64,000 bases of DNA, taken from Claveliimonas monacensis. GTDB lineage: Bacteria > Bacillota > Clostridia > Lachnospirales > Lachnospiraceae. A model generated the notes under the pieces. It had not been told where the DNA came from. It saw only the letters and a list, made by a program, of their open reading frames with translations, and did not search any database. Shown here in pieces: positions 1 to 64,000 of the stretch (the first letter of the stretch is position 1; each line of letters opens with the position of its first letter). The stretch covers positions 1-64,000 of the forward strand of contig NZ_JADCKL010000014.1 in NCBI RefSeq assembly GCF_014982975.1, in the 5' to 3' direction. The position numbers and the translations under genes are program-made.

Positions 1-160
1 GCTTTCCTATCCCGTTATTTACTGTTGGCATCAGATCTTCGCTTTCGCTCGATCTGATTTCCGTTCTGAATATTTCTCTTAGAAATTTTCAGGGTCGTTG
101 TCTATTGTTCAGTTATCAAGGTTCTTTTTTGTTTTTGCTGTCTCTCGCGAGTCAGCTTAA
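1..160 (-). other. rRNA operon transcribed leader (16S gene beyond left edge)
   Basis: Read on the minus strand this stretch holds the conserved leader motif CTTGATAACTGAAC (complement at 107-120) and a stem-loop at 30-58 with 8-bp arms. Both are familiar just upstream of 16S rRNA in Clostridia. It follows a strong promoter at 163-191 and contains no open reading frame. I infer that a 16S gene begins left of position 1; no mature rRNA sequence is visible. Confidence 0.65.
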
Positions 161-162
161 AC

Positions 163-191
163 ATAATACCATTTGTTTTTCTCTGTGTCAA
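163..191 (-). promoter_or_regulatory. Strong sigma-A promoter of the rRNA operon
   Basis: Minus strand: -35 TTGACA (186-191), 17-bp spacer, -10 TATTAT (163-168). It reads into the rRNA-type leader on its left. Confidence 0.7.
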
Positions 192-300
192 TACTTTTTT
201 TGAAGTTTTTTTCTTTTTTCTCAACACTCAATTGGTAGTATATTTATATATAGAAGAAACACAATATGTTCCATTGTTTTTCTTCCAGCTAAGGCAAACA

Positions 301-329
301 AAAAACTACTGAGCCTCTCAGCAGTTTTT
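301..329 (-). terminator. Rho-independent terminator of tRNA-Ser
   Basis: A stem of about 14 bp including flanking A/T pairs and one G-T pair, with a 3-nt loop, followed on the minus strand by a T run. It lies directly downstream of the tRNA-Ser gene. Confidence 0.7.
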
Positions 330-335
330 GCCTAA

Positions 336-423
336 CGGAGAAAGAGGGATTCGAACCCTCGCGCCGGTTGCCCGACCTACACCCTTAGCAGGGGCGCCTC
401 TTCGGCCTCTTGAGTATTTCTCC
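336..423 (-). tRNA. tRNA-Ser(GCT)
   Basis: An 88-nt class II tRNA. Acceptor stem GGAGAAA/TTTCTCC with discriminator G, anticodon loop CTGCTAA giving anticodon GCT (decodes AGC/AGU), a long variable arm, and T-loop GTTCGAATC. CCA is not encoded. A terminator follows at 301-329. Confidence 0.95.
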
Positions 424-458
424 AGCAGAAGTTATTATACTAAACCCCTGCTTGATTG

Positions 459-1820
459 TCAACGCATTTTTTTCTTATTCTCCAAAAACGTCTTCCGCCA
501 GTAATATACAATGAATGCCACGGCTGTCAAAATCCATGTCACCGGGTAACTGAAAATGATCGCGTCGATAGTAGGTGATATCTCCATAGCGCCCACAAGC
601 CACACAATCCGGAGCACGCAGATCCCAACCAGTGTGATGATCATGGGCACAAGTACATCTCCCACACCTCTCATAGCTCCTGCCAGCACTTCTATAAATA
701 CGTACACAATATACCAGGGTGTGATGAGCAGGACCATCTGGCTCCCTATTTCAATGACATTCTGATCCGACGTGAACATACGGAAAAGAGGTGTTCTCAG
801 CGCGACCAGCACGATCACGATGACAGCTGACACGGCAAAGTCCATAAGAAGGCATATTTTTGTACTCTTTTTTACTCTTTCTCTTTTTCCTGCACCGTGG
901 TTCTGACCTACAAATGAAGTGATGGCAATTCCAAAGGAAGTGCTGACCATCCAGAATACGGCATCCATTTTTCCAAAAGCTGACCAGGCTGCCGCCGTAT
1001 CCGTTCCAAATGTATTGAGGGCCGCCTGGATGGCTATATTTGTAATGGCAAACAGGACAGACTCAACCGCAGTAGGTATCCCGAGCTTAAGCTGCGAAAC
1101 AAGGATCGATCCTGTAAAGCGCATTCTTTTCCATGTGATCCGCAGCGGTCCCCTGTCTATTGCCAGCCTGATCGTGATCAGAACGGCACTGAGCGCCTGG
1201 GAAATGAAGGTAGCAATGGCAGCTCCGGCTACTCCCATATCAAGGCCAGCCACCAGTAATATATCCAGCACGATATTGGTAAGACAGCATACGATCAGAT
1301 AATAGAGCGGCGTGCGCGAATTCCCTGCCGCCCGCAGTATGCTGGCTCCCATATTATATATGAAAGTAAAAGTAAGAGCCCCAAAATAGATGCGAAGATA
1401 GAGAACTGCATCCCCCATAGTCGCTTCGGGCGTATTCATCAAGGAGAGCATATGCGGCGTCAGTAAAATGCCAAGCACGGTCAGCACAATTCCCCCTGCC
1501 ACAGCCAGAACATAGGCATTATGTACTGCCTTGCTGGCAGATCTTCTGTCTCTCGCCCCAAAAAAGTGTGCAATAATGACAGAGGCTCCTGAAGACAGCC
1601 CTGTAAAAAATCCCACAATGAGACTGGCGATCTGCGCTGAGGAACCTCCCACTGCTGCCAGCGCTTCTTTTCCCACAAACTGTCCTACTACCACTGTATC
1701 TACTGTATTGTAAAGTTGCTGAAAAAAGCTCCCCAGCATGATCGGAAAGAAAAAGATAAGGAGCTGTTTCCATATAACTCCCTCTGTGATCTGCCGGGAA
1801 GCATCTGTTTTTACAGACAT
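459..1820 (-). CDS. MATE family efflux transporter
   Basis: A 453-residue polytopic membrane protein of normal MATE length, with about 12 predicted membrane segments in two six-helix bundles. The N-terminus (PIMLGSFFQQLYNTVDTVVVG) is the typical family opening. Known role: cation-coupled export of drugs or metabolites; the substrate cannot be read from the sequence. It is the last gene of an apparent minus-strand run, 36 bp after the acyltransferase. No terminator is obvious before the tRNA-Ser gene on the same strand. The family call is secure; substrate is unknown. Confidence 0.9.
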   Translation of the reverse strand: MSVKTDASRQITEGVIWKQLLIFFFPIMLGSFFQQLYNTVDTVVVGQFVGKEALAAVGGSSAQIASLIVGFFTGLSSGASVIIAHFFGARDRRSASKAVHNAYVLAVAGGIVLTVLGILLTPHMLSLMNTPEATMGDAVLYLRIYFGALTFTFIYNMGASILRAAGNSRTPLYYLIVCCLTNIVLDILLVAGLDMGVAGAAIATFISQALSAVLITIRLAIDRGPLRITWKRMRFTGSILVSQLKLGIPTAVESVLFAITNIAIQAALNTFGTDTAAAWSAFGKMDAVFWMVSTSFGIAITSFVGQNHGAGKRERVKKSTKICLLMDFAVSAVIVIVLVALRTPLFRMFTSDQNVIEIGSQMVLLITPWYIVYVFIEVLAGAMRGVGDVLVPMIITLVGICVLRIVWLVGAMEISPTIDAIIFSYPVTWILTAVAFIVYYWRKTFLENKKKMR

Positions 1821-1856
1821 AAAAATCCCCCATATTTTTAAATCAGATTGTAAGCC

Positions 1857-2567
1857 TTATGCATACTGACCGATGACCTCTTCGATCCGCCTTTTCACTT
1901 CCGCTGCGATCTCTGTGGTCTTCATATCCTTGTACTCTTCATAGTACATAGGCTTCAGAAAATGTACCTGAACTGTGACCGGGCTGATCGTATTTGTGTC
2001 AAAAGGCTTGAAAGAGTCGATGAGAGCCACCGGAACAATGGGACATTTTGCCTTTGTGGCAGATTTGAAACTGCCTCCCTTAAACTCCCCGGGATGATTG
2101 CCGTTCTTTGATCTGGTTCCCTCCGCAAAGATCAGATAATTCCGGCCCTTTTTCACTTCCTCTGTCACGTGGATGATGACCTGCATGGCCTGGCGCACGT
2201 CCTCCCTGTCCAGCATGTAAGCCTTCATACACGCAAACACCTGCTTCAAAAACTGGATGTTCGCGATCTCTTTCTTCGCTACAACGGCAAAAGGTTTTGG
2301 GCAGGCCTCGATAATGGCCAGCACGTCGTAAAGTCCCTGGTGATTGGGAAAAAACATAAAACCGTTTTCTTCGGGAATGTTTTCCACACCATAGGCCGCG
2401 ATCTTCACATTTCCCCCTCTGTTCGCCCGAAGAGTAATATATTTCAGAAGGGCATACTGCTCCTCATCCGTATATTTTTCTGGGTGGGCTGCGTGATAGC
2501 AGAGTTTGCACCACGCATACGGAACGAGGAAAATGTTCCGGAAGATCATAAGTAATATCCTTTTCAT
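1857..2567 (-). CDS. plsC: 1-acyl-sn-glycerol-3-phosphate acyltransferase (PlsC family)
   Basis: A 236-residue membrane-associated acyltransferase. It has the NHQGLYD motif (HX4D catalytic pair) near residue 76 and FAEGTRS (glycerophosphate-binding EGTR) near residue 150. The family converts lysophosphatidic acid to phosphatidic acid in membrane lipid synthesis. An N-terminal hydrophobic segment fits membrane anchoring. It lies 21 bp after the fumarate hydratase beta gene and 36 bp before the MATE gene, so co-transcription is likely, though no functional link is evident. Paralogues are common, so the exact lysophospholipid substrate is unproven. Confidence 0.85.
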   Translation of the reverse strand: MKRILLMIFRNIFLVPYAWCKLCYHAAHPEKYTDEEQYALLKYITLRANRGGNVKIAAYGVENIPEENGFMFFPNHQGLYDVLAIIEACPKPFAVVAKKEIANIQFLKQVFACMKAYMLDREDVRQAMQVIIHVTEEVKKGRNYLIFAEGTRSKNGNHPGEFKGGSFKSATKAKCPIVPVALIDSFKPFDTNTISPVTVQVHFLKPMYYEEYKDMKTTEIAAEVKRRIEEVIGQYA

Positions 2568-2588
2568 CTCTGTAAGCTCCTTCTTGTG

Positions 2589-3137
2589 TTATTTCTGATA
2601 TTCTCTGATGGCTGTCTCGTAGAGGTTATGACCCTCGCTGTCTATGACAACGATGACCGGAAAATCCTCCACCTCCAGGCGGCGGATGGCCTCTGTCCCC
2701 AGGTCATCGTAGGCGATCACCTCGGACCTTTTGATACATTTAGACAGAAGCGCGCCTGCTCCTCCCACAGCCGCAAAATAGACACATCCGTTCCTCACGA
2801 TGGCGTCCATCACATCCTGTGTTCGCTTGCCTTTCCCGATCATGGCCCCAAGTCCAAGATCCAGAAGACGCGGGGTATATCTGTCCATACGGCTCGCTGT
2901 GGTCGGTCCCGCTGAGCCGATAGGGCGGCCTTCCCTTGCGGGGGAGGGCCCCATATAGTAAATGATCTGATCCTTTATCTCAAATGGAAGGTCTCTCCCC
3001 TGATCCAGGGTCTCGTCCATTCTCTTGTGAGCAGCGTCCCGGGCCGTGTAGATCGTTCCTGTAAGGTAAACGTAATCCCCGGACTTAAGGCCTGCTGCCT
3101 CCTCTTTTGTCATTGGCACATGCATATGTTTTTCCAT
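2589..3137 (-). CDS. Fe-S fumarate hydratase, beta (C-terminal) subunit
   Basis: 182 residues matching the C-terminal domain of class I Fe-S hydro-lyases (fumarate hydratase / L-tartrate dehydratase beta). Seen: GRPIGSAGPTTASRMD and the MIGKGKRT segment, both substrate-binding parts of this family, then an aromatic-glycine stretch (YFAAVGGAGALL). It pairs with the alpha gene 13 bp upstream. Together they interconvert malate and fumarate using a [4Fe-4S] cluster held by alpha. Tartrate dehydratase is the main alternative, since the two families cannot be separated by eye. Confidence 0.88.
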   Translation of the reverse strand: MEKHMHVPMTKEEAAGLKSGDYVYLTGTIYTARDAAHKRMDETLDQGRDLPFEIKDQIIYYMGPSPAREGRPIGSAGPTTASRMDRYTPRLLDLGLGAMIGKGKRTQDVMDAIVRNGCVYFAAVGGAGALLSKCIKRSEVIAYDDLGTEAIRRLEVEDFPVIVVIDSEGHNLYETAIREYQK

Positions 3138-3150
3138 ATTTTAAGCCCTC

Positions 3151-3993
3151 CTATACTTCTCGCACAACATGCCGGTTTACATGACAGCATATGTTTACTG
3201 CCACCGGCAGTCCTGCAATGTGGGTCGGATACGTATTGACATTGACGGCAAAGGCTGTCGTGCTGCCTCCCAGTCCCCCTGGTCCGATCCCCAGACTGTT
3301 GACCTTCTCCAGCATCTCCTCCTCCAGCTCCCGCACCCAGGGGATGGATGAGTGAGATCCCGCCTCTCTTGTCAGAGCCTCTTTTGCCATGAGGGCGCAT
3401 TTTTCAAAGGTGCCTCCCACGCCGACTCCCACCACCATGGGAGGACAGGCATTGGGACCTGCATCCTTTACGGCGGTCAGTATGGCATGTTTGACTCCCT
3501 CCAGTCCGTCTGCCGGCTTGAGCATAAAGACACGGCTCATATTTTCACTTCCAAATCCCTTGGGAGCTACTTTGATCTTCACTCTGTCTCCGCCCACGAT
3601 CCTGGTATGGATGACAGCGGGTGTGTTGTCTTTTGTATTCTCCCGGAGAATGGGATCACCCACCACAGATTTGCGAAGATACCCTTCCGTGTATCCCTGG
3701 CGGACGCCTTCATTGACTGCATCCTCCAGAAGTCCTCCCTCCAGATGTACATCCTGCCCGATCTCCAGAAAGACCACAGACATACCCGTGTCCTGACAGA
3801 TAGGGATCATATCCTTGGCCGCGATGTCAAGATTTTCCCTCAGCTGACCTAAGATCTGCTTTCCGAGAGGCGCCTTCTCTGTTTCCGCCGCCTTTTCCAT
3901 AACAGCTTCCATATCTTTGGAAAGATAATGGTTTGCCTCTATACACATTTCTTTAATATTTTTTGTTATCTCACTTACCTGGACTGTCCTCAT
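3151..3993 (-). CDS. Fe-S fumarate hydratase, alpha (N-terminal) subunit
   Basis: 280 residues, starting at ATG 3993 behind GGGAGGA. An upstream in-frame start at 4116 has no such site and would add an unrelated 41-residue extension. Three Cys regions fit the [4Fe-4S] ligands: CQDTGMS, NACPPMVVG and the C-terminal NICCHVNRH. GIGPGGLGG is the usual glycine-rich segment. The beta subunit follows after 13 bp. The enzyme is oxygen-sensitive in known family members. Tartrate dehydratase alpha is the alternative. Confidence 0.88.
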   Translation of the reverse strand: MRTVQVSEITKNIKEMCIEANHYLSKDMEAVMEKAAETEKAPLGKQILGQLRENLDIAAKDMIPICQDTGMSVVFLEIGQDVHLEGGLLEDAVNEGVRQGYTEGYLRKSVVGDPILRENTKDNTPAVIHTRIVGGDRVKIKVAPKGFGSENMSRVFMLKPADGLEGVKHAILTAVKDAGPNACPPMVVGVGVGGTFEKCALMAKEALTREAGSHSSIPWVRELEEEMLEKVNSLGIGPGGLGGSTTAFAVNVNTYPTHIAGLPVAVNICCHVNRHVVREV

Positions 3994-4088
3994 TGATTTC
4001 CTCCCATGTAAATAGTGTAATGGGCATCTTCTGCCCGCGCATTCCCTCACTAGTATACTGTCTTTATCCATATATTTCAATTCCAGTA

Positions 4089-4117
4089 TTGACATTTTCC
4101 CTTCCCTGTGTTTCAAT
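4089..4117 (+). promoter_or_regulatory. Candidate promoter of the GntR-ABC operon
   Basis: -35 TTGACA (4089-4094), 17-bp spacer, weak -10 TTCAAT (4112-4117). The predicted start of transcription falls at the edge of the palindrome at 4127-4148. Confidence 0.45.
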
Positions 4118-4126
4118 ACATATATA

Positions 4127-4148
4127 GTTAATTACTCAAGTAACTAAC
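4127..4148. promoter_or_regulatory. 22-bp palindromic operator, probably for the GntR repressor
   Basis: Arms GTTAATTACT and AGTAACTAAC around a central CA, with one mismatch in 10 bp. It lies between the promoter and the GntR start, where a YtrA-type repressor would autoregulate. Operator function is inference. Confidence 0.55.
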
Positions 4149-4217
4149 CAATAAACCATAGCAGACAGCTGTAAGAGAAATATTTCTTAAATAACCGCAG
4201 AGGGAGGTGTCTATGGA

Positions 4218-4586
4218 GTGAATATCAATCCAGGCCAGGATAAACCTATTTTTATCCAGATCGCAGAGGGAATCGAGGACGGTATCCTCACCGGGGCTTT
4301 TCCGGAAGAGTCCCAGATTCCATCTATCACTGAATTTTCCGTAAACTATAAGATCAATCCGGCTACTGCCCTCAAGGGGATCAATCTTCTTGTGGACGAG
4401 AACATTATTTATAAGAAAAGGGGCGTTGGCATGTTTGTGGCAGAGGGAGCGGTACAGAAGCTTCGAAAGAAGAGACAGGATCAATTTTATACCAACTATA
4501 TAAGCAGCCTTATAGACGAGGCCAGGAGACTGGGCATCTCAAGCGAAGATGTCATTGCCATGATCGAGAGGGGGTTTTCTAAATGA
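4218..4586 (+). CDS. GntR/YtrA-family transcriptional repressor
   Basis: 122 residues: an N-terminal winged HTH (PIFIQIAEGIEDGILTG, then IPSITEFSVNYKINPATA) and a short C-terminal helical tail. This is the size of the YtrA subgroup that controls adjacent ABC genes. The start is GTG at 4218, 11 bp after GGGAGG; the ATG at 4213 is out of frame and stops after two codons. Its stop overlaps the ABC ATPase start (ATGA), so translation is probably coupled. Likely represses its own operon through 4127-4148. Confidence 0.88.
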   Translation: MNINPGQDKPIFIQIAEGIEDGILTGAFPEESQIPSITEFSVNYKINPATALKGINLLVDENIIYKKRGVGMFVAEGAVQKLRKKRQDQFYTNYISSLIDEARRLGISSEDVIAMIERGFSK

Positions 4587-5443
4587 AAGGAATTGAAGTA
4601 AAAAATATATCAAAGTCATTTAAAGATACGCAGGCGCTTCGAAATGTGACCCTCACTTTTGAGGCGGAAAAGATCTACGGACTTCTGGGAAGAAATGGAG
4701 CCGGTAAATCCACTCTGCTGAATATCATCAGCAACCGCAAATATCCAAATGAGGGATATGTGTCCGTGGACGGCGTGCCCTCCGCAGAAAACGACGAAGC
4801 ACTGAGGAAAATGTTTCTCATCAATGAGATGAACCTGTACCCGGAGAGCATGAAAGTAAAAGATGCCTTCAAAGTGACAAAAACATTTTATCCCTCCTTC
4901 GATGAGGCGAATGCTCTGAAACTTTCGGAAATGTTTGAACTAAATATAAAAAAGAAAATAAAAAGCCTGTCCACCGGCTATCAGTCTATCTTCAGAAATA
5001 TACTGGCTCTTTCCGTAAATGTGCCCTATGTCTTTTTTGACGAGCCTGTCCTGGGGCTGGACGCCTACCACAGAGATCTCTTTTACAGGCTGCTGATCGA
5101 GAAATACAGTGAAGAGCCATTTACAGCAGTAATCTCCACCCACCTGATCGAAGAAGTGGCAAATGTCATAGAAGAAGTAATTATTATAAAAAAAGGTGAA
5201 ATTTTGAAAAATCAGTCCAGAGACAGCATCCTGGAAAACAGCTGCACCGTGTCCGGAACAATCTCCCAGGTAGACTCTTATGTAGCGTCTCTCCCCGCCA
5301 AGGCAGAGGTCATTGGCTCGGATGTCATCGGAGGACTGAAGTCCGTCTACATCTGCGGCGACGACGGCGCGCGGCTGCCTGAGGGGCTGGAGAGGTCACC
5401 CATAGATCTGCAGAAGCTGTTTATCCAGCTCACCTCAATGTAA
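4583..5443 (+). CDS. ABC transporter ATP-binding protein
   Basis: 286 residues. Walker A GRNGAGKST (residues 36-44), signature LSTGYQ in place of LSGGQ, Walker B VFFDEPVLGLD, and H-loop ISTHL. The altered signature is usual in YtrB-like ATPases encoded next to a GntR regulator. About 80 C-terminal residues lie beyond the ATPase core. It overlaps the regulator gene by 4 bp and precedes the permease by 27 bp. The complex may extrude cell-wall-active compounds or bacteriocins, as known for related systems; the substrate is not shown here. Confidence 0.88.
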   Translation: MKGIEVKNISKSFKDTQALRNVTLTFEAEKIYGLLGRNGAGKSTLLNIISNRKYPNEGYVSVDGVPSAENDEALRKMFLINEMNLYPESMKVKDAFKVTKTFYPSFDEANALKLSEMFELNIKKKIKSLSTGYQSIFRNILALSVNVPYVFFDEPVLGLDAYHRDLFYRLLIEKYSEEPFTAVISTHLIEEVANVIEEVIIIKKGEILKNQSRDSILENSCTVSGTISQVDSYVASLPAKAEVIGSDVIGGLKSVYICGDDGARLPEGLERSPIDLQKLFIQLTSM

Positions 5444-5470
5444 TTGGATCTGAAAGGAGTGTGAAAGAGT

Positions 5471-6199
5471 ATGAAAAAAATATTAAAATATCAGTGTTTT
5501 GACCTTGCAAAGGCGCTTGTCGTCTACTATCTTGTCATCCTGCTCATCATTTCTCTCGCCGTGATAGGGATGAATGTGGCAGGCGGCACAGAGAGGAGCG
5601 GCCTCGGATTCTCCTCCGAGTTCTTCTGTCTGATCGTGGGACTTTGCATGTTCCGGGAGTATTTCTACCTGTTTATGCAGAACGGTGTCTCCAGAAAGAA
5701 GATTTTCGCAGGCGCCTGCATGTGCCTTGTGATCCTCAGCGCTGTCATGTCCGCCATGGATGTGCTGGCTCTGTATATCCTGGAAGCGCTGCCCGCCGCC
5801 AATGTATCGTATATGACCATTTCCTCCACCCTCTACTCGGGCTATGTGAACAATGCCGGTCCTGTTTTGCGTCTGTTGGTGGAGCTGGTGATTTCCTTCC
5901 TTGTCATGTACGTCTTCTTTGTGGTAGGATATCTGATTTCCATCTGCTTTTACCGCTCTCCCAAACCCGGGAAGATCGGCATCGCAGTGGGGCTTCCTCT
6001 CCTGGTGGTCGGCGGCATGCCTGTGCTCATGGTCGCTTTCCCGGAGGTTTTTGCCAGGCTGATGTCCTTCTTCCTCTTTATCATGGGATATTCAGACACT
6101 TCCAGCGGCAATCCTTTCATCGGGATGGTGACGCTGATCGTCCTCTCCCTGGTCATCACAGGCCTCAGTTACCGGGCCGTGAAAGGCGCTCAGATCTGA
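5471..6199 (+). CDS. ABC-2-like membrane permease of the GntR operon
   Basis: 242 residues with about six predicted membrane helices and no recognised catalytic motif. A positively charged N-terminus (MKKILKYQCFDLAKAL) precedes the first helix, as in ABC-2 type permeases. It follows the ATPase gene and is closed by a terminator at 6221, so it most likely forms the membrane half of that transporter. Sequence similarity alone would not identify it; the call rests largely on context. Confidence 0.7.
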   Translation: MKKILKYQCFDLAKALVVYYLVILLIISLAVIGMNVAGGTERSGLGFSSEFFCLIVGLCMFREYFYLFMQNGVSRKKIFAGACMCLVILSAVMSAMDVLALYILEALPAANVSYMTISSTLYSGYVNNAGPVLRLLVELVISFLVMYVFFVVGYLISICFYRSPKPGKIGIAVGLPLLVVGGMPVLMVAFPEVFARLMSFFLFIMGYSDTSSGNPFIGMVTLIVLSLVITGLSYRAVKGAQI

Positions 6200-6220
6200 G
6201 CTCTCACAAATACACACAGA

Positions 6221-6254
6221 AAGCCCTCCGTCAAGTGAAAGCCGGAGGGCTTTT
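6221..6254 (+). terminator. Terminator of the GntR-ABC operon
   Basis: Stem AGCCCTCCG/CGGAGGGCT, 12-nt loop, then TTT. It separates convergent operons; on the minus strand the downstream T run is weaker. Confidence 0.8.
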
Positions 6255-6262
6255 GTGCGGTC

Positions 6263-7159
6263 TTATCTTCTATTCAAAATTTCTATGAAAAACCGGCATG
6301 TCTCATCGTTGCAGATCTCTGCCTGAGGACATTTCATATCCACGTGGAAGACGTGCTTCAGATCATGGGTCTCATTGTCGTAAAATCGGAACAGAAAGGG
6401 TACCTTCCGCTCCATGAGACATTCCGCCATGGCAAGAGCCTGGCTCTGTGTAAAATCACCGGAGGAGGTCATGAGGAACACAGGAGGATAGTTTCCCGTT
6501 ATATGTGAAATGGAGCTGATCATATCCAGTTCTTCCTCCGTCCCTTTGCCCGGCAGATAGTCTTCCATCAGCGCCGGCGTATCTCCTCCCATGTCATTTT
6601 CTATTTTGTATACGCCGCAGTTCAGTGCCGCCGCACGGACAGAAATGCTGTCCTGTATCTGCAGCCTGCACTCTTTTTCCCATTTTTCTTTGAAAGATGC
6701 ATTTGTGCAGGCAGCCAGGTAAAGCGAAAGGATATTGCCCCCCGCCGAGTCCCCCACGGCAAAGACCCTGTCCAGATCCATGCTATACGCCTTCCCATGC
6801 TCCGCCATCCATTCAAAGACCAGGTTGGTATCTTCCAGAGGGGCCGGGAATTTGTGCTCCGGCGCCAGACGATAGGAAAAATTCACCACCACAAATCCTC
6901 TCCTTGCCAGGTCCATACAGTAGAACCGATATCTCTCCTTGTCCCCGTACACCCATCCTCCGCCGTGGACGCTGACAATAACAGGAAGCAGTCCTTCCCG
7001 CCCGGCCGGACGGTACACATCCATCACCTGCATGGGATCTTCTGTCCCGTAGCGGATATCCCGGTATTTTTCCACATCTTCCGGCTCTTTAAGACCTGCG
7101 TCCCGGATATCATCTCCTGCTTTAAAGAGTTTTCTTATTTTGTCACTTGTCTCAGACAT
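6263..7159 (-). CDS. Alpha/beta hydrolase, HSL-type esterase
   Basis: 298 residues. The oxyanion motif HGGGW near residue 85 and nucleophile elbow GDSAGG near residue 156 are those of hormone-sensitive-lipase-type carboxylesterases. A C-terminal ETHDLKHVF supplies the likely catalytic His. No signal peptide, so it is cytoplasmic. It is the last gene after ubiD-ubiX-lpdD, 21 bp downstream of the LpdD-like gene. The context suggests hydrolysis of a phenolic ester feeding the decarboxylase. That role is inference; broad acetyl-esterase activity is the alternative. Confidence 0.82.
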   Translation of the reverse strand: MSETSDKIRKLFKAGDDIRDAGLKEPEDVEKYRDIRYGTEDPMQVMDVYRPAGREGLLPVIVSVHGGGWVYGDKERYRFYCMDLARRGFVVVNFSYRLAPEHKFPAPLEDTNLVFEWMAEHGKAYSMDLDRVFAVGDSAGGNILSLYLAACTNASFKEKWEKECRLQIQDSISVRAAALNCGVYKIENDMGGDTPALMEDYLPGKGTEEELDMISSISHITGNYPPVFLMTSSGDFTQSQALAMAECLMERKVPFLFRFYDNETHDLKHVFHVDMKCPQAEICNDETCRFFIEILNRR

Positions 7160-7180
7160 ATACTCACGACCTTTTCTTTT

Positions 7181-7534
7181 TTATAGTATCATCTCTTCCA
7201 CAGCCTGCTGTACTTCCCGGATCTGCTCCTCTGTGATCCCGTCCGTATGAAATCCCCCTGTACATACGACTACAGCATTTTGGGCTGCTGCCATTTTCTC
7301 TGCCAGATACCGGCACAGGTACTCGTCCTTGTGTCCTGTCACATTGATAACAGAGGCTGTGCTGCTGACCTTGCCGTCTCCCTTGAGGGAGGGCCGGGGG
7401 GTAGCCAGCACAGTACATCCTATATGTGGGCGATCTCCTCCTGCAAGGATGATGTGGTAATCATTTCCGATCTTTGTGATCTTTACAGTCAATTTTGTAA
7501 AGGAGAGGACTTTTTCTATGATTCTTTCTTCCAT
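7181..7534 (-). CDS. LpdD/VdcD-like small subunit of a UbiD-type decarboxylase system
   Basis: 117 residues with the conserved core IILAGGDRPHIGCTVLATPRP and a C-terminal CTGGFHTDGIT. It resembles the small third component of hydroxyaryl-acid decarboxylase operons (LpdD, VdcD/BsdD), proposed elsewhere to chaperone prenylated flavin. It sits directly between the UbiX-like and hydrolase genes. Length is normal. The family is known mainly by genomic association, so its biochemical function is uncertain. Confidence 0.7.
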   Translation of the reverse strand: MEERIIEKVLSFTKLTVKITKIGNDYHIILAGGDRPHIGCTVLATPRPSLKGDGKVSSTASVINVTGHKDEYLCRYLAEKMAAAQNAVVVCTGGFHTDGITEEQIREVQQAVEEMIL

Positions 7535-7560
7535 TTTCTTTTCCTCCCGCCCTAGTTTAG

Positions 7561-8148
7561 CTAGATTCCCTCCCAGCGGCGGTATCCCTCCGCTTCAATG
7601 CCAAAAGGCTCCACAAGTTTCGCGGCTATGTGCCGGATCATATCCTGCATACATTCCGGCTTCTGGTAGAATGTCAGCATAGGCGGAATGATGCGAACCC
7701 CCGGCATCTTTGAGAGCTCATAGAGATTTCTCAGATGAACCGGACTAAGGGGCGTCTCCCGGGCCGCCAGGACAAGAGGACGCTGCTCTTTGATCGTCAC
7801 GTCTGCTGCCCGCAGGATCAGATTGTCCGCGTACCCGCTGCAGATCCCTGCCACTGTCTTCATACTGCAGGGAACAATGAGCATCCCGGCTGTCCTGTAA
7901 GATCCGCTGGCCGGACCGGCTCCTATTTCCTCCGGATCATATACCTGATCTGCCAGTCTTTCTATCTCCTCTTTTTTGCAGTCCATCTCATGTTCCAGCG
8001 TGAGCACAGCGCTCCTGCTCATAATGAGGACTGACTCATATTCCTGATCCTGCCGGATGATCTGCAGACATTCCTTCAAAATCGGAATGCCGCTGGCCCC
8101 GGTCGCAGCCACAACGATTTTTTTCTTTCTTATAACCTTATCTTGCAT
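7561..8148 (-). CDS. ubiX: UbiX-family flavin prenyltransferase
   Basis: 195 residues. An N-terminal Rossmann start with GASG, the characteristic PCSMKTVAGI and NLILRAADVTIKE segments, and the late PPMLTFYQKP. UbiX enzymes prenylate FMN to make the cofactor that UbiD needs. The gene begins 11 bp inside the end of the ubiD gene, so translation is probably coupled. The phenolic-acid type (LpdB/BsdB) is likely from context, rather than quinone biosynthesis. Confidence 0.88.
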   Translation of the reverse strand: MQDKVIRKKKIVVAATGASGIPILKECLQIIRQDQEYESVLIMSRSAVLTLEHEMDCKKEEIERLADQVYDPEEIGAGPASGSYRTAGMLIVPCSMKTVAGICSGYADNLILRAADVTIKEQRPLVLAARETPLSPVHLRNLYELSKMPGVRIIPPMLTFYQKPECMQDMIRHIAAKLVEPFGIEAEGYRRWEGI

Positions 8149-9610
8149 CTTTGGTCCATCTTTCCGGATCTACATCCATAAATCTTGCTCTCACAAACCG
8201 TTCCTTCTGGTCATAGGGAACCGTGCAGTCAAAAATGGTTTTGCAGGCAATGCCGTGATCCCTGATTCCTGGTGAACAGGAGGGGTCATTGGAGGGATCC
8301 AGCGGATGACATCTCACACCCGGTATGGTGATGATGTCCGCGTCTCCCTGGAACCTGGTGTTCATCGCCCAGAGTACGTCATTTATATCAAAACAATCCA
8401 CATCCTCATCCACAATAAACACGTGTTTCAGCTCGCTGAAAGCTGAAAATGCAAGGAGGGCTGCCTGCCTCTGTCTGCCTTCATCGCTTGGTGAGAGCTT
8501 TTTGAACTGGAGGACAGCCATGTATTTTCCTCCTCCCGGCGAAGCACAGTATACATTCTGCAGCCTTCCCGGCATCGCTTTCTCGATCATACCGTAAATG
8601 CTGGCCTCTGTGGGGATGCCGGCCATGGATACATGCTCCTCGCTGGGTCCGATACAGGTCTGCATGATGGGATTTTTCCTGTGGGTCACTGCTGTCACCT
8701 TTATAAGCCAGCACTGATCGCTGGCAGGTCCGGTGTAGCCCGGGAACTCCGGCATCGCGTATCCTGTGTGGCTGTTCTGATCCTCCTGCACGCGGACATG
8801 GGGGACCACTTCTCCCTCAATGACATACTCTGCATTTGCGATGGCTTTCTCATTGACAGTCAGACATCTGCAGAGCTCTACCGGCTCATTTCTCAGCGCT
8901 CCTGCCACTGCCAGCTCATCATACCCAAGAGGGGTTGTCGGCGGTTCAAAGCAGGAACCGATCTCTATGGCAGGGTCTACTCCGATGCTGATGGAGATGG
9001 GGAGCCTCTGTCCCATCTGCTCCGCCCTCTCTGCCATGGCTCCAATGTGCCTTGCCCCCGGTGTAAAAAAGATGGAGAGCTCGTCCTTTCCCTGAATGCA
9101 GAGTCTGTGGATCGTCACATCGCTGCGCCCTGTGTCGGGGTGGGTAGCATAGCACATTCCCAGAGTGATATAGGGGCCTGCATCATCCGGCGTGTTGGTT
9201 GGCGCCGGCACTAATTTGTACAGATCAAAGTCCGGATCCTCTGCTCTGTGCACCACCTCCTGGCAGGGGGCTGATCCTTCTTTCAGGACTGGCGGTATGG
9301 GGTTGTCCACACTGTGCCAGAGCATTTTTCCAAGATCCTCCGGTCTGCCCCCAAGGAGGGCTGCCACTCTCTTTCTGCTGGCAAGCACACCGATAGCCAC
9401 TCTTGCCCCCGGATGTCCTTTTACATTGTTAAAGATCATAGCCGGGCCTTCCTTGGTGGGGCGCATGACGGTCCCGCCTGCCCCCACGTGCCGGTACACG
9501 CCGGAGAGTTCCGCCATGGGCTCTACTTCCACATCTGTCTCGATGAGCTGTCCTGGCATGGATTTTAAAAGCGCAAGCGCGCTGCGAAGATCATTTACTT
9601 TATCTGCCAT
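8138..9610 (-). CDS. UbiD-family prenyl-FMN-dependent decarboxylase (gallate/protocatechuate type)
   Basis: 490 residues, from ATG 9610 behind AGGAGG. UbiD family hallmarks include SDVTIHRL, the PPTTPLGYDELAVAGAL segment and the catalytic-loop region EYVIEGEVVP. The length and three-gene set match lactic-acid-bacterial gallate decarboxylase (LpdC) more than quinone UbiD. It would decarboxylate a hydroxybenzoate non-oxidatively in the cytoplasm, using the cofactor from the adjacent UbiX-like protein. The exact substrate is inferred only from resemblance. A promoter lies at 9652-9680. Confidence 0.85.
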   Translation of the reverse strand: MADKVNDLRSALALLKSMPGQLIETDVEVEPMAELSGVYRHVGAGGTVMRPTKEGPAMIFNNVKGHPGARVAIGVLASRKRVAALLGGRPEDLGKMLWHSVDNPIPPVLKEGSAPCQEVVHRAEDPDFDLYKLVPAPTNTPDDAGPYITLGMCYATHPDTGRSDVTIHRLCIQGKDELSIFFTPGARHIGAMAERAEQMGQRLPISISIGVDPAIEIGSCFEPPTTPLGYDELAVAGALRNEPVELCRCLTVNEKAIANAEYVIEGEVVPHVRVQEDQNSHTGYAMPEFPGYTGPASDQCWLIKVTAVTHRKNPIMQTCIGPSEEHVSMAGIPTEASIYGMIEKAMPGRLQNVYCASPGGGKYMAVLQFKKLSPSDEGRQRQAALLAFSAFSELKHVFIVDEDVDCFDINDVLWAMNTRFQGDADIITIPGVRCHPLDPSNDPSCSPGIRDHGIACKTIFDCTVPYDQKERFVRARFMDVDPERWTKDAR

Positions 9611-9651
9611 TGCATTTCCTCCTACTGTTCCTGTCTTTTTTCTCTCACTCT

Positions 9652-9680
9652 ATTCTATCTTCTTTTTTGTTTCCTATCAA
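9652..9680 (-). promoter_or_regulatory. Promoter of the ubiD-ubiX-lpdD-esterase operon
   Basis: Minus strand -35 TTGATA (9675-9680), 17-bp spacer, -10 TAGAAT (9652-9657). It lies about 40 bp upstream of the ubiD start. Confidence 0.55.
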
Positions 9681-9682
9681 TT

Positions 9683-11185
9683 CTAACTTTCTTTCCACGG
9701 AGAAACTTGTGCTGCCCTCCACACAGAAGCATTGTACTCTCTGATGGTGCGCTTTTCATCATCCTGCCGGGCTCTCCGGAAATACTGGCGAAGCTCATTT
9801 TCCACGATGCTCTCTGTGTAGAACCCGTCCGAGTAGTCCAGCTCTTCCACATGGATCTCGGCAAGGGCCGGCGCTGCATCATAAGAAGAGGTACTGATCA
9901 TATATATGGCATCCGCCGCAGTCATCTTCTCCATAGTGCGGATATTATAGGAGGTTGCCAGATAATCAGGATGCAGAAATGACAGCAAAATGTATCCGAA
10001 GGAGACAGCAGCCGTCACAAACCTGAACAGCGAAAATTTTTTCTTATAGATAAAGATCACAACTCCTGTCATCATGACAAGATTCAAGATCAAAAACCAA
10101 AGTACGAGGATGCGCAGGAATGTCATATGATAGACACGGACATACATGAACATTCTGTACATGGCAGATATTGTCATGATAAATGTACATCCGCATATGA
10201 CTGTCAGAATAATGTCCAGAATTCTATTTTTTTGGAATGAATATACAACTGAAATAACAAGTACAAAATTAATCATTCCTATAAACAGCAGCTGCCAGAA
10301 ACCTTCCTGCGCATACCCGGCATACGTCATGCCTTCTGGAAGTCCCCCGTCATTTTTGAGAAAAAGAACGTACACCTGCACGAAGCAGTACAGAACATAG
10401 ACGGCAGCGATCATGCCGGTAAATGTTATGCCTGTGACTGCTTCATAATTCCTTCTTTTTCCCTCTTTCGGGCAGCATTCGCCTGCAGCAAAGGCATAGA
10501 ATACGCCGTAGATGATCAGGATCCCAAACAGGGTCATGCACACAATGACAACTACAGAACTGATATGCAGATTCTCCGGCATCTGGAATATGTTTTCAAA
10601 AATGGCCGCGAAAACCCGGTCTGAGCTTGCCAGAAGCGGAAAGATAACGATAAGCAGGACAAAAGCTATCACGATCCCCACAAGTACAGATCGCATTTTT
10701 TCTCTCTTTTCCTCTTCTTTCTCCCCTTCTCTTCCTCCTTTTTTCAGGTCCTTTAGGTTGAATATGTGGAAGGAAAAGACCACTGTTTTTATGCCCATCA
10801 TCACGATCATCTTTAAGTAGGAAAAGAAGTTCCACTCTCCCTCCCCGCAGAAACATCGGACCATTCCCGCCATAAAAAGGAGCATGATCCCTGCCCAGTT
10901 AAAGACCACAAGAAATCCAGAGTCTGTCAGCACAGTGGAAATTCCAAGAAGGATGATGCCCGCCCCATATGGAAAGAATTCCCTATTGCAGGACATTCCA
11001 AGCTTCTTAAAAAAGAGGATGGCAGTACCCACTGTCATAGCTGTATGCAACACAAAAGTAATTCCATTTAGATTTTTGTAACAAAAGACTGTAAAGAGAA
11101 CACCGTAGATTACACTAATTCCTGCAAAATAGCGATTATTTTCTACAAATTTCGATCTCCTTGTATCTGACCTGCTATTTTCCAT
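9683..11185 (-). CDS. DUF4153/DUF4173-type multi-pass membrane protein
   Basis: 500 residues from ATG 11185 behind GGTGGGAG. The frame stays open upstream to 11248, but that longer form would overlap the XRE gene. The first roughly 400 residues hold about ten hydrophobic segments. A charged insert (KKGGREGEKEEEKREKM) lies in the middle. The soluble C-terminus contains NIRTMEKMTAADAIYMIS and an SSYDAAPAL segment typical of the DUF4173 family. Function is unknown. It is third in a DUF2975-XRE-DUF4153 operon, an arrangement recurrent in Firmicutes. Confidence 0.75.
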   Translation of the reverse strand: MENSRSDTRRSKFVENNRYFAGISVIYGVLFTVFCYKNLNGITFVLHTAMTVGTAILFFKKLGMSCNREFFPYGAGIILLGISTVLTDSGFLVVFNWAGIMLLFMAGMVRCFCGEGEWNFFSYLKMIVMMGIKTVVFSFHIFNLKDLKKGGREGEKEEEKREKMRSVLVGIVIAFVLLIVIFPLLASSDRVFAAIFENIFQMPENLHISSVVVIVCMTLFGILIIYGVFYAFAAGECCPKEGKRRNYEAVTGITFTGMIAAVYVLYCFVQVYVLFLKNDGGLPEGMTYAGYAQEGFWQLLFIGMINFVLVISVVYSFQKNRILDIILTVICGCTFIMTISAMYRMFMYVRVYHMTFLRILVLWFLILNLVMMTGVVIFIYKKKFSLFRFVTAAVSFGYILLSFLHPDYLATSYNIRTMEKMTAADAIYMISTSSYDAAPALAEIHVEELDYSDGFYTESIVENELRQYFRRARQDDEKRTIREYNASVWRAAQVSPWKES

Positions 11186-11207
11186 ATGCTCCCACCTTTC
11201 TGTTCCT

Positions 11208-11441
11208 CTATTTTTCTTCATCACTGTCTTTTTCTTCATCCGGCACATATTTTAAAATATCTCCCGGCTGACAGCCCAGTTCCCGGCACAGCGCGTCCAG
11301 AGTCGTAAATCTGACCGCTTTTGCCTTATTATTTTTCAATATCGAAAGATTGGCCATTGTAATATCTATTTTCTCTGCCAGCTCCTTTACACCCATTTTT
11401 CTCTGTGCCATGACCACATCTAAATCAATCACGATCGCCAT
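11208..11441 (-). CDS. Small XRE-family (YozG-like) transcriptional regulator
   Basis: 77 residues that are almost entirely an HTH_XRE domain: MGVKELAEKIDITMANLSIL, then TTLDALCRELGCQPGDIL, and an acidic tail. YozG-like proteins of this size are normally encoded next to DUF2975 membrane proteins, as here. It likely binds the direct repeats at 12032-12066 and represses the operon; that is inference from position. The gene lies between the DUF2975 and DUF4153 genes on the same strand. Confidence 0.88.
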   Translation of the reverse strand: MAIVIDLDVVMAQRKMGVKELAEKIDITMANLSILKNNKAKAVRFTTLDALCRELGCQPGDILKYVPDEEKDSDEEK

Positions 11442-11498
11442 GCTCCCTCACCTCCTGCTGTTTGCTCCGCATATATGTATATGCCATCTTCTTCTCCA

Positions 11499-11951
11499 TC
11501 AAATTGTCAGATCGTTCTCCTCCTTATACCGGACCGCTTCCCCAAAGACCTGCGACAGGACCTGGCTGAACAGCGCCGCCACAAAAAAGATCACTGCGAT
11601 CACCACTGCTGCGATCGTGGGTACAAAAAACATTTCCAATAAAAAGGCTGCTGTGATACAGAGACTGAACCTTGTCATCAGACGCAGGCTTTTTACATTC
11701 TCATAGACAAAACAGGATCCATTCACAACTGTCTCCATCATCTTTCGTAGCTGACTGACGATCAATATTCCGAATATTCCGGAAACTGCCAGTGTAACCA
11801 GCATGGGGATATACTGCTCCTGCAGAGTATCGTCATAATATCTTCCCGCCAGCTTCAGCGTCCAGGGAAGCGTCACAACCACAGCAATCCCTGAAAAAAA
11901 CATAAAATCCAGCACTCCTTTTGTCGCTCTGATGATCTTTTCATTCCGCAT
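11499..11951 (-). CDS. DUF2975 family membrane protein
   Basis: 150 residues with four predicted membrane helices. The arrangement of a first helix, an extracytoplasmic loop, then SGIFGILIVSQLRKMMETV and a C-terminal helix pair matches DUF2975 proteins. The family is of unknown function and is nearly always paired with a YozG-like regulator, which follows here after 57 bp. It is the first gene of the operon, directly behind the promoter at 12015-12043. Confidence 0.82.
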   Translation of the reverse strand: MRNEKIIRATKGVLDFMFFSGIAVVVTLPWTLKLAGRYYDDTLQEQYIPMLVTLAVSGIFGILIVSQLRKMMETVVNGSCFVYENVKSLRLMTRFSLCITAAFLLEMFFVPTIAAVVIAVIFFVAALFSQVLSQVFGEAVRYKEENDLTI

Positions 11952-12014
11952 ACATCTATCTCTCCCTTCTCATTTTACGTTTCATTTCATTTTGTTCTTC
12001 TGCTATCTAAGAGG

Positions 12015-12066
12015 AATATATCATATTAAAAATCGTTTTTCAATATATATTTATCGTTTTTCAATA
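12015..12066 (-). promoter_or_regulatory. Promoter with twin direct-repeat operator for the DUF2975-XRE-DUF4153 operon
   Basis: Minus strand -35 TTGAAA (12038-12043), 17-bp spacer, -10 TATATT (12015-12020). Two perfect 14-bp direct repeats, ATCGTTTTTCAATA on the plus strand, lie at 12032-12045 and 12053-12066. They are 21 bp apart, about two helical turns. The proximal copy contains the -35 box. Confidence 0.65.
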
Positions 12067-12128
12067 AATTTCAAGTTCAATTGAGCACACATTCCAACAA
12101 TACAAGGGAGATGATACACAATAACACA

Positions 12129-12193
12129 GGTAAAACTGCAATTGGGGACGTAATATTTTTTCAAAATATTACGTCCCCAATTGCAGTTTTACC
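12129..12193. repeat. REP-like palindromic element, copy 1
   Basis: Perfect 31-bp inverted repeat with a 3-nt loop (arms 12129-12159 and 12163-12193). Its core GGGGACGTAA/TTACGTCCCC recurs at 61951-61981. Both copies are preceded by the flank ACACAATARCACAGG. The right arm supplies TTGCAG (12181-12186), which is 17 bp from TATAAT at 12204-12209. Confidence 0.8.
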
Positions 12194-12209
12194 CCCTCCG
12201 TCCTATAAT
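12181..12209 (+). promoter_or_regulatory. Promoter of the C-GCAxxG-C-C gene, partly inside the palindrome
   Basis: -35 TTGCAG (12181-12186), 17-bp spacer, -10 TATAAT (12204-12209), followed by AAAAGGAGG and ATG at 12233. The -35 box belongs to the right arm of the repeat. Confidence 0.6.
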
Positions 12210-12232
12210 ATCTACAAAAGGAGGTTTTTTCT

Positions 12233-12700
12233 ATGAATACATCGATCGATATGGAGAAATTGAGGGAGGATGCCGTACATATTTTCAATTCCGGTTTTAC
12301 CTGCTCTGAATCTGTCATCTATGCAATTAAGAAAAATTTTGAACTTGAGATGTCCGATGACGCCATTGCCATGAGTTCCGGATTTCCATGGGGCCTTGGA
12401 GGAGCGGGATGCATCTGCGGCGCTCTGGCCGGAGGGACCATGTGCATCGGCTACTTCTACGGACGCACAGAGCCGGGCGATCCGCGTAATCAGCTCTGCT
12501 TTAAGCTCTGCAACGAACTCCACGATTTCTTTAAAGAGAACTATGGAGCTGCCTGCTGCCGCGTGCTTACAAGAGGAATGGAGAAACAGTCACCGGAGAG
12601 AAAAGCACACTGCACAAAAATGGTTTCCGGCACAGTGGTAAAGACAGCTGAGATCATTCTGAACAACCTGAAAGACAGCAGATTTCAGGATGTCTGTTAA
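12233..12700 (+). CDS. C-GCAxxG-C-C family protein (putative redox protein)
   Basis: 155 residues from ATG 12233 behind AAAGGAGG. Five spaced Cys positions match the family: CSES near residue 23, GCICGALAGG (the GCAxxG block) near residue 60, two further Cys-containing segments including GAACCRVL, and a late HCTKMV. The family is suspected to be a redox or metal-binding electron carrier, but no activity is established. It is a single-gene unit between a REP-like palindrome and a terminator. Confidence 0.85.
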   Translation: MNTSIDMEKLREDAVHIFNSGFTCSESVIYAIKKNFELEMSDDAIAMSSGFPWGLGGAGCICGALAGGTMCIGYFYGRTEPGDPRNQLCFKLCNELHDFFKENYGAACCRVLTRGMEKQSPERKAHCTKMVSGTVVKTAEIILNNLKDSRFQDVC

Positions 12701-12736
12701 GTCCTCTCTTATGTACAATTTTAAGTCAGGAATATA

Positions 12737-12782
12737 AAAGGACTGGCACACCTCTTTCAAACAGCGTGTGCCAGTTCTTTTT
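12737..12782 (+). terminator. Terminator between the C-GCAxxG gene and gyrA
   Basis: Stem GACTGGCACAC / GTGTGCCAGTT around a 14-nt loop, then TTCTTTTT on the plus strand. It may also stop gyrA transcription on the minus strand, where the T run is shorter. Confidence 0.8.
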
Positions 12783-12793
12783 ATGGACTTTAT

Positions 12794-15292
12794 TTAATTA
12801 TCTGTATCATCTGTTTTCTCCGAAGACTCAGACTCTTCTTCTTCCTCTTCATCTCCCTTTCTCACCTTGGCGATGCTGGCAACTTTATCATTTTCCTGTA
12901 AATTGATCAGTTTCACACCAGAAGTTATTCTTCCAAGGATGGAGATGCTGCTGCACTTCATGCGGATCACAATGCCCTCTGTATTGATGATCATGATCTC
13001 ATCATCTTCGTCCACAGCTTTGATGCCTACTACATTTCCTGTCTTCTCTGTGATCTTGTAGCATTTAACACCTTTTCCTCCTCTGTTCTGGGGAGAGAAT
13101 TCTTCCATTGCTGTACGCTTGCCCATACCCTTTTCAGATACAGTCAGCAGGTGAGTTCCCTGGGAGGAAAGCTGCATGCCGATGATCTCATCGTGGTCTG
13201 TCAGATTCATGCCCCGCACGCCCATAGATGTTCTTCCTGTAGGTCTCACATCTGTCTCATGGAAGCGGATGCACTGTCCATACTTGGTAGCCAGGATAAT
13301 GTCTTTCTGGTTGTCTGTATACTTCACTTCGATCAGCTCATCGTCATCCCGCAGGGTGATGGCGGCAAGTCCGGTCTTTCTCACATTCGCATACTCCTTC
13401 AGAGGAGTCTTCTTCACAAGTCCCTTTCTTGTAGCCATGAAAAGGTATTCCCCGTCACGGTACTCGTCAATTGGGATGACAGCTGTGATCTTCTCCTCCG
13501 GCTGCAGCTGGAGCAGATTAATGATAGCTGTTCCCCTGGCAGTCCTGCCTGCCTCAGGTATCTCGTATCCCTTCAACCTGTAGACGCGTCCTGTCGTAGT
13601 GAAGAACATGATATAGTGATGGGTATGTGTCATAAACAGCTCTTCCACATAGTCGGAGTCTATGGTCTGCATGCCTTTGATGCCTTTTCCTCCTCTGTGC
13701 TGGGACTTAAAGGTATCCTCAGACATGCGCTTGATATAGCCAAGTTTTGTCATGGTGATGACGACATTCTCCTTGGGAATCAGATCCTCCATGGAAATGT
13801 CAAACTCGTCAAATCCGATCTTTGTCCTTCTGTCATCTCCGTATTTATCTTTGATGACAAGGATCTCTTCTTTGATCACGCCAAGAAGGACCTTTCTGTC
13901 AGCCAGGATCGCCTTCAACTCGCCGATACGCTTCATCAGCTCATCGTACTCGTTCTCCAGCTTCTCTCTTTCCAGACCTGTCAGAGCTCTAAGACGCATA
14001 TCCACAATAGCCTGGGACTGGGCGTCAGAGAGATCAAAGCGTTTCATCAATTCCGCCTTGGCATCCTGCACATTGGCAGAGCTGCGGATGATCTGGATCA
14101 CTTCGTCGATGTGGTCAAGGGCGATAAGCAGTCCTTTAAGAATGTGGGCGCGCTCCTCCGCCTTATTGAGCTCGTATTTTGTGCGCCTTGTCACCACTTC
14201 TTCCTGATGCTGCAGATAGTAGTTCAGCATATCGAGAAGATTCATAACTTTCGGCTCATTGTTTACCAGTGCCAGCATGATGACACCAAAAGTATCCTGA
14301 AGCTGGGTATGTTTGTAGAGCTGGTTTAAGATCACGTTTGCGTTGGCATCTCTTCTGAGTTCAATGCACACTCTCATGCCTTCCCGGCTGGACTGATCAC
14401 TGAGCTCTGTAATGCCATCGATCTTTTTATCCCGCACAAGCTCGGCGATCTTCTCGATGAGCCTTGCCTTGTTGACCATATAGGGAAGCTCTGTGACAAT
14501 GATCCTGCTCTTGCCGTTTGGCATTGTCTCAATGTCTGTCACGGCCCGCACCCGGATCTTGCCCCGGCCTGTCCGGTAAGCCTCCTCAATGCCCCTTGTC
14601 CCCAGGATCGTAGCTCCTGTGGGGAAGTCAGGTCCCTTGATGATCTGCAGAATCTCCTCCATGGTGGTCGTTTCCTTGTCCGCGATCTGGTCATCGATGA
14701 TCTTCACCACCGCGTCAATGACCTCCCGCAGATTGTGGGGCGGGATGTTTGTGGCCATTCCCACGGCAATACCGGATGTTCCGTTTACAAGGAGATTGGG
14801 AAATCTGGATGGCAGGACTGTCGGCTCCTTCTCTGTCTCGTCAAAGTTGGGCGTAAAATCTACCGTATCCTTGTTGATGTCCGCTGTCAGCTCCATGGAA
14901 ATCTTGCTCAGTCGGGCCTCCGTGTACCTCATAGCGGCCGCGCCGTCCCCGTCCACTGAACCGAAGTTTCCGTGTCCGTCCACAAGAGGATATCTGGTAG
15001 ACCAGTCCTGGGCCATATTTACCAGGGCTCCGTAGATGGAGCTGTCCCCATGGGGGTGGTATTTACCCATCGTGTCACCGACAATACGGGCACATTTTCT
15101 GTGGGGCTTGTCAGGACCGTTGTTCAGCTCGATCATGGAATACAGAATTCTCCTCTGCACCGGCTTCAGACCGTCTCTTACATCGGGAAGGGCTCTGGAA
15201 GCGATAACACTCATGGCGTACTCGATGTAAAATTTTTCCATTCTCTCCTTCAGGTCTACTTCCTGGACTTTATCAAAAATATTATCTTCCAT
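12794..15292 (-). CDS. gyrA: DNA gyrase subunit A
   Basis: 832 residues. The breakage-reunion domain has the catalytic Tyr123 in RYTEARL and the quinolone region [10 protein letters not shown] near 80-88. A coiled coil follows, then the six-bladed C-terminal domain with the GyrA-box [10 protein letters not shown], and an acidic tail. It cuts and rejoins DNA to introduce negative supercoils as A2B2 with GyrB, whose gene lies 14 bp upstream. Odd point: residue 88, equivalent to E. coli Asp87, is Gly. Confidence 0.97.
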
Positions 15293-15306
15293 TGTCTTCT
15301 ACCTTT

Positions 15307-17250
<1,944 letters not shown>

Positions 17251-18348
17251 CTAGTTTTCCATGATGACATGCCCCTGGTGGACATGAAATACTTTATTGA
17301 TAGAAAATCGATGGTTTACAAATTCATCTACACCTGTACAGGTAATAAGAGCCTGTATGTCGTGAATACTGTCCAATAGATAGTTTTGCCTGTGTTTGTC
17401 AAGCTCAGACAGCACATCGTCAAGAAGCAGGATGGGCGTATCTTTTGTGAGCAGCCTCACAAGCTCTATCTCGGAAAGTTTCAGGGAGAGGGCAGCTGTC
17501 CGCTGCTGTCCCTGGGAACCGAATTTCCGGATATCGATCCCGTTTGTCATAAAACAGATATCGTCCCTGTGGGGTCCGCACCCGGTGCTCCTCATGCGAA
17601 GGTCCCTCTCCCGCCCTCTTCTCAAGGCTTCCTGGAGGGGCTCCCCCTTTGTGTCAGGCTCGTATTTTACCTCTATGTTTTCCAGGCCCCCGGTAAGTTT
17701 TCTGTGTATATCAGAAATGATATCATTCACCTGGACCATGAATTTTTTTCTGGCTTTTATGATCTTTTCACCGTAGCCTGCAAGCTGCATATCCCAGATA
17801 TCAAGCGTCTCCGCAAGCGAACTGCCGCCCGACTCCTGACGGGCCAGATCCTTGAGGAGATGATTCCTCTGGTTTACAATGCGGTTATAGTTTGATAAAT
17901 TGCTCAGATATACTTTATCGAGCTGCGAAAGCTCAAGATCTATAAATCTTCTTCTCTCGGAGGGTCCGTTTTTAATAATATTCAGATCCTCCGGAGAAAA
18001 GAAAACAATGTTTACGATGCCAAACAGTTCACTTGCCTTTCTTATCGGCATTTTATTGACTGCTATGCCTTTGGGACTGTTTTTCTTGAGATGCATATCG
18101 ATCTGATATGGAATTCCCCTTTTCTCAATGACCGCTTCAATGTGGGACTCATCCTGCCCAAAGCGGATCATGTCCCTGTCCCTGGTTCCTCTGTGTGACT
18201 TTGTGGTCCCGCACATGTAGACAGCCTCCAGGATATTGGTCTTTCCCTGGGCATTGTTCCCGTAAAAAATATTGGTAGATCCGCAGGGCTCCAGCTTCAG
18301 AAGGTCATAATTTCTGAAGTCCTTAAGTTTTAAAGATCTAATTTTCAA
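17251..18348 (-). CDS. recF: DNA replication and repair protein RecF
   Basis: 365 residues. Walker A GNNAQGKTN near residue 31, the GSQGQQRTAALSLKLSE signature near 290, and Walker B PILLLDDVLSELD near 320. RecF binds gapped DNA and helps load RecA through RecO and RecR. The start overlaps the rlbA stop by 11 bp, indicating coupling. Normal family length. Confidence 0.96.
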   Translation of the reverse strand: MKIRSLKLKDFRNYDLLKLEPCGSTNIFYGNNAQGKTNILEAVYMCGTTKSHRGTRDRDMIRFGQDESHIEAVIEKRGIPYQIDMHLKKNSPKGIAVNKMPIRKASELFGIVNIVFFSPEDLNIIKNGPSERRRFIDLELSQLDKVYLSNLSNYNRIVNQRNHLLKDLARQESGGSSLAETLDIWDMQLAGYGEKIIKARKKFMVQVNDIISDIHRKLTGGLENIEVKYEPDTKGEPLQEALRRGRERDLRMRSTGCGPHRDDICFMTNGIDIRKFGSQGQQRTAALSLKLSEIELVRLLTKDTPILLLDDVLSELDKHRQNYLLDSIHDIQALITCTGVDEFVNHRFSINKVFHVHQGHVIMEN

Positions 18349-18547
18349 TTTTTATTTCTTCTCCGTTATAAGAAACGATATCTCCCGGGTAAAGCTTTTT
18401 CCCGCGCCTCGTATCTGTCTGGCCGTTTACTTTCACAAGCCCGTCCTGGATGACCTCTTTGGCCTCCACGCCGGACTCCACAAGGCCGGCCGCCTTCAGG
18501 GCCTGCCCCAGTTTAATAAATTCATCTCTGAGATGTAAACTCTGCAT
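18338..18547 (-). CDS. rlbA: S4-domain RNA-binding protein RlbA/YaaA
   Basis: 69 residues forming one S4 domain: FIKLGQALKAAGLVESG, EAKEVIQDGLVKVNG and RRGKKLYPGDIV. A gene of this size and type lies between dnaN and recF in most Firmicutes. A role in ribosome biogenesis has been proposed. It sits 12 bp after dnaN and overlaps recF by 11 bp. Confidence 0.93.
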   Translation of the reverse strand: MQSLHLRDEFIKLGQALKAAGLVESGVEAKEVIQDGLVKVNGQTDTRRGKKLYPGDIVSYNGEEIKIEN

Positions 18548-18559
18548 AAAATCACTCTC

Positions 18560-19666
18560 CTAGATCGCGTTAAAATTGACCGGAAGGATCAGATAGATAT
18601 AACTCTCTGTCTCATCTTTGATAAAGCACGGAGCTTTTGCGTTCATAAGATAGAGATCCACTTCCTCATCGTCGATGACCCTGAGGGCATCGATGAGGAA
18701 TTTCGGGTTGAATCCGATCATCAGATCTTTTCCTTCTTTTGTGATCATAATATCTTCGTTCATGGATCCAAACTGGGATTTGATCCGCAGCTCCATCACA
18801 TCATCGCCGATATTGATGATAATAGGCTTTTTATCTCCCTCTTTTACCAGCAGAGTCGCCCTGTCTATACAGTTCAAAAAGTCTCTCTTGTTGATCCTTA
18901 CTTTTGTCTCGTAGTCGCTGGAGAGCATCTGGTCGATCTTGAAGTACTCTCCCTCGATCAGACGGGACACGACCACGGTCCTGTCAAATTCAAATACAAT
19001 ATGGTTGCCGGTAAAGTACATGCTCACCTGACTCTCCGCTTCTCCGGAAAGGATCTTGCTGATCTCGGTGAGAGTCTTTCCAGGAACAACGATCTTGTGA
19101 TCCTGACACTCATCCTTGAGTTCGATCCTGCGGATGGAGATGCGGTGTCCGTCCAGAGATACAACTCTGAGCATGCCGTTTGAAATTTCAAAAAGCTCCC
19201 CTGTCATCAGTTTGTTGCTCTCATTGTCTGCAATGGAGAAGATCGTCTGACGGATCACTTCTTTCAGTGTGAACTGGGAGATGGTGACGGTCTCTGTCTT
19301 TTCAATGACAGGGAGATAGGAGAAATCTTCCCCGGATCTTCCCATAATATCGAATTTGGCCTTCTCGCAGGTGATGGTCATCTGATCTTTTTCATCTGTC
19401 TCTATAACAATATCGCTGTCAGGAAGTTTGCGGACGATCTCTGAAAAGATCTTTGCGTCTATAGCGATCATTCCATGTTCTCTGATATCTCCGTCTATCT
19501 CTGTCTGAATGCCAAGTTCCATATCGTTGGCTGTCAGCTTGATAATGTCTACTGTGGCATCAATAAGTATACATTCAAGAATGGGCATTGTTGTCTTAGA
19601 AGGAACTGCTTTGGATACGATGCTGACTCCTTTTACAAGATCTGCTTTACTGCATATGATTTTCAT
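18560..19666 (-). CDS. dnaN: DNA polymerase III sliding clamp (beta subunit)
   Basis: 368 residues with three repeated clamp domains. It begins MKIICSKADLVKGVSIVSKA and ends with the peptide-binding pocket region (YLILPVN). The homodimer ring tethers replicative polymerase to DNA. It is downstream of dnaA, separated by 287 bp that carry DnaA-box-like sites. Confidence 0.97.
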   Translation of the reverse strand: MKIICSKADLVKGVSIVSKAVPSKTTMPILECILIDATVDIIKLTANDMELGIQTEIDGDIREHGMIAIDAKIFSEIVRKLPDSDIVIETDEKDQMTITCEKAKFDIMGRSGEDFSYLPVIEKTETVTISQFTLKEVIRQTIFSIADNESNKLMTGELFEISNGMLRVVSLDGHRISIRRIELKDECQDHKIVVPGKTLTEISKILSGEAESQVSMYFTGNHIVFEFDRTVVVSRLIEGEYFKIDQMLSSDYETKVRINKRDFLNCIDRATLLVKEGDKKPIIINIGDDVMELRIKSQFGSMNEDIMITKEGKDLMIGFNPKFLIDALRVIDDEEVDLYLMNAKAPCFIKDETESYIYLILPVNFNAI

Positions 19667-19953
19667 AGCTGTGTATAACTCCTTTCGCGCGTCTGCAATA
19701 GATAAATATATAATAGATTTTCCGTCTTCTTCGTAGTAGGGCTTGGGAAAGAGTGGAAAAGCCTTCCAAAGCCAGTATTTTCAAGCCTCACACGATTTTA
19801 AAACACTGTGGAAATCATAAAATTTACATGTGGATGGGCATAGGAAAACTTTTTTGTGTTTTTGATAAAGGAATTGTTTATCTATCCTATGCACAGTCCG
19901 TCCACATAGTTTTTCACAACATTTCCACATGTTGTCCACATCCTGAAAGGATA
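19667..19953. other. oriC, dnaA-dnaN intergenic part
   Basis: No gene. Five DnaA-box-like nonamers are visible: TGTGGAAAT (19807), TGTGGATGG (19829), CCGTCCACA (19898), ATTTCCACA (19921) and TTGTCCACA (19932). An AT-rich stretch (GATAAATATATAATAG) lies near 19701. In Firmicutes this intergenic part usually includes the unwinding site; the dnaN promoter should also be here. Confidence 0.65.
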
Positions 19954-21330
19954 CTAAACAGGATTGATCTTTTTCTTTATTATATCAATGGTGTTGCTGA
20001 GGCTTTCGTTCTCCTTGATCTCAGCCTGTATCTTTTTGATACCGTGGTTGATGGTGGAGTGATCCTTTCCTCCAAGGACGATACCCATCACTTTCAGGGA
20101 GGCGGATGTCATGTCCCGGCACAGATACATGAATATCTGGCGGGGAATCGCGATCTCAGCGGTCCTCTTGCTGCTCTTAAGATCTGCGATGCTGATTCCG
20201 AAATGCTCGGAGACAACATCCAGGATCAGTTCCGGTGTCACCTCCCGGTTTGCCTGGGAAGAGATAATGTCCTTCAGGGCTTCAGCCGCAAGGGGGATGT
20301 CGATAGCCTCCTGGGTGTTTTGGAGCTTGTAGAGAGCGATCAGTTTGTTGAGAGATCCCTCCAGCTCACGGATGTTTGTCTTGACATTTGTGGCGATATA
20401 TTCCAGTACATCGTCAGGAATATTGTATTTCTGCAGAGAATCCATCTCAATCTTCTTCTGCAGAATGGCCATCCTTGTCTCATAATCTGGTGCGGAGATG
20501 TCCGCTATCAGCCCCCACTCAAACCTGGTGCGGAGCCTTGCCTCCAGCGTCTCGATGTCCTTGGGAGGACGGTCGCTGGAGATGATGATCTGTTTTCCTG
20601 CCGTGTGCAGGTGGTTGAAGGTGTGGAAGAATTCTTCCTGGGTACTCTCTTTTCCTATGATAAACTGGATATCGTCGATCAAGAGTACGTCGTTGTTCCG
20701 ATATTTATCGCGGAAATCCGACATGGAATTCTCTTTTGGGTTCTTCAGCGCCTGGATCAGTTCGTTCGTAAACGTCTCGCTGGTCACGTAAAGAACTTTT
20801 TTCTTAGGATTTTTATCCAGAATAAAATGAGCCACCGAGTGCATCAGATGGGTTTTTCCAAGTCCAACTCCTCCGTAGAGGAAAAGGGGATTGTACACTT
20901 CGCCCGGAGACTCTGCAACTGCCAGGGAGGCTGCGTGGGCGAAACTGTTGTTTCCTCCCACAACAAACGTATCAAATGTATATTTTGGGTTAAGCCCTGC
21001 CTTCTGAGCAGCAGTCTTTGTACGTTTCTTTTCAGATGCTTTTGAAGCCATCTCCATAATCTCGTCCAGGCGGTCGTCATCTTCCGACACGAAAACGACC
21101 TCAAACTCCTTTTCCGTGATCTCGGCAATGGACACCTTCAGAGGAAGCCTGTATTTTTTATCAATGTACTCAACGCTTGCATTCATATTGACAAGAATGA
21201 AAACCGTATGATCTACTACTTTATACACCTTCAGAGGTTTGATCCAGGTATTGAAGGACACGTTGAGGAGCTCGTGCTCCACTCTGAGGTGTTCTATGAT
21301 TTCCGGCCATTTTTCTTCTACGATATTCAT
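19954..21330 (-). CDS. dnaA: Chromosomal replication initiator DnaA
   Basis: 458 residues: N-terminal DnaB-interaction domain I, a linker, an AAA+ domain with Walker A GGVGLGKTH and Walker B VLLIDDIQF, and C-terminal HTH domain IV with the box-binding signature GGKDHSTI. It melts oriC and loads the helicase. Box-like sites lie on both sides of the gene, so autoregulation is likely. Confidence 0.98.
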   Translation of the reverse strand: MNIVEEKWPEIIEHLRVEHELLNVSFNTWIKPLKVYKVVDHTVFILVNMNASVEYIDKKYRLPLKVSIAEITEKEFEVVFVSEDDDRLDEIMEMASKASEKKRTKTAAQKAGLNPKYTFDTFVVGGNNSFAHAASLAVAESPGEVYNPLFLYGGVGLGKTHLMHSVAHFILDKNPKKKVLYVTSETFTNELIQALKNPKENSMSDFRDKYRNNDVLLIDDIQFIIGKESTQEEFFHTFNHLHTAGKQIIISSDRPPKDIETLEARLRTRFEWGLIADISAPDYETRMAILQKKIEMDSLQKYNIPDDVLEYIATNVKTNIRELEGSLNKLIALYKLQNTQEAIDIPLAAEALKDIISSQANREVTPELILDVVSEHFGISIADLKSSKRTAEIAIPRQIFMYLCRDMTSASLKVMGIVLGGKDHSTINHGIKKIQAEIKENESLSNTIDIIKKKINPV

Positions 21331-21392
21331 TACAAAATAACTCCTAATCTAACATACATTTCATGCATCGTATCATATGCTTATTCTTATCT

Positions 21393-21421
21393 ATTTTACA
21401 TCAAAATAAGGTATTAAGCAA
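21393..21421 (-). promoter_or_regulatory. Candidate dnaA promoter
   Basis: Minus strand -35 TTGCTT (21416-21421), 17-bp spacer, -10 TAAAAT (21393-21398), about 60 bp before the dnaA start and adjacent to the DnaA-box cluster. Confidence 0.5.
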
Positions 21422-21487
21422 CGAAAAATCGGGGGGGATAAGTTTTGGAAAATGAGAAAGTGGCTAAAATAGTGCCTTTCAGCTTGG

Positions 21488-21551
21488 AAATCCACAGAAA
21501 TTTTCCTGTTATCCACATAATTTTGAAAAGATATCCACATTTTGTTGATAA
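21488..21551. other. oriC, DnaA-box cluster between dnaA and rpmH
   Basis: Four boxes within 64 bp: AAATCCACA (21488-21496), perfect TTATCCACA (21509-21517), ATATCCACA (21531-21539), and TTATCAACA on the opposite strand (21543-21551). The AT-rich sequence TATATTATATGA follows near 21563. The gap 21331-21716 holds no gene apart from these sites and the flanking promoters. Confidence 0.8.
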
Positions 21552-21623
21552 CTTTTCTTCCTATATTATATGATGCCATGGGCGCAGCTGAGAGGAAAAA
21601 CTTTATGAAATCATCGGTTTTGC

Positions 21624-21652
21624 TTGACTTCACGGAACTTATTGAATATAAT
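21624..21652 (+). promoter_or_regulatory. rpmH operon promoter
   Basis: -35 TTGACT (21624-21629), 17-bp spacer, -10 TATAAT (21647-21652), 65 bp before rpmH. Confidence 0.75.
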
Positions 21653-21716
21653 CAAAACTGATGTCTAGGAAAAGAGCGGGAGTATTCCTGTGTAAAATAT
21701 AAGGAGGTGGATATCT

Positions 21717-21851
21717 ATGAAAATGACATTCCAGCCAAAAAAGAGACAGAGAGCAAAGGTTCATGGTTTCAGATCCAGAATGAGCACAGCAGGCGGAAGA
21801 AAAGTTCTTGCTGCAAGAAGAGCTAAAGGAAGAAAGAAATTATCAGCGTAG
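21717..21851 (+). CDS. rpmH: 50S ribosomal protein L34
   Basis: 44 residues: [18 protein letters not shown], then [20 protein letters not shown]. This is the full length and near-invariant sequence of bacterial L34. AAGGAGGTGG lies 7 bp before the ATG. First gene of the operon running rightward from oriC. A short terminator-like hairpin follows it. Confidence 0.98.
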
Positions 21852-21877
21852 GCCGCATCTTTGTGGCCTTTTCTTCT
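21850..21877 (+). terminator. Attenuating hairpin after rpmH
   Basis: Stem GGCC/GGCC with extra G-C and A-T pairs around an 8-10-nt loop, then TTTTCTTCT. It is weak and is probably read through to express rnpA at a lower level than L34. Confidence 0.5.
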
Positions 21878-21891
21878 CTTAAAATCAGGAG

Positions 21892-22242
21892 ATGAAAATG
21901 AAATTTTCCGAATCACTGAAAAAAAACAGAGATTTTCAGCACGTCTATAAAAACGGAAGATCCCATGCCAACCGGTATCTGGTCATGTATGAACTTGACA
22001 ATGGTCTGGATAAGAACAGACTGGGGATTTCCGTCAGCAAGAAGGTTGGCAACAGCATTGTCAGGCACAGGCTGACAAGATTAATACGTGAAAGTTATCG
22101 TCTGAATGAAGAATTGTTCCCATGTGGTAAAGATATAGTGGTCATAGCCAGAGTGGCAGCGAAAGGAAGAAGCTGCCGCGAGATTGAAAGTGCACTTCTG
22201 CATCTGGGGCGTCTTCACAAGATGATACAGATAAATCAATAA
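21892..22242 (+). CDS. rnpA: Ribonuclease P protein component
   Basis: 116 residues of normal length. The RNR region reads SVSKKVGNSIVRHRLTRLIRE; the motif's Asn is replaced by His in VRHR. The early KNRDFQHVYKNG matches the family opening. It binds the RNase P RNA and aids 5' processing of tRNA precursors. The ATG follows AGGAG closely. Standard neighbour of rpmH and yidD. Confidence 0.95.
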   Translation: MKMKFSESLKKNRDFQHVYKNGRSHANRYLVMYELDNGLDKNRLGISVSKKVGNSIVRHRLTRLIRESYRLNEELFPCGKDIVVIARVAAKGRSCREIESALLHLGRLHKMIQINQ

Positions 22243-22258
22243 AGCGGAGTGATGTGTC

Positions 22259-22471
22259 GTGAAAAAGATTTTGATAGGTCTGGTGAAAATTTATCAGAAA
22301 TATCTGTCGCCCCTCAAGGGACATTCTACATGTATCTATTTTCCTACATGCTCCCAGTATGCAGTGGAGGCAATTGAAAAGTACGGAGCGCTCAAGGGAG
22401 GGCTTCTGGCTGTCTGGAGGATACTCCGCTGTAATCCTTTTGCTAAAGGAGGCTACGATCCGGTTCCGTAG
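22259..22471 (+). CDS. yidD: Membrane protein insertion efficiency factor YidD
   Basis: 70 residues: [14 protein letters not shown], then [21 protein letters not shown] and [12 protein letters not shown], the Cys-containing signature of the family. The start is GTG (22259) after CGGAGTG. It helps YidC insert membrane proteins. It lies 16 bp after rnpA and 76 bp before yidC. Confidence 0.95.
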
Positions 22472-22547
22472 CAATGTAAAATATCAGGATAAAATGCAGG
22501 CCGGGGCGATCTGATCGTCTGATCGCGTAAACGGAGGAAAAGAAAAT

Positions 22548-23621
22548 ATGGAAGGTGTAGTATTGACAGCTGCAAACTGGCCGATCATAGGACAGATTGC
22601 GGATCTGCTCGGTATTGTCATGAATTTTATCTACGAGATATTAGATAAGATTCTTCCCTCAGATGTAGGTCTGGTGGGACTGTCGATCATCTTATACACG
22701 ATACTTGTATATATGATCATGATGCCGCTTACTATCAAGCAGCAGAGAACATCCAAGATGACTGCGGTCATGAACCCTGAACTTCAGGCAATTCAGAAAA
22801 AGTATAAGAACAAAAGAGACCAGGCATCTCAGATGAAGATGCAGGAGGAAATGCAGCAGGTATATGATAAATACGGGACGTCCATGACAGGCGGATGTCT
22901 TCCCATGCTTATCCAGATGGTGCTTCTGTTCGCCCTGTACCCGGTTGTTTACCAGATGGAGGACTATGTTCCCGCAATCAAGAATGCACCGGCTGATGTA
23001 CAGAAATTCCTGACCGTCCCGGATCTGTCTCTTTCACCGATGCAGCTGTTCTCTGACAGAGCACAGATTTCTGAGCAGTTTGGTGTGTCAGCAGTGGTTC
23101 TGGTCATCACAGCGATCGCTCTTCCGGCCATATCTGTTCTCACACAGTTCCTGAGTATGAAACTGTCACAGGCTCTCTCAGGACAGGCTATGGATAAGGA
23201 TAATCCGATGTACAGCACAATGAGGACAATGAACATTACCATGCCTCTGTTTTCACTGTTCGTCGTTGTATCACTTCCGGCAGGTCTTGGTATTTACTGG
23301 ATCATCAGTGCTGTGGTAAGATGTCTGCAGCAGGTATTTATCAATCGTCATCTGAAGAAGATCTCTGTGGATGAGCTCATTGAGAAGAATAAAGAGAAAG
23401 CCGCTAAGAAGCGGGAAAAGAGGGGCGAGAGGGCAGAGAAGATCAATGCTATGGCCCAGACAAACACAAGGAGCATTCAGAGCAAGGCAAAGACATCTGT
23501 ACAGACTGACAAAGACAGAGAAGAGAAACTCCAGAAAGCTGTAAACAACAAAAACAAAGAAAAAGAGGGCAGCCTTGCCTCAAAGGCAAATCTGGTTAAA
23601 AAGTACAACGAAAATAATTAA
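22548..23621 (+). CDS. yidC: Membrane protein insertase YidC/OxaI
   Basis: 357 residues of the Gram-positive type, without the large periplasmic domain. An N-terminal hydrophobic segment, the cytoplasmic hairpin QQRTSKMTAVMNPELQAIQKK, then four more membrane helices and a Lys-rich C-terminal tail that suits ribosome contact. It inserts proteins alone or with SecYEG. No lipobox Cys is visible at the N-terminus, unlike SpoIIIJ-type paralogues. It precedes jag, its usual partner. Confidence 0.95.
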   Translation: MEGVVLTAANWPIIGQIADLLGIVMNFIYEILDKILPSDVGLVGLSIILYTILVYMIMMPLTIKQQRTSKMTAVMNPELQAIQKKYKNKRDQASQMKMQEEMQQVYDKYGTSMTGGCLPMLIQMVLLFALYPVVYQMEDYVPAIKNAPADVQKFLTVPDLSLSPMQLFSDRAQISEQFGVSAVVLVITAIALPAISVLTQFLSMKLSQALSGQAMDKDNPMYSTMRTMNITMPLFSLFVVVSLPAGLGIYWIISAVVRCLQQVFINRHLKKISVDELIEKNKEKAAKKREKRGERAEKINAMAQTNTRSIQSKAKTSVQTDKDREEKLQKAVNNKNKEKEGSLASKANLVKKYNENN

Positions 23622-23688
23622 AACACAGGAAGGGACTTTTTCTTAAATGGAGGAGTCCCTCTAAGTGGATATAGGGAGGGAGAACATA

Positions 23689-24573
23689 ATGGAAGGCAGA
23701 CGCGCAGAAGAGATTACAGTATCAGCAAAGACACTGGATGATGCCATCACAGAAGCTCTGGTCCAGCTTGGCGTGACAAGTGACAGACTGGAATATGATG
23801 TCATCGAAAAGGGAAGCCCTGGATTTCTCGGAATTGGCATGAAGCAGGCTGTGATCCGGGCCTGGAGAAAAGAAGAACCGAAAGAAGAGAGTGTGGATGA
23901 GATCGCGGAGGAGCTGATCAAAGAGGCAGTTCCGACAGACATCACTCTTGATACCAAAGAAGAAAAAGAGCCGAAAAAGCCCAAAAAAGAAAACAAAGAG
24001 CCCAAGAAGGCAGCTCAGAAATCCGGCAAAAAGGAAATAAAAAAAGAACAGAAGAAAGAGGCAAAACCGGAGGAGAAAACAGAGCCGCGGCATGAGACAG
24101 AGCTGGCAAAAGTGGAGGACGCCACTATAAAAGAGTGCGAGACATTCCTTCAGAATGTTCTCCAGGCTATGCATATGGAAGTGGAGCTTTGCTCCAAGGT
24201 CGACGAGGAGGGAGCACTCTCCATTGAGATGAAGGGCGACAATATGGGTATCCTCATTGGAAAAAGAGGACAGACCCTTGACTCACTCCAGTATCTGACA
24301 AACAGGGTTGCAAACAAGATGCAGGCCGGCTATGTGCGGGTGAAACTTGACACGGAGGATTACAGGGAAAGAAGAAAAGAGACTCTGGAAAATCTTGCAA
24401 GAAATATTGCTCACAAAGTGAAAAGGACAAGAAAGCCGGTTACTCTTGAGCCGATGAATCCCTATGAGAGAAGGATCATCCACTCTGCTCTGCAGGGAGA
24501 CAAAAATGTGACAACGCACAGTGAGGGCGAGGAGCCTTACCGCCGCGTAGTTGTGACACTGGTGAGAAAATAA
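23689..24573 (+). CDS. jag: Jag/KhpB RNA-binding protein
   Basis: 294 residues from ATG 23689 behind GGGAGGGAG; the GTG at 23665 has no such site. An N-terminal Jag domain (EITVSAKTLDDAITEAL) is followed by a long Lys/Glu-rich linker (about residues 85-140), a KH domain with GILIGKRGQTLDSLQYL, and an R3H-type end (NPYERRIIHSALQ). KhpB partners KhpA in Gram-positives and affects cell elongation and division. The linker is long but such linkers vary in this family. Confidence 0.93.
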   Translation: MEGRRAEEITVSAKTLDDAITEALVQLGVTSDRLEYDVIEKGSPGFLGIGMKQAVIRAWRKEEPKEESVDEIAEELIKEAVPTDITLDTKEEKEPKKPKKENKEPKKAAQKSGKKEIKKEQKKEAKPEEKTEPRHETELAKVEDATIKECETFLQNVLQAMHMEVELCSKVDEEGALSIEMKGDNMGILIGKRGQTLDSLQYLTNRVANKMQAGYVRVKLDTEDYRERRKETLENLARNIAHKVKRTRKPVTLEPMNPYERRIIHSALQGDKNVTTHSEGEEPYRRVVVTLVRK

Positions 24574-24574
24574 G

Positions 24575-24605
24575 AAAGGCAGAGGTTTTAACCTCTGCCT
24601 TTTTA
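24575..24605 (+). terminator. Terminator after jag
   Basis: Perfect stem AAGGCAGAGGTT/AACCTCTGCCTT with a 2-nt loop, then TTT, two bases after the jag stop. Confidence 0.85.
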
Positions 24606-24629
24606 ACTCCGGGGAAAGGAGAGATATAT

Positions 24630-26027
24630 ATGTACAGCGAGAGCAGCACTATTGCCGCCATATCTACTTCCATGTCCGAGGCGGGGATAGGCATTGTGAG
24701 AATTAGCGGAGAAGATGCCTTTCAGATTGCGGACAGGATATACAGAGGGAAAAACAATAAGAGGCTTTCTGATCAAAAGTCCCACACCATCCACTACGGG
24801 TATATTGAGGAGAATGGTGAGACGATTGACGAAGTTCTTGTCATGCTTATGAGAGGACCACGCACATTTACAGGCGAAGATACAGTGGAAATCGACTGCC
24901 ACGGCGGCGTCTATGTATTAAGAAGAGTGCTGGAGGCATGTATCCATGCGGGCGCCAGGCCGGCTCAGCCGGGGGAATTTACCAAGAGGGCTTTCCTGAA
25001 CGGAAAGATGGATCTGTCTCAGGCTGAGGCTGTCATAGATGTCATACAATCTCAGAATGACTACGCCTTAAAAAGTTCGGTCAGCCAGCTCAGGGGAAGT
25101 GTAAAGAAAAAAATAGATGATATAAGAAACAAAATACTTTACCATACTGCTTTTATTGAGTCGGCCCTGGATGATCCGGAGCATATCAGCATCGAGGGCT
25201 ATGCACAGGTCCTGGAGAGGGATGTGGAAGAGCTTAAGGGCAGGCTGGACAGCCTTCTGGCCTCCGCCGATGACGGGCGCGTCATGAAGGAGGGAATCAA
25301 GACGGTTATCGTTGGAAAGCCCAATGCCGGTAAATCTTCCATACTGAATATGCTCCTGGGGGAGGAACGAGCCATCGTCACAGACATAGCGGGTACTACC
25401 AGGGATATTCTTCAGGAGCATATGAACCTGCAGGGCATTTCCCTGAACATTGTAGATACAGCCGGGATAAGAAAAACCGATGACAGGGTGGAAAAGATCG
25501 GTGTGGACAGAGCCCTGAGCCAGGCTAAGGAGGCGGATCTTATCATCTATGTGGTGGACTCCTCCATGCCCCTGGATGACAATGACCGGAAGATCTTTCA
25601 GTTTATAACAGGAAAAAAGGCGATCATCCTTCTAAACAAGTCCGACCTGGAACGCAGGACCGGAGAGGAACAGATCCGGCAGATGTGCGCGGAGAGAGGG
25701 ATGAAAGATACTCCTGTCATATCTGTCTCCGCAAAAGAAGAAGAGGGGATGGAGGAGATGGAGCACGCGGTAAAAGAGCTGTTCTATCACGGGGATCTTT
25801 CTTTTAACAGCGAGGTGTACATCACAAACGCAAGGCATAAGCATGAACTGGAAAGAGCATATGGAAGCCTTGAAAAGGTATTGGAAAGCATACGTATGGA
25901 TATGCCGGAGGATTTTTATTCCATTGATCTGATGGATGCATATGAGTCACTGGGAAATATTACAGGAGAGACAGTAGGAGAGGATCTTGTCAATGAAATT
26001 TTCAGCAAATTCTGTATGGGAAAATAA
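24630..26027 (+). CDS. mnmE: tRNA modification GTPase MnmE
   Basis: 465 residues. An N-terminal tetrahydrofolate-binding domain, a helical domain, a G domain with Walker [14 protein letters not shown] and NKSD motifs, and the C-terminal FCMGK that carries the catalytic Cys (CxGK). With MnmG it adds the carboxymethylaminomethyl group to U34 of certain tRNAs. The mnmG start lies inside its 3' end. Confidence 0.97.
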
Positions 26028-27921
26028 AGACCAATATGACGTGGCTGTCATTGGCGCCGGGCACGCCGGATGTGAGGCGGCGCTGGCATGTGCCAGACTG
26101 GGGTTTCGAACGATCGTGTTTACAGTCAGTGTGGACAGCATCGCCCTTATGCCCTGCAATCCCAATATAGGGGGAACATCCAAGGGGCATCTGGTGAGGG
26201 AAGTGGACGCCCTGGGCGGTGAGATGGGAAAGGTCATCGACCGCACCTTTATCCAGTCCAAGATGCTCAATAAATCCAAGGGTCCGGCAGTACATTCACT
26301 TCGCGCCCAGGCTGACAAAGCCTTTTACAGCAGGACTATGAGGCAGGTGCTGGAGAGCCAGGAAAATTTGGAAATCAAGCAGGCGGAAGTGGTAAATATC
26401 CTGACAGAGGATGTAGATGGAAGAAAGAAAGTCACAGGTGTGCAGACATATTCAGGCGCTGTATTTCGCTGTCAGGCGGTCGTTCTCTGCACAGGTACAT
26501 ATCTGAAGGCGCGCTGCATTTACGGGGATGTGAGCACAAATACGGGCCCTAACGGGCTGCAGGCAGCCAACTATCTGACGGAGTGCCTGAAGGATCTGGG
26601 AGTGAAGATGAACAGATTCAAGACCGGGACACCTGCCAGGATTGACCGGAATACCGTTGATTTCAGTAAGATGGAGGAGCAGAAGGGGGATGAGAGGATC
26701 GTACCCTTCTCCTTTACAACTGACCCGGAGAGTATCCAGAAGGACCAGGTGTCCTGCTGGCTGACTTACACCAATGAGAGGACCCATGAGATCATAAGGA
26801 AAAATCTGGACAGATCGCCTCTGTTTTCGGGCATGATCGAGGGAACAGGCCCCAGATACTGCCCTTCCATAGAGGATAAGGTAGTGAAATTTGCGGATAA
26901 AAGCCGGCATCAGGTCTTCATCGAGCCGGAGGGTCTGGAGACCAACGAGATGTATATAGGGGGTATGTCCAGCTCTCTTCCCGAAGATGTCCAGTATGAG
27001 ATGTACCGGTCTGTCCCCGGACTTGAACATGTAAAGATTGTGAGAAATGCCTACGCTATTGAGTACGACTGCATAGATGCCAGACAGCTTAGGCCGACTC
27101 TGGAATTCCGGAATATTGACGGCCTTTTCAGCGGCGGTCAGTTTAATGGAAGTTCCGGATATGAGGAGGCAGCGGCCCAGGGGCTTCTGGCAGGTATTAA
27201 CGCCGCCAGAAAGCTGCAGGGAAAAGAAGGCGTGATCCTGGACCGGTCAGAGGCCTACATCGGTGTGCTTGTAGACGATCTTGTCACAAAGGAAAGCCAC
27301 GAGCCCTACAGGATGATGACATCCAGGGCTGAGTACCGTCTTCTACTCAGGCAGGATAACGCAGATCAGAGGCTGACAGCCAAGGGATATGAGATAGGAT
27401 TGATCGATCAGGAGAGATATGAGCGGCTCCTTAAGAAAGAAAAACTTATAGAGACAGAGATGGAGCGGCTGAAGAAGACTTATGTGGGGACGACAGAGGA
27501 AGTGCAGAAGCTTCTGGAAGAGAATGGTAGTACGCCCTTGACGTCAGGTTCCAATTTGGCGGAGCTGGTAAGGCGCCCGGAACTTTCCTACGAGATCTTA
27601 TCGCCTCTGGATCATAACAGGCCGGAATTTCCGAATGACCTGAGAGAGGAAGTCCAGGAACAAGTTAACATAAATATAAAATATGAGGGGTATATATCCA
27701 GACAGAAAAAGCAGGTAGAGCAGTTTAAAAAGATGGAGAGCAAGAAGATTCCGGAAAATATTGACTATGACCAGGTGAAGAGCCTGCGGATAGAGGCTGT
27801 ACAGAAGCTGAAAGAGTATCAGCCGGTATCTGTGGGGCAGGCATCCCGCATATCCGGCGTGTCACCTGCGGATATCTCTGTACTCCTTGTTTATATGGAA
27901 CAGTTAAAAAGCAATAGATAA
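25993..27921 (+). CDS. mnmG: tRNA uridine-5-carboxymethylaminomethyl modification enzyme MnmG
   Basis: 642 residues from ATG 25993, with GGAGAGG 9 bp upstream; a TTG start at 25987 is also possible. Dinucleotide-binding [36 protein letters not shown], and FRTGTPAR-like KTGTPAR are family hallmarks. An FAD/NADH enzyme that acts with MnmE at the wobble uridine. It overlaps mnmE by 35 bp and lies 16 bp before rsmG. Confidence 0.96.
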
Positions 27922-27937
27922 AGCGGCAGGAGATTTT

Positions 27938-28654
27938 ATGGAAGAAAGAATATTCGATAGTAAGTTAAAACAGCTTGGGATTGTTCTGACAGATAAAATG
28001 AAAGAACAGTTTGACAGATACTTTGAGCTTCTCGTAGAGTGGAACAAGGTGATGAATCTTACAGGGATTACAGAGTATGAGGAGGTGAATGAAAAGCATT
28101 TCCTGGACAGCCTTGCCATTGTAAAAGTACAAGATATGGAGCAGGTCTCTACGGTCATCGATATCGGGACAGGGGCCGGATTCCCGGGTATCCCACTGAA
28201 GATTGCTTTTCCCCATCTCAAAGTTACACTGTTGGATTCTCTGAATAAGAGAATTAAGTTTTTAAACTGCGTCATTCAGGAACTTTCACTTGAGGATATC
28301 TGTGCGCTTCACGGCAGAGCAGAAGACTATGCAAAGAAAAGTGAGCACAGAGAGGCATATGATCTCTGTGTATCCAGAGCTGTGGCGAATCTGGCTACTC
28401 TCTCGGAATACTGTCTACCCTATGTGAAAAAGGGTGGTATGTTCATACCTTACAAATCAGGAGAAATAGAGGAGGAATTGCAGAATTCAAAGAAAGCGGT
28501 GTCGATCCTGGGAGGAAAAATTGAACAGGTGGAGAAATTCTGTCTTCCGGAGAGTGATATAGCAAGATCCTTTATAAAAATAGAAAAGAAAAAAAGTACA
28601 CCCGGAAAATTTCCAAGGAAAGCCGGACTTCCAACAAAGGAACCGCTGCAATAA
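27938..28654 (+). CDS. rsmG: 16S rRNA (guanine527-N7) methyltransferase RsmG
   Basis: 238 residues. SAM-binding DIGTGAGFPGIPLKI near residue 72 and a conserved SRAVANLATLSEYCLP segment. It methylates G527 of 16S rRNA; in other bacteria loss gives low-level streptomycin resistance. Last gene of the mnmE-mnmG-rsmG run. Its stop codon lies in the loop of the transcription terminator at 28632-28671, so the coding sequence includes the terminator's left arm. Confidence 0.96.
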   Translation: MEERIFDSKLKQLGIVLTDKMKEQFDRYFELLVEWNKVMNLTGITEYEEVNEKHFLDSLAIVKVQDMEQVSTVIDIGTGAGFPGIPLKIAFPHLKVTLLDSLNKRIKFLNCVIQELSLEDICALHGRAEDYAKKSEHREAYDLCVSRAVANLATLSEYCLPYVKKGGMFIPYKSGEIEEELQNSKKAVSILGGKIEQVEKFCLPESDIARSFIKIEKKKSTPGKFPRKAGLPTKEPLQ

Positions 28655-28671
28655 CAGCGGTTCCTTTGTTG
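28632..28671 (+). terminator. Terminator overlapping the rsmG stop codon
   Basis: Perfect 17-bp stem (28632-28648 / 28655-28671) with a 6-nt loop CAATAA that contains the rsmG TAA. It is followed by a weak T tract and may also act on the minus-strand hydrolase gene. Confidence 0.8.
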
Positions 28672-28691
28672 ATTCTTTATATGATCGTTCA

Positions 28692-29648
28692 CTACTCTAT
28701 ATTGAGACATATTTTAATCTGCTCAAGAAGTTTGTCTGGAGTTTCCAGCTGTGGCAGATATCCTGACTCAGTAATATGGAAGATCTCAATGGAAGGAAGA
28801 ATCTTCTGATACTCTGCAGCCTCGCTTTTGTTTCTCTCATTATCCCCTGTTACTATGAAGATACTATTGGACAGATCTTTTAAATAGAGCATTATATTTG
28901 CAGTCAGGTAGTTTCCGCTGAGACTTGCAAAAAGATACTTTGAGGATGCATTTCCATAGTGGGCAGCTTCATAGTAAGTCATAATCTCTTCATGTTTGAT
29001 TTTACTCTTGTCATAAAAGTAATACTCTCTGAAATGTTTTTCTATATTATCCTTTCGCACAAGTATATTATATAAAAGCGTTCCAATGAGAGGAAGAAGG
29101 ATCAGTTTTGTCAGTATGCGGCTGCTGTTGGTTGGAATATGTGCTGTTGTATATATGTCAGCTGGGTTTATCATAACGATGTTGTCAATGATTTCTCTGT
29201 TATTCTGACAGGCTCCCAGGATAAAAGAGGAAGACTGTCCGGTTACGATCACGTCACTTTTTTCTTTTATGACATTTTTTATAAAATCATTGATAAGCTG
29301 TACATATAGATAGTTTGTATAGGTAAGGTTCGGCTTGTCCGAACGTCCACATCCAAGCAGATCCAGTGAGTAGACTGTCCGGGTTTTGGCAAGTGTTTTG
29401 ATCACATTTTTCCATTCATACTCTGAACTGGAGGTGGTCAGATCATGTACAAGGAGAAGAGGAGTGCCTTGTCCCTGTTTTGTGTAAAATATTTTTCCAA
29501 ACTTCCAGTCATAATAGGTTTCAGACGAAGAACTGAGCAAATGGTCTATTGTGGCTGAAATATGGATGGCTTTATTTATCAGATGTATACCGACGGAGGT
29601 TGCTCCCGTAAGAATTGTCGTAATCGTAAGGGCTTTTTTCCAACTCAT
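28692..29648 (-). CDS. Alpha/beta hydrolase with N-terminal membrane segment
   Basis: 318 residues from ATG 29648 behind AGGAGAA. The open frame continues upstream to 29789, but that would translate two parS sites. The first 35 residues are hydrophobic (ALTITTILTGATSVGIHLI) and probably anchor the protein. Seen: VHDLTTSS oxyanion region, LDLLGCGRSDKP, and the nucleophile elbow VTGQSSSF in place of GxSxG-G. A C-terminal HITESGYLPQLETP provides a poor match for the catalytic His. Activity is uncertain. It is transcribed toward rsmG, away from parA. Confidence 0.75.
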   Translation of the reverse strand: MSWKKALTITTILTGATSVGIHLINKAIHISATIDHLLSSSSETYYDWKFGKIFYTKQGQGTPLLLVHDLTTSSSEYEWKNVIKTLAKTRTVYSLDLLGCGRSDKPNLTYTNYLYVQLINDFIKNVIKEKSDVIVTGQSSSFILGACQNNREIIDNIVMINPADIYTTAHIPTNSSRILTKLILLPLIGTLLYNILVRKDNIEKHFREYYFYDKSKIKHEEIMTYYEAAHYGNASSKYLFASLSGNYLTANIMLYLKDLSNSIFIVTGDNERNKSEAAEYQKILPSIEIFHITESGYLPQLETPDKLLEQIKICLNIE

Positions 29649-29726
29649 AAGAAATTCTCCTTTCTGTAGGTTATACAAATAGTTTACCATATCTTGAATA
29701 AGAACTAAAGTAATATCTGCATAAAA

Positions 29727-29742
29727 TGTTTCACGTGAAACA
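29727..29742. promoter_or_regulatory. parS centromere site 1
   Basis: Perfect 16-bp palindrome TGTTTCACGTGAAACA, the Firmicutes consensus ParB-binding site. Confidence 0.95.
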
Positions 29743-29772
29743 TCAGAGTGAAAAAAGTGGACAAAAGAGAAA

Positions 29773-29788
29773 TGTTTCACGTGAAACA
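29773..29788. promoter_or_regulatory. parS centromere site 2
   Basis: Identical 16-bp palindrome, 46 bp from site 1. Confidence 0.95.
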
Positions 29789-29810
29789 TTTAGGAAAAAC
29801 AGAAAAAATA

Positions 29811-29826
29811 TGTTTCACGTGAAACA
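29811..29826. promoter_or_regulatory. parS centromere site 3
   Basis: Identical palindrome, 38 bp from site 2 and 65 bp before parA. Confidence 0.95.
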
Positions 29827-29890
29827 TATTCTGGAATATAAAAGAGAAAGGTGATATACTAGTAATAATCACTGAGAGAGGTAAAGTAAA

Positions 29891-30655
29891 ATGGGAAGAA
29901 TAATAGCAATCGCCAACCAGAAGGGTGGGGTCGGGAAAACGACAACAGCCATTAATCTTTCAGCATGTCTGGCAGAAAAAGGAAAGAAAGTGCTTGCAAT
30001 CGATATGGACCCCCAGGGAAATATGACCAGTGGATTAGGCGTGGATAAAGACAGCGTTGAAAAGACAGTATATGACCTGATCATCGGAGAAGCCCAGATT
30101 GAGGAAATAATCTGCAAAGAAGTGTTGGAGAATTTGGATGTTCTTCCAACGAACATAGACCTTTCAGCTGCTGAAATAGAATTAATAGGCATTGAAAACA
30201 AGGAATACATTATAAAAAATGAAGTGGAGAAGGTAAAAGAAAACTATGATTTCATCATTATCGATTGTCCGCCTTCCCTGAGTATGCTGACGATCAACGC
30301 GATGACAACTGCAGACTCTGTGCTCGTTCCTATTCAATGTGAATATTACGCGCTGGAAGGATTGAGTCAGCTCATACATACAATTGAACTCGTGAAGGAG
30401 CGTCTGAACTCAAATCTTGAGATAGAGGGCGTTGTGTTTACTATGTATGATGCGAGAACTAATCTTTCACTCCAGGTCGTTGAGAATGTAAAGGACAACT
30501 TAAATCAGAATATCTACAAGACGATCATACCGAGAAATATCAGACTGGCGGAGGCGCCGAGCTACGGAATGCCCATTAATCAGTATGATCCAAAATCATC
30601 TGGAGCAGAAAGCTACAGACTGCTCGCGGATGAAGTGATAGAAAAAGAGGAATAG
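29891..30655 (+). CDS. parA: Chromosome partitioning ATPase ParA (Soj)
   Basis: 254 residues. Deviant Walker A KGGVGKTT at residues 11-18, Walker B-type IIIDCPPS, and the PSYGMPI segment near the end. It is an ATP-dependent, DNA-binding partner of ParB in origin segregation, and in B. subtilis Soj also controls DnaA. Three parS sites lie directly upstream and parB follows after 27 bp. Confidence 0.97.
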   Translation: MGRIIAIANQKGGVGKTTTAINLSACLAEKGKKVLAIDMDPQGNMTSGLGVDKDSVEKTVYDLIIGEAQIEEIICKEVLENLDVLPTNIDLSAAEIELIGIENKEYIIKNEVEKVKENYDFIIIDCPPSLSMLTINAMTTADSVLVPIQCEYYALEGLSQLIHTIELVKERLNSNLEIEGVVFTMYDARTNLSLQVVENVKDNLNQNIYKTIIPRNIRLAEAPSYGMPINQYDPKSSGAESYRLLADEVIEKEE

Positions 30656-30682
30656 CAGAAAAACAGAAGGTGGAGGAAAAAT

Positions 30683-31600
30683 ATGCCGGTAAAAAGAAAG
30701 GGGCTGGGAAAAGGACTGGACAGTCTGATCCCGGAAAATAAATCTGCTAAAGTATCCAGCTCTGAGAGTAAAAAGACAGAAGAAACAGCCGAATTAAAAA
30801 GCGGCGAGCAGATGATGAAGATCAATATGGTGGAGCCAAACAGAGATCAGCCGAGAAGAAATTTTGAGGAGGATGCTCTTCTCGAATTGGCTGACTCTAT
30901 CAAACAGTATGGTGTGCTTCAGCCTCTGATTGTCAGAAAAAGGAATGATTACTACGAGATTATTGCTGGTGAGAGAAGATGGCGTGCTGCAAAGATGGCG
31001 GGGGTGAAAGAAGTTCCTGTCATCATAAAAGAATATAATGAGCAGGAAATACTGGAGATTGCTTTGATCGAGAATATCCAGAGAGAAAACCTCAATCCGA
31101 TCGAGGAGGCTATGGCTTTTAAAAAGCTGCTGGAGGAATTCAATCTCAAGCAGGATGAAGTAGCAGAGAGAGTATCGAAGAGCAGGACAGCCGTCACAAA
31201 CTCAATGCGTCTTTTGAAACTGGACCAGAGAGTGCAGCAGATGATCATAGATGATATGATCAGTACAGGACATGCGAGAGCCCTTCTTGCCATCGACGAT
31301 CCGGAACAGCAGTATATGCTGGCTAACAAGATTTTTGATGAAAAGCTGAGTGTCCGGGAGACAGAGAAGCTTATCAAAGAGATCAAAAATCCAAAGAAGC
31401 AGAAAGAAAAGAAAGTTATTGAAAATGCTTTTATATACGAAGATATAGAAGATAAGATGAAACAGGTGCTTGGCACTAAGGTGCATGTGGCATCAAAAGG
31501 AAAAGGAAAGGGAAAAATAGAAATAGAATATTATTCGGATAAAGAATTAGAACGTATGTTCGATATGATCATGTCCATAGGAAAAGGAGAACAGATTTAA
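30683..31600 (+). CDS. parB: Chromosome partitioning protein ParB (Spo0J)
   Basis: 305 residues. N-terminal CTPase domain with EIIAGERRWRAAKMAG (box II) and ENIQRENLNPIEEA, a central HTH (KQDEVAERVSKSRTAVTNSM), and a C-terminal dimer domain. It loads at parS and spreads along DNA to recruit SMC. Its stop overlaps the start of the DUF4446 gene. Confidence 0.97.
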   Translation: MPVKRKGLGKGLDSLIPENKSAKVSSSESKKTEETAELKSGEQMMKINMVEPNRDQPRRNFEEDALLELADSIKQYGVLQPLIVRKRNDYYEIIAGERRWRAAKMAGVKEVPVIIKEYNEQEILEIALIENIQRENLNPIEEAMAFKKLLEEFNLKQDEVAERVSKSRTAVTNSMRLLKLDQRVQQMIIDDMISTGHARALLAIDDPEQQYMLANKIFDEKLSVRETEKLIKEIKNPKKQKEKKVIENAFIYEDIEDKMKQVLGTKVHVASKGKGKGKIEIEYYSDKELERMFDMIMSIGKGEQI

Positions 31601-32175
31601 TGGAAAGTGCAATCTTACAAAGACTGGGAATAGATCCGGCATTTATTTTTCTGTTTATGCTGATACTGATCATTGCCCTCTTCGTATTGTATGTGAATGT
31701 CAGTATGAAGTACGACCGTCTGAAAAACAGCTACAACTCGTTTATGAAAGGAAAAGATGGAAAGACTTTAGAGGAAAGTCTTCTCTCAAAATTCTCAGAG
31801 ATAGACGGACTTGCGAAGCTGACCAAACAGAACAGACAGGATGTCAAAGATATTTACCGCAAAATGGAGAAAGACTTCAAAAAGGTCGGTATCGTCAAGT
31901 ATGACGCATTTAATGAGATGGGTGGAAAACTGAGTTTTGCCCTGGCCATGCTGGATGGAAACAACAGTGGATGGGTTATCAATGCCATGCACAGCAGAGA
32001 AGGCTGCTATACTTATATAAAAGAGATCGTCAAGGGCGAGAGCTACGTGGAACTTGCGGAGGAAGAGACAGAGGCTCTGGACCGCGCGATCTTCAGCGAG
32101 GCCTACAGCATGGATGTGAAGGAAACAAAGGAAAACAAAAAGAGAACGAATAAGAGTGAAAGGGATGAGGTGTAA
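31600..32175 (+). CDS. DUF4446 family membrane-anchored protein
   Basis: 191 residues. One N-terminal membrane helix (residues 14-34), a short coiled segment, then the conserved KVGIVKYDAFNEMGGKLSFALAMLD core of DUF4446. Function is unknown. The family sits next to parB in many Clostridia, and here overlaps parB by 1 bp, so translation is probably coupled. Confidence 0.9.
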   Translation: MESAILQRLGIDPAFIFLFMLILIIALFVLYVNVSMKYDRLKNSYNSFMKGKDGKTLEESLLSKFSEIDGLAKLTKQNRQDVKDIYRKMEKDFKKVGIVKYDAFNEMGGKLSFALAMLDGNNSGWVINAMHSREGCYTYIKEIVKGESYVELAEEETEALDRAIFSEAYSMDVKETKENKKRTNKSERDEV

Positions 32176-32177
32176 AA

Positions 32178-33464
32178 ATGCTTGATATCAAATTTGTAAG
32201 AAACAACCCGGATGTAGTAAAAGAGAATATAAAGAAGAAATTTCAGGATGAGAAGCTTCCTCTTGTAGATGAAGTTCTTGAGCTGGATAAGAGAAACAGA
32301 GAGATCAAACAGGAAGTGGAGGTCCTCAGAGCTGAGAGAAACAAGATTTCGAAAGAGATCGGCGCCTGCATGGCACAGGGCAAAAAAGAGGAAGCTGAGG
32401 AGCTGAAAAAGAAAGTACAGGCAAACGCTGACAGGGTGGAGAGCCTTTCAACAGAGGAAAAAGATGTGGAGGCAAATATCAAAAAGATCATGATGACCAT
32501 CCCCAACATCATCGACCCGTCTGTACCGATCGGAAAAGACGACAGCGAGAACGTAGAGATCGAGAAATTCGGTGAGCCTGTAGTTCCTGACTTTGAGATT
32601 CCTTACCATACAGAGATCATGGAGAGCTTCAACGGCATCGACCTGGAGAGCGCCGGAAGAGTAGCTGGAAACGGCTTCTACTATCTGATGGGAGATATCG
32701 CAAGACTTCACTCCGCAGTCCTTGCCTATGCGAGAGATTTCATGATCGACAGAGGATTCACATACTGTGTGCCTCCTTTCATGATCCGGAGCAACGTGGT
32801 GACCGGAGTTATGAGTTTTGCGGAGATGGATTCCATGATGTATAAGATCGAGGGAGAGGACCTGTACCTGATCGGAACAAGTGAGCACTCCATGATCGGA
32901 AAATTCATTGATACTATGCTGGAGGAGGAACAGCTTCCCCAGACACTGACATCCTACTCTCCCTGCTTCCGGAAAGAAAAAGGAGCGCACGGCATCGAGG
33001 AGAGAGGTGTCTACAGGATCCATCAGTTTGAAAAACAGGAGATGATCGTTGTCTGCAAGCCTGAGGACAGCATGAAGTGGTATGACAAACTGTGGCAGAA
33101 CACAGTGGATCTGTTCCGCTCTCTGGATATCCCTGTGCGCACACTGGAGTGCTGCTCCGGTGACCTTGCGGATCTGAAAGTGAAATCCTGCGATGTGGAG
33201 GCATGGTCTCCGAGACAGAAGAAATACTTTGAGGTGGGCAGCTGCTCAAACCTGGGAGATGCACAGGCAAGACGTCTTGGTATCCGCGTAAAGGGAGCAG
33301 AAGGAAAATATTTTGCCCACACTCTGAACAACACAGTAGTAGCGCCGCCTAGAATGCTGATCGCTTTTCTGGAGAACAACCTGCAGGCAGATGGCTCTGT
33401 GAGAATTCCGGAAGTGCTGCGTCCGTATATGGGTGGGCATGACAAGATTGAAAAGAAAAAATAA
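32178..33464 (+). CDS. serS: Seryl-tRNA synthetase
   Basis: 428 residues. N-terminal coiled-coil arm (about residues 30-105) that grips the long variable arm of tRNA-Ser, then the class II core with motif 2 (FRKEKGAHGIEERGVYRIHQF) and motif 3 near the C-terminus (NTVVAPPRMLIAFLEN). The start is 2 bp after the DUF4446 stop. No T-box leader precedes it. Confidence 0.97.
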   Translation: MLDIKFVRNNPDVVKENIKKKFQDEKLPLVDEVLELDKRNREIKQEVEVLRAERNKISKEIGACMAQGKKEEAEELKKKVQANADRVESLSTEEKDVEANIKKIMMTIPNIIDPSVPIGKDDSENVEIEKFGEPVVPDFEIPYHTEIMESFNGIDLESAGRVAGNGFYYLMGDIARLHSAVLAYARDFMIDRGFTYCVPPFMIRSNVVTGVMSFAEMDSMMYKIEGEDLYLIGTSEHSMIGKFIDTMLEEEQLPQTLTSYSPCFRKEKGAHGIEERGVYRIHQFEKQEMIVVCKPEDSMKWYDKLWQNTVDLFRSLDIPVRTLECCSGDLADLKVKSCDVEAWSPRQKKYFEVGSCSNLGDAQARRLGIRVKGAEGKYFAHTLNNTVVAPPRMLIAFLENNLQADGSVRIPEVLRPYMGGHDKIEKKK

Positions 33465-33474
33465 TAGGTGACAG

Positions 33475-34350
33475 ATGCATAAATATTTAAGGTCAATTGG
33501 TTATGGCTGTATTAAGTCAAGGACAGAGCTGAATAAATTTCTGAAGACAATAGAGAACGATTATACATGCCATGAACTGGTCTCTCTGGACGAGGAGGCA
33601 GACTTCTGTGAATATCAGAAGGAATGCGGGGCAGGCATAGGAGTTGCCGTGTGCGGGGATATGGATATGCGCGAGACATTTTACAGACAATACTACTATC
33701 CATATTTTATCGGAAGCGGCATCTCCTCCTACGCTGACATTATTGTCGAAAAAAGGATGGACCGGGAAGCCTACGTAGGCATATGCGAGGATGTGAAGGT
33801 GGGCGTCAGCCTGATCTTCCATCTGCAGAATACAGTGGAATATATAAAAGAAAAACAGCTCTCCGGTGACAGGCTGAAATTCGGCTCTGTGACCCTGGCG
33901 GGGCTGTGCAATTCCGGAACAGTCCTTCTTCCTGTTATGAAAAGCAAAGAGACAGAGCAGAGAAGAAGGGAGGAATCCCGGAACAGGATGATGCTCCTCA
34001 GTGCGGCCAGAAACGGAGATCAGGCTGCCATGGAGAGCCTGACACTGGATGACATTGATATTTATTCAAAAGTTTCAAAACGCCTTGTGACAGAGGATGT
34101 ATTCAGTATTGTGGATACGTATTTCATGCCGTACGGGGTGGAGTGCGACAGATATTCGATCCTGGGAGAGATCCTGCATGTACATACTATCCAGAACCAG
34201 GAGACGGGAGAAGAGCTCTACGTCATGAAGCTGGATGTGAATGAGCTGGAGTTTGATGTCTGTGTGCCGGTAAAGGGCGTGTTCGGAGAGCCGGCCCAGG
34301 GACGCAGATTTAAGGCAAATATGTGGCTGCAGGGCAGAATTAATTTCTGA
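33475..34350 (+). CDS. DUF3881 family protein
   Basis: 291 residues, soluble, beginning MHKYLRSIGYGCIKSRTEL, the usual opening of DUF3881. No catalytic motif is recognised. It follows serS by 10 bp and is likely co-transcribed. The family is restricted largely to Lachnospiraceae-like Clostridia, which supports the taxonomic call. Function unknown. Confidence 0.85.
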   Translation: MHKYLRSIGYGCIKSRTELNKFLKTIENDYTCHELVSLDEEADFCEYQKECGAGIGVAVCGDMDMRETFYRQYYYPYFIGSGISSYADIIVEKRMDREAYVGICEDVKVGVSLIFHLQNTVEYIKEKQLSGDRLKFGSVTLAGLCNSGTVLLPVMKSKETEQRRREESRNRMMLLSAARNGDQAAMESLTLDDIDIYSKVSKRLVTEDVFSIVDTYFMPYGVECDRYSILGEILHVHTIQNQETGEELYVMKLDVNELEFDVCVPVKGVFGEPAQGRRFKANMWLQGRINF

Positions 34351-34360
34351 TACTGAAAAA

Positions 34361-34398
34361 ATGGCAGGGACAGCTTTGGAAAAGCTGCTTCCTGCCAT
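34361..34398 (-). terminator. Stem-loop after DUF3881
   Basis: Outer stem ATGGCAGG/CCTGCCAT with an inner stem CAGCTTT/AAAGCTG. The T run (TTTTTT) lies on the minus-strand side, so it terminates minus-direction transcripts better than the plus-strand operon. Confidence 0.5.
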
Positions 34399-34471
34399 GA
34401 AAATAAAAATAACAGTTGATTTTGAACTTACAAGATGATAAAATAATTAAGTACGAAATAAATATATTTAT

Positions 34472-34510
34472 GTTCCCTTAGTAAAATGGATATTACGGAT
34501 CCCTCCTAAG
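34472..34510 (+). pseudogene. tRNA-Arg(CCT), 5' half, interrupted by the mobile element (attL)
   Basis: 39 nt: acceptor GTTCCCT, D arm GTAA-AATGGATA-TTAC, anticodon stem GATCC and loop CTCCTAA plus G. The sequence then changes abruptly. The missing remainder is found at 52883-52924. Joining the halves at the shared CCTCCTAAG gives a perfect 72-nt tRNA. Confidence 0.9.
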
Positions 34511-34513
34511 TGT

Positions 34514-34742
34514 TTGCTAAGCGAACACCTGAGGAAACAGGACAGAAGCAGAAAAAGGATCAAATCGGATCCGGTACGGAAACCATTTGAACGGAGCGGA
34601 GACAAGAAAAAGGTGTTTGCTCAAGTGTCAAAGGGATCAAAAAAATTGTTGGTTATCAGCATTGAAAAAGGCTGTTACCATAGAATCGGCTATCTGACCG
34701 AGAGGCTGAAAACCCAGTGTTTAAGCCAAAAAATCAGAGAAT
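34514..34742 (+). other. Left-end segment with doubtful coding fragment
   Basis: A stem-loop GTGTTTGC-TAA-GCGAACAC (34510-34528) touches the core site. An open frame starting at TTG 34514 runs into the tRNA gene and includes KLLVISIEKGCYHRI, faintly like plasmid pRiA4b ORF-3 type proteins. It lacks a ribosome binding site and a good start. I treat it as non-coding or a remnant. Confidence 0.25.
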
Positions 34743-34814
34743 GTCTCGTTAGTTAAATGGATATAACAGGGTCCTCCTAAGACTCAATTATAGGTTCGAT
34801 TCCTATACGAGACG
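34743..34814 (+). tRNA. Element-borne tRNA-Arg(CCT)
   Basis: A complete 72-nt tRNA: acceptor GTCTCGT/ACGAGAC with discriminator G, D arm with A20 (AATGGATA loop), anticodon stem GGGTC/GACTC, loop CTCCTAA (anticodon CCT, decodes AGG), T arm ATAGG-TTCGATT-CCTAT. Its stems differ from those of the interrupted host gene, so it is a different gene and not a duplicate. It lies 232 bp downstream of the broken 5' half in the same orientation and may be transcribed from the host promoter. Confidence 0.93.
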
Positions 34815-34818
34815 GTAG

Positions 34819-34866
34819 ATATAAGCGGGAATTATTAGCTGGAAAGGCTTTAATAATTACCCGCTT
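34819..34866 (+). terminator. Stem-loop after element tRNA-Arg
   Basis: Imperfect inverted repeat ATAAGCGGG-AATTATTA / TAATAATTACCCGCTTAT. It could be a terminator or processing hairpin for the tRNA; the following T tract is weak. It overlaps the first arm-type repeat. Confidence 0.45.
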
Positions 34867-35000
34867 ATCTCATTTTCTGAAGAAGAAAATTACCCTGAAT
34901 GGGATGAAAATCCAGCTAATACACTGTCAAAAATTAGCGGATCTGGCTAATAAAAAAGCTTTGTGGCTAATAATTTTTTTCCAGGCAGATCAGCTAATAA
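34832..35000. repeat. Integrase arm-type repeats, left end
   Basis: Six copies of the motif (C/T)(A/G)GCTAATAA or close variants: reverse at 34832-34842 and 34932-34940, forward at 34912-34921, 34944-34953, 34964-34973 and 34991-35000. Two more occur at the right end (52723-52752). Clustering at both ends of an integrase-bearing element suggests integrase or excisionase arm sites. The gap 34815-35204 holds no gene. Confidence 0.65.
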
Positions 35001-35133
35001 CAGTGCTCAGTTAAATGTCAGCCTGTATTTAAAATAGTAAAACATGGTAAAAGCGTGGTATGCGGACTGCACATTTTTCAGAGGTTCATCTGGAAGCCGA
35101 TACAATATCAATTACATATAATAGTCAAACGGG

Positions 35134-35183
35134 AAGCTCGTTTGGATCAGATTTACAAAACTGATCTGAACGAGCTTTTTTCG
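35134..35183 (+). terminator. Strong rho-independent terminator
   Basis: Stem AAGCTCGTT..GATCAG / CTGATC..AACGAGCTT with a 10-nt loop, then TTTTT. It insulates the left end of the element from the cargo genes. Confidence 0.7.
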
Positions 35184-35204
35184 TATCAGAGGAAAGGAGA
35201 AAAA

Positions 35205-35276
35205 TTGGAAGAAAAAGAGAAAGTTATTGAAATTGAGATTGAGAGGCTTCGAGACTTTAAAGAGCATTCAGTTTGA
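35205..35276 (+). pseudogene. N-terminal fragment of an element-type ParB-like protein
   Basis: TTG start 7 bp after GGAAAGGAG, encoding 23 residues (VIEIEIERLRDFKEH is the usual opening of ParB-like proteins on conjugative elements). It then stops at a TGA where the sequence switches to an unrelated frame. Probably a deletion junction near 35266. Confidence 0.45.
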
Positions 35277-35589
35277 TGAGAAGAATCCCTACGCCGTTGC
35301 CGATCAGGGAAACCGCAAGGTGGAGTATGCCTCGAAGAAGGACATTATGGACGGCATCGTGAAGAAATACCGTCTTGACCTGTTAGCGCCGCCCGAACCT
35401 GCAGACGAAGGCAATGCATCCGGCGGTCAGGATCAGGCGAAGGACGAAAGCAGCCAACCACAGACGAAAAAACAGCAGACAAGGGATAAGAAGAAAACAG
35501 GCGGATCAAATCTGCAGACTTCCCCAAGAGCTCGCAGGACTCCGCCTCAAGAACCAAAGCCGGAGGTGAGTGCCAATGGGCAGACTTGA
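35267..35589 (+). pseudogene. C-terminal fragment of an unidentified element protein
   Basis: An open frame without its own start, beginning around FDEKNPYAVADQGNRKVEY and ending in a Gln/Lys/Pro-rich tail. It looks like the C-terminus of a larger conjugative-element protein fused by deletion to the ParB-like stub. Its 3' end carries the ribosome binding site of the next gene and overlaps it by 14 bp, which suggests the original operon order is preserved. No family is recognised. Confidence 0.4.
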
Positions 35590-35830
35590 TAAGCTATACA
35601 AAACCGATGTGCCGCATCGGGCAAAGCTCGTGTATATCTATCTCCATGACCGCATGGATAAGGAGCGAAAGGCGTGGCCGGGGCTAAACACTATCGCCTC
35701 CCACCTCTCACTCTCCCGTTCCACTGTTAAACGAGCCGTCAAGGATTTAGAGAAAGCCGGACTGATACGAAAGGAGCCGCACTGCCGTGAAAACGGCAGT
35801 GCGACCTCCAATCGATACTATCTGCTGTGA
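35576..35830 (+). CDS. Helix-turn-helix protein of conjugative-element type
   Basis: 84 residues from ATG 35576, with GGAGGTGA 8 bp upstream. It begins MGRLDKLYKTDVPHRAKLVY and contains a winged HTH (WPGLNTIASHLSLSRSTVKRAVKDLEKAGLI). Small proteins of this kind recur in integrative conjugative elements of gut Firmicutes and resemble the DNA-binding part of plasmid replication initiators. Role unknown; transcriptional or replication control is likely. Confidence 0.7.
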   Translation: MGRLDKLYKTDVPHRAKLVYIYLHDRMDKERKAWPGLNTIASHLSLSRSTVKRAVKDLEKAGLIRKEPHCRENGSATSNRYYLL

Positions 35831-36006
35831 GCCGAAAAAAACAAATCTCGTCCGCCAAGGGAGAACTATGCCTAAACAGTGGACTGAGGGGCGGTTCATT
35901 TTGACCCGCCTTGAAGTACCCACTTTAAGAGAGAATACAGCAGAAAGAGAAAACACAGACTATTTGCTGTTACTCCTCTGTTAATGTTTTTCTCATAAAA
36001 TATTTT

Positions 36007-36053
36007 GACAAGTCAAATTAAAGCTCGACTTATCAAATTGTTTCTGCTATAAT
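36007..36053 (+). promoter_or_regulatory. Promoter with paired operator repeats before the XRE gene
   Basis: -10 TATAAT (36048-36053) and -35 TCGACT with an 18-bp spacer. Two 13-bp direct repeats, GACAAGTCAAATT (36007) and GACTTATCAAATT (36027), start 20 bp apart; the second covers the -35 box. The rest of 35831-36082 shows nothing else. Confidence 0.5.
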
Positions 36054-36082
36054 AAATATATTCTGTTTATGAGGTGAACAAA

Positions 36083-36289
36083 ATGGCGGTTCAGTACAAT
36101 AAGCTTTGGAAGCTGCTGATAGATAAAAAGATAAAGCCTTCTGCTTTGTCGAAAATGACAGGGATTGCCCCCTCTATTATGGCGAAGCTGGACAGGGATG
36201 AATATGTGGCTCTTTCCGTACTGGAACGGATCTGCCTGACTCTGGATTGCGACATCGGCGATGTGGTTGAGATCGTAAAAGAACCCTAG
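36083..36289 (+). CDS. XRE-family regulator (YozG-like)
   Basis: 68 residues from ATG 36083, 5 bp after GAGGTGA. One HTH_XRE domain: LWKLLIDKKIKPSALSKMTG, then VLERICLTLDCDIGDVVEIV. It likely autoregulates through the paired repeats at 36007-36039. It is 17 bp before the membrane LuxR-type gene and probably controls that operon. Confidence 0.85.
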   Translation: MAVQYNKLWKLLIDKKIKPSALSKMTGIAPSIMAKLDRDEYVALSVLERICLTLDCDIGDVVEIVKEP

Positions 36290-36306
36290 GACGGGGGTGA
36301 AAACAT

Positions 36307-37722
36307 ATGAAACATCATTTTGTTTTTAACAAGCCGGCGATTCACTTTATCCTTTTGGTCGGCATTTTCACTTTTGTCTTTTTAGGTGCGGAATATCTGT
36401 TTGTCAATATGATCTCCCTGTCGGTGACGGAAGGGAAAACCGTCATTGCCCAGAACTATGCGCTGGGCGCCAGCGCCGTCGGCTTTTTCCTGTATCCGGC
36501 CATGGAACGCTGGGTTGGAAGGCGCTATAAAAGCGGACTGACCTTTATCCTGGCGCTGGGTGCGATTATCTGTACCTTCATTGTTCAGCAGCATATCTCC
36601 TATGAGGTGACTATGGCAGCCGGGATGGTGCTGTTTCTGCTGCTGGGCGTTTTCGGCAGCGCCGTCCACTATCTGGCTTCCGTCACCATAGATGGCGACA
36701 ATGCATTGGCACGGCTGGCGGGGATCGCCTACGCTCTGGGAATTCTGCTCCAGTATGCAAACAACAACCTTGTCAACCTGGAGGTTGCGGAGGCGGCGTT
36801 TCTTTCGGTATTCCTGGCGGCTCTGAGCCTGCTGGTCATCCGAACGAGACAGGCCGGCCAAAGCCGCATCGAAATGACGGAGACTGCGGCTTTGGCCTCA
36901 AAATCAGAAACAGACATTTCCCTCACCCGGAAAAAACGGACGGCGGGCATTATGCTGGCGCTGCTGGTAGTGCTGATGGCATGTGTGTTCAGCACACTGG
37001 ACAACGCCGTGACCCTCCGCCATGCGGGCGGGACGGATATCGGGCAGTGGCCCCGCCTGTTGCTGGCGCTCAGCGGCCTCGCCGCAGGCTTTGTCTTCGA
37101 TATCCGAAAGCGGAAGTATATGGGGCTTATCATGTACTGCGTGATGATGATGTCGGTTCTGTCCATTGTGGTACTGAACCTGGGCGCTCCGTTCCTGATT
37201 GGACTGGTGGTCTTTTACCTGTCCTCGGGTTTTTTCGTTGTCTTTTTCACAGCGGGCTTTATGGAGCTTTCCCGGCATATGCGCCTGCCGTCGCTGTGGG
37301 CGGGCATGGGCCGCGCCATGAATAACGTGAGCGCCGCCCTGATCGCCAGCGGATCGGTGGCGCTGCTGTCCACCGGCAACAGCCTGGCCGCCATTGTCAT
37401 CGCCCTGGTGCTGTTCGTGGCGGTCAGCGTTGTTATGGCTGTGTATACCGCCCGCATGAACGCCGTCAAAGAACCCAAGGAGCCGCCTGCTTCCCAAAAG
37501 TCGGACGAAGAGCGAAGGGAGGCGTTCATCGCAAAATACGGGCTGACCGAACGGGAATGGGATGTGTTCTCCAAGATGATTTCCTCGGACAGCAGCGCCC
37601 AGGAGATAGCCGACTGCCTGTTCCTGTCCAAGCGGACGGTGGAACGGCATATCTCCGCCCTGTACGAAAAGACAGGCACAAAATCCCGCATCACTATGTA
37701 CCTGCTTTACCGCAACGATTAA
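36307..37722 (+). CDS. Membrane LuxR-type regulator with transporter-like N-terminus
   Basis: 471 residues. About twelve hydrophobic helices occupy residues 10-385, resembling a major-facilitator fold. A cytoplasmic linker leads to a C-terminal LuxR/GerE HTH (LTEREWDVFSKMISSDSSAQEIADCLFLSKRTVERHISALYEKTG in parts, about residues 410-465). This architecture is common in Eggerthellaceae-type actinobacteria and rare in Lachnospiraceae. Codon use is GC-rich compared with the chromosome, supporting transfer. It may sense a transported or membrane-bound ligand; the neighbouring surface-protein genes are possible targets. Ligand and targets are not shown. Confidence 0.75.
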   Translation: MKHHFVFNKPAIHFILLVGIFTFVFLGAEYLFVNMISLSVTEGKTVIAQNYALGASAVGFFLYPAMERWVGRRYKSGLTFILALGAIICTFIVQQHISYEVTMAAGMVLFLLLGVFGSAVHYLASVTIDGDNALARLAGIAYALGILLQYANNNLVNLEVAEAAFLSVFLAALSLLVIRTRQAGQSRIEMTETAALASKSETDISLTRKKRTAGIMLALLVVLMACVFSTLDNAVTLRHAGGTDIGQWPRLLLALSGLAAGFVFDIRKRKYMGLIMYCVMMMSVLSIVVLNLGAPFLIGLVVFYLSSGFFVVFFTAGFMELSRHMRLPSLWAGMGRAMNNVSAALIASGSVALLSTGNSLAAIVIALVLFVAVSVVMAVYTARMNAVKEPKEPPASQKSDEERREAFIAKYGLTEREWDVFSKMISSDSSAQEIADCLFLSKRTVERHISALYEKTGTKSRITMYLLYRND

Positions 37723-37733
37723 CATACTGGCTG

Positions 37734-37770
37734 ACACCCTGCTTTCTCTCCGGAGAGGCAGGGTGTTTTT
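37734..37770 (+). terminator. Terminator after the LuxR-type gene
   Basis: Stem ACACCCTGC/GCAGGGTGT with a 15-nt loop, then TTTTT. A second stem-loop, GTGGCGG-TTCA-CCGCCAC then CTGTTTT, lies at 37963-37987. Apart from these the gap 37723-38108 shows no supported gene. Confidence 0.75.
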
Positions 37771-38108
37771 GTGTGCGGTAACGAATTGTCCTGATGAAAA
37801 ATATCGTTTTCCCCATCTGAAAAATGAAATTTACGCCATTCGGCATCCGCGAAAGGAAAAATCAGGAAAGAAAAGCACACCTCATCCCCTACTTGGAACG
37901 ATTAGAAGTTATGCATATATAAAGCCTCAAAATAGTTGCTTTGATTTATATAATATGCACAAGTGGCGGTTCACCGCCACCTGTTTTGATACGATTGGCG
38001 GGGTTTACGCATAGACAATCCGGCCTCTTTTCACCTAAAATGAGGACTTAGGAATCTACTTCTTCCCGGCGTCCGCCACGATTCCCCAAAAATTCAGGAG
38101 GAAAAGAA

Positions 38109-38378
38109 ATGATGGAATACGTTCAAAGAGAACTTCCCTATGTGCGCTCCTATGTCCTGCGCTCGGTGTATGGTATGCTGCGGCAGGAAGGGATTGCTTT
38201 TGGGGAGGAAGCGCCGGGAAAGATTATTGCCGAATGCAGAGCAGACGGAACAGACGTCTCCCTTTCCATAACGGCGGAGGAAAAAGCGTTTGGAACTGAA
38301 CTGACGATTTCACTGCGCCGCCCCTGCGATGGAATGCCAAAGCAAAATGATACTGCTTTTCGGAATCTTGCCGTGTGA
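38109..38378 (+). CDS. Small hypothetical protein, paralogue A
   Basis: 89 residues after AGGAGG. Not recognised. It opens with YVQRELPYVRSYVLRSVYGML, an amphipathic helix shared with the next gene (RQVKRLLPYVRRYVQMAVYDVL), followed by a beta-type segment VSLSITAEEKAFGTELTISLR. The frame continues after the TGA at 38376 for 19 more residues (MGRHCGDVQEKFSALYGD) to a TAA at 38436, which suggests a nonsense mutation has shortened it. It is in the GC-rich cargo. Confidence 0.6.
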   Translation: MMEYVQRELPYVRSYVLRSVYGMLRQEGIAFGEEAPGKIIAECRADGTDVSLSITAEEKAFGTELTISLRRPCDGMPKQNDTAFRNLAV

Positions 38379-38458
38379 CTGATGGGTCGGCACTGCGGTG
38401 ATGTGCAGGAGAAGTTCTCCGCTCTGTATGGCGATTAAAACGAAAGGAGAGAAACGGA

Positions 38459-38803
38459 ATGCGTCAGGTGAAAAGGCTCCTTCCCTATGTCCGGCGGTAT
38501 GTGCAGATGGCCGTTTACGATGTGCTGGACGCGGAGGGGGCGGAATACTGGAAGAATGAAAGCGGCGCGGTGGTCGCCCGGCTTTCGGTTTACGGGAACG
38601 TCAGCACCTTCAGCCTTTCGGCGGAGATATGCGACACGGGAACCGGACTGACGGTTTCCGTACGTGATCCCTGTCCCGGCCTGTCGGCCAAGGGAGAGGA
38701 ACGGGCGGTGACCGCCGTAGCCGATATGGTTGCCCAGTACCTTGAGAACGAGCTGATGATCAACCGCCGCTGTTTCGTGCCGGACCGGCATTATGCCGTA
38801 TAG
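38459..38803 (+). CDS. Small hypothetical protein, paralogue B
   Basis: 114 residues after AAAGGAGAG. A tandem paralogue of the upstream gene: the same N-terminal helix and a VSTFSLSAEICDTGTGLTVSVRDPC segment, plus an intact C-terminal helix (AVADMVAQYLENEL) that paralogue A lacks. No membrane helix or catalytic motif. Function unknown. Its end overlaps the next small frame by 11 bp. Confidence 0.65.
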   Translation: MRQVKRLLPYVRRYVQMAVYDVLDAEGAEYWKNESGAVVARLSVYGNVSTFSLSAEICDTGTGLTVSVRDPCPGLSAKGEERAVTAVADMVAQYLENELMINRRCFVPDRHYAV

Positions 38804-38978
38804 GGAACCGCGGCCGGCCCCAAGCGTGAAATTCTGTCCGAAATGCAGGGCGCCGCTCTCCCGCAGAGCGCTCCAGTGCGATAAAGGGCAAAACGCCGTC
38901 TATATCGTTCTGCTGGTCTCCTGCGGCGTACTGGGAATACTGGGCTGCAGGCGGAAAAAGGTGGTGGTCGAGGAATAA
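38793..38978 (+). CDS. Small zinc-ribbon-like membrane protein
   Basis: 61 residues. One CPKC knuckle near residue 15, a later lone Cys (QCDKG), and a hydrophobic helix (AVYIVLLVSCGVLGILG) followed by KKVVVEE. The start has no clear ribosome binding site and depends on overlap with the preceding gene. Possibly real, function unknown. Confidence 0.4.
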   Translation: MPYREPRPAPSVKFCPKCRAPLSRRALQCDKGQNAVYIVLLVSCGVLGILGCRRKKVVVEE

Positions 38979-39067
38979 GGCTGAGAGATAAAACAAAACC
39001 GGCAAAAGCGCCTGCAGGCGGGGCTTCATGCAAAACCTGTCCCGGGCAGCCGGCAGGAAAAATTTTT

Positions 39068-39109
39068 AGAAGGGGCGCCCCTTCTATCCTTTGCTTACAC
39101 CAAAGGATA
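39068..39109. repeat. Two adjacent hairpins upstream of surface protein 1
   Basis: Perfect palindrome AGAAGGGGCGCCCCTTCT (39068-39085), then ATCCTTTG-n-CAAAGGAT (39086-39109). They may form a leader structure or a terminator of the small-gene cluster; no T run is present. Confidence 0.5.
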
Positions 39110-39140
39110 AACAATCTTATTTGACAAGGAGGAAACAATC

Positions 39141-41168
39141 ATGAAGCGAAAATTACTTGCAGGTTTGCTGACGCTTTGCATGGCGGCGGGAATGGCCGTA
39201 CCGGCAGCCGCAGCCACTACGCCTGCTGAACAGGAGCCGGGCGCTGACGGCCCGAAATACACACACGTAGACCACGTTTTGAATGAGGATACGCCTAGTA
39301 CCAACATGGATATACTGGTTATGCCCGGCGAGAGTTTCACCGCACAGCCCAACGTGGACATTCACAAGGGCAATTGCGCGTGTATCACGGCGGACTATCA
39401 GTATTGGAAGTATGTAACTACGGTTCAATTCATGAATGCAGACCTGTATTTGGGATATGTTAATATTCCTAATTACAGTGCTCATGAACCGAGGTATGTA
39501 AGTGATGGCTATTTAACAACCAGCACGCCGGATTTGTCAAAGCTGGAACCCATAACAAAATATTATGACAATGCGATAAAGATTGCCTATGAAAACAAGT
39601 TATTAGAGATCGACCCATCAGCCTATGGGGAAGAAGAATATAGTAATTTACAGTCCGCTTTGGAAGCGGCATGCGAACTTCCGGGGCATACTTTCAATGC
39701 AGGATATGTTAACAATACTGGTTTACCCATGCTTTTAACAGCTTGTTATGCCGGCGGTAAAAAACTCGATGGCGAGGAAGTGGGCACAGAAGGCTGCGGA
39801 CACGTCGGTCATGGGGCTGTACGATCGATGTATGGCGGAGGTTTCTCTGAGTTCTATGTTACCTTTTATGAGCCTTATTACAATATAAACTATGAAGGCG
39901 TGGAAAACTATTTTACCGAGGAAGAATTGGCGGATTTGCCTGACCGCTATTATATCCAGCGGGAAGAGCAGCAGATTGTTCTGCCAAATCCTGTTCGGCC
40001 CGGCTATCATTTTAAAAACTGGAGAGAATCAGGGTATGATATAATTATTGGTTATGGTGAAACAATAACGGTAAAAGACGGTAAAACCTTTATAACCTTT
40101 GATTTTGAAAACGGTTTAAAAAACGGGGCAGGGGACAAAAACTTGGCGCCAATCTTTACAAGAGGCTGTACGGTTACTTTCAATCCCAACGGCGGAGCAT
40201 TGAAGGACGGGGAAAAAGCTATCCGTGAAATTGACGAGACAGGCACAGAAGACAGCAAGTTCTTCGATGTCAGCACAGTAGCTCCTGTGCGTGAGGGTTA
40301 TACCTTTGCGGGCTGGTCTTTCTCGCCGTCTGGCGAACGTAACAGCATAATTGCAAACACCGCAAATTCTGACTGGTTTGCCGATTGGGAAAGCTATTAC
40401 CGCAGCTTACAATACGGTGAAAACCCCGCTTCCACCAGTATCTATGACATACAGCTTTATGCTGTGTGGGAGAAAAATGTTACCGAACTGACCAACTCCG
40501 ACACCAACGTTTCCATCTCCCTGACCGACGGTGTGCCGGAGGACGCGACCCTTTCCGCTGATACTATCGCGCAGGAAAGCGTACTGGAAAGCCGTCCGGA
40601 GCTGAAAGAGGAGCTGCCGGGCCTGCTGTCCATTTACGACATCAGCGTCCGCCAGAATGGGGAAACCCTTGAAATCAAGGACAATCCCATGACGGTGAAA
40701 ATCCCGCTGAACGACCACCTGAAAGGCTACAAATACTATCAGGCGGTGTATCTGGGCGACCCATTGGAACGCTTTGACGCGGTGGTGGAAGGAGACTTCC
40801 TCGTGTTTGAAACCGACCATTTGAGCCAGTACGCAATCCTTGGTTCTAACCCCACCGACCCAACTGACCCCACTACTCCAACAGATCCCACCGACCCCAC
40901 CGACCCAACTGACCCCACTACTCCAACAGATCCCACCGATCCGGCTGGGCCGACTGACCCGACCACCCCGACAGACCCCGCTGACCCGGCTGACCCAACC
41001 GACCCAGCCAAACCCGAACAGCAGGGCAAGCCTTCTGAGCAAACAGAAAGCCCACAGACCGGGGACAGCAGCGATATGGCGCTGTGGATCAGCCTGATGC
41101 TGGCCTCCTGCGGCGGATTGCTGGGGATGCTGTTCTACAAACGGAAAAAAACAGCGGCCGGGAAATAA
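39141..41168 (+). CDS. Cell-wall-anchored surface protein 1 (SPQTG sortase signal, InlB-type repeats)
   Basis: 675 residues. Signal peptide MKRKLLAGLLTLCMAAGMAV with cleavage after AAA. The middle has Listeria-Bacteroides (Flg_new/InlB B) repeats, e.g. GCTVTFNPNGGALKDG to YTFAGWSF. A 114-residue module (about 457-570) is shared with surface protein 2, followed by a DPTDPTTPT spacer (about 571-624) and a sorting signal SPQTGDSS, hydrophobic helix and KRKK. SPQTG is a class B-type sortase motif known from Clostridioides. It is probably an adhesin-like protein; the ligand is unknown. Confidence 0.82.
   Translation: MKRKLLAGLLTLCMAAGMAVPAAAATTPAEQEPGADGPKYTHVDHVLNEDTPSTNMDILVMPGESFTAQPNVDIHKGNCACITADYQYWKYVTTVQFMNADLYLGYVNIPNYSAHEPRYVSDGYLTTSTPDLSKLEPITKYYDNAIKIAYENKLLEIDPSAYGEEEYSNLQSALEAACELPGHTFNAGYVNNTGLPMLLTACYAGGKKLDGEEVGTEGCGHVGHGAVRSMYGGGFSEFYVTFYEPYYNINYEGVENYFTEEELADLPDRYYIQREEQQIVLPNPVRPGYHFKNWRESGYDIIIGYGETITVKDGKTFITFDFENGLKNGAGDKNLAPIFTRGCTVTFNPNGGALKDGEKAIREIDETGTEDSKFFDVSTVAPVREGYTFAGWSFSPSGERNSIIANTANSDWFADWESYYRSLQYGENPASTSIYDIQLYAVWEKNVTELTNSDTNVSISLTDGVPEDATLSADTIAQESVLESRPELKEELPGLLSIYDISVRQNGETLEIKDNPMTVKIPLNDHLKGYKYYQAVYLGDPLERFDAVVEGDFLVFETDHLSQYAILGSNPTDPTDPTTPTDPTDPTDPTDPTTPTDPTDPAGPTDPTTPTDPADPADPTDPAKPEQQGKPSEQTESPQTGDSSDMALWISLMLASCGGLLGMLFYKRKKTAAGK
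40851..41011 (+). repeat. Tandem Asp-Pro-Thr coding repeat
   Basis: Imperfect DNA repeats encoding DPTDPTTPTDP units, including two 36-bp near-identical copies. They encode the wall-spanning spacer of surface protein 1; a shorter version is in surface protein 2 at 42970-43030. Copy number is likely to vary between strains. Confidence 0.8.
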
Positions 41169-41326
41169 GGCTTAAAGAAGGTTATTCGTTCCGCCCTGGC
41201 TGCCTGAACCGGCGCGCCGGGGAACGGATGGCATAGAACACAGAGAAAAAGGCGGTGACACACCAAAAAGAATGATCAAACCTGTATATTCACATAAAAG
41301 TTATCTTGAAAGGAGAAAAATCAATC

Positions 41327-43186
41327 ATGAAACTAAAGCGCAAACTTCTTGCAGGACTGCTGACGCTTTGTATGGCTGTTGGAATGGCTGTGCCGGCGTT
41401 TGCGGAGAACGGCCCCTCGTCCGGGGACATGAGCGCCGCATGGGTGCAGCTGTATGATAGCAGTGTAGAAGAACCCGATGGCTATGTACTTTATAGCAAC
41501 GGCGGCGAGGCTGACACGGTGGAGGGCGCTGTCTATGACAAGGCTACCAACACCATCACCCTGACAAACTACAACCACCCGGAAATGACCCTTGCCACCA
41601 ACGAGATGGGCGACGATTTGAAGCTTCATCTGGTGGGTGACAATCATATCGCCGAACTGATTGTATGGGGCTTCGGCTGGGGCGGCAATCTGGAAATTAC
41701 CGGAGACGGCTCCCTGACCATCAATGAAAACAAAACGTCTCAGACTGCGGCGATCCGCTTTATGGCCGAGGGAACACAGGGTCTGCTCAAGGTCGGCTCA
41801 AACGCTTCTGTGACAGCGTATAAGAGCGCAGGTGAAAACACTTATTCTGCGGCCTTTGTATCGACAACATCCTCAACCCTTCCCTTCACAGGTAATCTGG
41901 AAACAGAGCTTGCCCTGACCGCCAATTCCGGCATCGAGGGGGAGACCACCGAATGGGAAAATGTCATATATGAAAGTAATTATGTTGCTCAAGACTGGAA
42001 GGTTCTCACCAAGGGCGAGGACGGAAAGAAATACGGCGTTAGTTACGGAACAATCTACACCGGCAGCGATTTAACAAACGGCAAGCCTGTGGGCTATATC
42101 CACGAGCTGGTGAAGGTGGAAGGACTTCCTAGCCAAAAAGAATATCTTGCCGTTCAAATTGCTACCGTTGACGGACTTGAAAAGGACGCTCTGCCTGAGG
42201 GATATACCGACTCAGGGGAAACCATCAGCGCCAAAATAGGCGATATCAGCTCTATGACAGTGCTGATCAAGGACGGGCAGAGATTTTATTGGGGAGCAGA
42301 CCCGAATCAATCCCAGTGGTTGGTCTATCAGACCGCCGTTGATGACGTAACTGCGGAGGATTGGGGTCAGACAATCCTGACAAAAATTGTAGTGCCTGTG
42401 GCTGGAGAAGGCGTCAGCGGTGCGACCGAAGAAGATATTCCGGCAGGCTATACCACCAACGTGGTAAAGACCGGCATGTATAGCTACTACTGCACCAATG
42501 ATGTGATCAAAGTATCCCCGTCCGGGACTTCTACCGATCCGGGCACTGATCCTGGAACAAAACCTGGTGAGGATACTGGCGTCAAAGATCTGACTGCTTC
42601 CGAAACCGGCGTTTCCATCTCCCTGACCGACGGCGTGCCAGAGGGAGCAGAGCTTTATGCCGACACCATTGCACAGGAAAGCGTGCTGGGAAGCCGTCCG
42701 GAACTGAAAGAGGAACTGCCGGGCCTGCTGTCCATTTACGACATCAGCGTTAGAAAAGACGGTAAAGCTCTGGAAATCAAGGACAACCCCATGACGGTCA
42801 AAATCCCGATGAACGACCACCTGAAGGGCTACAAATACTACCAGGCGGTATATCTGGGTGACCCGCTGGAACGCTTTGATGCAGTGGTGGAAGGTGACTT
42901 CCTGGTGTTTGAGACTACCCATCTGAGCCAGTATGCTATCCTTGGCTCCAACACACCGTTTGAAACCAGCGAAAAGCCCACCGACCCCACTACTCCTACA
43001 GACCCTACAGACCCGACTGACCCAGCCAAGCCCGAACAGCCTGACAAGCCTTCTGAGAAAACAGAAAGCCCCCAGACCGGAGACAGCAGCAATATGATGC
43101 TGTGGATTGGTCTAATGTTGGCCTCCTGCGGCGGTGTTATAGGTATGGCGGTTTACAGCAAAAGAAAAAAACTGCATGCTAAATAA
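41327..43186 (+). CDS. Cell-wall-anchored surface protein 2 (SPQTG sortase signal)
   Basis: 619 residues from ATG 41327 behind AAAGGAG. The signal peptide (KRKLLAGLLTLCMAVGMAV) and the C-terminal third (module, DPTDP spacer, SPQTGDSS signal) are nearly identical to protein 1. The N-terminal 420 residues are different: a beta-rich domain with YDKATNTITLTNYNH and GDGSLTINENKTSQTAAI, like carbohydrate-binding or beta-helix modules seen in gut Firmicutes. It is transcribed with or just after protein 1 and precedes a truncated sortase gene. Confidence 0.82.
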   Translation: MKLKRKLLAGLLTLCMAVGMAVPAFAENGPSSGDMSAAWVQLYDSSVEEPDGYVLYSNGGEADTVEGAVYDKATNTITLTNYNHPEMTLATNEMGDDLKLHLVGDNHIAELIVWGFGWGGNLEITGDGSLTINENKTSQTAAIRFMAEGTQGLLKVGSNASVTAYKSAGENTYSAAFVSTTSSTLPFTGNLETELALTANSGIEGETTEWENVIYESNYVAQDWKVLTKGEDGKKYGVSYGTIYTGSDLTNGKPVGYIHELVKVEGLPSQKEYLAVQIATVDGLEKDALPEGYTDSGETISAKIGDISSMTVLIKDGQRFYWGADPNQSQWLVYQTAVDDVTAEDWGQTILTKIVVPVAGEGVSGATEEDIPAGYTTNVVKTGMYSYYCTNDVIKVSPSGTSTDPGTDPGTKPGEDTGVKDLTASETGVSISLTDGVPEGAELYADTIAQESVLGSRPELKEELPGLLSIYDISVRKDGKALEIKDNPMTVKIPMNDHLKGYKYYQAVYLGDPLERFDAVVEGDFLVFETTHLSQYAILGSNTPFETSEKPTDPTTPTDPTDPTDPAKPEQPDKPSEKTESPQTGDSSNMMLWIGLMLASCGGVIGMAVYSKRKKLHAK

Positions 43187-43227
43187 CAGATGATTGAGAT
43201 TTCATCTCATTGACAACATCAGTTACA

Positions 43228-43265
43228 GGCGGTGACGGCTTAAAAACCGCCACCGTCTTTTTTGT
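43228..43265 (+). terminator. Terminator after surface protein 2
   Basis: GC-rich stem GGCGGTGACGGC / GCCACCGTC with a 2-nt bulge, then TTTTTTT. Confidence 0.7.
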
Positions 43266-43293
43266 GCTAATTTAAGCGATGGAACTATTAACA

Positions 43294-43730
43294 ATGAAAA
43301 AAATTATAATTGTGGCGGTATGCCTGATAATTGCGGCTTTATCTATTTATAAAATTTCAGGGTATTTGCTGGAAATGCTGGAAAGCCAAAATTTGAACGA
43401 TTCACTTACGAAGGAAGCAGTAATGAAACTTCCACAGGACGCTGAAAGCAACCAGTCGGAACAAGAATCTGTACAGGAAACTGCGCCGATCATAGTAGAT
43501 TTTGAGGTTTTACAGACAGAAAACAAGGACATCATCGCATGGCTGCACTGCCCCGATACCAAGATAAACTATCCGGTGGCGCAGAGCGAGGATAACAGCT
43601 ACTACCTTCGTCGCCTGCTGGACGGCTCTTGGAACACGGCAGGGACCATTTTTATGGACTACCGCAACAGCGCAGATTTTTCAGACCGGCATACTGTGAT
43701 TTACGGACATAATATGAAGAATGATACAAC
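43294..43730 (+). pseudogene. Class B-type sortase, truncated
   Basis: About 145 sortase residues: an N-terminal membrane anchor (KKIIIVAVCLIIAALSIY), then IIAWLHCPDTKINYPVAQ, TIFMDYRN and the catalytic-His region VIYGHNMKND. The sequence then enters the antisense of a transposon gene near 43730, so the catalytic Cys (TLSTC-type) and Arg are lost. It lies just after two proteins with SPQTG signals, its expected substrates. The first ATG at 43279 lacks a ribosome binding site; 43294 is used here but is also weak. Confidence 0.8.
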
Positions 43731-43994
43731 GATTTCGTTGTCCATCGCCATATCGAGAATGTTCTTTCGGGGATCAGTCATTCCGACCTGCTGTTCAAGT
43801 GCCTTGTCCAGTGTGCTTCGTACAATGGGGTTCTTGTAAAAAAATCCTCTCGACAATCCTGTCTTAGCAATCAGCTTCGGAATCGTTATTTTCTCTCCCT
43901 CATCCAGCATTTTAAAGATTGTCTTTTTAGCAAGTTCAATCTTGTCCGCACTGCTCTTTCGGTTACAGGCGACCATCTTTTCGTATTTGCTCAT
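43730..43994 (-). pseudogene. Tn554-type TnpC-like (DUF6262) gene, truncated
   Basis: From ATG 43994 behind GGGAGG: MSKYEKMVACNRKSSADKIELAKKTI, then ITIPKLIAKTGLSRGFFYKN, the N-terminal part of DUF6262 accessory transposition proteins. The 3' part is replaced by the sortase fragment. Its start overlaps the end of a tnpB-like remnant, as in Tn554-family transposons. Confidence 0.65.
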
Positions 43995-44086
43995 ATTCAT
44001 CCTCCCATCCGTCTAAGTTGTTTAATATTATCGCCGAGAGCTTCTGCCGTGCCTTTCGGGTTTCATCGGCAAGTAGTTGATTGCTC
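43963..44086 (-). pseudogene. C-terminal remnant of a Tn554-type TnpB recombinase
   Basis: About 40 codons, SNQLLADETRKARQKLSAIIL to a TAA at 43963-43965, overlapping the DUF6262 start. The upstream part of the recombinase is missing. The overlap with TnpC is typical of the family; identification of so short a piece is tentative. Confidence 0.45.
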
Positions 44087-44167
44087 ATCTTGCGATATAC
44101 CAAGTTGTTTCTGTGTAAGATGATTTTTCTTTCTTAAATGCTTTAGTTTTTCTCCGAATGTAATCAT
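44063..44167 (-). pseudogene. N-terminal fragment of an XRE regulator
   Basis: 34 codons from ATG 44167: MITFGEKLKHLRKKNHLTQKQ, then LGISQDEQ before the frame hits TGA in the TnpB remnant. It is the start of an HTH_XRE gene cut by the transposon. Confidence 0.5.
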
Positions 44168-44245
44168 AGTGATGTTTTCCCTTTGTCTACTGATTTTAAT
44201 GATCTGGGTGCCGGTAATAAGCCGGCACCTGTTATAAATCTTTTT

Positions 44246-44659
44246 CTATTCTCCTGTACTTCCAAAAGCATGGGTTCCCCGCTTGTTACCGAGATTAAAT
44301 ACAAAGTCTGCAATGATCACGGGTGTGATGACAAGCTGCCCGATCCGCATGTCCTTTGAGATTGACTGTCTGAAATTACTGATATTGCTGATGATCGCAT
44401 GGATCTCTCCGCGATATCCGGAGTCTATAGGAGGCAGCTCACAGACCAGTCCTTTTACTGCCATGCTGCTTCTCGGAAATACAAAGCCGGCATATCCGTC
44501 AGGAAGTTCCAAACCAAATCCAAGAGGCACTTTTATAATCTCCCCGGGTTTTAAAGTACAGTCAAAGGGAATATATACATCTGCACCTGCATCATTTGCG
44601 TGCAGCCTGAGGGGAGAATGTTCCGGAACCAATCCGAAGTCAATCAGCTTTATTTTCAT
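44246..44659 (-). CDS. dut: dUTP diphosphatase
   Basis: 137 residues with all five motifs of trimeric dUTPase: AGADVY (I), PRSSMAVKG (II), IDSGYRGEIHA (III, catalytic Asp), RIGQLVITP (IV), and RGTHAFGSTG (V, where the usual Gly pair is TH). It hydrolyses dUTP to dUMP and pyrophosphate. Its start overlaps the ThyX stop by 4 bp, last in the mobC-relaxase-thyX-dut run. Being on the element, it is presumably an extra copy. Confidence 0.9.
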   Translation of the reverse strand: MKIKLIDFGLVPEHSPLRLHANDAGADVYIPFDCTLKPGEIIKVPLGFGLELPDGYAGFVFPRSSMAVKGLVCELPPIDSGYRGEIHAIISNISNFRQSISKDMRIGQLVITPVIIADFVFNLGNKRGTHAFGSTGE

Positions 44660-45423
44660 TCTGTTTCACCTCCGGTCAGATATGGATAATCCTGATGAAG
44701 GATCTCATGAGGAAGGAGAAGTCTGCTGATCGGATGACCGCAGGACATTTTTCCTTCCAGGCATTTATCCCGCTGACAGTATGGACCTGTCAGAGCCGGG
44801 GCAAACAGAGGATTGCTGTATTCATAAAGCTCCTTCCAGACACGGAGCATGACAATCCGCGTTTCGTCTGTGTTTCTTCTGCATGAGCGCTGACCGATCA
44901 TGTGCTTCCACTGATAAGGTGTGGCGCTGATGATCAGGATATTTCTTAATCCCTGAGGCGTGGCATAGCCTGCGGCGTCGTGCCCGATCCCTGCTCTGCA
45001 CAGCCGGCCATAGCAGTCGAGGTCTGACCGGCAGCTGTCTTCATAAAGCATCTGTATCTCTGGGGAAGCTGTCAGTATTTCATAAGGAACTGCAAATTCT
45101 GCTTCGCCGGAATAATTGCTGTACTGCAGGGAGGCACTCATAAATTTTACTTCATTCTGATGCCGGGTGATCTGTGAGAGAAATCTCCGGCTGGCGCCGA
45201 CCACAGCGACAGTAATGACAGTAAATTTCTGGATTGCAGGATGAGGAAGCTGACCGAGAGTTTTAACAGTTTCGTCCAAAAAGGATTTTTCGTACAGCTT
45301 CACTAAATCATCCATCGAATGGATCATATGTCCCCGCTGTGTAAGCCTTGCTGCAAAGACCATGTTTTTTTCCGCTTCCCTGACAGCGGAGCAGTTCAGG
45401 ATTTTAGTTTCAATTTTGTTCAT
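44656..45423 (-). CDS. thyX: FAD-dependent thymidylate synthase (ThyX family, divergent)
   Basis: 255 residues. The ThyX motif region reads RRFLSQITRHQNEVKFMSAS: the canonical RHR is RHQ and the Ser spacing is off by one. A conserved LRNILIISATPYQWKHMIGQRSCRRNTDETR segment (in parts) matches the FAD/dUMP-binding C-terminal helix. Known role: reductive methylation of dUMP to dTMP. Overlaps with both neighbours suggest translational coupling. Activity of the altered active site is uncertain. Confidence 0.72.
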   Translation of the reverse strand: MNKIETKILNCSAVREAEKNMVFAARLTQRGHMIHSMDDLVKLYEKSFLDETVKTLGQLPHPAIQKFTVITVAVVGASRRFLSQITRHQNEVKFMSASLQYSNYSGEAEFAVPYEILTASPEIQMLYEDSCRSDLDCYGRLCRAGIGHDAAGYATPQGLRNILIISATPYQWKHMIGQRSCRRNTDETRIVMLRVWKELYEYSNPLFAPALTGPYCQRDKCLEGKMSCGHPISRLLLPHEILHQDYPYLTGGETE

Positions 45424-45736
45424 AGGGTGCCTCCTCTCTGATAATTGCTGCTAATAAGAAAAGATAATTCAGGCTGTCGGTAATCTTTTCTTCCCACATT
45501 TCTTTTTTAAATGATTCGTTTTTGGCATAACACATATCATACAGAGATACGATATGTTTTGCCATCATTCCCACCAGAGCGCGCTGGGGCGTGCAGCCCT
45601 GTAAGGAGGCGGCAATTTTAAATGCGGAGAGCCTGTCCAGGTTATCGCCGGTATACTCTTTTCTTTTGTTATTTAAAGTGGTCTCACATTTCATTACCTG
45701 ATTGGCAAAGATCAGCTTAAATTCTGATTGTGTCAT
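45410..45736 (-). CDS. Small element protein, possibly nucleotide-metabolism related
   Basis: 108 residues, all helical: KRKEYTGDNLDRLSAFKIAAS, a central KHIVSLYDMC and a final WEEKITDSLNYLFLLAAII. This pattern is like phage proteins of the DUF1599 or MazG-like type, which accompany nucleotide-modifying genes. It overlaps the relaxase stop by 4 bp and thyX by 14 bp. The resemblance is weak, so the role is only suggested by its neighbours. Confidence 0.55.
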   Translation of the reverse strand: MTQSEFKLIFANQVMKCETTLNNKRKEYTGDNLDRLSAFKIAASLQGCTPQRALVGMMAKHIVSLYDMCYAKNESFKKEMWEEKITDSLNYLFLLAAIIREEAPYEQN

Positions 45737-47388
45737 AATGCTTCTTCTTTCCTTTCTTTCTGTGATTTTTGATGTTCTGTTGTTCTTGGATGAATTATTT
45801 CTGTTTCCATAGCCTGGCGCCTGAGGATAGCGTCCACGTTGGCAGAAACGGTTTCTAATTCTTTACAATGGTTCTTATAGTTATGAATAACTGTTTTCTG
45901 GCTGTCGATGGTTTCCTGCAGTTTCTGCTTCCTCTTTTTTAGTGATTTCAGTGAAAGCATTTTCCCGTCAGGATAGAAATCTTTCAGCCAGTCCCGGGCT
46001 TCTTCATAAGCCGTGATCTCAGATACATGCTCGTTTCTGAAATTCTTCTTGTTTCCGGATTTTAAAAATTCTGCATAGATGCTTTTGGAAGCGAAGTATT
46101 GTCCGGTGTAGTGGATCTGCGAGTTGAGCACTTTCATTTTTTCAGTGAGCTCCCGCTTTTTGTCGTAAGCCTCTGTCAGCCTTTCCTGCGCCTTCGAAGT
46201 GACTGCACTCAGATCTTTTCTGGTATTGTAGCCATGCTCCTGTATGTAGATCAGGGTGTTTGCCATTTGCTGGAGATTGGTGATCTTTACTCTCTGCGCA
46301 TATGCTTCGCTTTGCATAGCTTTTACATTTGTCTGCAGATCAACTACCAGACGAAGCTGTGTGCGATAATAGAAGATTGCAAGCGGATCTCTCCGATAAT
46401 CAGTTTCCGGAGAATGATATGCTGTTGCTTTTTTCTCTGCACGTATCCCTTTTACATTCCGGGAGAAAAGTTCTTCCAGATGATCCCGTCCATAGTCCGT
46501 ACCCAGAGCTTTTTCAGTGATACGCTGGCTGCGGTCCGGATGAAGATAGCGGTACCTGCCTCTCTGTGAGATCACCGAGATATTGTAATTCTCCAAAAGA
46601 AGGGATTGGAATTCTTCAAAATTTTTTGCTTCCCGGGAGCAATCTTTTATTGCCTTCCGCAGGAAATCTTTTTGCGTCTGGAATGTCGTTGCAGATGGCT
46701 TGAGCCCCTCAGCAGTAATCTTTTTATTGATCTTTTCCATCTTTTCCTGACCGCGTGACTTCGCACGGAACTCAGCCTCCGTTACTTTTTCGGGAGCGGG
46801 CGAGAGCAGATCGATCTGATGTAACCCTTCCCGTTCACACATAGCCATGACCTCTTTTTTGAAGTGTTCCATAAATTTGTTCGTAGATCTGTGCTTTCCT
46901 CCCGCTTTATAGTCACTTGCCTGAGTCATATAATCTTCTTTTTCCGTTTCGTTTGCTCTTACGCTGTTGATCACGATATGTGTATGTATGTTTCCGGAAT
47001 GATTTTCGCCGTCAGTATGTGTAACCACAAGAGCCTGATGTCCCGGAAACATTTTTTGAGCTACCTCTAAAGATAACTCCTGAGCCTTTTCCCCGGTAAG
47101 ACCGCAATCTGATGCATCCCTGGGATCGTAACTGATGATATAATGATGGCTTTTGATTTCGCCTGGCCGTCTGTTCTTATTGAATGTTCTATTAGTCCCG
47201 GAACAGTCAAGATCAAAAGTTTCAGGAGTACAGTTTAATCCATCTGCATAGAATTCTTCTCTGAGCATAGGCTGTCCATATTCGTTAAGGAGCAGTGTTT
47301 TTGTTTTTTCATCGTGCTGATAGAAGAGATAATTTATGGCATCTGTGTAGTTGGCATTTTTGCTTTTAATATGCTTTACGATTGCCAT
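45733..47388 (-). CDS. Relaxase / mobilization nuclease (MobA/VirD2-like)
   Basis: 551 residues. The N-terminal nuclease domain has the three-His motif HTDGENHSGNIHTHIVIN near residue 125 and an early Tyr-rich region (NYTDAINYLFYQ). The C-terminal half is a coiled, charged region. It would nick oriT and pilot the single strand during mobilization by a helper conjugation system. Its start overlaps mobC by 23 bp and its stop overlaps the next gene, in one coupled operon. Confidence 0.9.
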   Translation of the reverse strand: MAIVKHIKSKNANYTDAINYLFYQHDEKTKTLLLNEYGQPMLREEFYADGLNCTPETFDLDCSGTNRTFNKNRRPGEIKSHHYIISYDPRDASDCGLTGEKAQELSLEVAQKMFPGHQALVVTHTDGENHSGNIHTHIVINSVRANETEKEDYMTQASDYKAGGKHRSTNKFMEHFKKEVMAMCEREGLHQIDLLSPAPEKVTEAEFRAKSRGQEKMEKINKKITAEGLKPSATTFQTQKDFLRKAIKDCSREAKNFEEFQSLLLENYNISVISQRGRYRYLHPDRSQRITEKALGTDYGRDHLEELFSRNVKGIRAEKKATAYHSPETDYRRDPLAIFYYRTQLRLVVDLQTNVKAMQSEAYAQRVKITNLQQMANTLIYIQEHGYNTRKDLSAVTSKAQERLTEAYDKKRELTEKMKVLNSQIHYTGQYFASKSIYAEFLKSGNKKNFRNEHVSEITAYEEARDWLKDFYPDGKMLSLKSLKKRKQKLQETIDSQKTVIHNYKNHCKELETVSANVDAILRRQAMETEIIHPRTTEHQKSQKERKEEAL

Positions 47389-47752
47389 TCAGATCACCTG
47401 CCAATTTCAAAATTTCTTTTTTCAGAGAAAAAAGATCTGCCAGGCAGTGATGAATTTCTTCTTCCATCGCCATAGACCTTTCACCACCTGTATTAAAATA
47501 TTTTGCAATCTGATTGAGGTTAGAACCGATTTTCCCGTACTGCATCAGAAGTTCACGAATGTCGTCACTGTTGATTACAATCTGATATTTTGCTGTCATT
47601 TTTTTATTCAGAATGAGACCGCGGATATATTCAGAACGAGATAAGCGTACTCCGTCAGCATGTTGATCGAGAATTGAAAGTTCGATATCGGTAAGTTTTA
47701 CACACACAATATTTTTTCGTTTTTCGCTTTCTTTTTTTTCTCTGGGTGCCAT
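47366..47752 (-). CDS. mobC: MobC-like relaxosome accessory protein
   Basis: 128 residues, ATG behind AAGGAGG. A ribbon-helix-helix start (NIVCVKLTDIELSILDQHAD, RLSRSEYIRGLIL) and the MobC-type YGKIGSNLNQIAKYFN segment. It binds oriT DNA and helps the relaxase nick. First gene of the minus-strand mobilization operon, facing the oriT candidate. Confidence 0.9.
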   Translation of the reverse strand: MAPREKKESEKRKNIVCVKLTDIELSILDQHADGVRLSRSEYIRGLILNKKMTAKYQIVINSDDIRELLMQYGKIGSNLNQIAKYFNTGGERSMAMEEEIHHCLADLFSLKKEILKLAGDLNGNRKAY

Positions 47753-47891
47753 TCTTCCTCCTTCCTTCTAAAGTCACAGGCTTCCGCAAAACTGAACCTC
47801 CACTACATCTGGCTGTCCCTTCCAGATATAGTGATGCGTACAACTTATGTTGGAAGCCAATTTGAATTTCATAGCAACTATCAATGAGAAG

Positions 47892-47990
47892 TCACAGGAG
47901 TTGCTGTGAAATTTCCGAGGGTATGGGGGTGCTGGATGTCCGGTGGACATCCGCTTAGCACGGACCGGAGCGGAGCGTAGACCGGAATCC
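47892..47990. other. Candidate origin of transfer (oriT)
   Basis: Upstream of mobC. Inverted repeats TCACAG-n6-CTGTGA (47892-47909) and GGATGTCC-GGT-GGACATCC (47934-47952), then a GC-rich stretch with repeated GGACCGG/GACCGG. Location and structure suit a relaxase target; the nick site is not identified. The whole gap 47753-48316 has no gene. Confidence 0.5.
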
Positions 47991-48067
47991 CCATCAAGAT
48001 CGCTACTAAGAGCAATACAGAGAAGTCAAGAATGACGATACTGTATTACTTAGTGGATCTTGCTCTT

Positions 48068-48089
48068 GTTATCCCGAATTCGGGATAAC
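48068..48089. repeat. 22-bp perfect palindrome
   Basis: Arms GTTATCCCGAA / TTCGGGATAAC with no loop, between the oriT candidate and the excisionase gene. It may be an operator for one of the divergent operons. Confidence 0.6.
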
Positions 48090-48316
48090 GCTATAAAAAT
48101 CTAAAAACCCTCTCACTTAAACAAATGGAAAAACAGGAATATACAATCGTCCTTCAAAAATTCTTTAAAAAAATGTAAAAGAAATGGTGAAGGCAATCTC
48201 TGTCAAAAGAAAATAAAAAAAGTAAAATCGGGAGTTGTAAAGCCCCCTTTGAGCATTTGTTTAATATGAAGAGATTTTTTTCATTCAAAATAATTTACAG
48301 AAAGAGGTTGTGCGTT

Positions 48317-48499
48317 ATGGCAGAGAAAAGATGTTACACGGTGCGCGAATTACAGGAAATACTGGGGATCAGCCGTCCGACAGTTTATAACCTTTTGAAA
48401 AAAAATGAGTTTCGCTGGATCCGGCTGGATGGCGGAAAGTACCGTATCTCCAAAAAAAGTTTTGACGACTGGCTTGATAATCAGCCGCCGGAACAGTAA
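48317..48499 (+). CDS. Excisionase-like HTH protein
   Basis: 60 residues from ATG 48317; the open frame upstream to 48257 lacks a good site. One MerR/Xis-type HTH_17 domain: YTVRELQEILGISRPTVYNLL, then RWIRLDGGKYRISKKSFDDWL. It sits 72 bp before the integrase and most likely acts as the recombination directionality factor. The same fold appears twice more at the N-terminus of the integrase. Confidence 0.82.
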   Translation: MAEKRCYTVRELQEILGISRPTVYNLLKKNEFRWIRLDGGKYRISKKSFDDWLDNQPPEQ

Positions 48500-48571
48500 A
48501 AATAATCCGTCGATATAGTAACGGTTTATGAAAATATCCGTTATCCTTTCTGTAAGAAGGGAGAGATTCTG

Positions 48572-50413
48572 ATGAATAGAAAAACAGACATGACAGAAGA
48601 AGAATATCAGGAACTGGTCAGAAATATTGAAGAACACAGCCAGTACCAAATGAAACCTTCTTTGCCAAAGAAATGGATGACTGTTACCGAAATGGGAGAT
48701 CTGTTGGGATTAAAGAAAACGGATCGTTACTGGCTTGTCCATAAAAATGTATTTGAATCAAAGAAGATTGCCGGAAAGATGCGGGTTAATATCGGCAGCT
48801 TTGAAAAATGGTACGCCAATCAGGTGAAGTACAGGAAAATTACCGGAGAGGAGCCGGGGCAGGAATTAAATGAATGGTCTTTTTCTGCCCGTGATATTGC
48901 TCATCTGTTGGGAATTACTGAAGCTGTGGCATATGACCTGATCAAGCGTGAGAAAATCGATACGGTTAAGGTCGATTATTGGAACAGGATACCTAAGGAA
49001 GTTTTCTGGAACTGGTACAATAATCAGTCGAGATATCAGACCGTTGAAGACCGAAAAGCGAAGAAAGACTTGTATAATGATGCGGGAAAAAGAATACAAA
49101 AATGGGAAACCTATGACACAAAAGCAGAAGCCCGCAAACGGAAAAAGGAAATTGAATATAAGCAGGAGCTGGGAACTTTTGTGGCCCCTAAATGTACTTA
49201 TCTGTCTGAACTTCTTGATGAATATGTAATAATATACGGAACAAAGGCATGGGTAATGTCTACATATCAGGGGAAAGTCGGCCTGATAAAAAACTATATC
49301 AAGCCGATGATCGGTAAAGCGAAGCTTTCCGACCTGAATACGCATTTCATTGAGAAATATTATCAGACTCTTTTGAATACACCTGCTGTAGTCAATCCGA
49401 TGACCGGGAAGGCAAAGAATGAATTCGTAGGGACGGGTACTATCAGGGAAATCCATAAATTGCTGAGAAATTGTTTTGAGCAGGCGATCAAATGGGAGCT
49501 GATGGAAAAAAATCCATGTCAGCGGGCGACTGTTCCAAAACATACGCCGATGAAACGAGAGATCTGGGGAGCGGATACCATGATGCATGCAATGGATGTA
49601 TGTAAGGATGAGAAAGTTGTGATCGCATGCAATCTCATTTTTGCCTGTACATTGCGCCCCGGTGAGGTTACAGGGCTCACATGGGACTGCATGGACATAT
49701 CGCCTGAAGCGATTGAAGAAGACAGAGCTTATATCATTATAAATAAAGAATTGCAGAGAGTGACAAAGGAGGCTCTAAAAGCATTGGATGGAAAAGATGT
49801 TCTTCTGGTGTTTCCGGAAACAAAGAAATCAAATAAAACGGTACGTATACTGAAAAAGCCCAAGACAGAGGATAGCGAAAGGAAAATCTTCCTCCCGAAG
49901 ACAGTCGCTCTTATGCTCGTGGAATGGAAGAAAAAGCAGGAGCAGGAAAAGGAAGTACTGGGAGAAGAATACATGGACTTTAATCTTGTCCTCGCAACGG
50001 CTTACGGACTTCCGGTCGGAGAGGCGGTCATATTGAAGGGCTTGAAAAAACTGATCGCGGATAATAATCTTCCATCTGTTGTCACACACAGCCTCCGGCA
50101 TACCAGCGTTACTTATAAGCTGAAGCTGAACGGCGGCGATATCAAAGCTACCCAGGGAGATTCCGGGCATTCTCAGGCGAATATGATACTGAATGTTTAT
50201 TCTCATATCCTGGATGATGACAGAAGAAAAAATGCAGAACTGTTTGAAAAAGCATTCTATGAAAAGAAAGAACTCAATCCGGATATCCATCGGCAAATGC
50301 CGGAGAATATGTTACAGGTACCTGAAGGAGTGAATGCGGAACTGCTGGAGAAAGTACTGGCTAATCCGGAGATGGCGGCGCTGCTGGCGTCTATGGCGAA
50401 AACGTTGGAATAA
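48572..50413 (+). CDS. int: Tyrosine integrase with two N-terminal excisionase-like modules
   Basis: 613 residues, about 200 longer than usual. Residues about 35-88 and 98-152 are two HTH_17 modules (MTVTEMGDLLGLKK..., FSARDIAHLLGIT...), each ending in a W-Y-N-Q motif like the stand-alone excisionase. A SAM-like core-binding domain follows, then the catalytic domain: Arg in TLRPGEVTGLTWD, HSLRHTS, DSGHS, and nucleophile Tyr in LNVYSHI. It would recombine attP with the tRNA-Arg anticodon-loop core. Confidence 0.92.
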   Translation: MNRKTDMTEEEYQELVRNIEEHSQYQMKPSLPKKWMTVTEMGDLLGLKKTDRYWLVHKNVFESKKIAGKMRVNIGSFEKWYANQVKYRKITGEEPGQELNEWSFSARDIAHLLGITEAVAYDLIKREKIDTVKVDYWNRIPKEVFWNWYNNQSRYQTVEDRKAKKDLYNDAGKRIQKWETYDTKAEARKRKKEIEYKQELGTFVAPKCTYLSELLDEYVIIYGTKAWVMSTYQGKVGLIKNYIKPMIGKAKLSDLNTHFIEKYYQTLLNTPAVVNPMTGKAKNEFVGTGTIREIHKLLRNCFEQAIKWELMEKNPCQRATVPKHTPMKREIWGADTMMHAMDVCKDEKVVIACNLIFACTLRPGEVTGLTWDCMDISPEAIEEDRAYIIINKELQRVTKEALKALDGKDVLLVFPETKKSNKTVRILKKPKTEDSERKIFLPKTVALMLVEWKKKQEQEKEVLGEEYMDFNLVLATAYGLPVGEAVILKGLKKLIADNNLPSVVTHSLRHTSVTYKLKLNGGDIKATQGDSGHSQANMILNVYSHILDDDRRKNAELFEKAFYEKKELNPDIHRQMPENMLQVPEGVNAELLEKVLANPEMAALLASMAKTLE

Positions 50414-50502
50414 GCAAGAAAGAGATAGACCTATTTTGAGTGCAGAAGTATAATGAAAATTAGAAAAGACAGATTTGGCAGATGCAAAAGGAGTTGTTTT
50501 TC

Positions 50503-51600
50503 ATGGAGAATAAAATGATAAAAGTCGGACAAAGTAATATTATGGACAATTATGTTGAAACCGGGGATATATTAAGTGATATGTGCGGCATTATAGATGC
50601 TGCACAAAGAACTGCATATCAGGCTGTTAACACTGCGCTTGTACAGAGAAACTGGCTTCTTGGCCATCGTATTGCCAGTGAAGAAATGCATGGTGAAGAC
50701 AGGGCTGAATATGGAGCCAAGATCATAAAGAAGCTGGCGAAGGAGCTGTCGGCAGAGTATGGGAAGGGCTTTACAAAATCTAATCTGTACAGTTTTTATA
50801 CCTTTTATAGAACATATCCTGAGATTTTCCAGACAGCGTCTGGAAAATCTGAAAAACTGTTGTCGTGGTCACATTATGTTGCCTTGATACAGGTAAAAGA
50901 CGAAAAGGCCCGCGTCTGGTATGAGAAGGAAGCTGTCAGGCAGGCGTGGAGTGTCAGAACCTTGCAGCGTAATATTTCATCCCAGTATTATTATCGTATG
51001 CTCAAGACGCAGCATGAGGAACTTGTGGAAAAGGAAATGCAGGACCTGACAGCAGAATATCAGAATGATAAGCTGGAGTTTATTAAAAATCCGGTGGTGG
51101 CAGAATTTTTGGGGCTTGCTTCCAACACAGATTTTACAGAAAGCGACCTTGAAAAAAGTATCTTGACAAATCTGCAGAAATTCTTAATGGAACTCGGCAA
51201 AGGTTATGCCTTTGTCGCAAGGCAGCAGCATATCCACACCGAAAAACAGGAATATTTTATTGATCTCGTATTTTATAATTACATCTTGAAATGTTTTGTG
51301 CTGATCGATCTGAAAACAAAGAAGATCACCCATCAGGACGTGGGACAGATGGATATGTATATCCGCATGTATGATGAACTAAAGCGCAGCGAGGGAGATA
51401 ATCCGACTATAGGTATTGTCCTCTGTTCTGATACGGATGAGGATATTGCAAGATACTCCATACTTCATGGAAATGAACAGCTTTTTGCATCCAAGTATAA
51501 GCTGTATCTTCCCACAGAAGAAGAATTGCGGGCAGAAATAGAAACACAAAAGGCGATGTTCTATCTGCAGCAGCAGGAAAAAGAAAACGGAGGGGATTAA
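50503..51600 (+). CDS. YhcG-type PDDEXK nuclease domain protein (DUF1016)
   Basis: 365 residues from ATG 50503, with AAAAGGAG a little far upstream; 50482 is the alternative. N-terminal DUF1016 region (LVQRNWLLGHRIASEE, EYGKGFTKSNLYSFYTFYRTYP) and a C-terminal PDDEXK-like nuclease with DLVFYNYILKCFVLIDLKTKK (D...xLK) and DVGQMDMYI. Often found in mobile and defence-related loci. It lies between the integrase and a copy of the integrase's 3' end, so it looks like an insertion. Confidence 0.82.
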   Translation: MENKMIKVGQSNIMDNYVETGDILSDMCGIIDAAQRTAYQAVNTALVQRNWLLGHRIASEEMHGEDRAEYGAKIIKKLAKELSAEYGKGFTKSNLYSFYTFYRTYPEIFQTASGKSEKLLSWSHYVALIQVKDEKARVWYEKEAVRQAWSVRTLQRNISSQYYYRMLKTQHEELVEKEMQDLTAEYQNDKLEFIKNPVVAEFLGLASNTDFTESDLEKSILTNLQKFLMELGKGYAFVARQQHIHTEKQEYFIDLVFYNYILKCFVLIDLKTKKITHQDVGQMDMYIRMYDELKRSEGDNPTIGIVLCSDTDEDIARYSILHGNEQLFASKYKLYLPTEEELRAEIETQKAMFYLQQQEKENGGD

Positions 51601-51618
51601 GGAAGCTGTAGTCGGAAT

Positions 51619-51803
51619 TTATTGATTTTGACGGAGATTTCCGGGTAAATACGTACCGTCAGATTTCAAAAAATGTTGACGATACCAATGCGACTACCCA
51701 AACTACCCAAACTTCCGTACAAGCCAAAGATTACTGTTTTACAAATGAAGACAAAATGGTTCTGACGCTGCTGGCGTCTATGGCGAAAACGATGAAATAA
51801 GCA
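51619..51803 (+). pseudogene. Remnant ending in a copy of the integrase C-terminus
   Basis: A frame without a start encodes SEFIDFDGDFRVNTYRQIS and ends LTLLASMAKTMK. The last 45 bp (51776 onward) nearly repeat the integrase 3' end at 50379 onward. It is probably the tail of a related integrase or of an earlier gene version. The rest of 51601-51903 shows no gene. Confidence 0.5.
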
Positions 51804-51903
51804 GGAAAGACAGTATTGTCATTACAGGAAAATGGCATACAATACTTTGCATTTATGCTTAAAGACAATAAAATATAAGAAAAACTGTAAAGAAGAGATA
51901 TGT

Positions 51904-52497
51904 ATGACTAAAAGAATGATTTTAGAACAATTAGTTAAAAAAAACCATGGGTATCTCCTTACTTCTCTGGCAGAAAAAAACCGGATTTCCAGGACATATG
52001 TAATGGAATAAGTGAAGGAGCATGCTATGGAGAAAGTTGCCCGGGGTATTTATATCACTGATGATGTTTGGCCGGATGAATTATTTATCCTTCAGACCAA
52101 AAATCCTACTGTTATTTTTTCCGGTGAAACTGCCCTTTATCTGCATGGATTGATTGACAGAGAATATACAGAAGTCTGTATTACAGTACCGAATGGATAT
52201 AACGCTACTCGTTTGAAAAGTGCTAATGTCAGGGTGAAATATGTGACAAAAGAAATTCACGGTATGGGAGTCTGCAGCGTGCCTTCCATCAGTGGAAATA
52301 CCGTAAGAGCTTACGATCAAGAAAGATGTATCTGTGAATTGATCAAAGACAGAAAAAAATATGAAGTACAGAATTTTCAGACAGCAGTAAAAGAGTATAT
52401 GGCAGGGAAAGGGAAAAATTTATCCAGATTGGTGGAATATGCAGAAAAACTGAAAATCAGGGACGAAGTAATGAAATATGTGGAGGTACTGGTATGA
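51904..52497 (+). pseudogene. AbiEi-like antitoxin broken by an in-frame stop
   Basis: From ATG 51904 the N-terminal winged HTH (MTKRMILEQLVKKNHGYLL) runs 35 codons to TAA at 52009-52011, then the same frame continues for 161 residues typical of AbiEi antitoxins (VARGIYITDDVWPDELFILQ, then FSGETALYLHGL). The original codon was probably Tyr (YVMEYVKEH). Restart at GTG 52012 or ATG 52027 could still make the C-terminal part, which would lack the DNA-binding domain. Confidence 0.75.
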
Positions 52498-52580
52498 TTC
52501 ATACATCAAAACAGTTGAAAGATAAAGTCCGTAACCTTTCAAATCTGGAAAAGTTATACAAAATATACACGAGCTCGTAG
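52494..52580 (+). pseudogene. AbiEii-like toxin, N-terminal stub
   Basis: Overlaps the antitoxin stop (ATGA). 28 codons, MIHTSKQLKDKVRNLSNLEK, match the start of AbiEii nucleotidyltransferase toxins, then TAG. The catalytic region is absent. Downstream (52563-52703) is a short open stretch (KIVDKPAITRYSIDSKSG) of unknown origin. The rest of 52581-53000 has only the right-end repeats, the tRNA half and a terminator. Confidence 0.65.
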
Positions 52581-52722
52581 TCGAAAAATCGTAGACAAAC
52601 CGGCCATTACACGGTATAGTATAGATAGTAAATCTGGTCAATTGAATATTGTTATCATTCCTGCAGGGACAGGTATGGTAGCCGATCCTATGTGCAGATG
52701 CTGACAGTAATACAAACACCTT

Positions 52723-52752
52723 TTATTAGCTGCAGCCAATATCCGGCTAATA
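52723..52752. repeat. Integrase arm-type repeats, right end
   Basis: TTATTAGCTG (52723-52732, reverse of CAGCTAATAA) and CGGCTAATA (52744-52752), matching the left-end set. Confidence 0.6.
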
Positions 52753-52882
52753 TTCACAGGTTATTTGGGTTTTACAGAGGCTGACAGCAATTGACCGGAA
52801 ACGATTTGAACAATTGGAGAATAGTGATAAATTCTTATCTTGCGGGTCCTGGACTTGTCAGTGATTGACAGTGGGGCGCAGA

Positions 52883-52924
52883 CCTCCTAAGGATCAAGTG
52901 CAGGTTCGATTCCTGCAGGGAACG
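52883..52924 (+). pseudogene. tRNA-Arg(CCT), 3' half (attR)
   Basis: CCTCCTAAG core, anticodon-stem 3' strand GGATC, variable AAGT, T arm GCAGG-TTCGATT-CCTGC, acceptor AGGGAAC and discriminator G. Each stem strand complements the 5' half at 34472-34510. No 5' half precedes it here. Confidence 0.9.
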
Positions 52925-52930
52925 GTATGA

Positions 52931-52969
52931 AGACAGCGTCTTTGCATTTGCAAGGGCGCTGTCTTTTTG
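52931..52969 (+). terminator. Terminator of the split tRNA-Arg
   Basis: Stem AGACAGCG/CGCTGTCT with an 18-nt loop, then TTTT. It is the original terminator of the interrupted tRNA gene. Confidence 0.75.
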
Positions 52970-53000
52970 TAACGGCGACGAGCCAAAGTCCGGGCTTGCC

Positions 53001-53840
53001 CTAGCCCAGTCTTTTTTCCAGTTCCCGGCACAGCCAGGGGATCTGGGACTCGAACTCTGCACCGTACCATCTGGCTTCACTGGAGCGGGAAGTGACCTCA
53101 ATACACTCCACCACATAATCAGCTGCCAGTGAGAGGGCATCTCCCAGGGAGAGACCCCGCATCAGTCCTCCAAAGGCAGTGGAGGAGTAGAGATCTCCGG
53201 TTCCGTGGTAGCTCTGGGGACATTTTTTTGTAAAGTATGAGAAAGAGTTTCCGTCCTGGTCTAAGCTGGCGATGCCCAGTTTGTTTGGCTTATAGCTGAC
53301 GCCTGTGAGGACGGCTGTCCGGCATCCCAGTTTGAGAAGACGCTGCAGGAGCTCTGTGATGTAAGAAGGGTCATATTCTGTCTTATATGGCATTCCGGTA
53401 AGGAGGCAGCCCTCTGTGATATTGGGCAGGATCACGTCTGCTTTGGCACAGACCTCTGCCATGGCTGACGGGAAATCCTGGTCAAAGGCCGGATATAATT
53501 TTCCATTGTCCGCCATGGCCGGATCGACCAGGATCAGATTGTCCCGGGTGCGGAAATGGTCAAAGAAATCTGTGATCTGTCCGCACTGCTGGCTGGAAGC
53601 CAGATAGCCGGTGTAGATCCCGTCAAAGGAGATGCCTTCCTTTTTCCATGCCTCAGAGATGGGCTGGATCTGATCAGACAGATCTACGCAGGTAAAATTT
53701 TGAAACATAGTGTGGGTGGAGAGAACAGCTGTTGGAAGAATGCCGCATTCCACGCCCATAGCAGAGATGACTGGGAGAGCTACTGTGGTAGAGCAGCGCC
53801 CCACGCAGGAAATATCCTGAAGAGTAACAATTCGTTTCAT
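53001..53840 (-). CDS. pdxY: Pyridoxamine/pyridoxal kinase (PdxY-like)
   Basis: 279 residues from ATG 53840, 12 bp after AGGAGG; the frame open upstream to 53963 is not supported. Ribokinase-like fold: QDISCVGRCSTTVALPV at the N-terminus, LVDPAMADNGKLY, and the anion-hole motif SYHGTGDLYSSTAF with the catalytic Asp. It phosphorylates B6 vitamers for salvage to pyridoxal phosphate. Single gene, convergent with the host tRNA-Arg, so it marks the return to chromosomal sequence. Confidence 0.88.
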   Translation of the reverse strand: MKRIVTLQDISCVGRCSTTVALPVISAMGVECGILPTAVLSTHTMFQNFTCVDLSDQIQPISEAWKKEGISFDGIYTGYLASSQQCGQITDFFDHFRTRDNLILVDPAMADNGKLYPAFDQDFPSAMAEVCAKADVILPNITEGCLLTGMPYKTEYDPSYITELLQRLLKLGCRTAVLTGVSYKPNKLGIASLDQDGNSFSYFTKKCPQSYHGTGDLYSSTAFGGLMRGLSLGDALSLAADYVVECIEVTSRSSEARWYGAEFESQIPWLCRELEKRLG

Positions 53841-53997
53841 AGTGTCGTACCGCCTCCTGATCTTATGATTGTACTGGAAATATAACAGAAAGTGAACTGG
53901 TTGAAAACAGCCAAAACAGTGAAAAATGACCAGACCAGTTTGAAAAAGACCGTGCAGCTTCATCCCAGGTGCGGGCGGGCAATACCTGATTTACAGA

Positions 53998-54026
53998 TTG
54001 CCGTCCGGCGCCAAACATGGTATATT
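53998..54026 (+). promoter_or_regulatory. Promoter of the phosphoglucomutase gene
   Basis: -35 TTGCCG (53998-54003), 17-bp spacer, -10 TATATT (54021-54026), 62 bp before the ATG. Confidence 0.55.
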
Positions 54027-54087
54027 ATTAGTAAGTGTTGTATTTTTACACAAAAAAATAAAAAAGCAAGTAGTAGGAGTGGTAAAC

Positions 54088-55770
54088 ATGTATCAGGAAG
54101 ATTACAAGCGTTGGCTGGAAGCGGATCTGGAAGATGCAGATCTTCATCCTGAGCTGGCCAGGATCGAGGGAAACGAAGAAGAGATCAAGGAGCGTTTTGC
54201 GGTGGCTCTGAAATTTGGTACAGCCGGACTTCGGGGTGTTCTGGGAGCGGGGACAAACCGCATGAACATCTATGTAGTCAGACAGGCTACACAGGGTCTT
54301 GCCAACTGGGTGAAGACGCAGGGCGGCACACAGACTGTTGCCATCAGTTATGACAGCCGTCTCAAGAGCGATATATTTGCAAAGAACGCGGCAGGTGTTC
54401 TGGCTGCCAACGGCATCAAGGTCAGGATCTACGATGCGCTCATGCCGGTGCCGGCGCTCTCCTTTGCGACCCGCTACTATAACTGCAACGCAGGTGTTAT
54501 GGTAACTGCTTCCCACAACCCTGCCAAGTACAATGGATACAAGGCCTACGGACCGGACGGATGCCAGATGACAGACGACGCGGCTGCTATCGTGTACGAA
54601 GAGATACAGAAGACAGATGTGCTGACAGGCGCAAAATACATGTCATTTGCACAGGGCGTGGAAGAAGGATGGATCCGCTTTGTAGGCGACGACTGCAAGA
54701 AGGCGCTCTACGATGCTATCGAGTCCAGACAGGTTCGCCCGAGTCTTTGCAGGACAGCCGGCCTGAAACTGGTGTACAGCCCGCTGAACGGATCAGGACT
54801 GGTGCCGGTGACACAGGTGCTGAAAGATATCGGCATCACAGATATTACCATTGTCCCGGATCAGGAGTACCCCAATGGATACTTTACCACATGCAGCTAC
54901 CCCAATCCGGAGATCTTCGAGGCGCTTGAGCAGGGACTGAACCTGGCAAAAGAGACAGGGGCAGACCTGATGCTGGCTACAGACCCGGATGCAGACCGGG
55001 TGGGCATTGCCATGAAATGCCCGGACGGCTCCTACGAGCTGGTAAGCGGAAATGAAGTGGGAGTGCTGCTCCTGGACTACATATGCGCAGGGCGCATTGA
55101 AAAGGGAACCATGCCTGAGAAGGCAGTGGCAGTGAAATCCATCGTGTCCACACCGCTGGCAGATGCAGTGGCAGAACACTATGGTGTAGAGCTCCGCAGC
55201 GTGCTGACAGGTTTCAAATGGATCGGAGACCAGATCGCGCAGCTGGAGGAAGCAGGGGAAGTGGATCGCTTCATCTTCGGATTCGAGGAGAGCTACGGAT
55301 ACCTGGCAGGACCTTATGTGCGTGACAAAGACGCAGTGATAGGCTCCATGCTGATCTGCGAGATGGCAGCTTACTACAGGAGCATCGGAAGCTCTCTGAA
55401 GCAGAGAATGGAAGAGATCTATGCGCAGTATGGACGCTACCTCAACAAGGTGGACAGCTTTGAGTTCCCGGGCCTGAGCGGCATGGACAAGATGGCCGGA
55501 ATCATGCAGGGACTTCGGGACAAACCGCTGGAAGATATCGCCGGATACAAGGTGGCCAGCGTGACAGATTACACAAAGCCGGAGGAGACAGGACTTCCTT
55601 CTGCCAACGTGCTGATCTACAAACTGGAGAACAACGAGACCGTGATCGTCCGTCCCTCCGGTACAGAGCCAAAGATCAAGATCTACTACACAACGCTGGG
55701 AAAAGACCTGGCAGAGGCTCAGGCAGAGAAAGACAAGCTGGCAGAGGCTATGAAGTCTGTGATGGCATAA
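54088..55770 (+). CDS. Phosphoglucomutase / phosphomannomutase
   Basis: 560 residues from ATG 54088 (GTAGGAG upstream); earlier in-frame starts fall inside the promoter. Alpha-D-phosphohexomutase domains: FGTAGLRG at residues 46-53, the phosphoserine loop TASHNPAKYNGYK near 143, metal-binding DPDADRVG, sugar loop GFEESYGYL, and phosphate loop RPSGTEPKIK. It interconverts hexose 1- and 6-phosphates for glycogen, wall or capsule precursors. Transcribed alone and ended by a strong terminator. Confidence 0.93.
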   Translation: MYQEDYKRWLEADLEDADLHPELARIEGNEEEIKERFAVALKFGTAGLRGVLGAGTNRMNIYVVRQATQGLANWVKTQGGTQTVAISYDSRLKSDIFAKNAAGVLAANGIKVRIYDALMPVPALSFATRYYNCNAGVMVTASHNPAKYNGYKAYGPDGCQMTDDAAAIVYEEIQKTDVLTGAKYMSFAQGVEEGWIRFVGDDCKKALYDAIESRQVRPSLCRTAGLKLVYSPLNGSGLVPVTQVLKDIGITDITIVPDQEYPNGYFTTCSYPNPEIFEALEQGLNLAKETGADLMLATDPDADRVGIAMKCPDGSYELVSGNEVGVLLLDYICAGRIEKGTMPEKAVAVKSIVSTPLADAVAEHYGVELRSVLTGFKWIGDQIAQLEEAGEVDRFIFGFEESYGYLAGPYVRDKDAVIGSMLICEMAAYYRSIGSSLKQRMEEIYAQYGRYLNKVDSFEFPGLSGMDKMAGIMQGLRDKPLEDIAGYKVASVTDYTKPEETGLPSANVLIYKLENNETVIVRPSGTEPKIKIYYTTLGKDLAEAQAEKDKLAEAMKSVMA

Positions 55771-55779
55771 GATTGCATG

Positions 55780-55820
55780 AAAAAGAAATCGCTGCAGCGG
55801 CTGCGGCGATTTCTTTTTTT
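55780..55820. terminator. Bidirectional terminator
   Basis: Stem AAAAAGAAATCGC / GCGATTTCTTTTT. T runs lie on both strands, serving the phosphoglucomutase gene and the convergent Crp/Fnr gene. Confidence 0.85.
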
Positions 55821-55824
55821 ATGG

Positions 55825-56499
55825 CTATTCTCTTTTCAGGTACTCCCTGGCCTTTTGCTGCTGCTCTTCTGTCATGGAGATCTTTCCCTTGGTGATCCCC
55901 ACAAGTCCCTCCTCCTTCAGCTTGCGGATGGTCCGGTTCAGCGTCTTTACAGAAATCCCGGTCTCCTCGTGGATCTCCTCCCGGGTGCGTTTTACAATGC
56001 TGGAATGGGATTCCTCTATGTACTGAAGGATGTAGGCCAGGAGAAGATGCTGAGGCGGGTAGAACAGACGGTTGCCACGGTTGTAGGAGGAACGGTACAG
56101 CTTGTAGGCCACCTTCTGGGATACAAGCCGGAGGAAGTGGATGTCCTTTGCGATCCAGTCCTCGAAATCTTTTCTGGTAAAATAGAGGACCGTGCACTCC
56201 GTGGTAGTCTCAAGTGTGACAGAAGTGCGGGATTTGCCGGCAAGGATGGCCACCTCCCCCACAAAGTCAATGGGATCGTTTCTCTCGATCATAAATACGT
56301 TTCCATTCTCAAATTCATTGATGACCCGGTGGTATCCCTCACAGACGATGCCGAAATAATCCAGCTCGGCATCTTTCTGGTGGATGATGGTCCCGGGCGG
56401 ATAGGTGCGGATGGTGCAGCGGTCCCGCAGCTCGTCGGGCATATAGCGGATATACGTTTCCAATTCCGGTACTTTTATCAGTAATTCTGGCAGTGTCAT
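55825..56499 (-). CDS. Crp/Fnr-family transcriptional regulator
   Basis: 224 residues. N-terminal cyclic-nucleotide-binding fold (TYPPGTIIHQKDAELDYFGIV, then RNDPIDFVGEVAILAG) and C-terminal winged HTH (RTREEIHEETGISVKTLNRTIRKL). No Cys cluster for an Fe-S centre is seen, so it is not a typical oxygen-sensing Fnr. It is divergent from the DUF3100 cluster across 125 bp and likely controls it. The effector is unknown. Confidence 0.87.
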   Translation of the reverse strand: MTLPELLIKVPELETYIRYMPDELRDRCTIRTYPPGTIIHQKDAELDYFGIVCEGYHRVINEFENGNVFMIERNDPIDFVGEVAILAGKSRTSVTLETTTECTVLYFTRKDFEDWIAKDIHFLRLVSQKVAYKLYRSSYNRGNRLFYPPQHLLLAYILQYIEESHSSIVKRTREEIHEETGISVKTLNRTIRKLKEEGLVGITKGKISMTEEQQQKAREYLKRE

Positions 56500-56574
56500 G
56501 ACAAATCTCCCTCTTTTTTTACAGTATACAACAAAAACAGCCCATTTTTCCTTTTTTTATACAAGTTATTCTTA

Positions 56575-56580
56575 TATAAT
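56575..56580 (+). promoter_or_regulatory. -10 element of the DUF3100 cluster
   Basis: TATAAT (56575-56580), 45 bp before the DUF3100 start. The -35 position holds only a T run, which would suit activation by the divergent Crp/Fnr protein. Confidence 0.4.
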
Positions 56581-56624
56581 ACGTGAATGTTATAAGATAT
56601 TTTAATAGAATGAGGAGAAATGAG

Positions 56625-57527
56625 ATGAAAAAGGAGACCTACGCTTATCCATCTACTATGGCCAGAATGAAGGCAGAGTACAAGATCTTTATCCTGGCAT
56701 TTGTGTTTATCGTGATCGCGGACAGCATCGGACAGATCCAGGTGCCGCTGGGGCCGGGAACTCTGATCCTGTTTCCCATTTTTTACTCCCTGATCATGGG
56801 AGTGATCTCCGGCCCTGAGGTGCTGAAGATCTTTAATAAAAAGGAAGTAAAGGCGGCATCGAAGCTGGTCATTGTGGCCATCTGTCCCTTTATTGCAAAA
56901 CTGGGGATCAATGCGGGAGCAAGCCTTGAGGTGATCCTGTCGGCAGGACCTGCCCTGGTGCTGCAGGAGATTGGAAACCTGGGAACAATCTTCCTGGCCC
57001 TTCCATTTGCCCTGCTTTTGGGACTTAAAAGAGAGGCTATTGGAGCTACCCACTCGATCAACAGAGAATCGAACCTGGCTCTGATCACGGACATGTTCGG
57101 GCCTGACTCACCGGAGACGAGAGGAAGCCTCTCCATCTATGTAGTGGGCGGTATGGTAGGAACGATTTACTTTGGATTCATGACAACTATGGTGGCAGCA
57201 CTGCATATTTTCCACCCCTATGCCCTGGGAATGGCGTCCGGCGTGGGAGCCGGGATCCTCATGGCCAGCGCCACAGCCAGCCTGGCGCTGATCTACCCGA
57301 ATATGGCGGCGGAACTGTCAGCCCTTGCAAGTACCAGCGAGACAATATCCGGCATTACAGGCATCTATGTGGCGATCTTTGTGGGAATTCCTCTGACAAA
57401 GAAGCTGTACCAGCTTCTGGAACCGCCCATCGCCAGGCTTAGAAGAGAGCCCAGCGAGGTGCTGGAGAGCCGGAAAAAAGAAATGGATGCAAAAGAGAAC
57501 AATGCAAAGAGCAGGGAGGAAAGATAG
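56625..57527 (+). CDS. DUF3100 family membrane protein
   Basis: 300 residues from ATG 56625 (GAGGAG upstream). About eight to nine membrane helices with a short cytoplasmic Lys/Glu-rich tail. The conserved EAIGATHSINRESNLALI and SIYVVGGMVGTIYFGF segments fit DUF3100, an uncharacterised transporter-like family. It is directly followed by a small membrane protein and an amidohydrolase, so it may import the hydrolase's substrate. That role is inference. Confidence 0.82.
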   Translation: MKKETYAYPSTMARMKAEYKIFILAFVFIVIADSIGQIQVPLGPGTLILFPIFYSLIMGVISGPEVLKIFNKKEVKAASKLVIVAICPFIAKLGINAGASLEVILSAGPALVLQEIGNLGTIFLALPFALLLGLKREAIGATHSINRESNLALITDMFGPDSPETRGSLSIYVVGGMVGTIYFGFMTTMVAALHIFHPYALGMASGVGAGILMASATASLALIYPNMAAELSALASTSETISGITGIYVAIFVGIPLTKKLYQLLEPPIARLRREPSEVLESRKKEMDAKENNAKSREER

Positions 57528-57884
57528 ATGAGATACGCAGAGTGGGGAATTTTACTTGGCATCTCCGCGGCAGCTGTGGTACTGAGTAAACTGGTGCCTT
57601 TGCGGCTTCCCATTGTGGCCTACTGCTCCATCATCGGCCTTCTGGTAGCCAGCCCTCTGTGCCCTGCCAGGGAATTTGTCATTGCGTCTGCCAACAGCAT
57701 TAATTTTACAGCTCCTCTCACACTGGTGGGAGCCTATGCGGGCATTTCCATCGGAGATCAGATCAAATCTTTTGTCAAGCAGGGATGGAAGATGATCATT
57801 GTAGGTGTTCTCGTTATGACCGGAACTTTCCTTGGATCTGCCTGCATTGCGCAGCTTGTGCTGTCACTGACCAACGCGATATAG
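57528..57884 (+). CDS. Small membrane protein partnering DUF3100
   Basis: 118 residues with four hydrophobic segments (WGILLGISAAAVVLSKLVP, IVAYCSIIGLLVASPL, APLTLVGAYAGISIG, MIIVGVLVMTGTFLG). It starts at ATG 57528, immediately after the DUF3100 stop, with its ribosome binding site (GGGAGGAAAG) inside that gene. Probably a second subunit of the same transporter. Not recognised beyond that. Confidence 0.75.
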   Translation: MRYAEWGILLGISAAAVVLSKLVPLRLPIVAYCSIIGLLVASPLCPAREFVIASANSINFTAPLTLVGAYAGISIGDQIKSFVKQGWKMIIVGVLVMTGTFLGSACIAQLVLSLTNAI

Positions 57885-57935
57885 AAGCAGACCAAGAGAA
57901 ACTTTTATTGTGTAGATTTGATAGGAGAGAGGGAT

Positions 57936-59255
57936 ATGAAAACAGAAGCAGATCTTCTGATCCGGAATAGTGACTATCTGGATCCGGAATTTGAGCTGGC
58001 AGAGGGAAGGAGTATCCTCATCAGGGACGAGAAAATAGAAGCTGTCGATACAGCAGAGCGTCTGGAGGAAAAGTATACCTGGAAAGAGGAGATGGATGGA
58101 AGCGGGTGCATCTATATGCCGGGCCTTGTGGACAGCCATATGCACACCGGGCAGCAGCTCCTCCGGGGGAATGTGCTGGATGAGATGCCTATGATCTGGA
58201 CACGGATCATGCTGCCCTACGAGAGTACACTGACACCGGAGAGAATGCGGCTGAGCGCCCGCATGGCCGCCGTGGAGATGATCCACGCGGGAACGACCGG
58301 GTTTATTGACGCAGGAAGTTATTTTATGGCAGAGGCGGCAGGCGTCTACGCGCAGAGCGGGCTGCGGGGAGCTCTGTCCTACTCCACTATGGATCAAAAA
58401 GGCCTGCCTGCATCCATTGCCATGGACGCAGAGACAGCCATCCAGAAGACAGATGAACTTTATAAAGAATTTCATGGACAAGGCAATTTAAAAGTTTACT
58501 ACTCCCTCAGATCTCTCATTTCCTGCTCGGAGGATCTGATCCGGATGGCGGCTGAGAGGGCTACAGAGCGGCACACGATGCTGCAGGCTCACATGAACGA
58601 ATACCCGGGAGAGATCAATTTCTATATGGAGAGGAAACAGATGCGCCCCTACGAATATCTGGACAGCCTGGGCGTGCTGGGACCGGATTTCCTGGGAGCT
58701 CACAGCCTGCTCCTGTCAGAGAGGGAGATCAGCCTGCTGTCAGAGAGGGGCGTGAAGGTGTGCCACTGTCCTTTCAGCAACTGCGGAAAGGCGGCGCCCA
58801 GGACACCGGAGCTTCTGGAGAGAAATATCACTGTGGGACTGGGGACAGACGGGGCCGCCCACGGGGGCCTGAGCCTTTTCCAGGAGATGAAGATCTTCCG
58901 GTCTGTTATGAATCTGACCTGGGGCGTGCCTCTTGCGGAGCCGGCTGTCATGCCGGCCAAGACCATCCTTGCCATGGCCACCAGGGGCGGACAGGCCTGC
59001 CTTGGAGGAGATCCGGACAGGGATGGAAAGATCTTTCCGGGAGCAAGGGCGGATCTGATCGGAATCGACAAGAGGAGGATCTACATGGCTGTGTACGGGC
59101 ACATTGCCAACACCATCCTGGAAAGCGTTGGAAGCGGGGATGTGCGGGATTCTGTGTGCGGCGGAAAGATCCTTATGAGAGATTACCAGATCCAGACACT
59201 GGACGAGGAGAAGATTTACCGTGAAGCAGTCTCCTACAGAAATGATTTTGCATAA
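57936..59255 (+). CDS. Amidohydrolase (TrzA/SsnA-like metal-dependent deaminase family)
   Basis: 439 residues from ATG 57936 behind GGAGAGAGGG. Metal ligands of the subtype: SHMH near residue 68, LQAHMNE, and GLGTDGAA with the catalytic Asp. The N-terminal composite beta domain (ADLLIRNSDYL) and C-terminal GARADLIGIDK are typical. The family deaminates or dechlorinates N-heterocycles and related amines. The substrate here is unknown. It lies between the DUF3100 pair and a TauE/SafE exporter, suggesting one catabolic unit. Confidence 0.85.
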   Translation: MKTEADLLIRNSDYLDPEFELAEGRSILIRDEKIEAVDTAERLEEKYTWKEEMDGSGCIYMPGLVDSHMHTGQQLLRGNVLDEMPMIWTRIMLPYESTLTPERMRLSARMAAVEMIHAGTTGFIDAGSYFMAEAAGVYAQSGLRGALSYSTMDQKGLPASIAMDAETAIQKTDELYKEFHGQGNLKVYYSLRSLISCSEDLIRMAAERATERHTMLQAHMNEYPGEINFYMERKQMRPYEYLDSLGVLGPDFLGAHSLLLSEREISLLSERGVKVCHCPFSNCGKAAPRTPELLERNITVGLGTDGAAHGGLSLFQEMKIFRSVMNLTWGVPLAEPAVMPAKTILAMATRGGQACLGGDPDRDGKIFPGARADLIGIDKRRIYMAVYGHIANTILESVGSGDVRDSVCGGKILMRDYQIQTLDEEKIYREAVSYRNDFA

Positions 59256-59288
59256 AATCCTGCAAAAACGGAAAGGATATCGACTTAA

Positions 59289-60035
59289 ATGATAGAGTAT
59301 TTGATTATTATTCTTGCAAATCTCCTGGTAGGAGGCATGATCGGGCTGACAGGGATCGCCGGATTTCTCCTGCCCATGCTGTACTCCGGATTTATGGGAA
59401 TGCCTGCGGCGCAGGGGATGGCGCTCAGTTTTTTTGCCTTTCTGATCTCCGGCGTGCTGGGCTCCTGGAACTATTATAAGGCAAAAAACCTGGATGCCAG
59501 ACTGGGGATTCTGATCAGTGCGGGGAGTCTGGCCGGTGCAGCTATGGGCGTCTGGCTGAACCTTATGATCGATGAGTCTGTGGTAAAGAAAATTTTGTAT
59601 CTGGTCGTGCTGGTATCGGGCATTTCTATCTTGCTGAGAAAAGATAAAGAGAGAGGAAGAGAAGAGAGCCTGCACCTTCCGGCGGGAGTGATGGTGGCCT
59701 TCGGATTTGTGACAGGGGCTGTGTGCGCCCTGTCCGGCGCAGGAGGGCCGATCCTTGTGATGCCCCTCCTTGTGGTGATGGGCGTTTCTGTGAAGACAGC
59801 AGTGGGAGTGGCCCTCTTTAATTCCATTTTCATTGCAATCCCATCCTGTATCGGATACAGCATGCAGTGTGAACCGGAGACATTTATCACCCTTTTGGCA
59901 GTATCCATGGTCAGCCATGGCGTTGGAGTCTGGGCTGGAAGCAGGAATGCGGGCATACTGCGGCCGGAACCACTGAAAAAGGGTGTGGCAGTGTTTTCTA
60001 TCTGTATCGCGATCTTTAAACTGATTACAGGGTGA
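59289..60035 (+). CDS. TauE/SafE (TSUP) family anion permease
   Basis: 248 residues with eight predicted helices in two related halves. Family motifs: IIILANLLVGGMIGLTGIAG at the start of half one and VTGAVCALSGAGGPILVMP at the start of half two. TSUP proteins move sulfite, sulfonates or other organic anions. It is the last gene of the Crp/Fnr-divergent cluster, 33 bp after the amidohydrolase, and could export an acidic product. Confidence 0.88.
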   Translation: MIEYLIIILANLLVGGMIGLTGIAGFLLPMLYSGFMGMPAAQGMALSFFAFLISGVLGSWNYYKAKNLDARLGILISAGSLAGAAMGVWLNLMIDESVVKKILYLVVLVSGISILLRKDKERGREESLHLPAGVMVAFGFVTGAVCALSGAGGPILVMPLLVVMGVSVKTAVGVALFNSIFIAIPSCIGYSMQCEPETFITLLAVSMVSHGVGVWAGSRNAGILRPEPLKKGVAVFSICIAIFKLITG

Positions 60036-60108
60036 CAGGCATAGGGCGGAGAAAGTTTTCTGTTTCATAGGAAATTTGGCAAGAATACCCTGGCGGCTTT
60101 TTTTTCTG

Positions 60109-60137
60109 TTGTAGAAAAAGAGAAAATGGCCTATAAT
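60109..60137 (+). promoter_or_regulatory. dacF promoter
   Basis: -35 TTGTAG (60109-60114), 17-bp spacer, -10 TATAAT (60132-60137). This excludes an upstream ATG at 60126 as the start. Confidence 0.6.
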
Positions 60138-60170
60138 AAAAGGCACAGATTTCACAGGGAGAATAAAAAG

Positions 60171-61523
60171 ATGAAAAAAGTTTTACGGACAGTGAGTTAT
60201 GTGCTCATGTCAGTAATGATTGCTATAGCAGCTGTGCCTCAGACGGCCCGCGCCACGGCGCCGACGGATGCAGCCCAGACCCAGGGGGAAGCGAAAGATC
60301 CCTATCAGCAGCAGCTGGAAGACACCTACAAGCAGGAAGTACAGACCAACAGTCTGAAAGAGTGGCCCCAGGGGCCGGGAATATACGGCGATGCCGGGAT
60401 TGTGATGGACGCAGAGACAGGGGCAATCCTGTATGGAAAGAACATTGATCAGAAGGAATATCCGGCCAGCATTACAAAGCTTTTGACAGCGCTTCTTGCT
60501 TTTGAATACTGTGATATGACAGAGGATGTTGTGATTACTGCGGAGAGTCTGACCTGCCTTGGAGATGGCTATGCATCTATCGGGCTTAAGGAGGGAAATG
60601 TCATCTCCATGGAACAGGCACTGTATGCCATGCTCCTGGCCTCCTCCAACGAAGTGGCGTATGCAGTGGGTGAGACAGTGGCGAAAAGCCAGGGAGAAGA
60701 CTACCAGTGGTTTTTGGATGAGATGAATCGCAGAGTGGAAGAGCTGGGGGGGACCAATTCAAACTTTGTCAATACCAATGGCGTTCAGGATGAAAATCAT
60801 TATACCTGTGCCAGAGATATGGCTCTTGTCGCAAAAGAACTCTTTAACTATCCGGAATTTTTTACCATCTGTCAGACAACAAACTACACAATACCGGCAT
60901 CTGCAACTACAGAAGAGCACGTTTTCCAGCAGAAACATGAGATGCTGATCCCCGGATACAGCGATTACTATGAGTACGCTGTGGGCGGAAAGACAGGCTA
61001 CACCACAGAGGCGAACAACACGCTGGTGACTATGGCGGACAATGGAAATATGAAACTTGTCTGCGTCACTTTGAAAGTTTTCCCGGGCCATGTTTATTCG
61101 GATACCAAAGCGCTTCTGGACTATGGATTCAGTAATTTTCAGCACACTGCTGTTTCCGCAGAGGAAAATGCGGAGGTGGCAAAGATGCTGGATACAGTCA
61201 ATGTCACCATCCCTGCCGGATTTGAACTGTCCAGCCTGGATTCCAGCTTGGAGCAGGTCACTGGTGCAAACAGTGAAGGACTTCTTTCCTACACTTATGA
61301 AGACAATCCCGTAGGCCAGATTAAAGTGCAGGTGAACAAGGATGCCTCTTTTAAAGAGACCGGCGCCCAGGAGGAGGAAAAGGCATCCGGCAGCGTGTGG
61401 AAGGTGGTTCTGGTGGTCGCGGTGATCATCATCCTGATCGTGGCCGCGCTGATCGGATTTACCACTTGGCAGGAACGGCAGAGACGCAGAAGGAGACGGA
61501 GAAGGCGCCGTCGGAGAAGATAG
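60171..61523 (+). CDS. dacF: D-alanyl-D-alanine carboxypeptidase (DacF/PBP5 type) with poly-Arg tail
   Basis: 450 residues from ATG 60171 (GGGAGAA upstream). Signal peptide (VLRTVSYVLMSVMIAIAAV). S11 peptidase motifs: S100-I-T-K, SSNEV (SxN) and GGKTGYT (KTG). A PBP5-type C-terminal beta domain follows, then a membrane helix (VVLVVAVIIILIVAALIGF) and a cytoplasmic tail with 13 consecutive Arg. It trims D-Ala from peptidoglycan stem peptides. The tail is far more basic than needed for membrane anchoring. Confidence 0.9.
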   Translation: MKKVLRTVSYVLMSVMIAIAAVPQTARATAPTDAAQTQGEAKDPYQQQLEDTYKQEVQTNSLKEWPQGPGIYGDAGIVMDAETGAILYGKNIDQKEYPASITKLLTALLAFEYCDMTEDVVITAESLTCLGDGYASIGLKEGNVISMEQALYAMLLASSNEVAYAVGETVAKSQGEDYQWFLDEMNRRVEELGGTNSNFVNTNGVQDENHYTCARDMALVAKELFNYPEFFTICQTTNYTIPASATTEEHVFQQKHEMLIPGYSDYYEYAVGGKTGYTTEANNTLVTMADNGNMKLVCVTLKVFPGHVYSDTKALLDYGFSNFQHTAVSAEENAEVAKMLDTVNVTIPAGFELSSLDSSLEQVTGANSEGLLSYTYEDNPVGQIKVQVNKDASFKETGAQEEEKASGSVWKVVLVVAVIIILIVAALIGFTTWQERQRRRRRRRRRRRRR

Positions 61524-61583
61524 AGACCGTGTTCAGTGAACCTTCAATATGCCGGGAGACAGTCATAACGAGGAAAATAAAAG

Positions 61584-61611
61584 GGAAACCCTTGACTTAC
61601 CAGGGGTTTCC
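61584..61611 (+). terminator. Hairpin after dacF, overlapping the ileS promoter
   Basis: Stem GGAAACCC/GGGTTTCC with a 12-nt loop that contains the -35 box of the next promoter. It is followed by TATTATAATTTT. Confidence 0.55.
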
Positions 61612-61620
61612 TATTATAAT
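61592..61620 (+). promoter_or_regulatory. ileS promoter
   Basis: -35 TTGACT (61592-61597), 17-bp spacer, -10 TATAAT (61615-61620). It starts the T-box leader. Confidence 0.75.
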
Positions 61621-61659
61621 TTTAGCGTGAAAAAAGTAATAGTATGATGGAACCATATG

Positions 61660-61899
61660 AGAAAGACCGTGACGAAGACAGTAGGGCATGTAGGAACGTC
61701 AAAGCGAGCCGGTGATGGTGTAAGGCCGGTACAAGTAGGATGTGCCTGAATATCACTTCAGAGTCGCAGCCTCCGAAAAGAGCATGAGTAGGAGCTGACG
61801 GAGTCCGCCGTTACCGGAAGGCATATGATAGTATGTTAGGTGGTTTATAAATGAAGGGAATACGACTTTCATCCTAATTCGGATGAAGGTCTTTTTTTT
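61660..61899 (+). promoter_or_regulatory. Isoleucine T-box leader of ileS
   Basis: Stem I features: GACGAAGACAGTAGG, the distal AGCGAGCCGGTGATGGTG loop, and TGAATATCACTTC, where ATC (61752-61754) is a fitting isoleucine specifier. The terminator is GACTTTCATCC-n6-GGATGAAGGTC then T8 (61864-61899). The usual T-box TGGNACCGCG is replaced by AGGTGGTTTATAAA (61838-61851), which still offers UGGU for the tRNA-Ile ACCA end. Uncharged tRNA-Ile should allow readthrough into ileS. Confidence 0.75.
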
Positions 61900-61950
61900 C
61901 ATAAATGTTCCAAACAATATACACAATAGCACAGGAGTTAGTGTAATTCC

Positions 61951-61981
61951 GGACGTAACCCTTTTAAAAAGGGTTACGTCC
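61951..61981. repeat. REP-like palindromic element, copy 2
   Basis: Perfect 15-bp inverted repeat around one base: GGACGTAACCCTTTT / AAAAGGGTTACGTCC. Flank ACACAATAGCACAGG at 61921-61935 matches copy 1. It lies between the T-box terminator and the ileS ribosome binding site, so it will be in the ileS mRNA. Confidence 0.75.
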
Positions 61982-62010
61982 CCTGTTAACATTTTCACAA
62001 GGAGGAAGCC

Positions 62011-64000
62011 ATGTACAAGAAAGTTTCAACAGACCTGAATTTCGTCGACCGCGAGAAAGAGGTCGAGAAATTCTGGGAAGACAATCAGATTTTTGAAAAG
62101 AGTATGGAGAACCGCAAAGAGGGTGAGACCTACACCTTCTACGACGGGCCGCCGACAGCCAATGGCAAGCCCCACATCGGTCACGTGCTGACCCGTGTCA
62201 TCAAGGACATGATCCCCAGGTACCGCACCATGAAGGGATACATGGTGCCCAGAAAAGCGGGCTGGGATACCCACGGTCTGCCGGTAGAGCTGGAAGTGGA
62301 GAAAGCTCTTGGCCTGGACGGCAAGGACCAGATCGAGGAGTACGGCTTGGAACCGTTCATCAACAAATGTAAGGAGAGTGTCTGGAAGTACAAGGGCATG
62401 TGGGAAGATTTCTCCGGCACAGTAGGCTTCTGGGCAGATATGGAAAATCCATACGTTACCTACCATAATGATTTCATCGAGTCCGAGTGGTGGGCGCTGA
62501 AGAAGATCTGGGACAAGGGACTTCTCTACAAAGGGTTCAAGATCGTTCCCTACTGTCCGCGCTGCGGTACGCCTCTGTCCGCCCAGGAAGTAGCCCAGGG
62601 ATACAAGGATGTAAAAGAGCGTTCCGCCATTGTCCGCTTTAAAGTAAAAGACGAGGACGCCTACATTCTGGCATGGACCACAACGCCATGGACACTGCCC
62701 TCCAACATCGGTCTCTGCGTAAATCCGGATGAGGACTACGCAAAAGTGAAGGCTGCGGACGGCTATGTGTACTACATGGCACAGGCCCTGCTGGACACAG
62801 TCCTTGGAAAGCTGGCCACAGAAGAGCAGCCTGCCTATGAGGTGCTGGAGACATATAAGGGAAAGGATCTGGAGTACAAAGAGTACGAGCCGCTGTACCA
62901 GTGTGCATATGACTGCGCGGCAAAGCAGAACAAGAAAGCGTTCTTCGTGACATGCGACAGCTATGTAACGCTGACAGACGGTACCGGCGTGGTTCACATT
63001 GCTCCCGCCTTTGGTGAGGACGACGCGAAAGTGGGCCGCAAGTACGACATGCCTTTTGTACAGCTTGTAGATGAAAAAGGAAATATGGGAGAGACCACTC
63101 CGTTTGCAGGTCTGTTCGTAAAGAAAGCAGACCCGGAGGTGTTAAAGGACCTGGATGCAAGAGGACTTCTCTTTGACGCTCCCAAATTCGAGCACAGCTA
63201 TCCCCACTGCTGGAGATGCGACACACCGCTGATCTACTATGCCCGCGAGTCCTGGTTCATCAAGATGACAGCGGTGAAGGACGACCTGATCGCCAACAAC
63301 AACACCATCAACTGGATCCCGGAGAGCATCGGAAAGGGCCGCTTCGGCGACTGGCTGGAGAATGTCCAGGACTGGGGCATCAGCCGGAACCGCTACTGGG
63401 GAACTCCGTTAAATATCTGGGAGTGTGAGTGCGGACACCAGCATTCCATCGGAAGCATCGAGGAACTGAAATCCATGTCCGACAACTGCCCGGACGACAT
63501 CGAACTGCACCGCCCATACATCGACGAAGTGACCATCAAGTGTCCGAAGTGCGGCAAAGAGATGCACCGTGTGCCGGAGGTCATCGACTGCTGGTTTGAT
63601 TCCGGTTCCATGCCTTTTGCACAGCATCATTATCCGTTTGAAAATAAAGAGCTCTTTGAGCAGCAGTTCCCGGCAGACTTCATTTCCGAGGCTGTGGACC
63701 AGACAAGAGGATGGTTCTACTCCCTGCTGGCCATCTCCACGCTGATCTTCAACAAGGCTCCGTATAAGAACGTCATCGTCCTTGGACATGTGCAGGATGA
63801 GAACGGCCAGAAGATGAGCAAATCCAAGGGAAATGCGGTGGATCCTTTCGATGCCCTGGAAAAATACGGCGCAGACGCCATCCGCTGGTATTTCTATGTA
63901 AACAGCGCGCCCTGGCTGCCCAACCGTTTCCACGGAAAAGCCGTTGTGGAAGGACAGCGCAAATTTATGGGAACACTGTGGAATACCTACGCATTCTTTG
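62011..64000 (+). CDS. ileS: Isoleucyl-tRNA synthetase, partial (runs off right edge)
   Basis: 663 residues visible of about 1040 expected, from ATG 62011 behind AAGGAGG. Class I motifs: HIGH in [16 protein letters not shown] near residue 53 and KMSKSKG near residue 600. The editing domain has [10 protein letters not shown]. The [19 protein letters not shown] segment and CWRC/CPKCG zinc-like knuckles resemble the eukaryote-like (IleS2) class rather than the E. coli class. Controlled by the upstream T-box. Confidence 0.95.

Follow-up and report, generated by a model that had tools for sequence, protein, structure and literature searches.

The window, i.e. the whole 64,000-nucleotide stretch of Claveliimonas monacensis DNA that was analysed, contains a host tRNA-Arg(CCT) gene that is split in two. 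An orphan 5' half (attL) is located on the forward strand at 34472-34510 and ends with the core CCTCCTAAG (34502-34510), and the matching 3' half (attR) is located on the same strand at 52883-52924 and opens with the same nine bases, CCTCCTAAG (52883-52891); the crossover point is the anticodon loop of the host gene, and the 9-bp core is common to both junctions. When the halves are rejoined, they give a 72-base tRNA that matches at 72/72 positions the unbroken tRNA of genome G010, a member of the same genus in which the site is empty, and on this basis the limits of the element were set at 34511-52891 (18.4 kb); the joined flanks match the empty site with 88.7% identity over 150 bases, gap-free. 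A DUF3881 gene (33475-34350; Pfam scan) is found upstream of the integration site.

The attachment site thus lies inside a host tRNA gene, and the core of 9 bp is too short to rebuild a tRNA. Neither junction of the window was called as tRNA by ARAGORN, with only the carried tRNA (below) being called near the junctions, and no T arm is seen by eye in the window sequence after the left core. Since neither junction rebuilds a tRNA, the host gene would stay broken during integration; precise excision of the element would restore it. Just inside the left end there is an inverted repeat, GTGTTTGC-TAA-GCGAACAC (34510-34528), with an extra GTGTTTGCT copy at 34612-34627; these are, by eye, possible candidates for arm-type sites of the integrase, and the inverted repeat is retained with one change in genome G338 (L161).

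A left-end spacer of 232 bp (34511-34742, forward strand; identical in G004) separates the broken 5' half from a complete tRNA-Arg(CCT) gene on the same strand (34743-34814; ARAGORN, 34742-34815; RF00005, 59.5 bits, E 2.6e-12). All acceptor, anticodon-stem and T-stem pairs of this carried tRNA are standard (G-T included), and it has 53 of 72 positions in common with the host tRNA-Arg(CCT); the stems differ between the one gene and the other in the acceptor (GTCTCGT and GTTCCCT), the anticodon stem (GGGTC and GATCC) and the T stem (ATAGG and GCAGG). ARAGORN, Rfam and the stem comparison hence confirm the original prediction of a second complete tRNA with the same anticodon and different stems at this position. 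The tRNA is directly followed by an inverted repeat (34821-34868, forward strand) that is a possible terminator by eye and is absent from the output of the scan that gave the promoter-like site (below). The only other tRNA called by ARAGORN in the window is a tRNA-Ser (335-424).

The genome assembly (3.0 Mb, 36 contigs, 99.79% complete) holds a total of 52 tRNA genes by the Rfam tRNA model, of which one, the copy of the element, has the anticodon CCT; the other arginine tRNAs are one each of TCT, ACG and CCG. Further chromosomal tRNA-Arg(CCT) genes would have spoken against the predicted replacement of the host tRNA, and none was found among these 52. A tRNA-Arg(TCT) might read AGG by wobble, and since one is present, the replacement tRNA may be useful and not vital. 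In the family, 290 of 397 genomes match a strict pattern for a complete tRNA-Arg(CCT), with two copies in four of them (G087, G142, G159 and G204; table read by eye); the 107 pattern-blank genomes are not to be counted as absences, because the strict pattern misses some variants. Genome G123 holds a 3' half, and G133 a 5' half, identical to that of the carried tRNA of the window; the flanks differ in the loci read, and neither was accepted as the donor.

On its forward strand, the element encodes an HTH protein (HTH_36; 35570-35830; profile search) and, as cargo, a protein with a C-terminal LuxR-type HTH (36307-37722; PF00196 above cut-off, MFS_1 below cut-off), a surface-type protein with a List_Bact_rpt domain (39141-41168; Pfam), and another surface-type protein (41306-43186; NCBIfam sortase-dependent surface protein match below cut-off, no Pfam match). 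Outside its HTH, the LuxR-type protein resembles a membrane transporter by eye. Genes for a dUTPase (44246-44659; Pfam), a ThyX-type thymidylate synthase (44656-45423; profile search), a MobA/VirD2-type relaxase (45733-47388; PF03432, E 2.6e-16) and a NikA/MobC-type mobilization accessory protein (47366-47752; profile search) follow on the reverse strand, and genes for an excisionase-like HTH protein (48257-48499; TIGR01764 above cut-off), a tyrosine integrase whose N-terminal part is an HTH domain (48572-50413; PF00589, PF14659 and PF12728 above cut-off) and a YhcG-type PDDEXK nuclease (50482-51600; profile search) on the forward strand. The R, H and Y columns, which we take to be the catalytic residues, are invariant across 17 aligned integrases (own included).

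The Pfam scan took in 17 element ORFs, a subset of all, and among these no phage structural families and no T4SS families were matched. By gene content and junctions the element is therefore classified as a predicted integrative mobilizable element, i.e. on an integrase, an excisionase-like protein, a relaxase with its NikA/MobC-type partner, defined junctions and no complete transfer apparatus; it is not placed among the temperate phages, given the relaxase and MobC-type protein in place of any phage structural match in the 17 ORFs. The sister element in G003 encodes, between its two junctions, a T4SS coupling protein, a TraG ATPase, a topoisomerase and ParB proteins (ten ORFs scanned), and this region has the look of an ICE. 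The same region also encodes an EF-G-family protein of 639 aa (L056:10470-12386), presumably the size of the ribosome-protection tetracycline resistance proteins.

Relatives of the integrase (E up to 1e-80) are present in 42 of the 397 family genomes, own included; the relatives in G003 and G007 came from a genus search. Left ends were located with patterns for both tRNA halves, 5' halves being counted among the matches listed, which gave 48 loci; one of them (L095) was left out as it is a tRNA-Arg(TCT). At least one orphan 5' half is present in 41 of the remaining 47 loci, and all 41 close with exactly one complete tRNA-Arg(CCT); the number of orphan 5' halves per locus is one in 26, two in 11 and three in four of these loci. 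At L105, the contig stops 12 bases past the core of its 5' half, and five left-end loci have a complete tRNA only, three of which are the uninserted genomes G001, G002 and G010; no 5' half was seen at L170 and L171. Four loci were added, three with the same layout and one with a complete tRNA only. In total, wherever an orphan half was found and the sequence behind it could be read (44 of 44 loci), exactly one complete tRNA-Arg(CCT) is present, always in the last position; sister elements that lack the tRNA and are equally common, which would have weakened the original prediction, were thus not seen among these loci.

The layout was seen in 41 of the 44 genomes with a near integrase relative, and in the other three (G311, G312 and G316) no orphan 5' half was found beside a complete tRNA. 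Measured from core to core, the distance from the last half to the complete tRNA is 92-282 bp, and that between any successive cores 82-326 bp. Halves and integrases were counted separately and not joined into one element per genome, and some stacked 5' halves have no matching 3' half among the halves listed.

Outside G004, the left end closest to that of the window is in G338 (78% identity over 829 aligned columns). Its carried tRNA is found at a like position, 272 bp from core to core vs 271 bp in the window, yet is quite different in sequence; an integrase encoded on another contig of G338 is 85% identical over residues 142-611. The position and the anticodon of the carried tRNA are conserved, and its sequence is not. 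Of the initial 4.7 kb of the element, G004 (L053, G004:C59) has stretches of 609 and about 3,530 bp, with 100% and 97.7% identity, whereas the host flanks are 82.5-84.8% identical to those of the window, which points to a recent transfer of the element between species; a 3' half matching the 5' half of G004 was not among the halves listed for this fragmented assembly.

An integrase relative (47.5% identical) is encoded on OY725843.1 (L252-L254), a 75.8-kb circular Subdoligranulum record from the plasmid collection. This record also carries an orphan tRNA-Arg(CCT) 5' half, with a complete tRNA at a distance of 102 bp (37297-37399); a 3' half was looked for in it and not found. As a candidate free form of an element it does not offer a clean attP, since a free circle should lack the 5' half, and it may be a plasmid that has taken up an insertion, or else an unusual circular form.

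A promoter-like site, TTGATT-17-TAAAAT (34416-34444, forward strand; sigma70-like scan), is located upstream of the split host tRNA. The suggestion that the carried tRNA may be driven by the captured host promoter fits the sequence: the only sigma70-like site in 34300-35000 is that of the host, but one site is no more than shuffles give (average 2.0) and alone is not significant, so the weight rests on the comparison across loci. G003 and G004 share the hexamers and the spacing of this site, and G010 has one base changed. In the 120 bp that precede the first half or tRNA, 38 of 47 loci have a site scoring at least 9/12, compared with 9.25 in shuffles. Promoter-like sites are also found inside the spacers, namely in 8 of 38 spacers under 90 bp (2.94 in shuffles) and in 9 of 22 longer ones (4.84 in shuffles), whereas none of the 14 of 60 spacers that are under 60 bp attains the 9/12 score. 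Read-through from a captured promoter is likely at many loci; some elements seem to own a promoter, and since some spacers hold promoter-like sites of their own, promoter capture would not be the sole route.

Right ends were examined in 80 named loci, which were the best among 577 given by a genome scan and hence not a random draw. Among the 69 of these with at least 1 kb downstream, 53 have a tRNA-Arg(CCT) 3' half at the right end, with L188 (core TTCCTAAAG, at a distance of 8 kb), L198 and possibly L215 (the stem ahead of the core looks intact) being doubtful, and 16 have no 3' half; a complete tRNA-Arg(CCT) is found within 2.6 kb in five of the latter (L186, L217, L237, L239 and L244). The targets vary at both ends. 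One left-end type (AGAAAGCCGAG...) is found behind five different 5' halves, each time followed by the same tRNA or its 5' half, and for one integrase subtype a near-identical right end (CTCGGGGGCTT or CTTGGGGGCTT before the core) is joined to eight different 3' halves in nine loci. Identity at the crossover is 9 bp in the window and down to 7-8 bp in relatives; in L097, L111 and L119 a left junction departs from the core at its eighth base, which may leave no more than the seven bases of the anticodon loop in common.

Elements also insert into the replacement tRNAs of other elements. Past the right junctions of L072, L180 and L201, the sequence matches the DNA that follows the tRNA in the G003 element for 945, 328 and 351 bp, respectively, with 96.6-98.9% identity, and the elements at these loci accordingly sit in a G003-type replacement tRNA. 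Stacks of two or three halves are present in 15 of 41 loci, and such insertion would account for the stacking; the stacked halves are, as read from these junctions, its image at the left end. Deletions and rearrangements have probably occurred too, because not all halves pair up per genome. L114 (G350:C1 near 2507000) has two copies of one left end at a spacing of 217 bp, and the second copy follows a 5' half of the element's own tRNA. Divergence of the stems as a general guard against self-integration was considered and discarded, being contradicted by this locus and by entry into many stem types.

The complete tRNAs differ widely and are structurally sound on paper: across 28 distinct ones, three of which come only from loci without an orphan half, 194 of 196 acceptor pairs, 140 of 140 anticodon-stem pairs and 138 of 140 T-stem pairs are kept if G-T is accepted as a pair, and a single stem position can show as many as six pair types. 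One of the 44 complete tRNAs, at 1708-1784 of locus L160 (G148:C1), is chimeric, with 5' and 3' halves of different types; it has 5/7 acceptor pairs with two mismatches, and alone among the tRNAs read it has more than one unpaired stem position. It looks like a product of recombination between two tRNA anticodon loops.

We consider it very probable that this integrative mobilizable element splits tRNA-Arg(CCT) at the anticodon loop and substitutes its own complete copy behind the host promoter. The tyrosine integrase would recombine at the anticodon loop of tRNA-Arg(CCT), needing little beyond the invariant loop. The carried tRNA has the orientation of the broken 5' half and lies close behind the left junction, so that transcription from the host tRNA promoter, which stays in place ahead of the broken half, could run into it. 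The mature carried tRNA would be released from the transcript by RNase P, and the complete carried tRNA would stand in for the broken host gene in the decoding of AGG, which is a common codon in the 28 flanking host ORFs (136 of 569 Arg codons). Because a whole carried tRNA removes the need to match the stems of the target, such elements could enter many tRNA-Arg(CCT) genes, those of other elements included.

The carried tRNA might instead be mainly a landing pad or decoy attB by which later arrivals are steered into the first element and away from the chromosome, with decoding secondary. The insertions of L072, L180 and L201 into an element tRNA and the stacks of halves agree with such a use; however, a short core site would suffice for it, and a tRNA that works is what one would expect from a whole cloverleaf being conserved and the host gene being lost. 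As the main role it is improbable, and the decoy and decoding roles are compatible and can coexist.

It is very improbable that the carried tRNA is a passenger or codon-supply gene like those of phages, in a spot beside the broken host gene that is incidental. Some phage tRNA-Arg genes do resemble it (14 phage records, with a match over 7-10% of the query), but the same anticodon at a similar position in 44 of 44 loci argues against a passenger, as does the fact that it is the only CCT tRNA found in the genome. Moreover, AGG is rarer in the element (23 of 170 Arg codons in 11 ORFs, 5.7 per 1000) than in the flanking host ORFs (136 of 569 Arg codons in 28 ORFs, 12.2 per 1000), which disfavours a supply of codons for the element's own genes.

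In the available text of PMC4383910 and PMC8371274, integration into a tRNA gene is described as normally restoring the gene from a fragment in attP. Hypothetical hybrids of a target 5' half and a carried 3' half have on average 9.1 of 12 pairs, with at least 11 of 12 in only 8 of 41 cases and with 8 of 12 in the window. A T-loop motif at a tRNA-like distance after the core is found in 12 of 60 spacers of other elements (0.02 in shuffles), L098, L109, L113, L115, L116, L118, L155, L156, L158, L165 and L169 included, and the same motif deeper in 10 of 60 spacers. That one junction regenerates a working tRNA and renders the extra tRNA redundant is thus the rule for islands in tRNA genes and would find some support in these motifs, but it is extremely improbable here, with hybrids mispaired at most loci and no working tRNA restored at a junction of the window. 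The motifs look as if an older, restoring 3' half of attP had decayed, and would fit one of the histories proposed in the available text of PMC10865867, in which a tRNA was gained and the long attP core then lost.

The substitution of the host tRNA by that of the element, as favoured above, resembles the tRNA-dependent lysogeny described by Guerrero-Bustamante and Hatfull (2024) for mycobacteriophages and Gordonia phages (Fionnbharth, LeBron, Gaia and others), in which, according to the available text, cores are 8-17 bp and the phage tRNA is required (PMC10865867). By the features that can be tested in sequence, the element of the window works alike, though the requirement for the tRNA has been demonstrated for the phages only. 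In contrast to these, it is a mobilizable element and not a phage, its host is outside the Actinobacteria, the tRNA is tRNA-Arg(CCT) and not Lys, Ile2 or Leu, and its relatives show stacked insertions. In Fionnbharth, the tRNA shares sequence with a phage gene and is preceded by a region of tested promoter activity, whereas here the tRNA is directly inside attL behind the host promoter. The discussion of PMC10865867 also reports that integration of the Lactobacillus johnsonii prophage Lj965 does not rebuild the tRNA and that a cognate tRNA is encoded; the element of the window is alike in both respects, and Lj965 is a prophage.

With the classical islands and prophages in tRNA genes (Islander, PMC4383910) the element shares the tyrosine integrase and the crossover site in the anticodon loop, but the attP tRNA fragment described in the available text on these restores the gene and that of the element does not; tools that pair a tRNA with a cognate fragment would probably mis-map such elements, since the attP fragment restores nothing here. 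The tycheposons of Prochlorococcus and Methylophilaceae (PMC10872708) are alike in cargo, tyrosine recombinase and a bordering tRNA; in the available text, their tRNA marks the border, and nothing is said of an element tRNA that takes the place of a broken host one. In publications that use the term tRNA-dependent lysogeny, titles and opening lines name no conjugative elements and no tRNA-Arg(CCT), for a survey mostly within openly accessible journals. Because the element works alike by its sequence features, yet is not phage-like and has an ICE-like sister in G003, we regard it as a variant of tRNA-dependent integration; new here are the non-phage elements, the position beside attL, the stacking, and the apparent turnover of a resident single-copy tRNA.

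This turnover was followed at the DUF3881 locus. A DUF3881 relative is present beside tRNA-Arg(CCT) in 34 of 47 left-end loci (about 1.5 kb flank), so the gene is usable as a marker of the integration locus. A protein tree was made for the 40 genomes that have the gene beside tRNA-Arg(CCT), L115 being left out with no tRNA within 700 bp. On this tree, the outermost resident tRNA switches 10 times between two distant types (13.7 in shuffles); at least seven of the switches are forced by well-supported branches, and three rows have long branches of unsure placement. Within the window's genus, the tree includes G001, G002 and four more genomes, and the resident type of the first two is not that of the four; the resident tRNA of G001 has only 43 of 75 positions in common with that of the host of the window. 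A search of about 23 kb downstream of the tRNA in G002 gave no trace of the integrase or of the pyridoxamine kinase gene (positive controls gave hits), and this tRNA may be ancestral or a remnant of an element. Replacement by the tRNAs of elements would explain the switches of the resident well; other transfer or gene conversion are also possible.

These observations lead us to propose a relay, for and against which the case seems evenly balanced. ICEs and IMEs of Lachnospiraceae and relatives would take turns at one captured promoter, each newcomer splitting the tRNA-Arg(CCT) of the previous occupant and supplying the next, and decayed elements would leave their tRNA behind as the resident. 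If this is true, the AGG-reading tRNA of the cell would always come from the last arrival, and the relay would account for the approximately 10 resident switches in 40 genomes, even within the window's genus.

The spread of the phenomenon outside actinobacteriophages is posed as a question in the discussion of PMC10865867, and the elements described here bear on it: tRNA-dependent integration, in the available literature known from actinobacteriophages and one reported Lactobacillus prophage, would extend to mobilizable and conjugative elements in many gut bacteria. A reason for carrying a whole tRNA is suggested as well, in that an integrase for which the invariant anticodon loop is enough could enter many tRNA-Arg(CCT) genes, across genera, provided that a tRNA comes with it. 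The implication would be that mobile elements can repeatedly replace a gene of translation.
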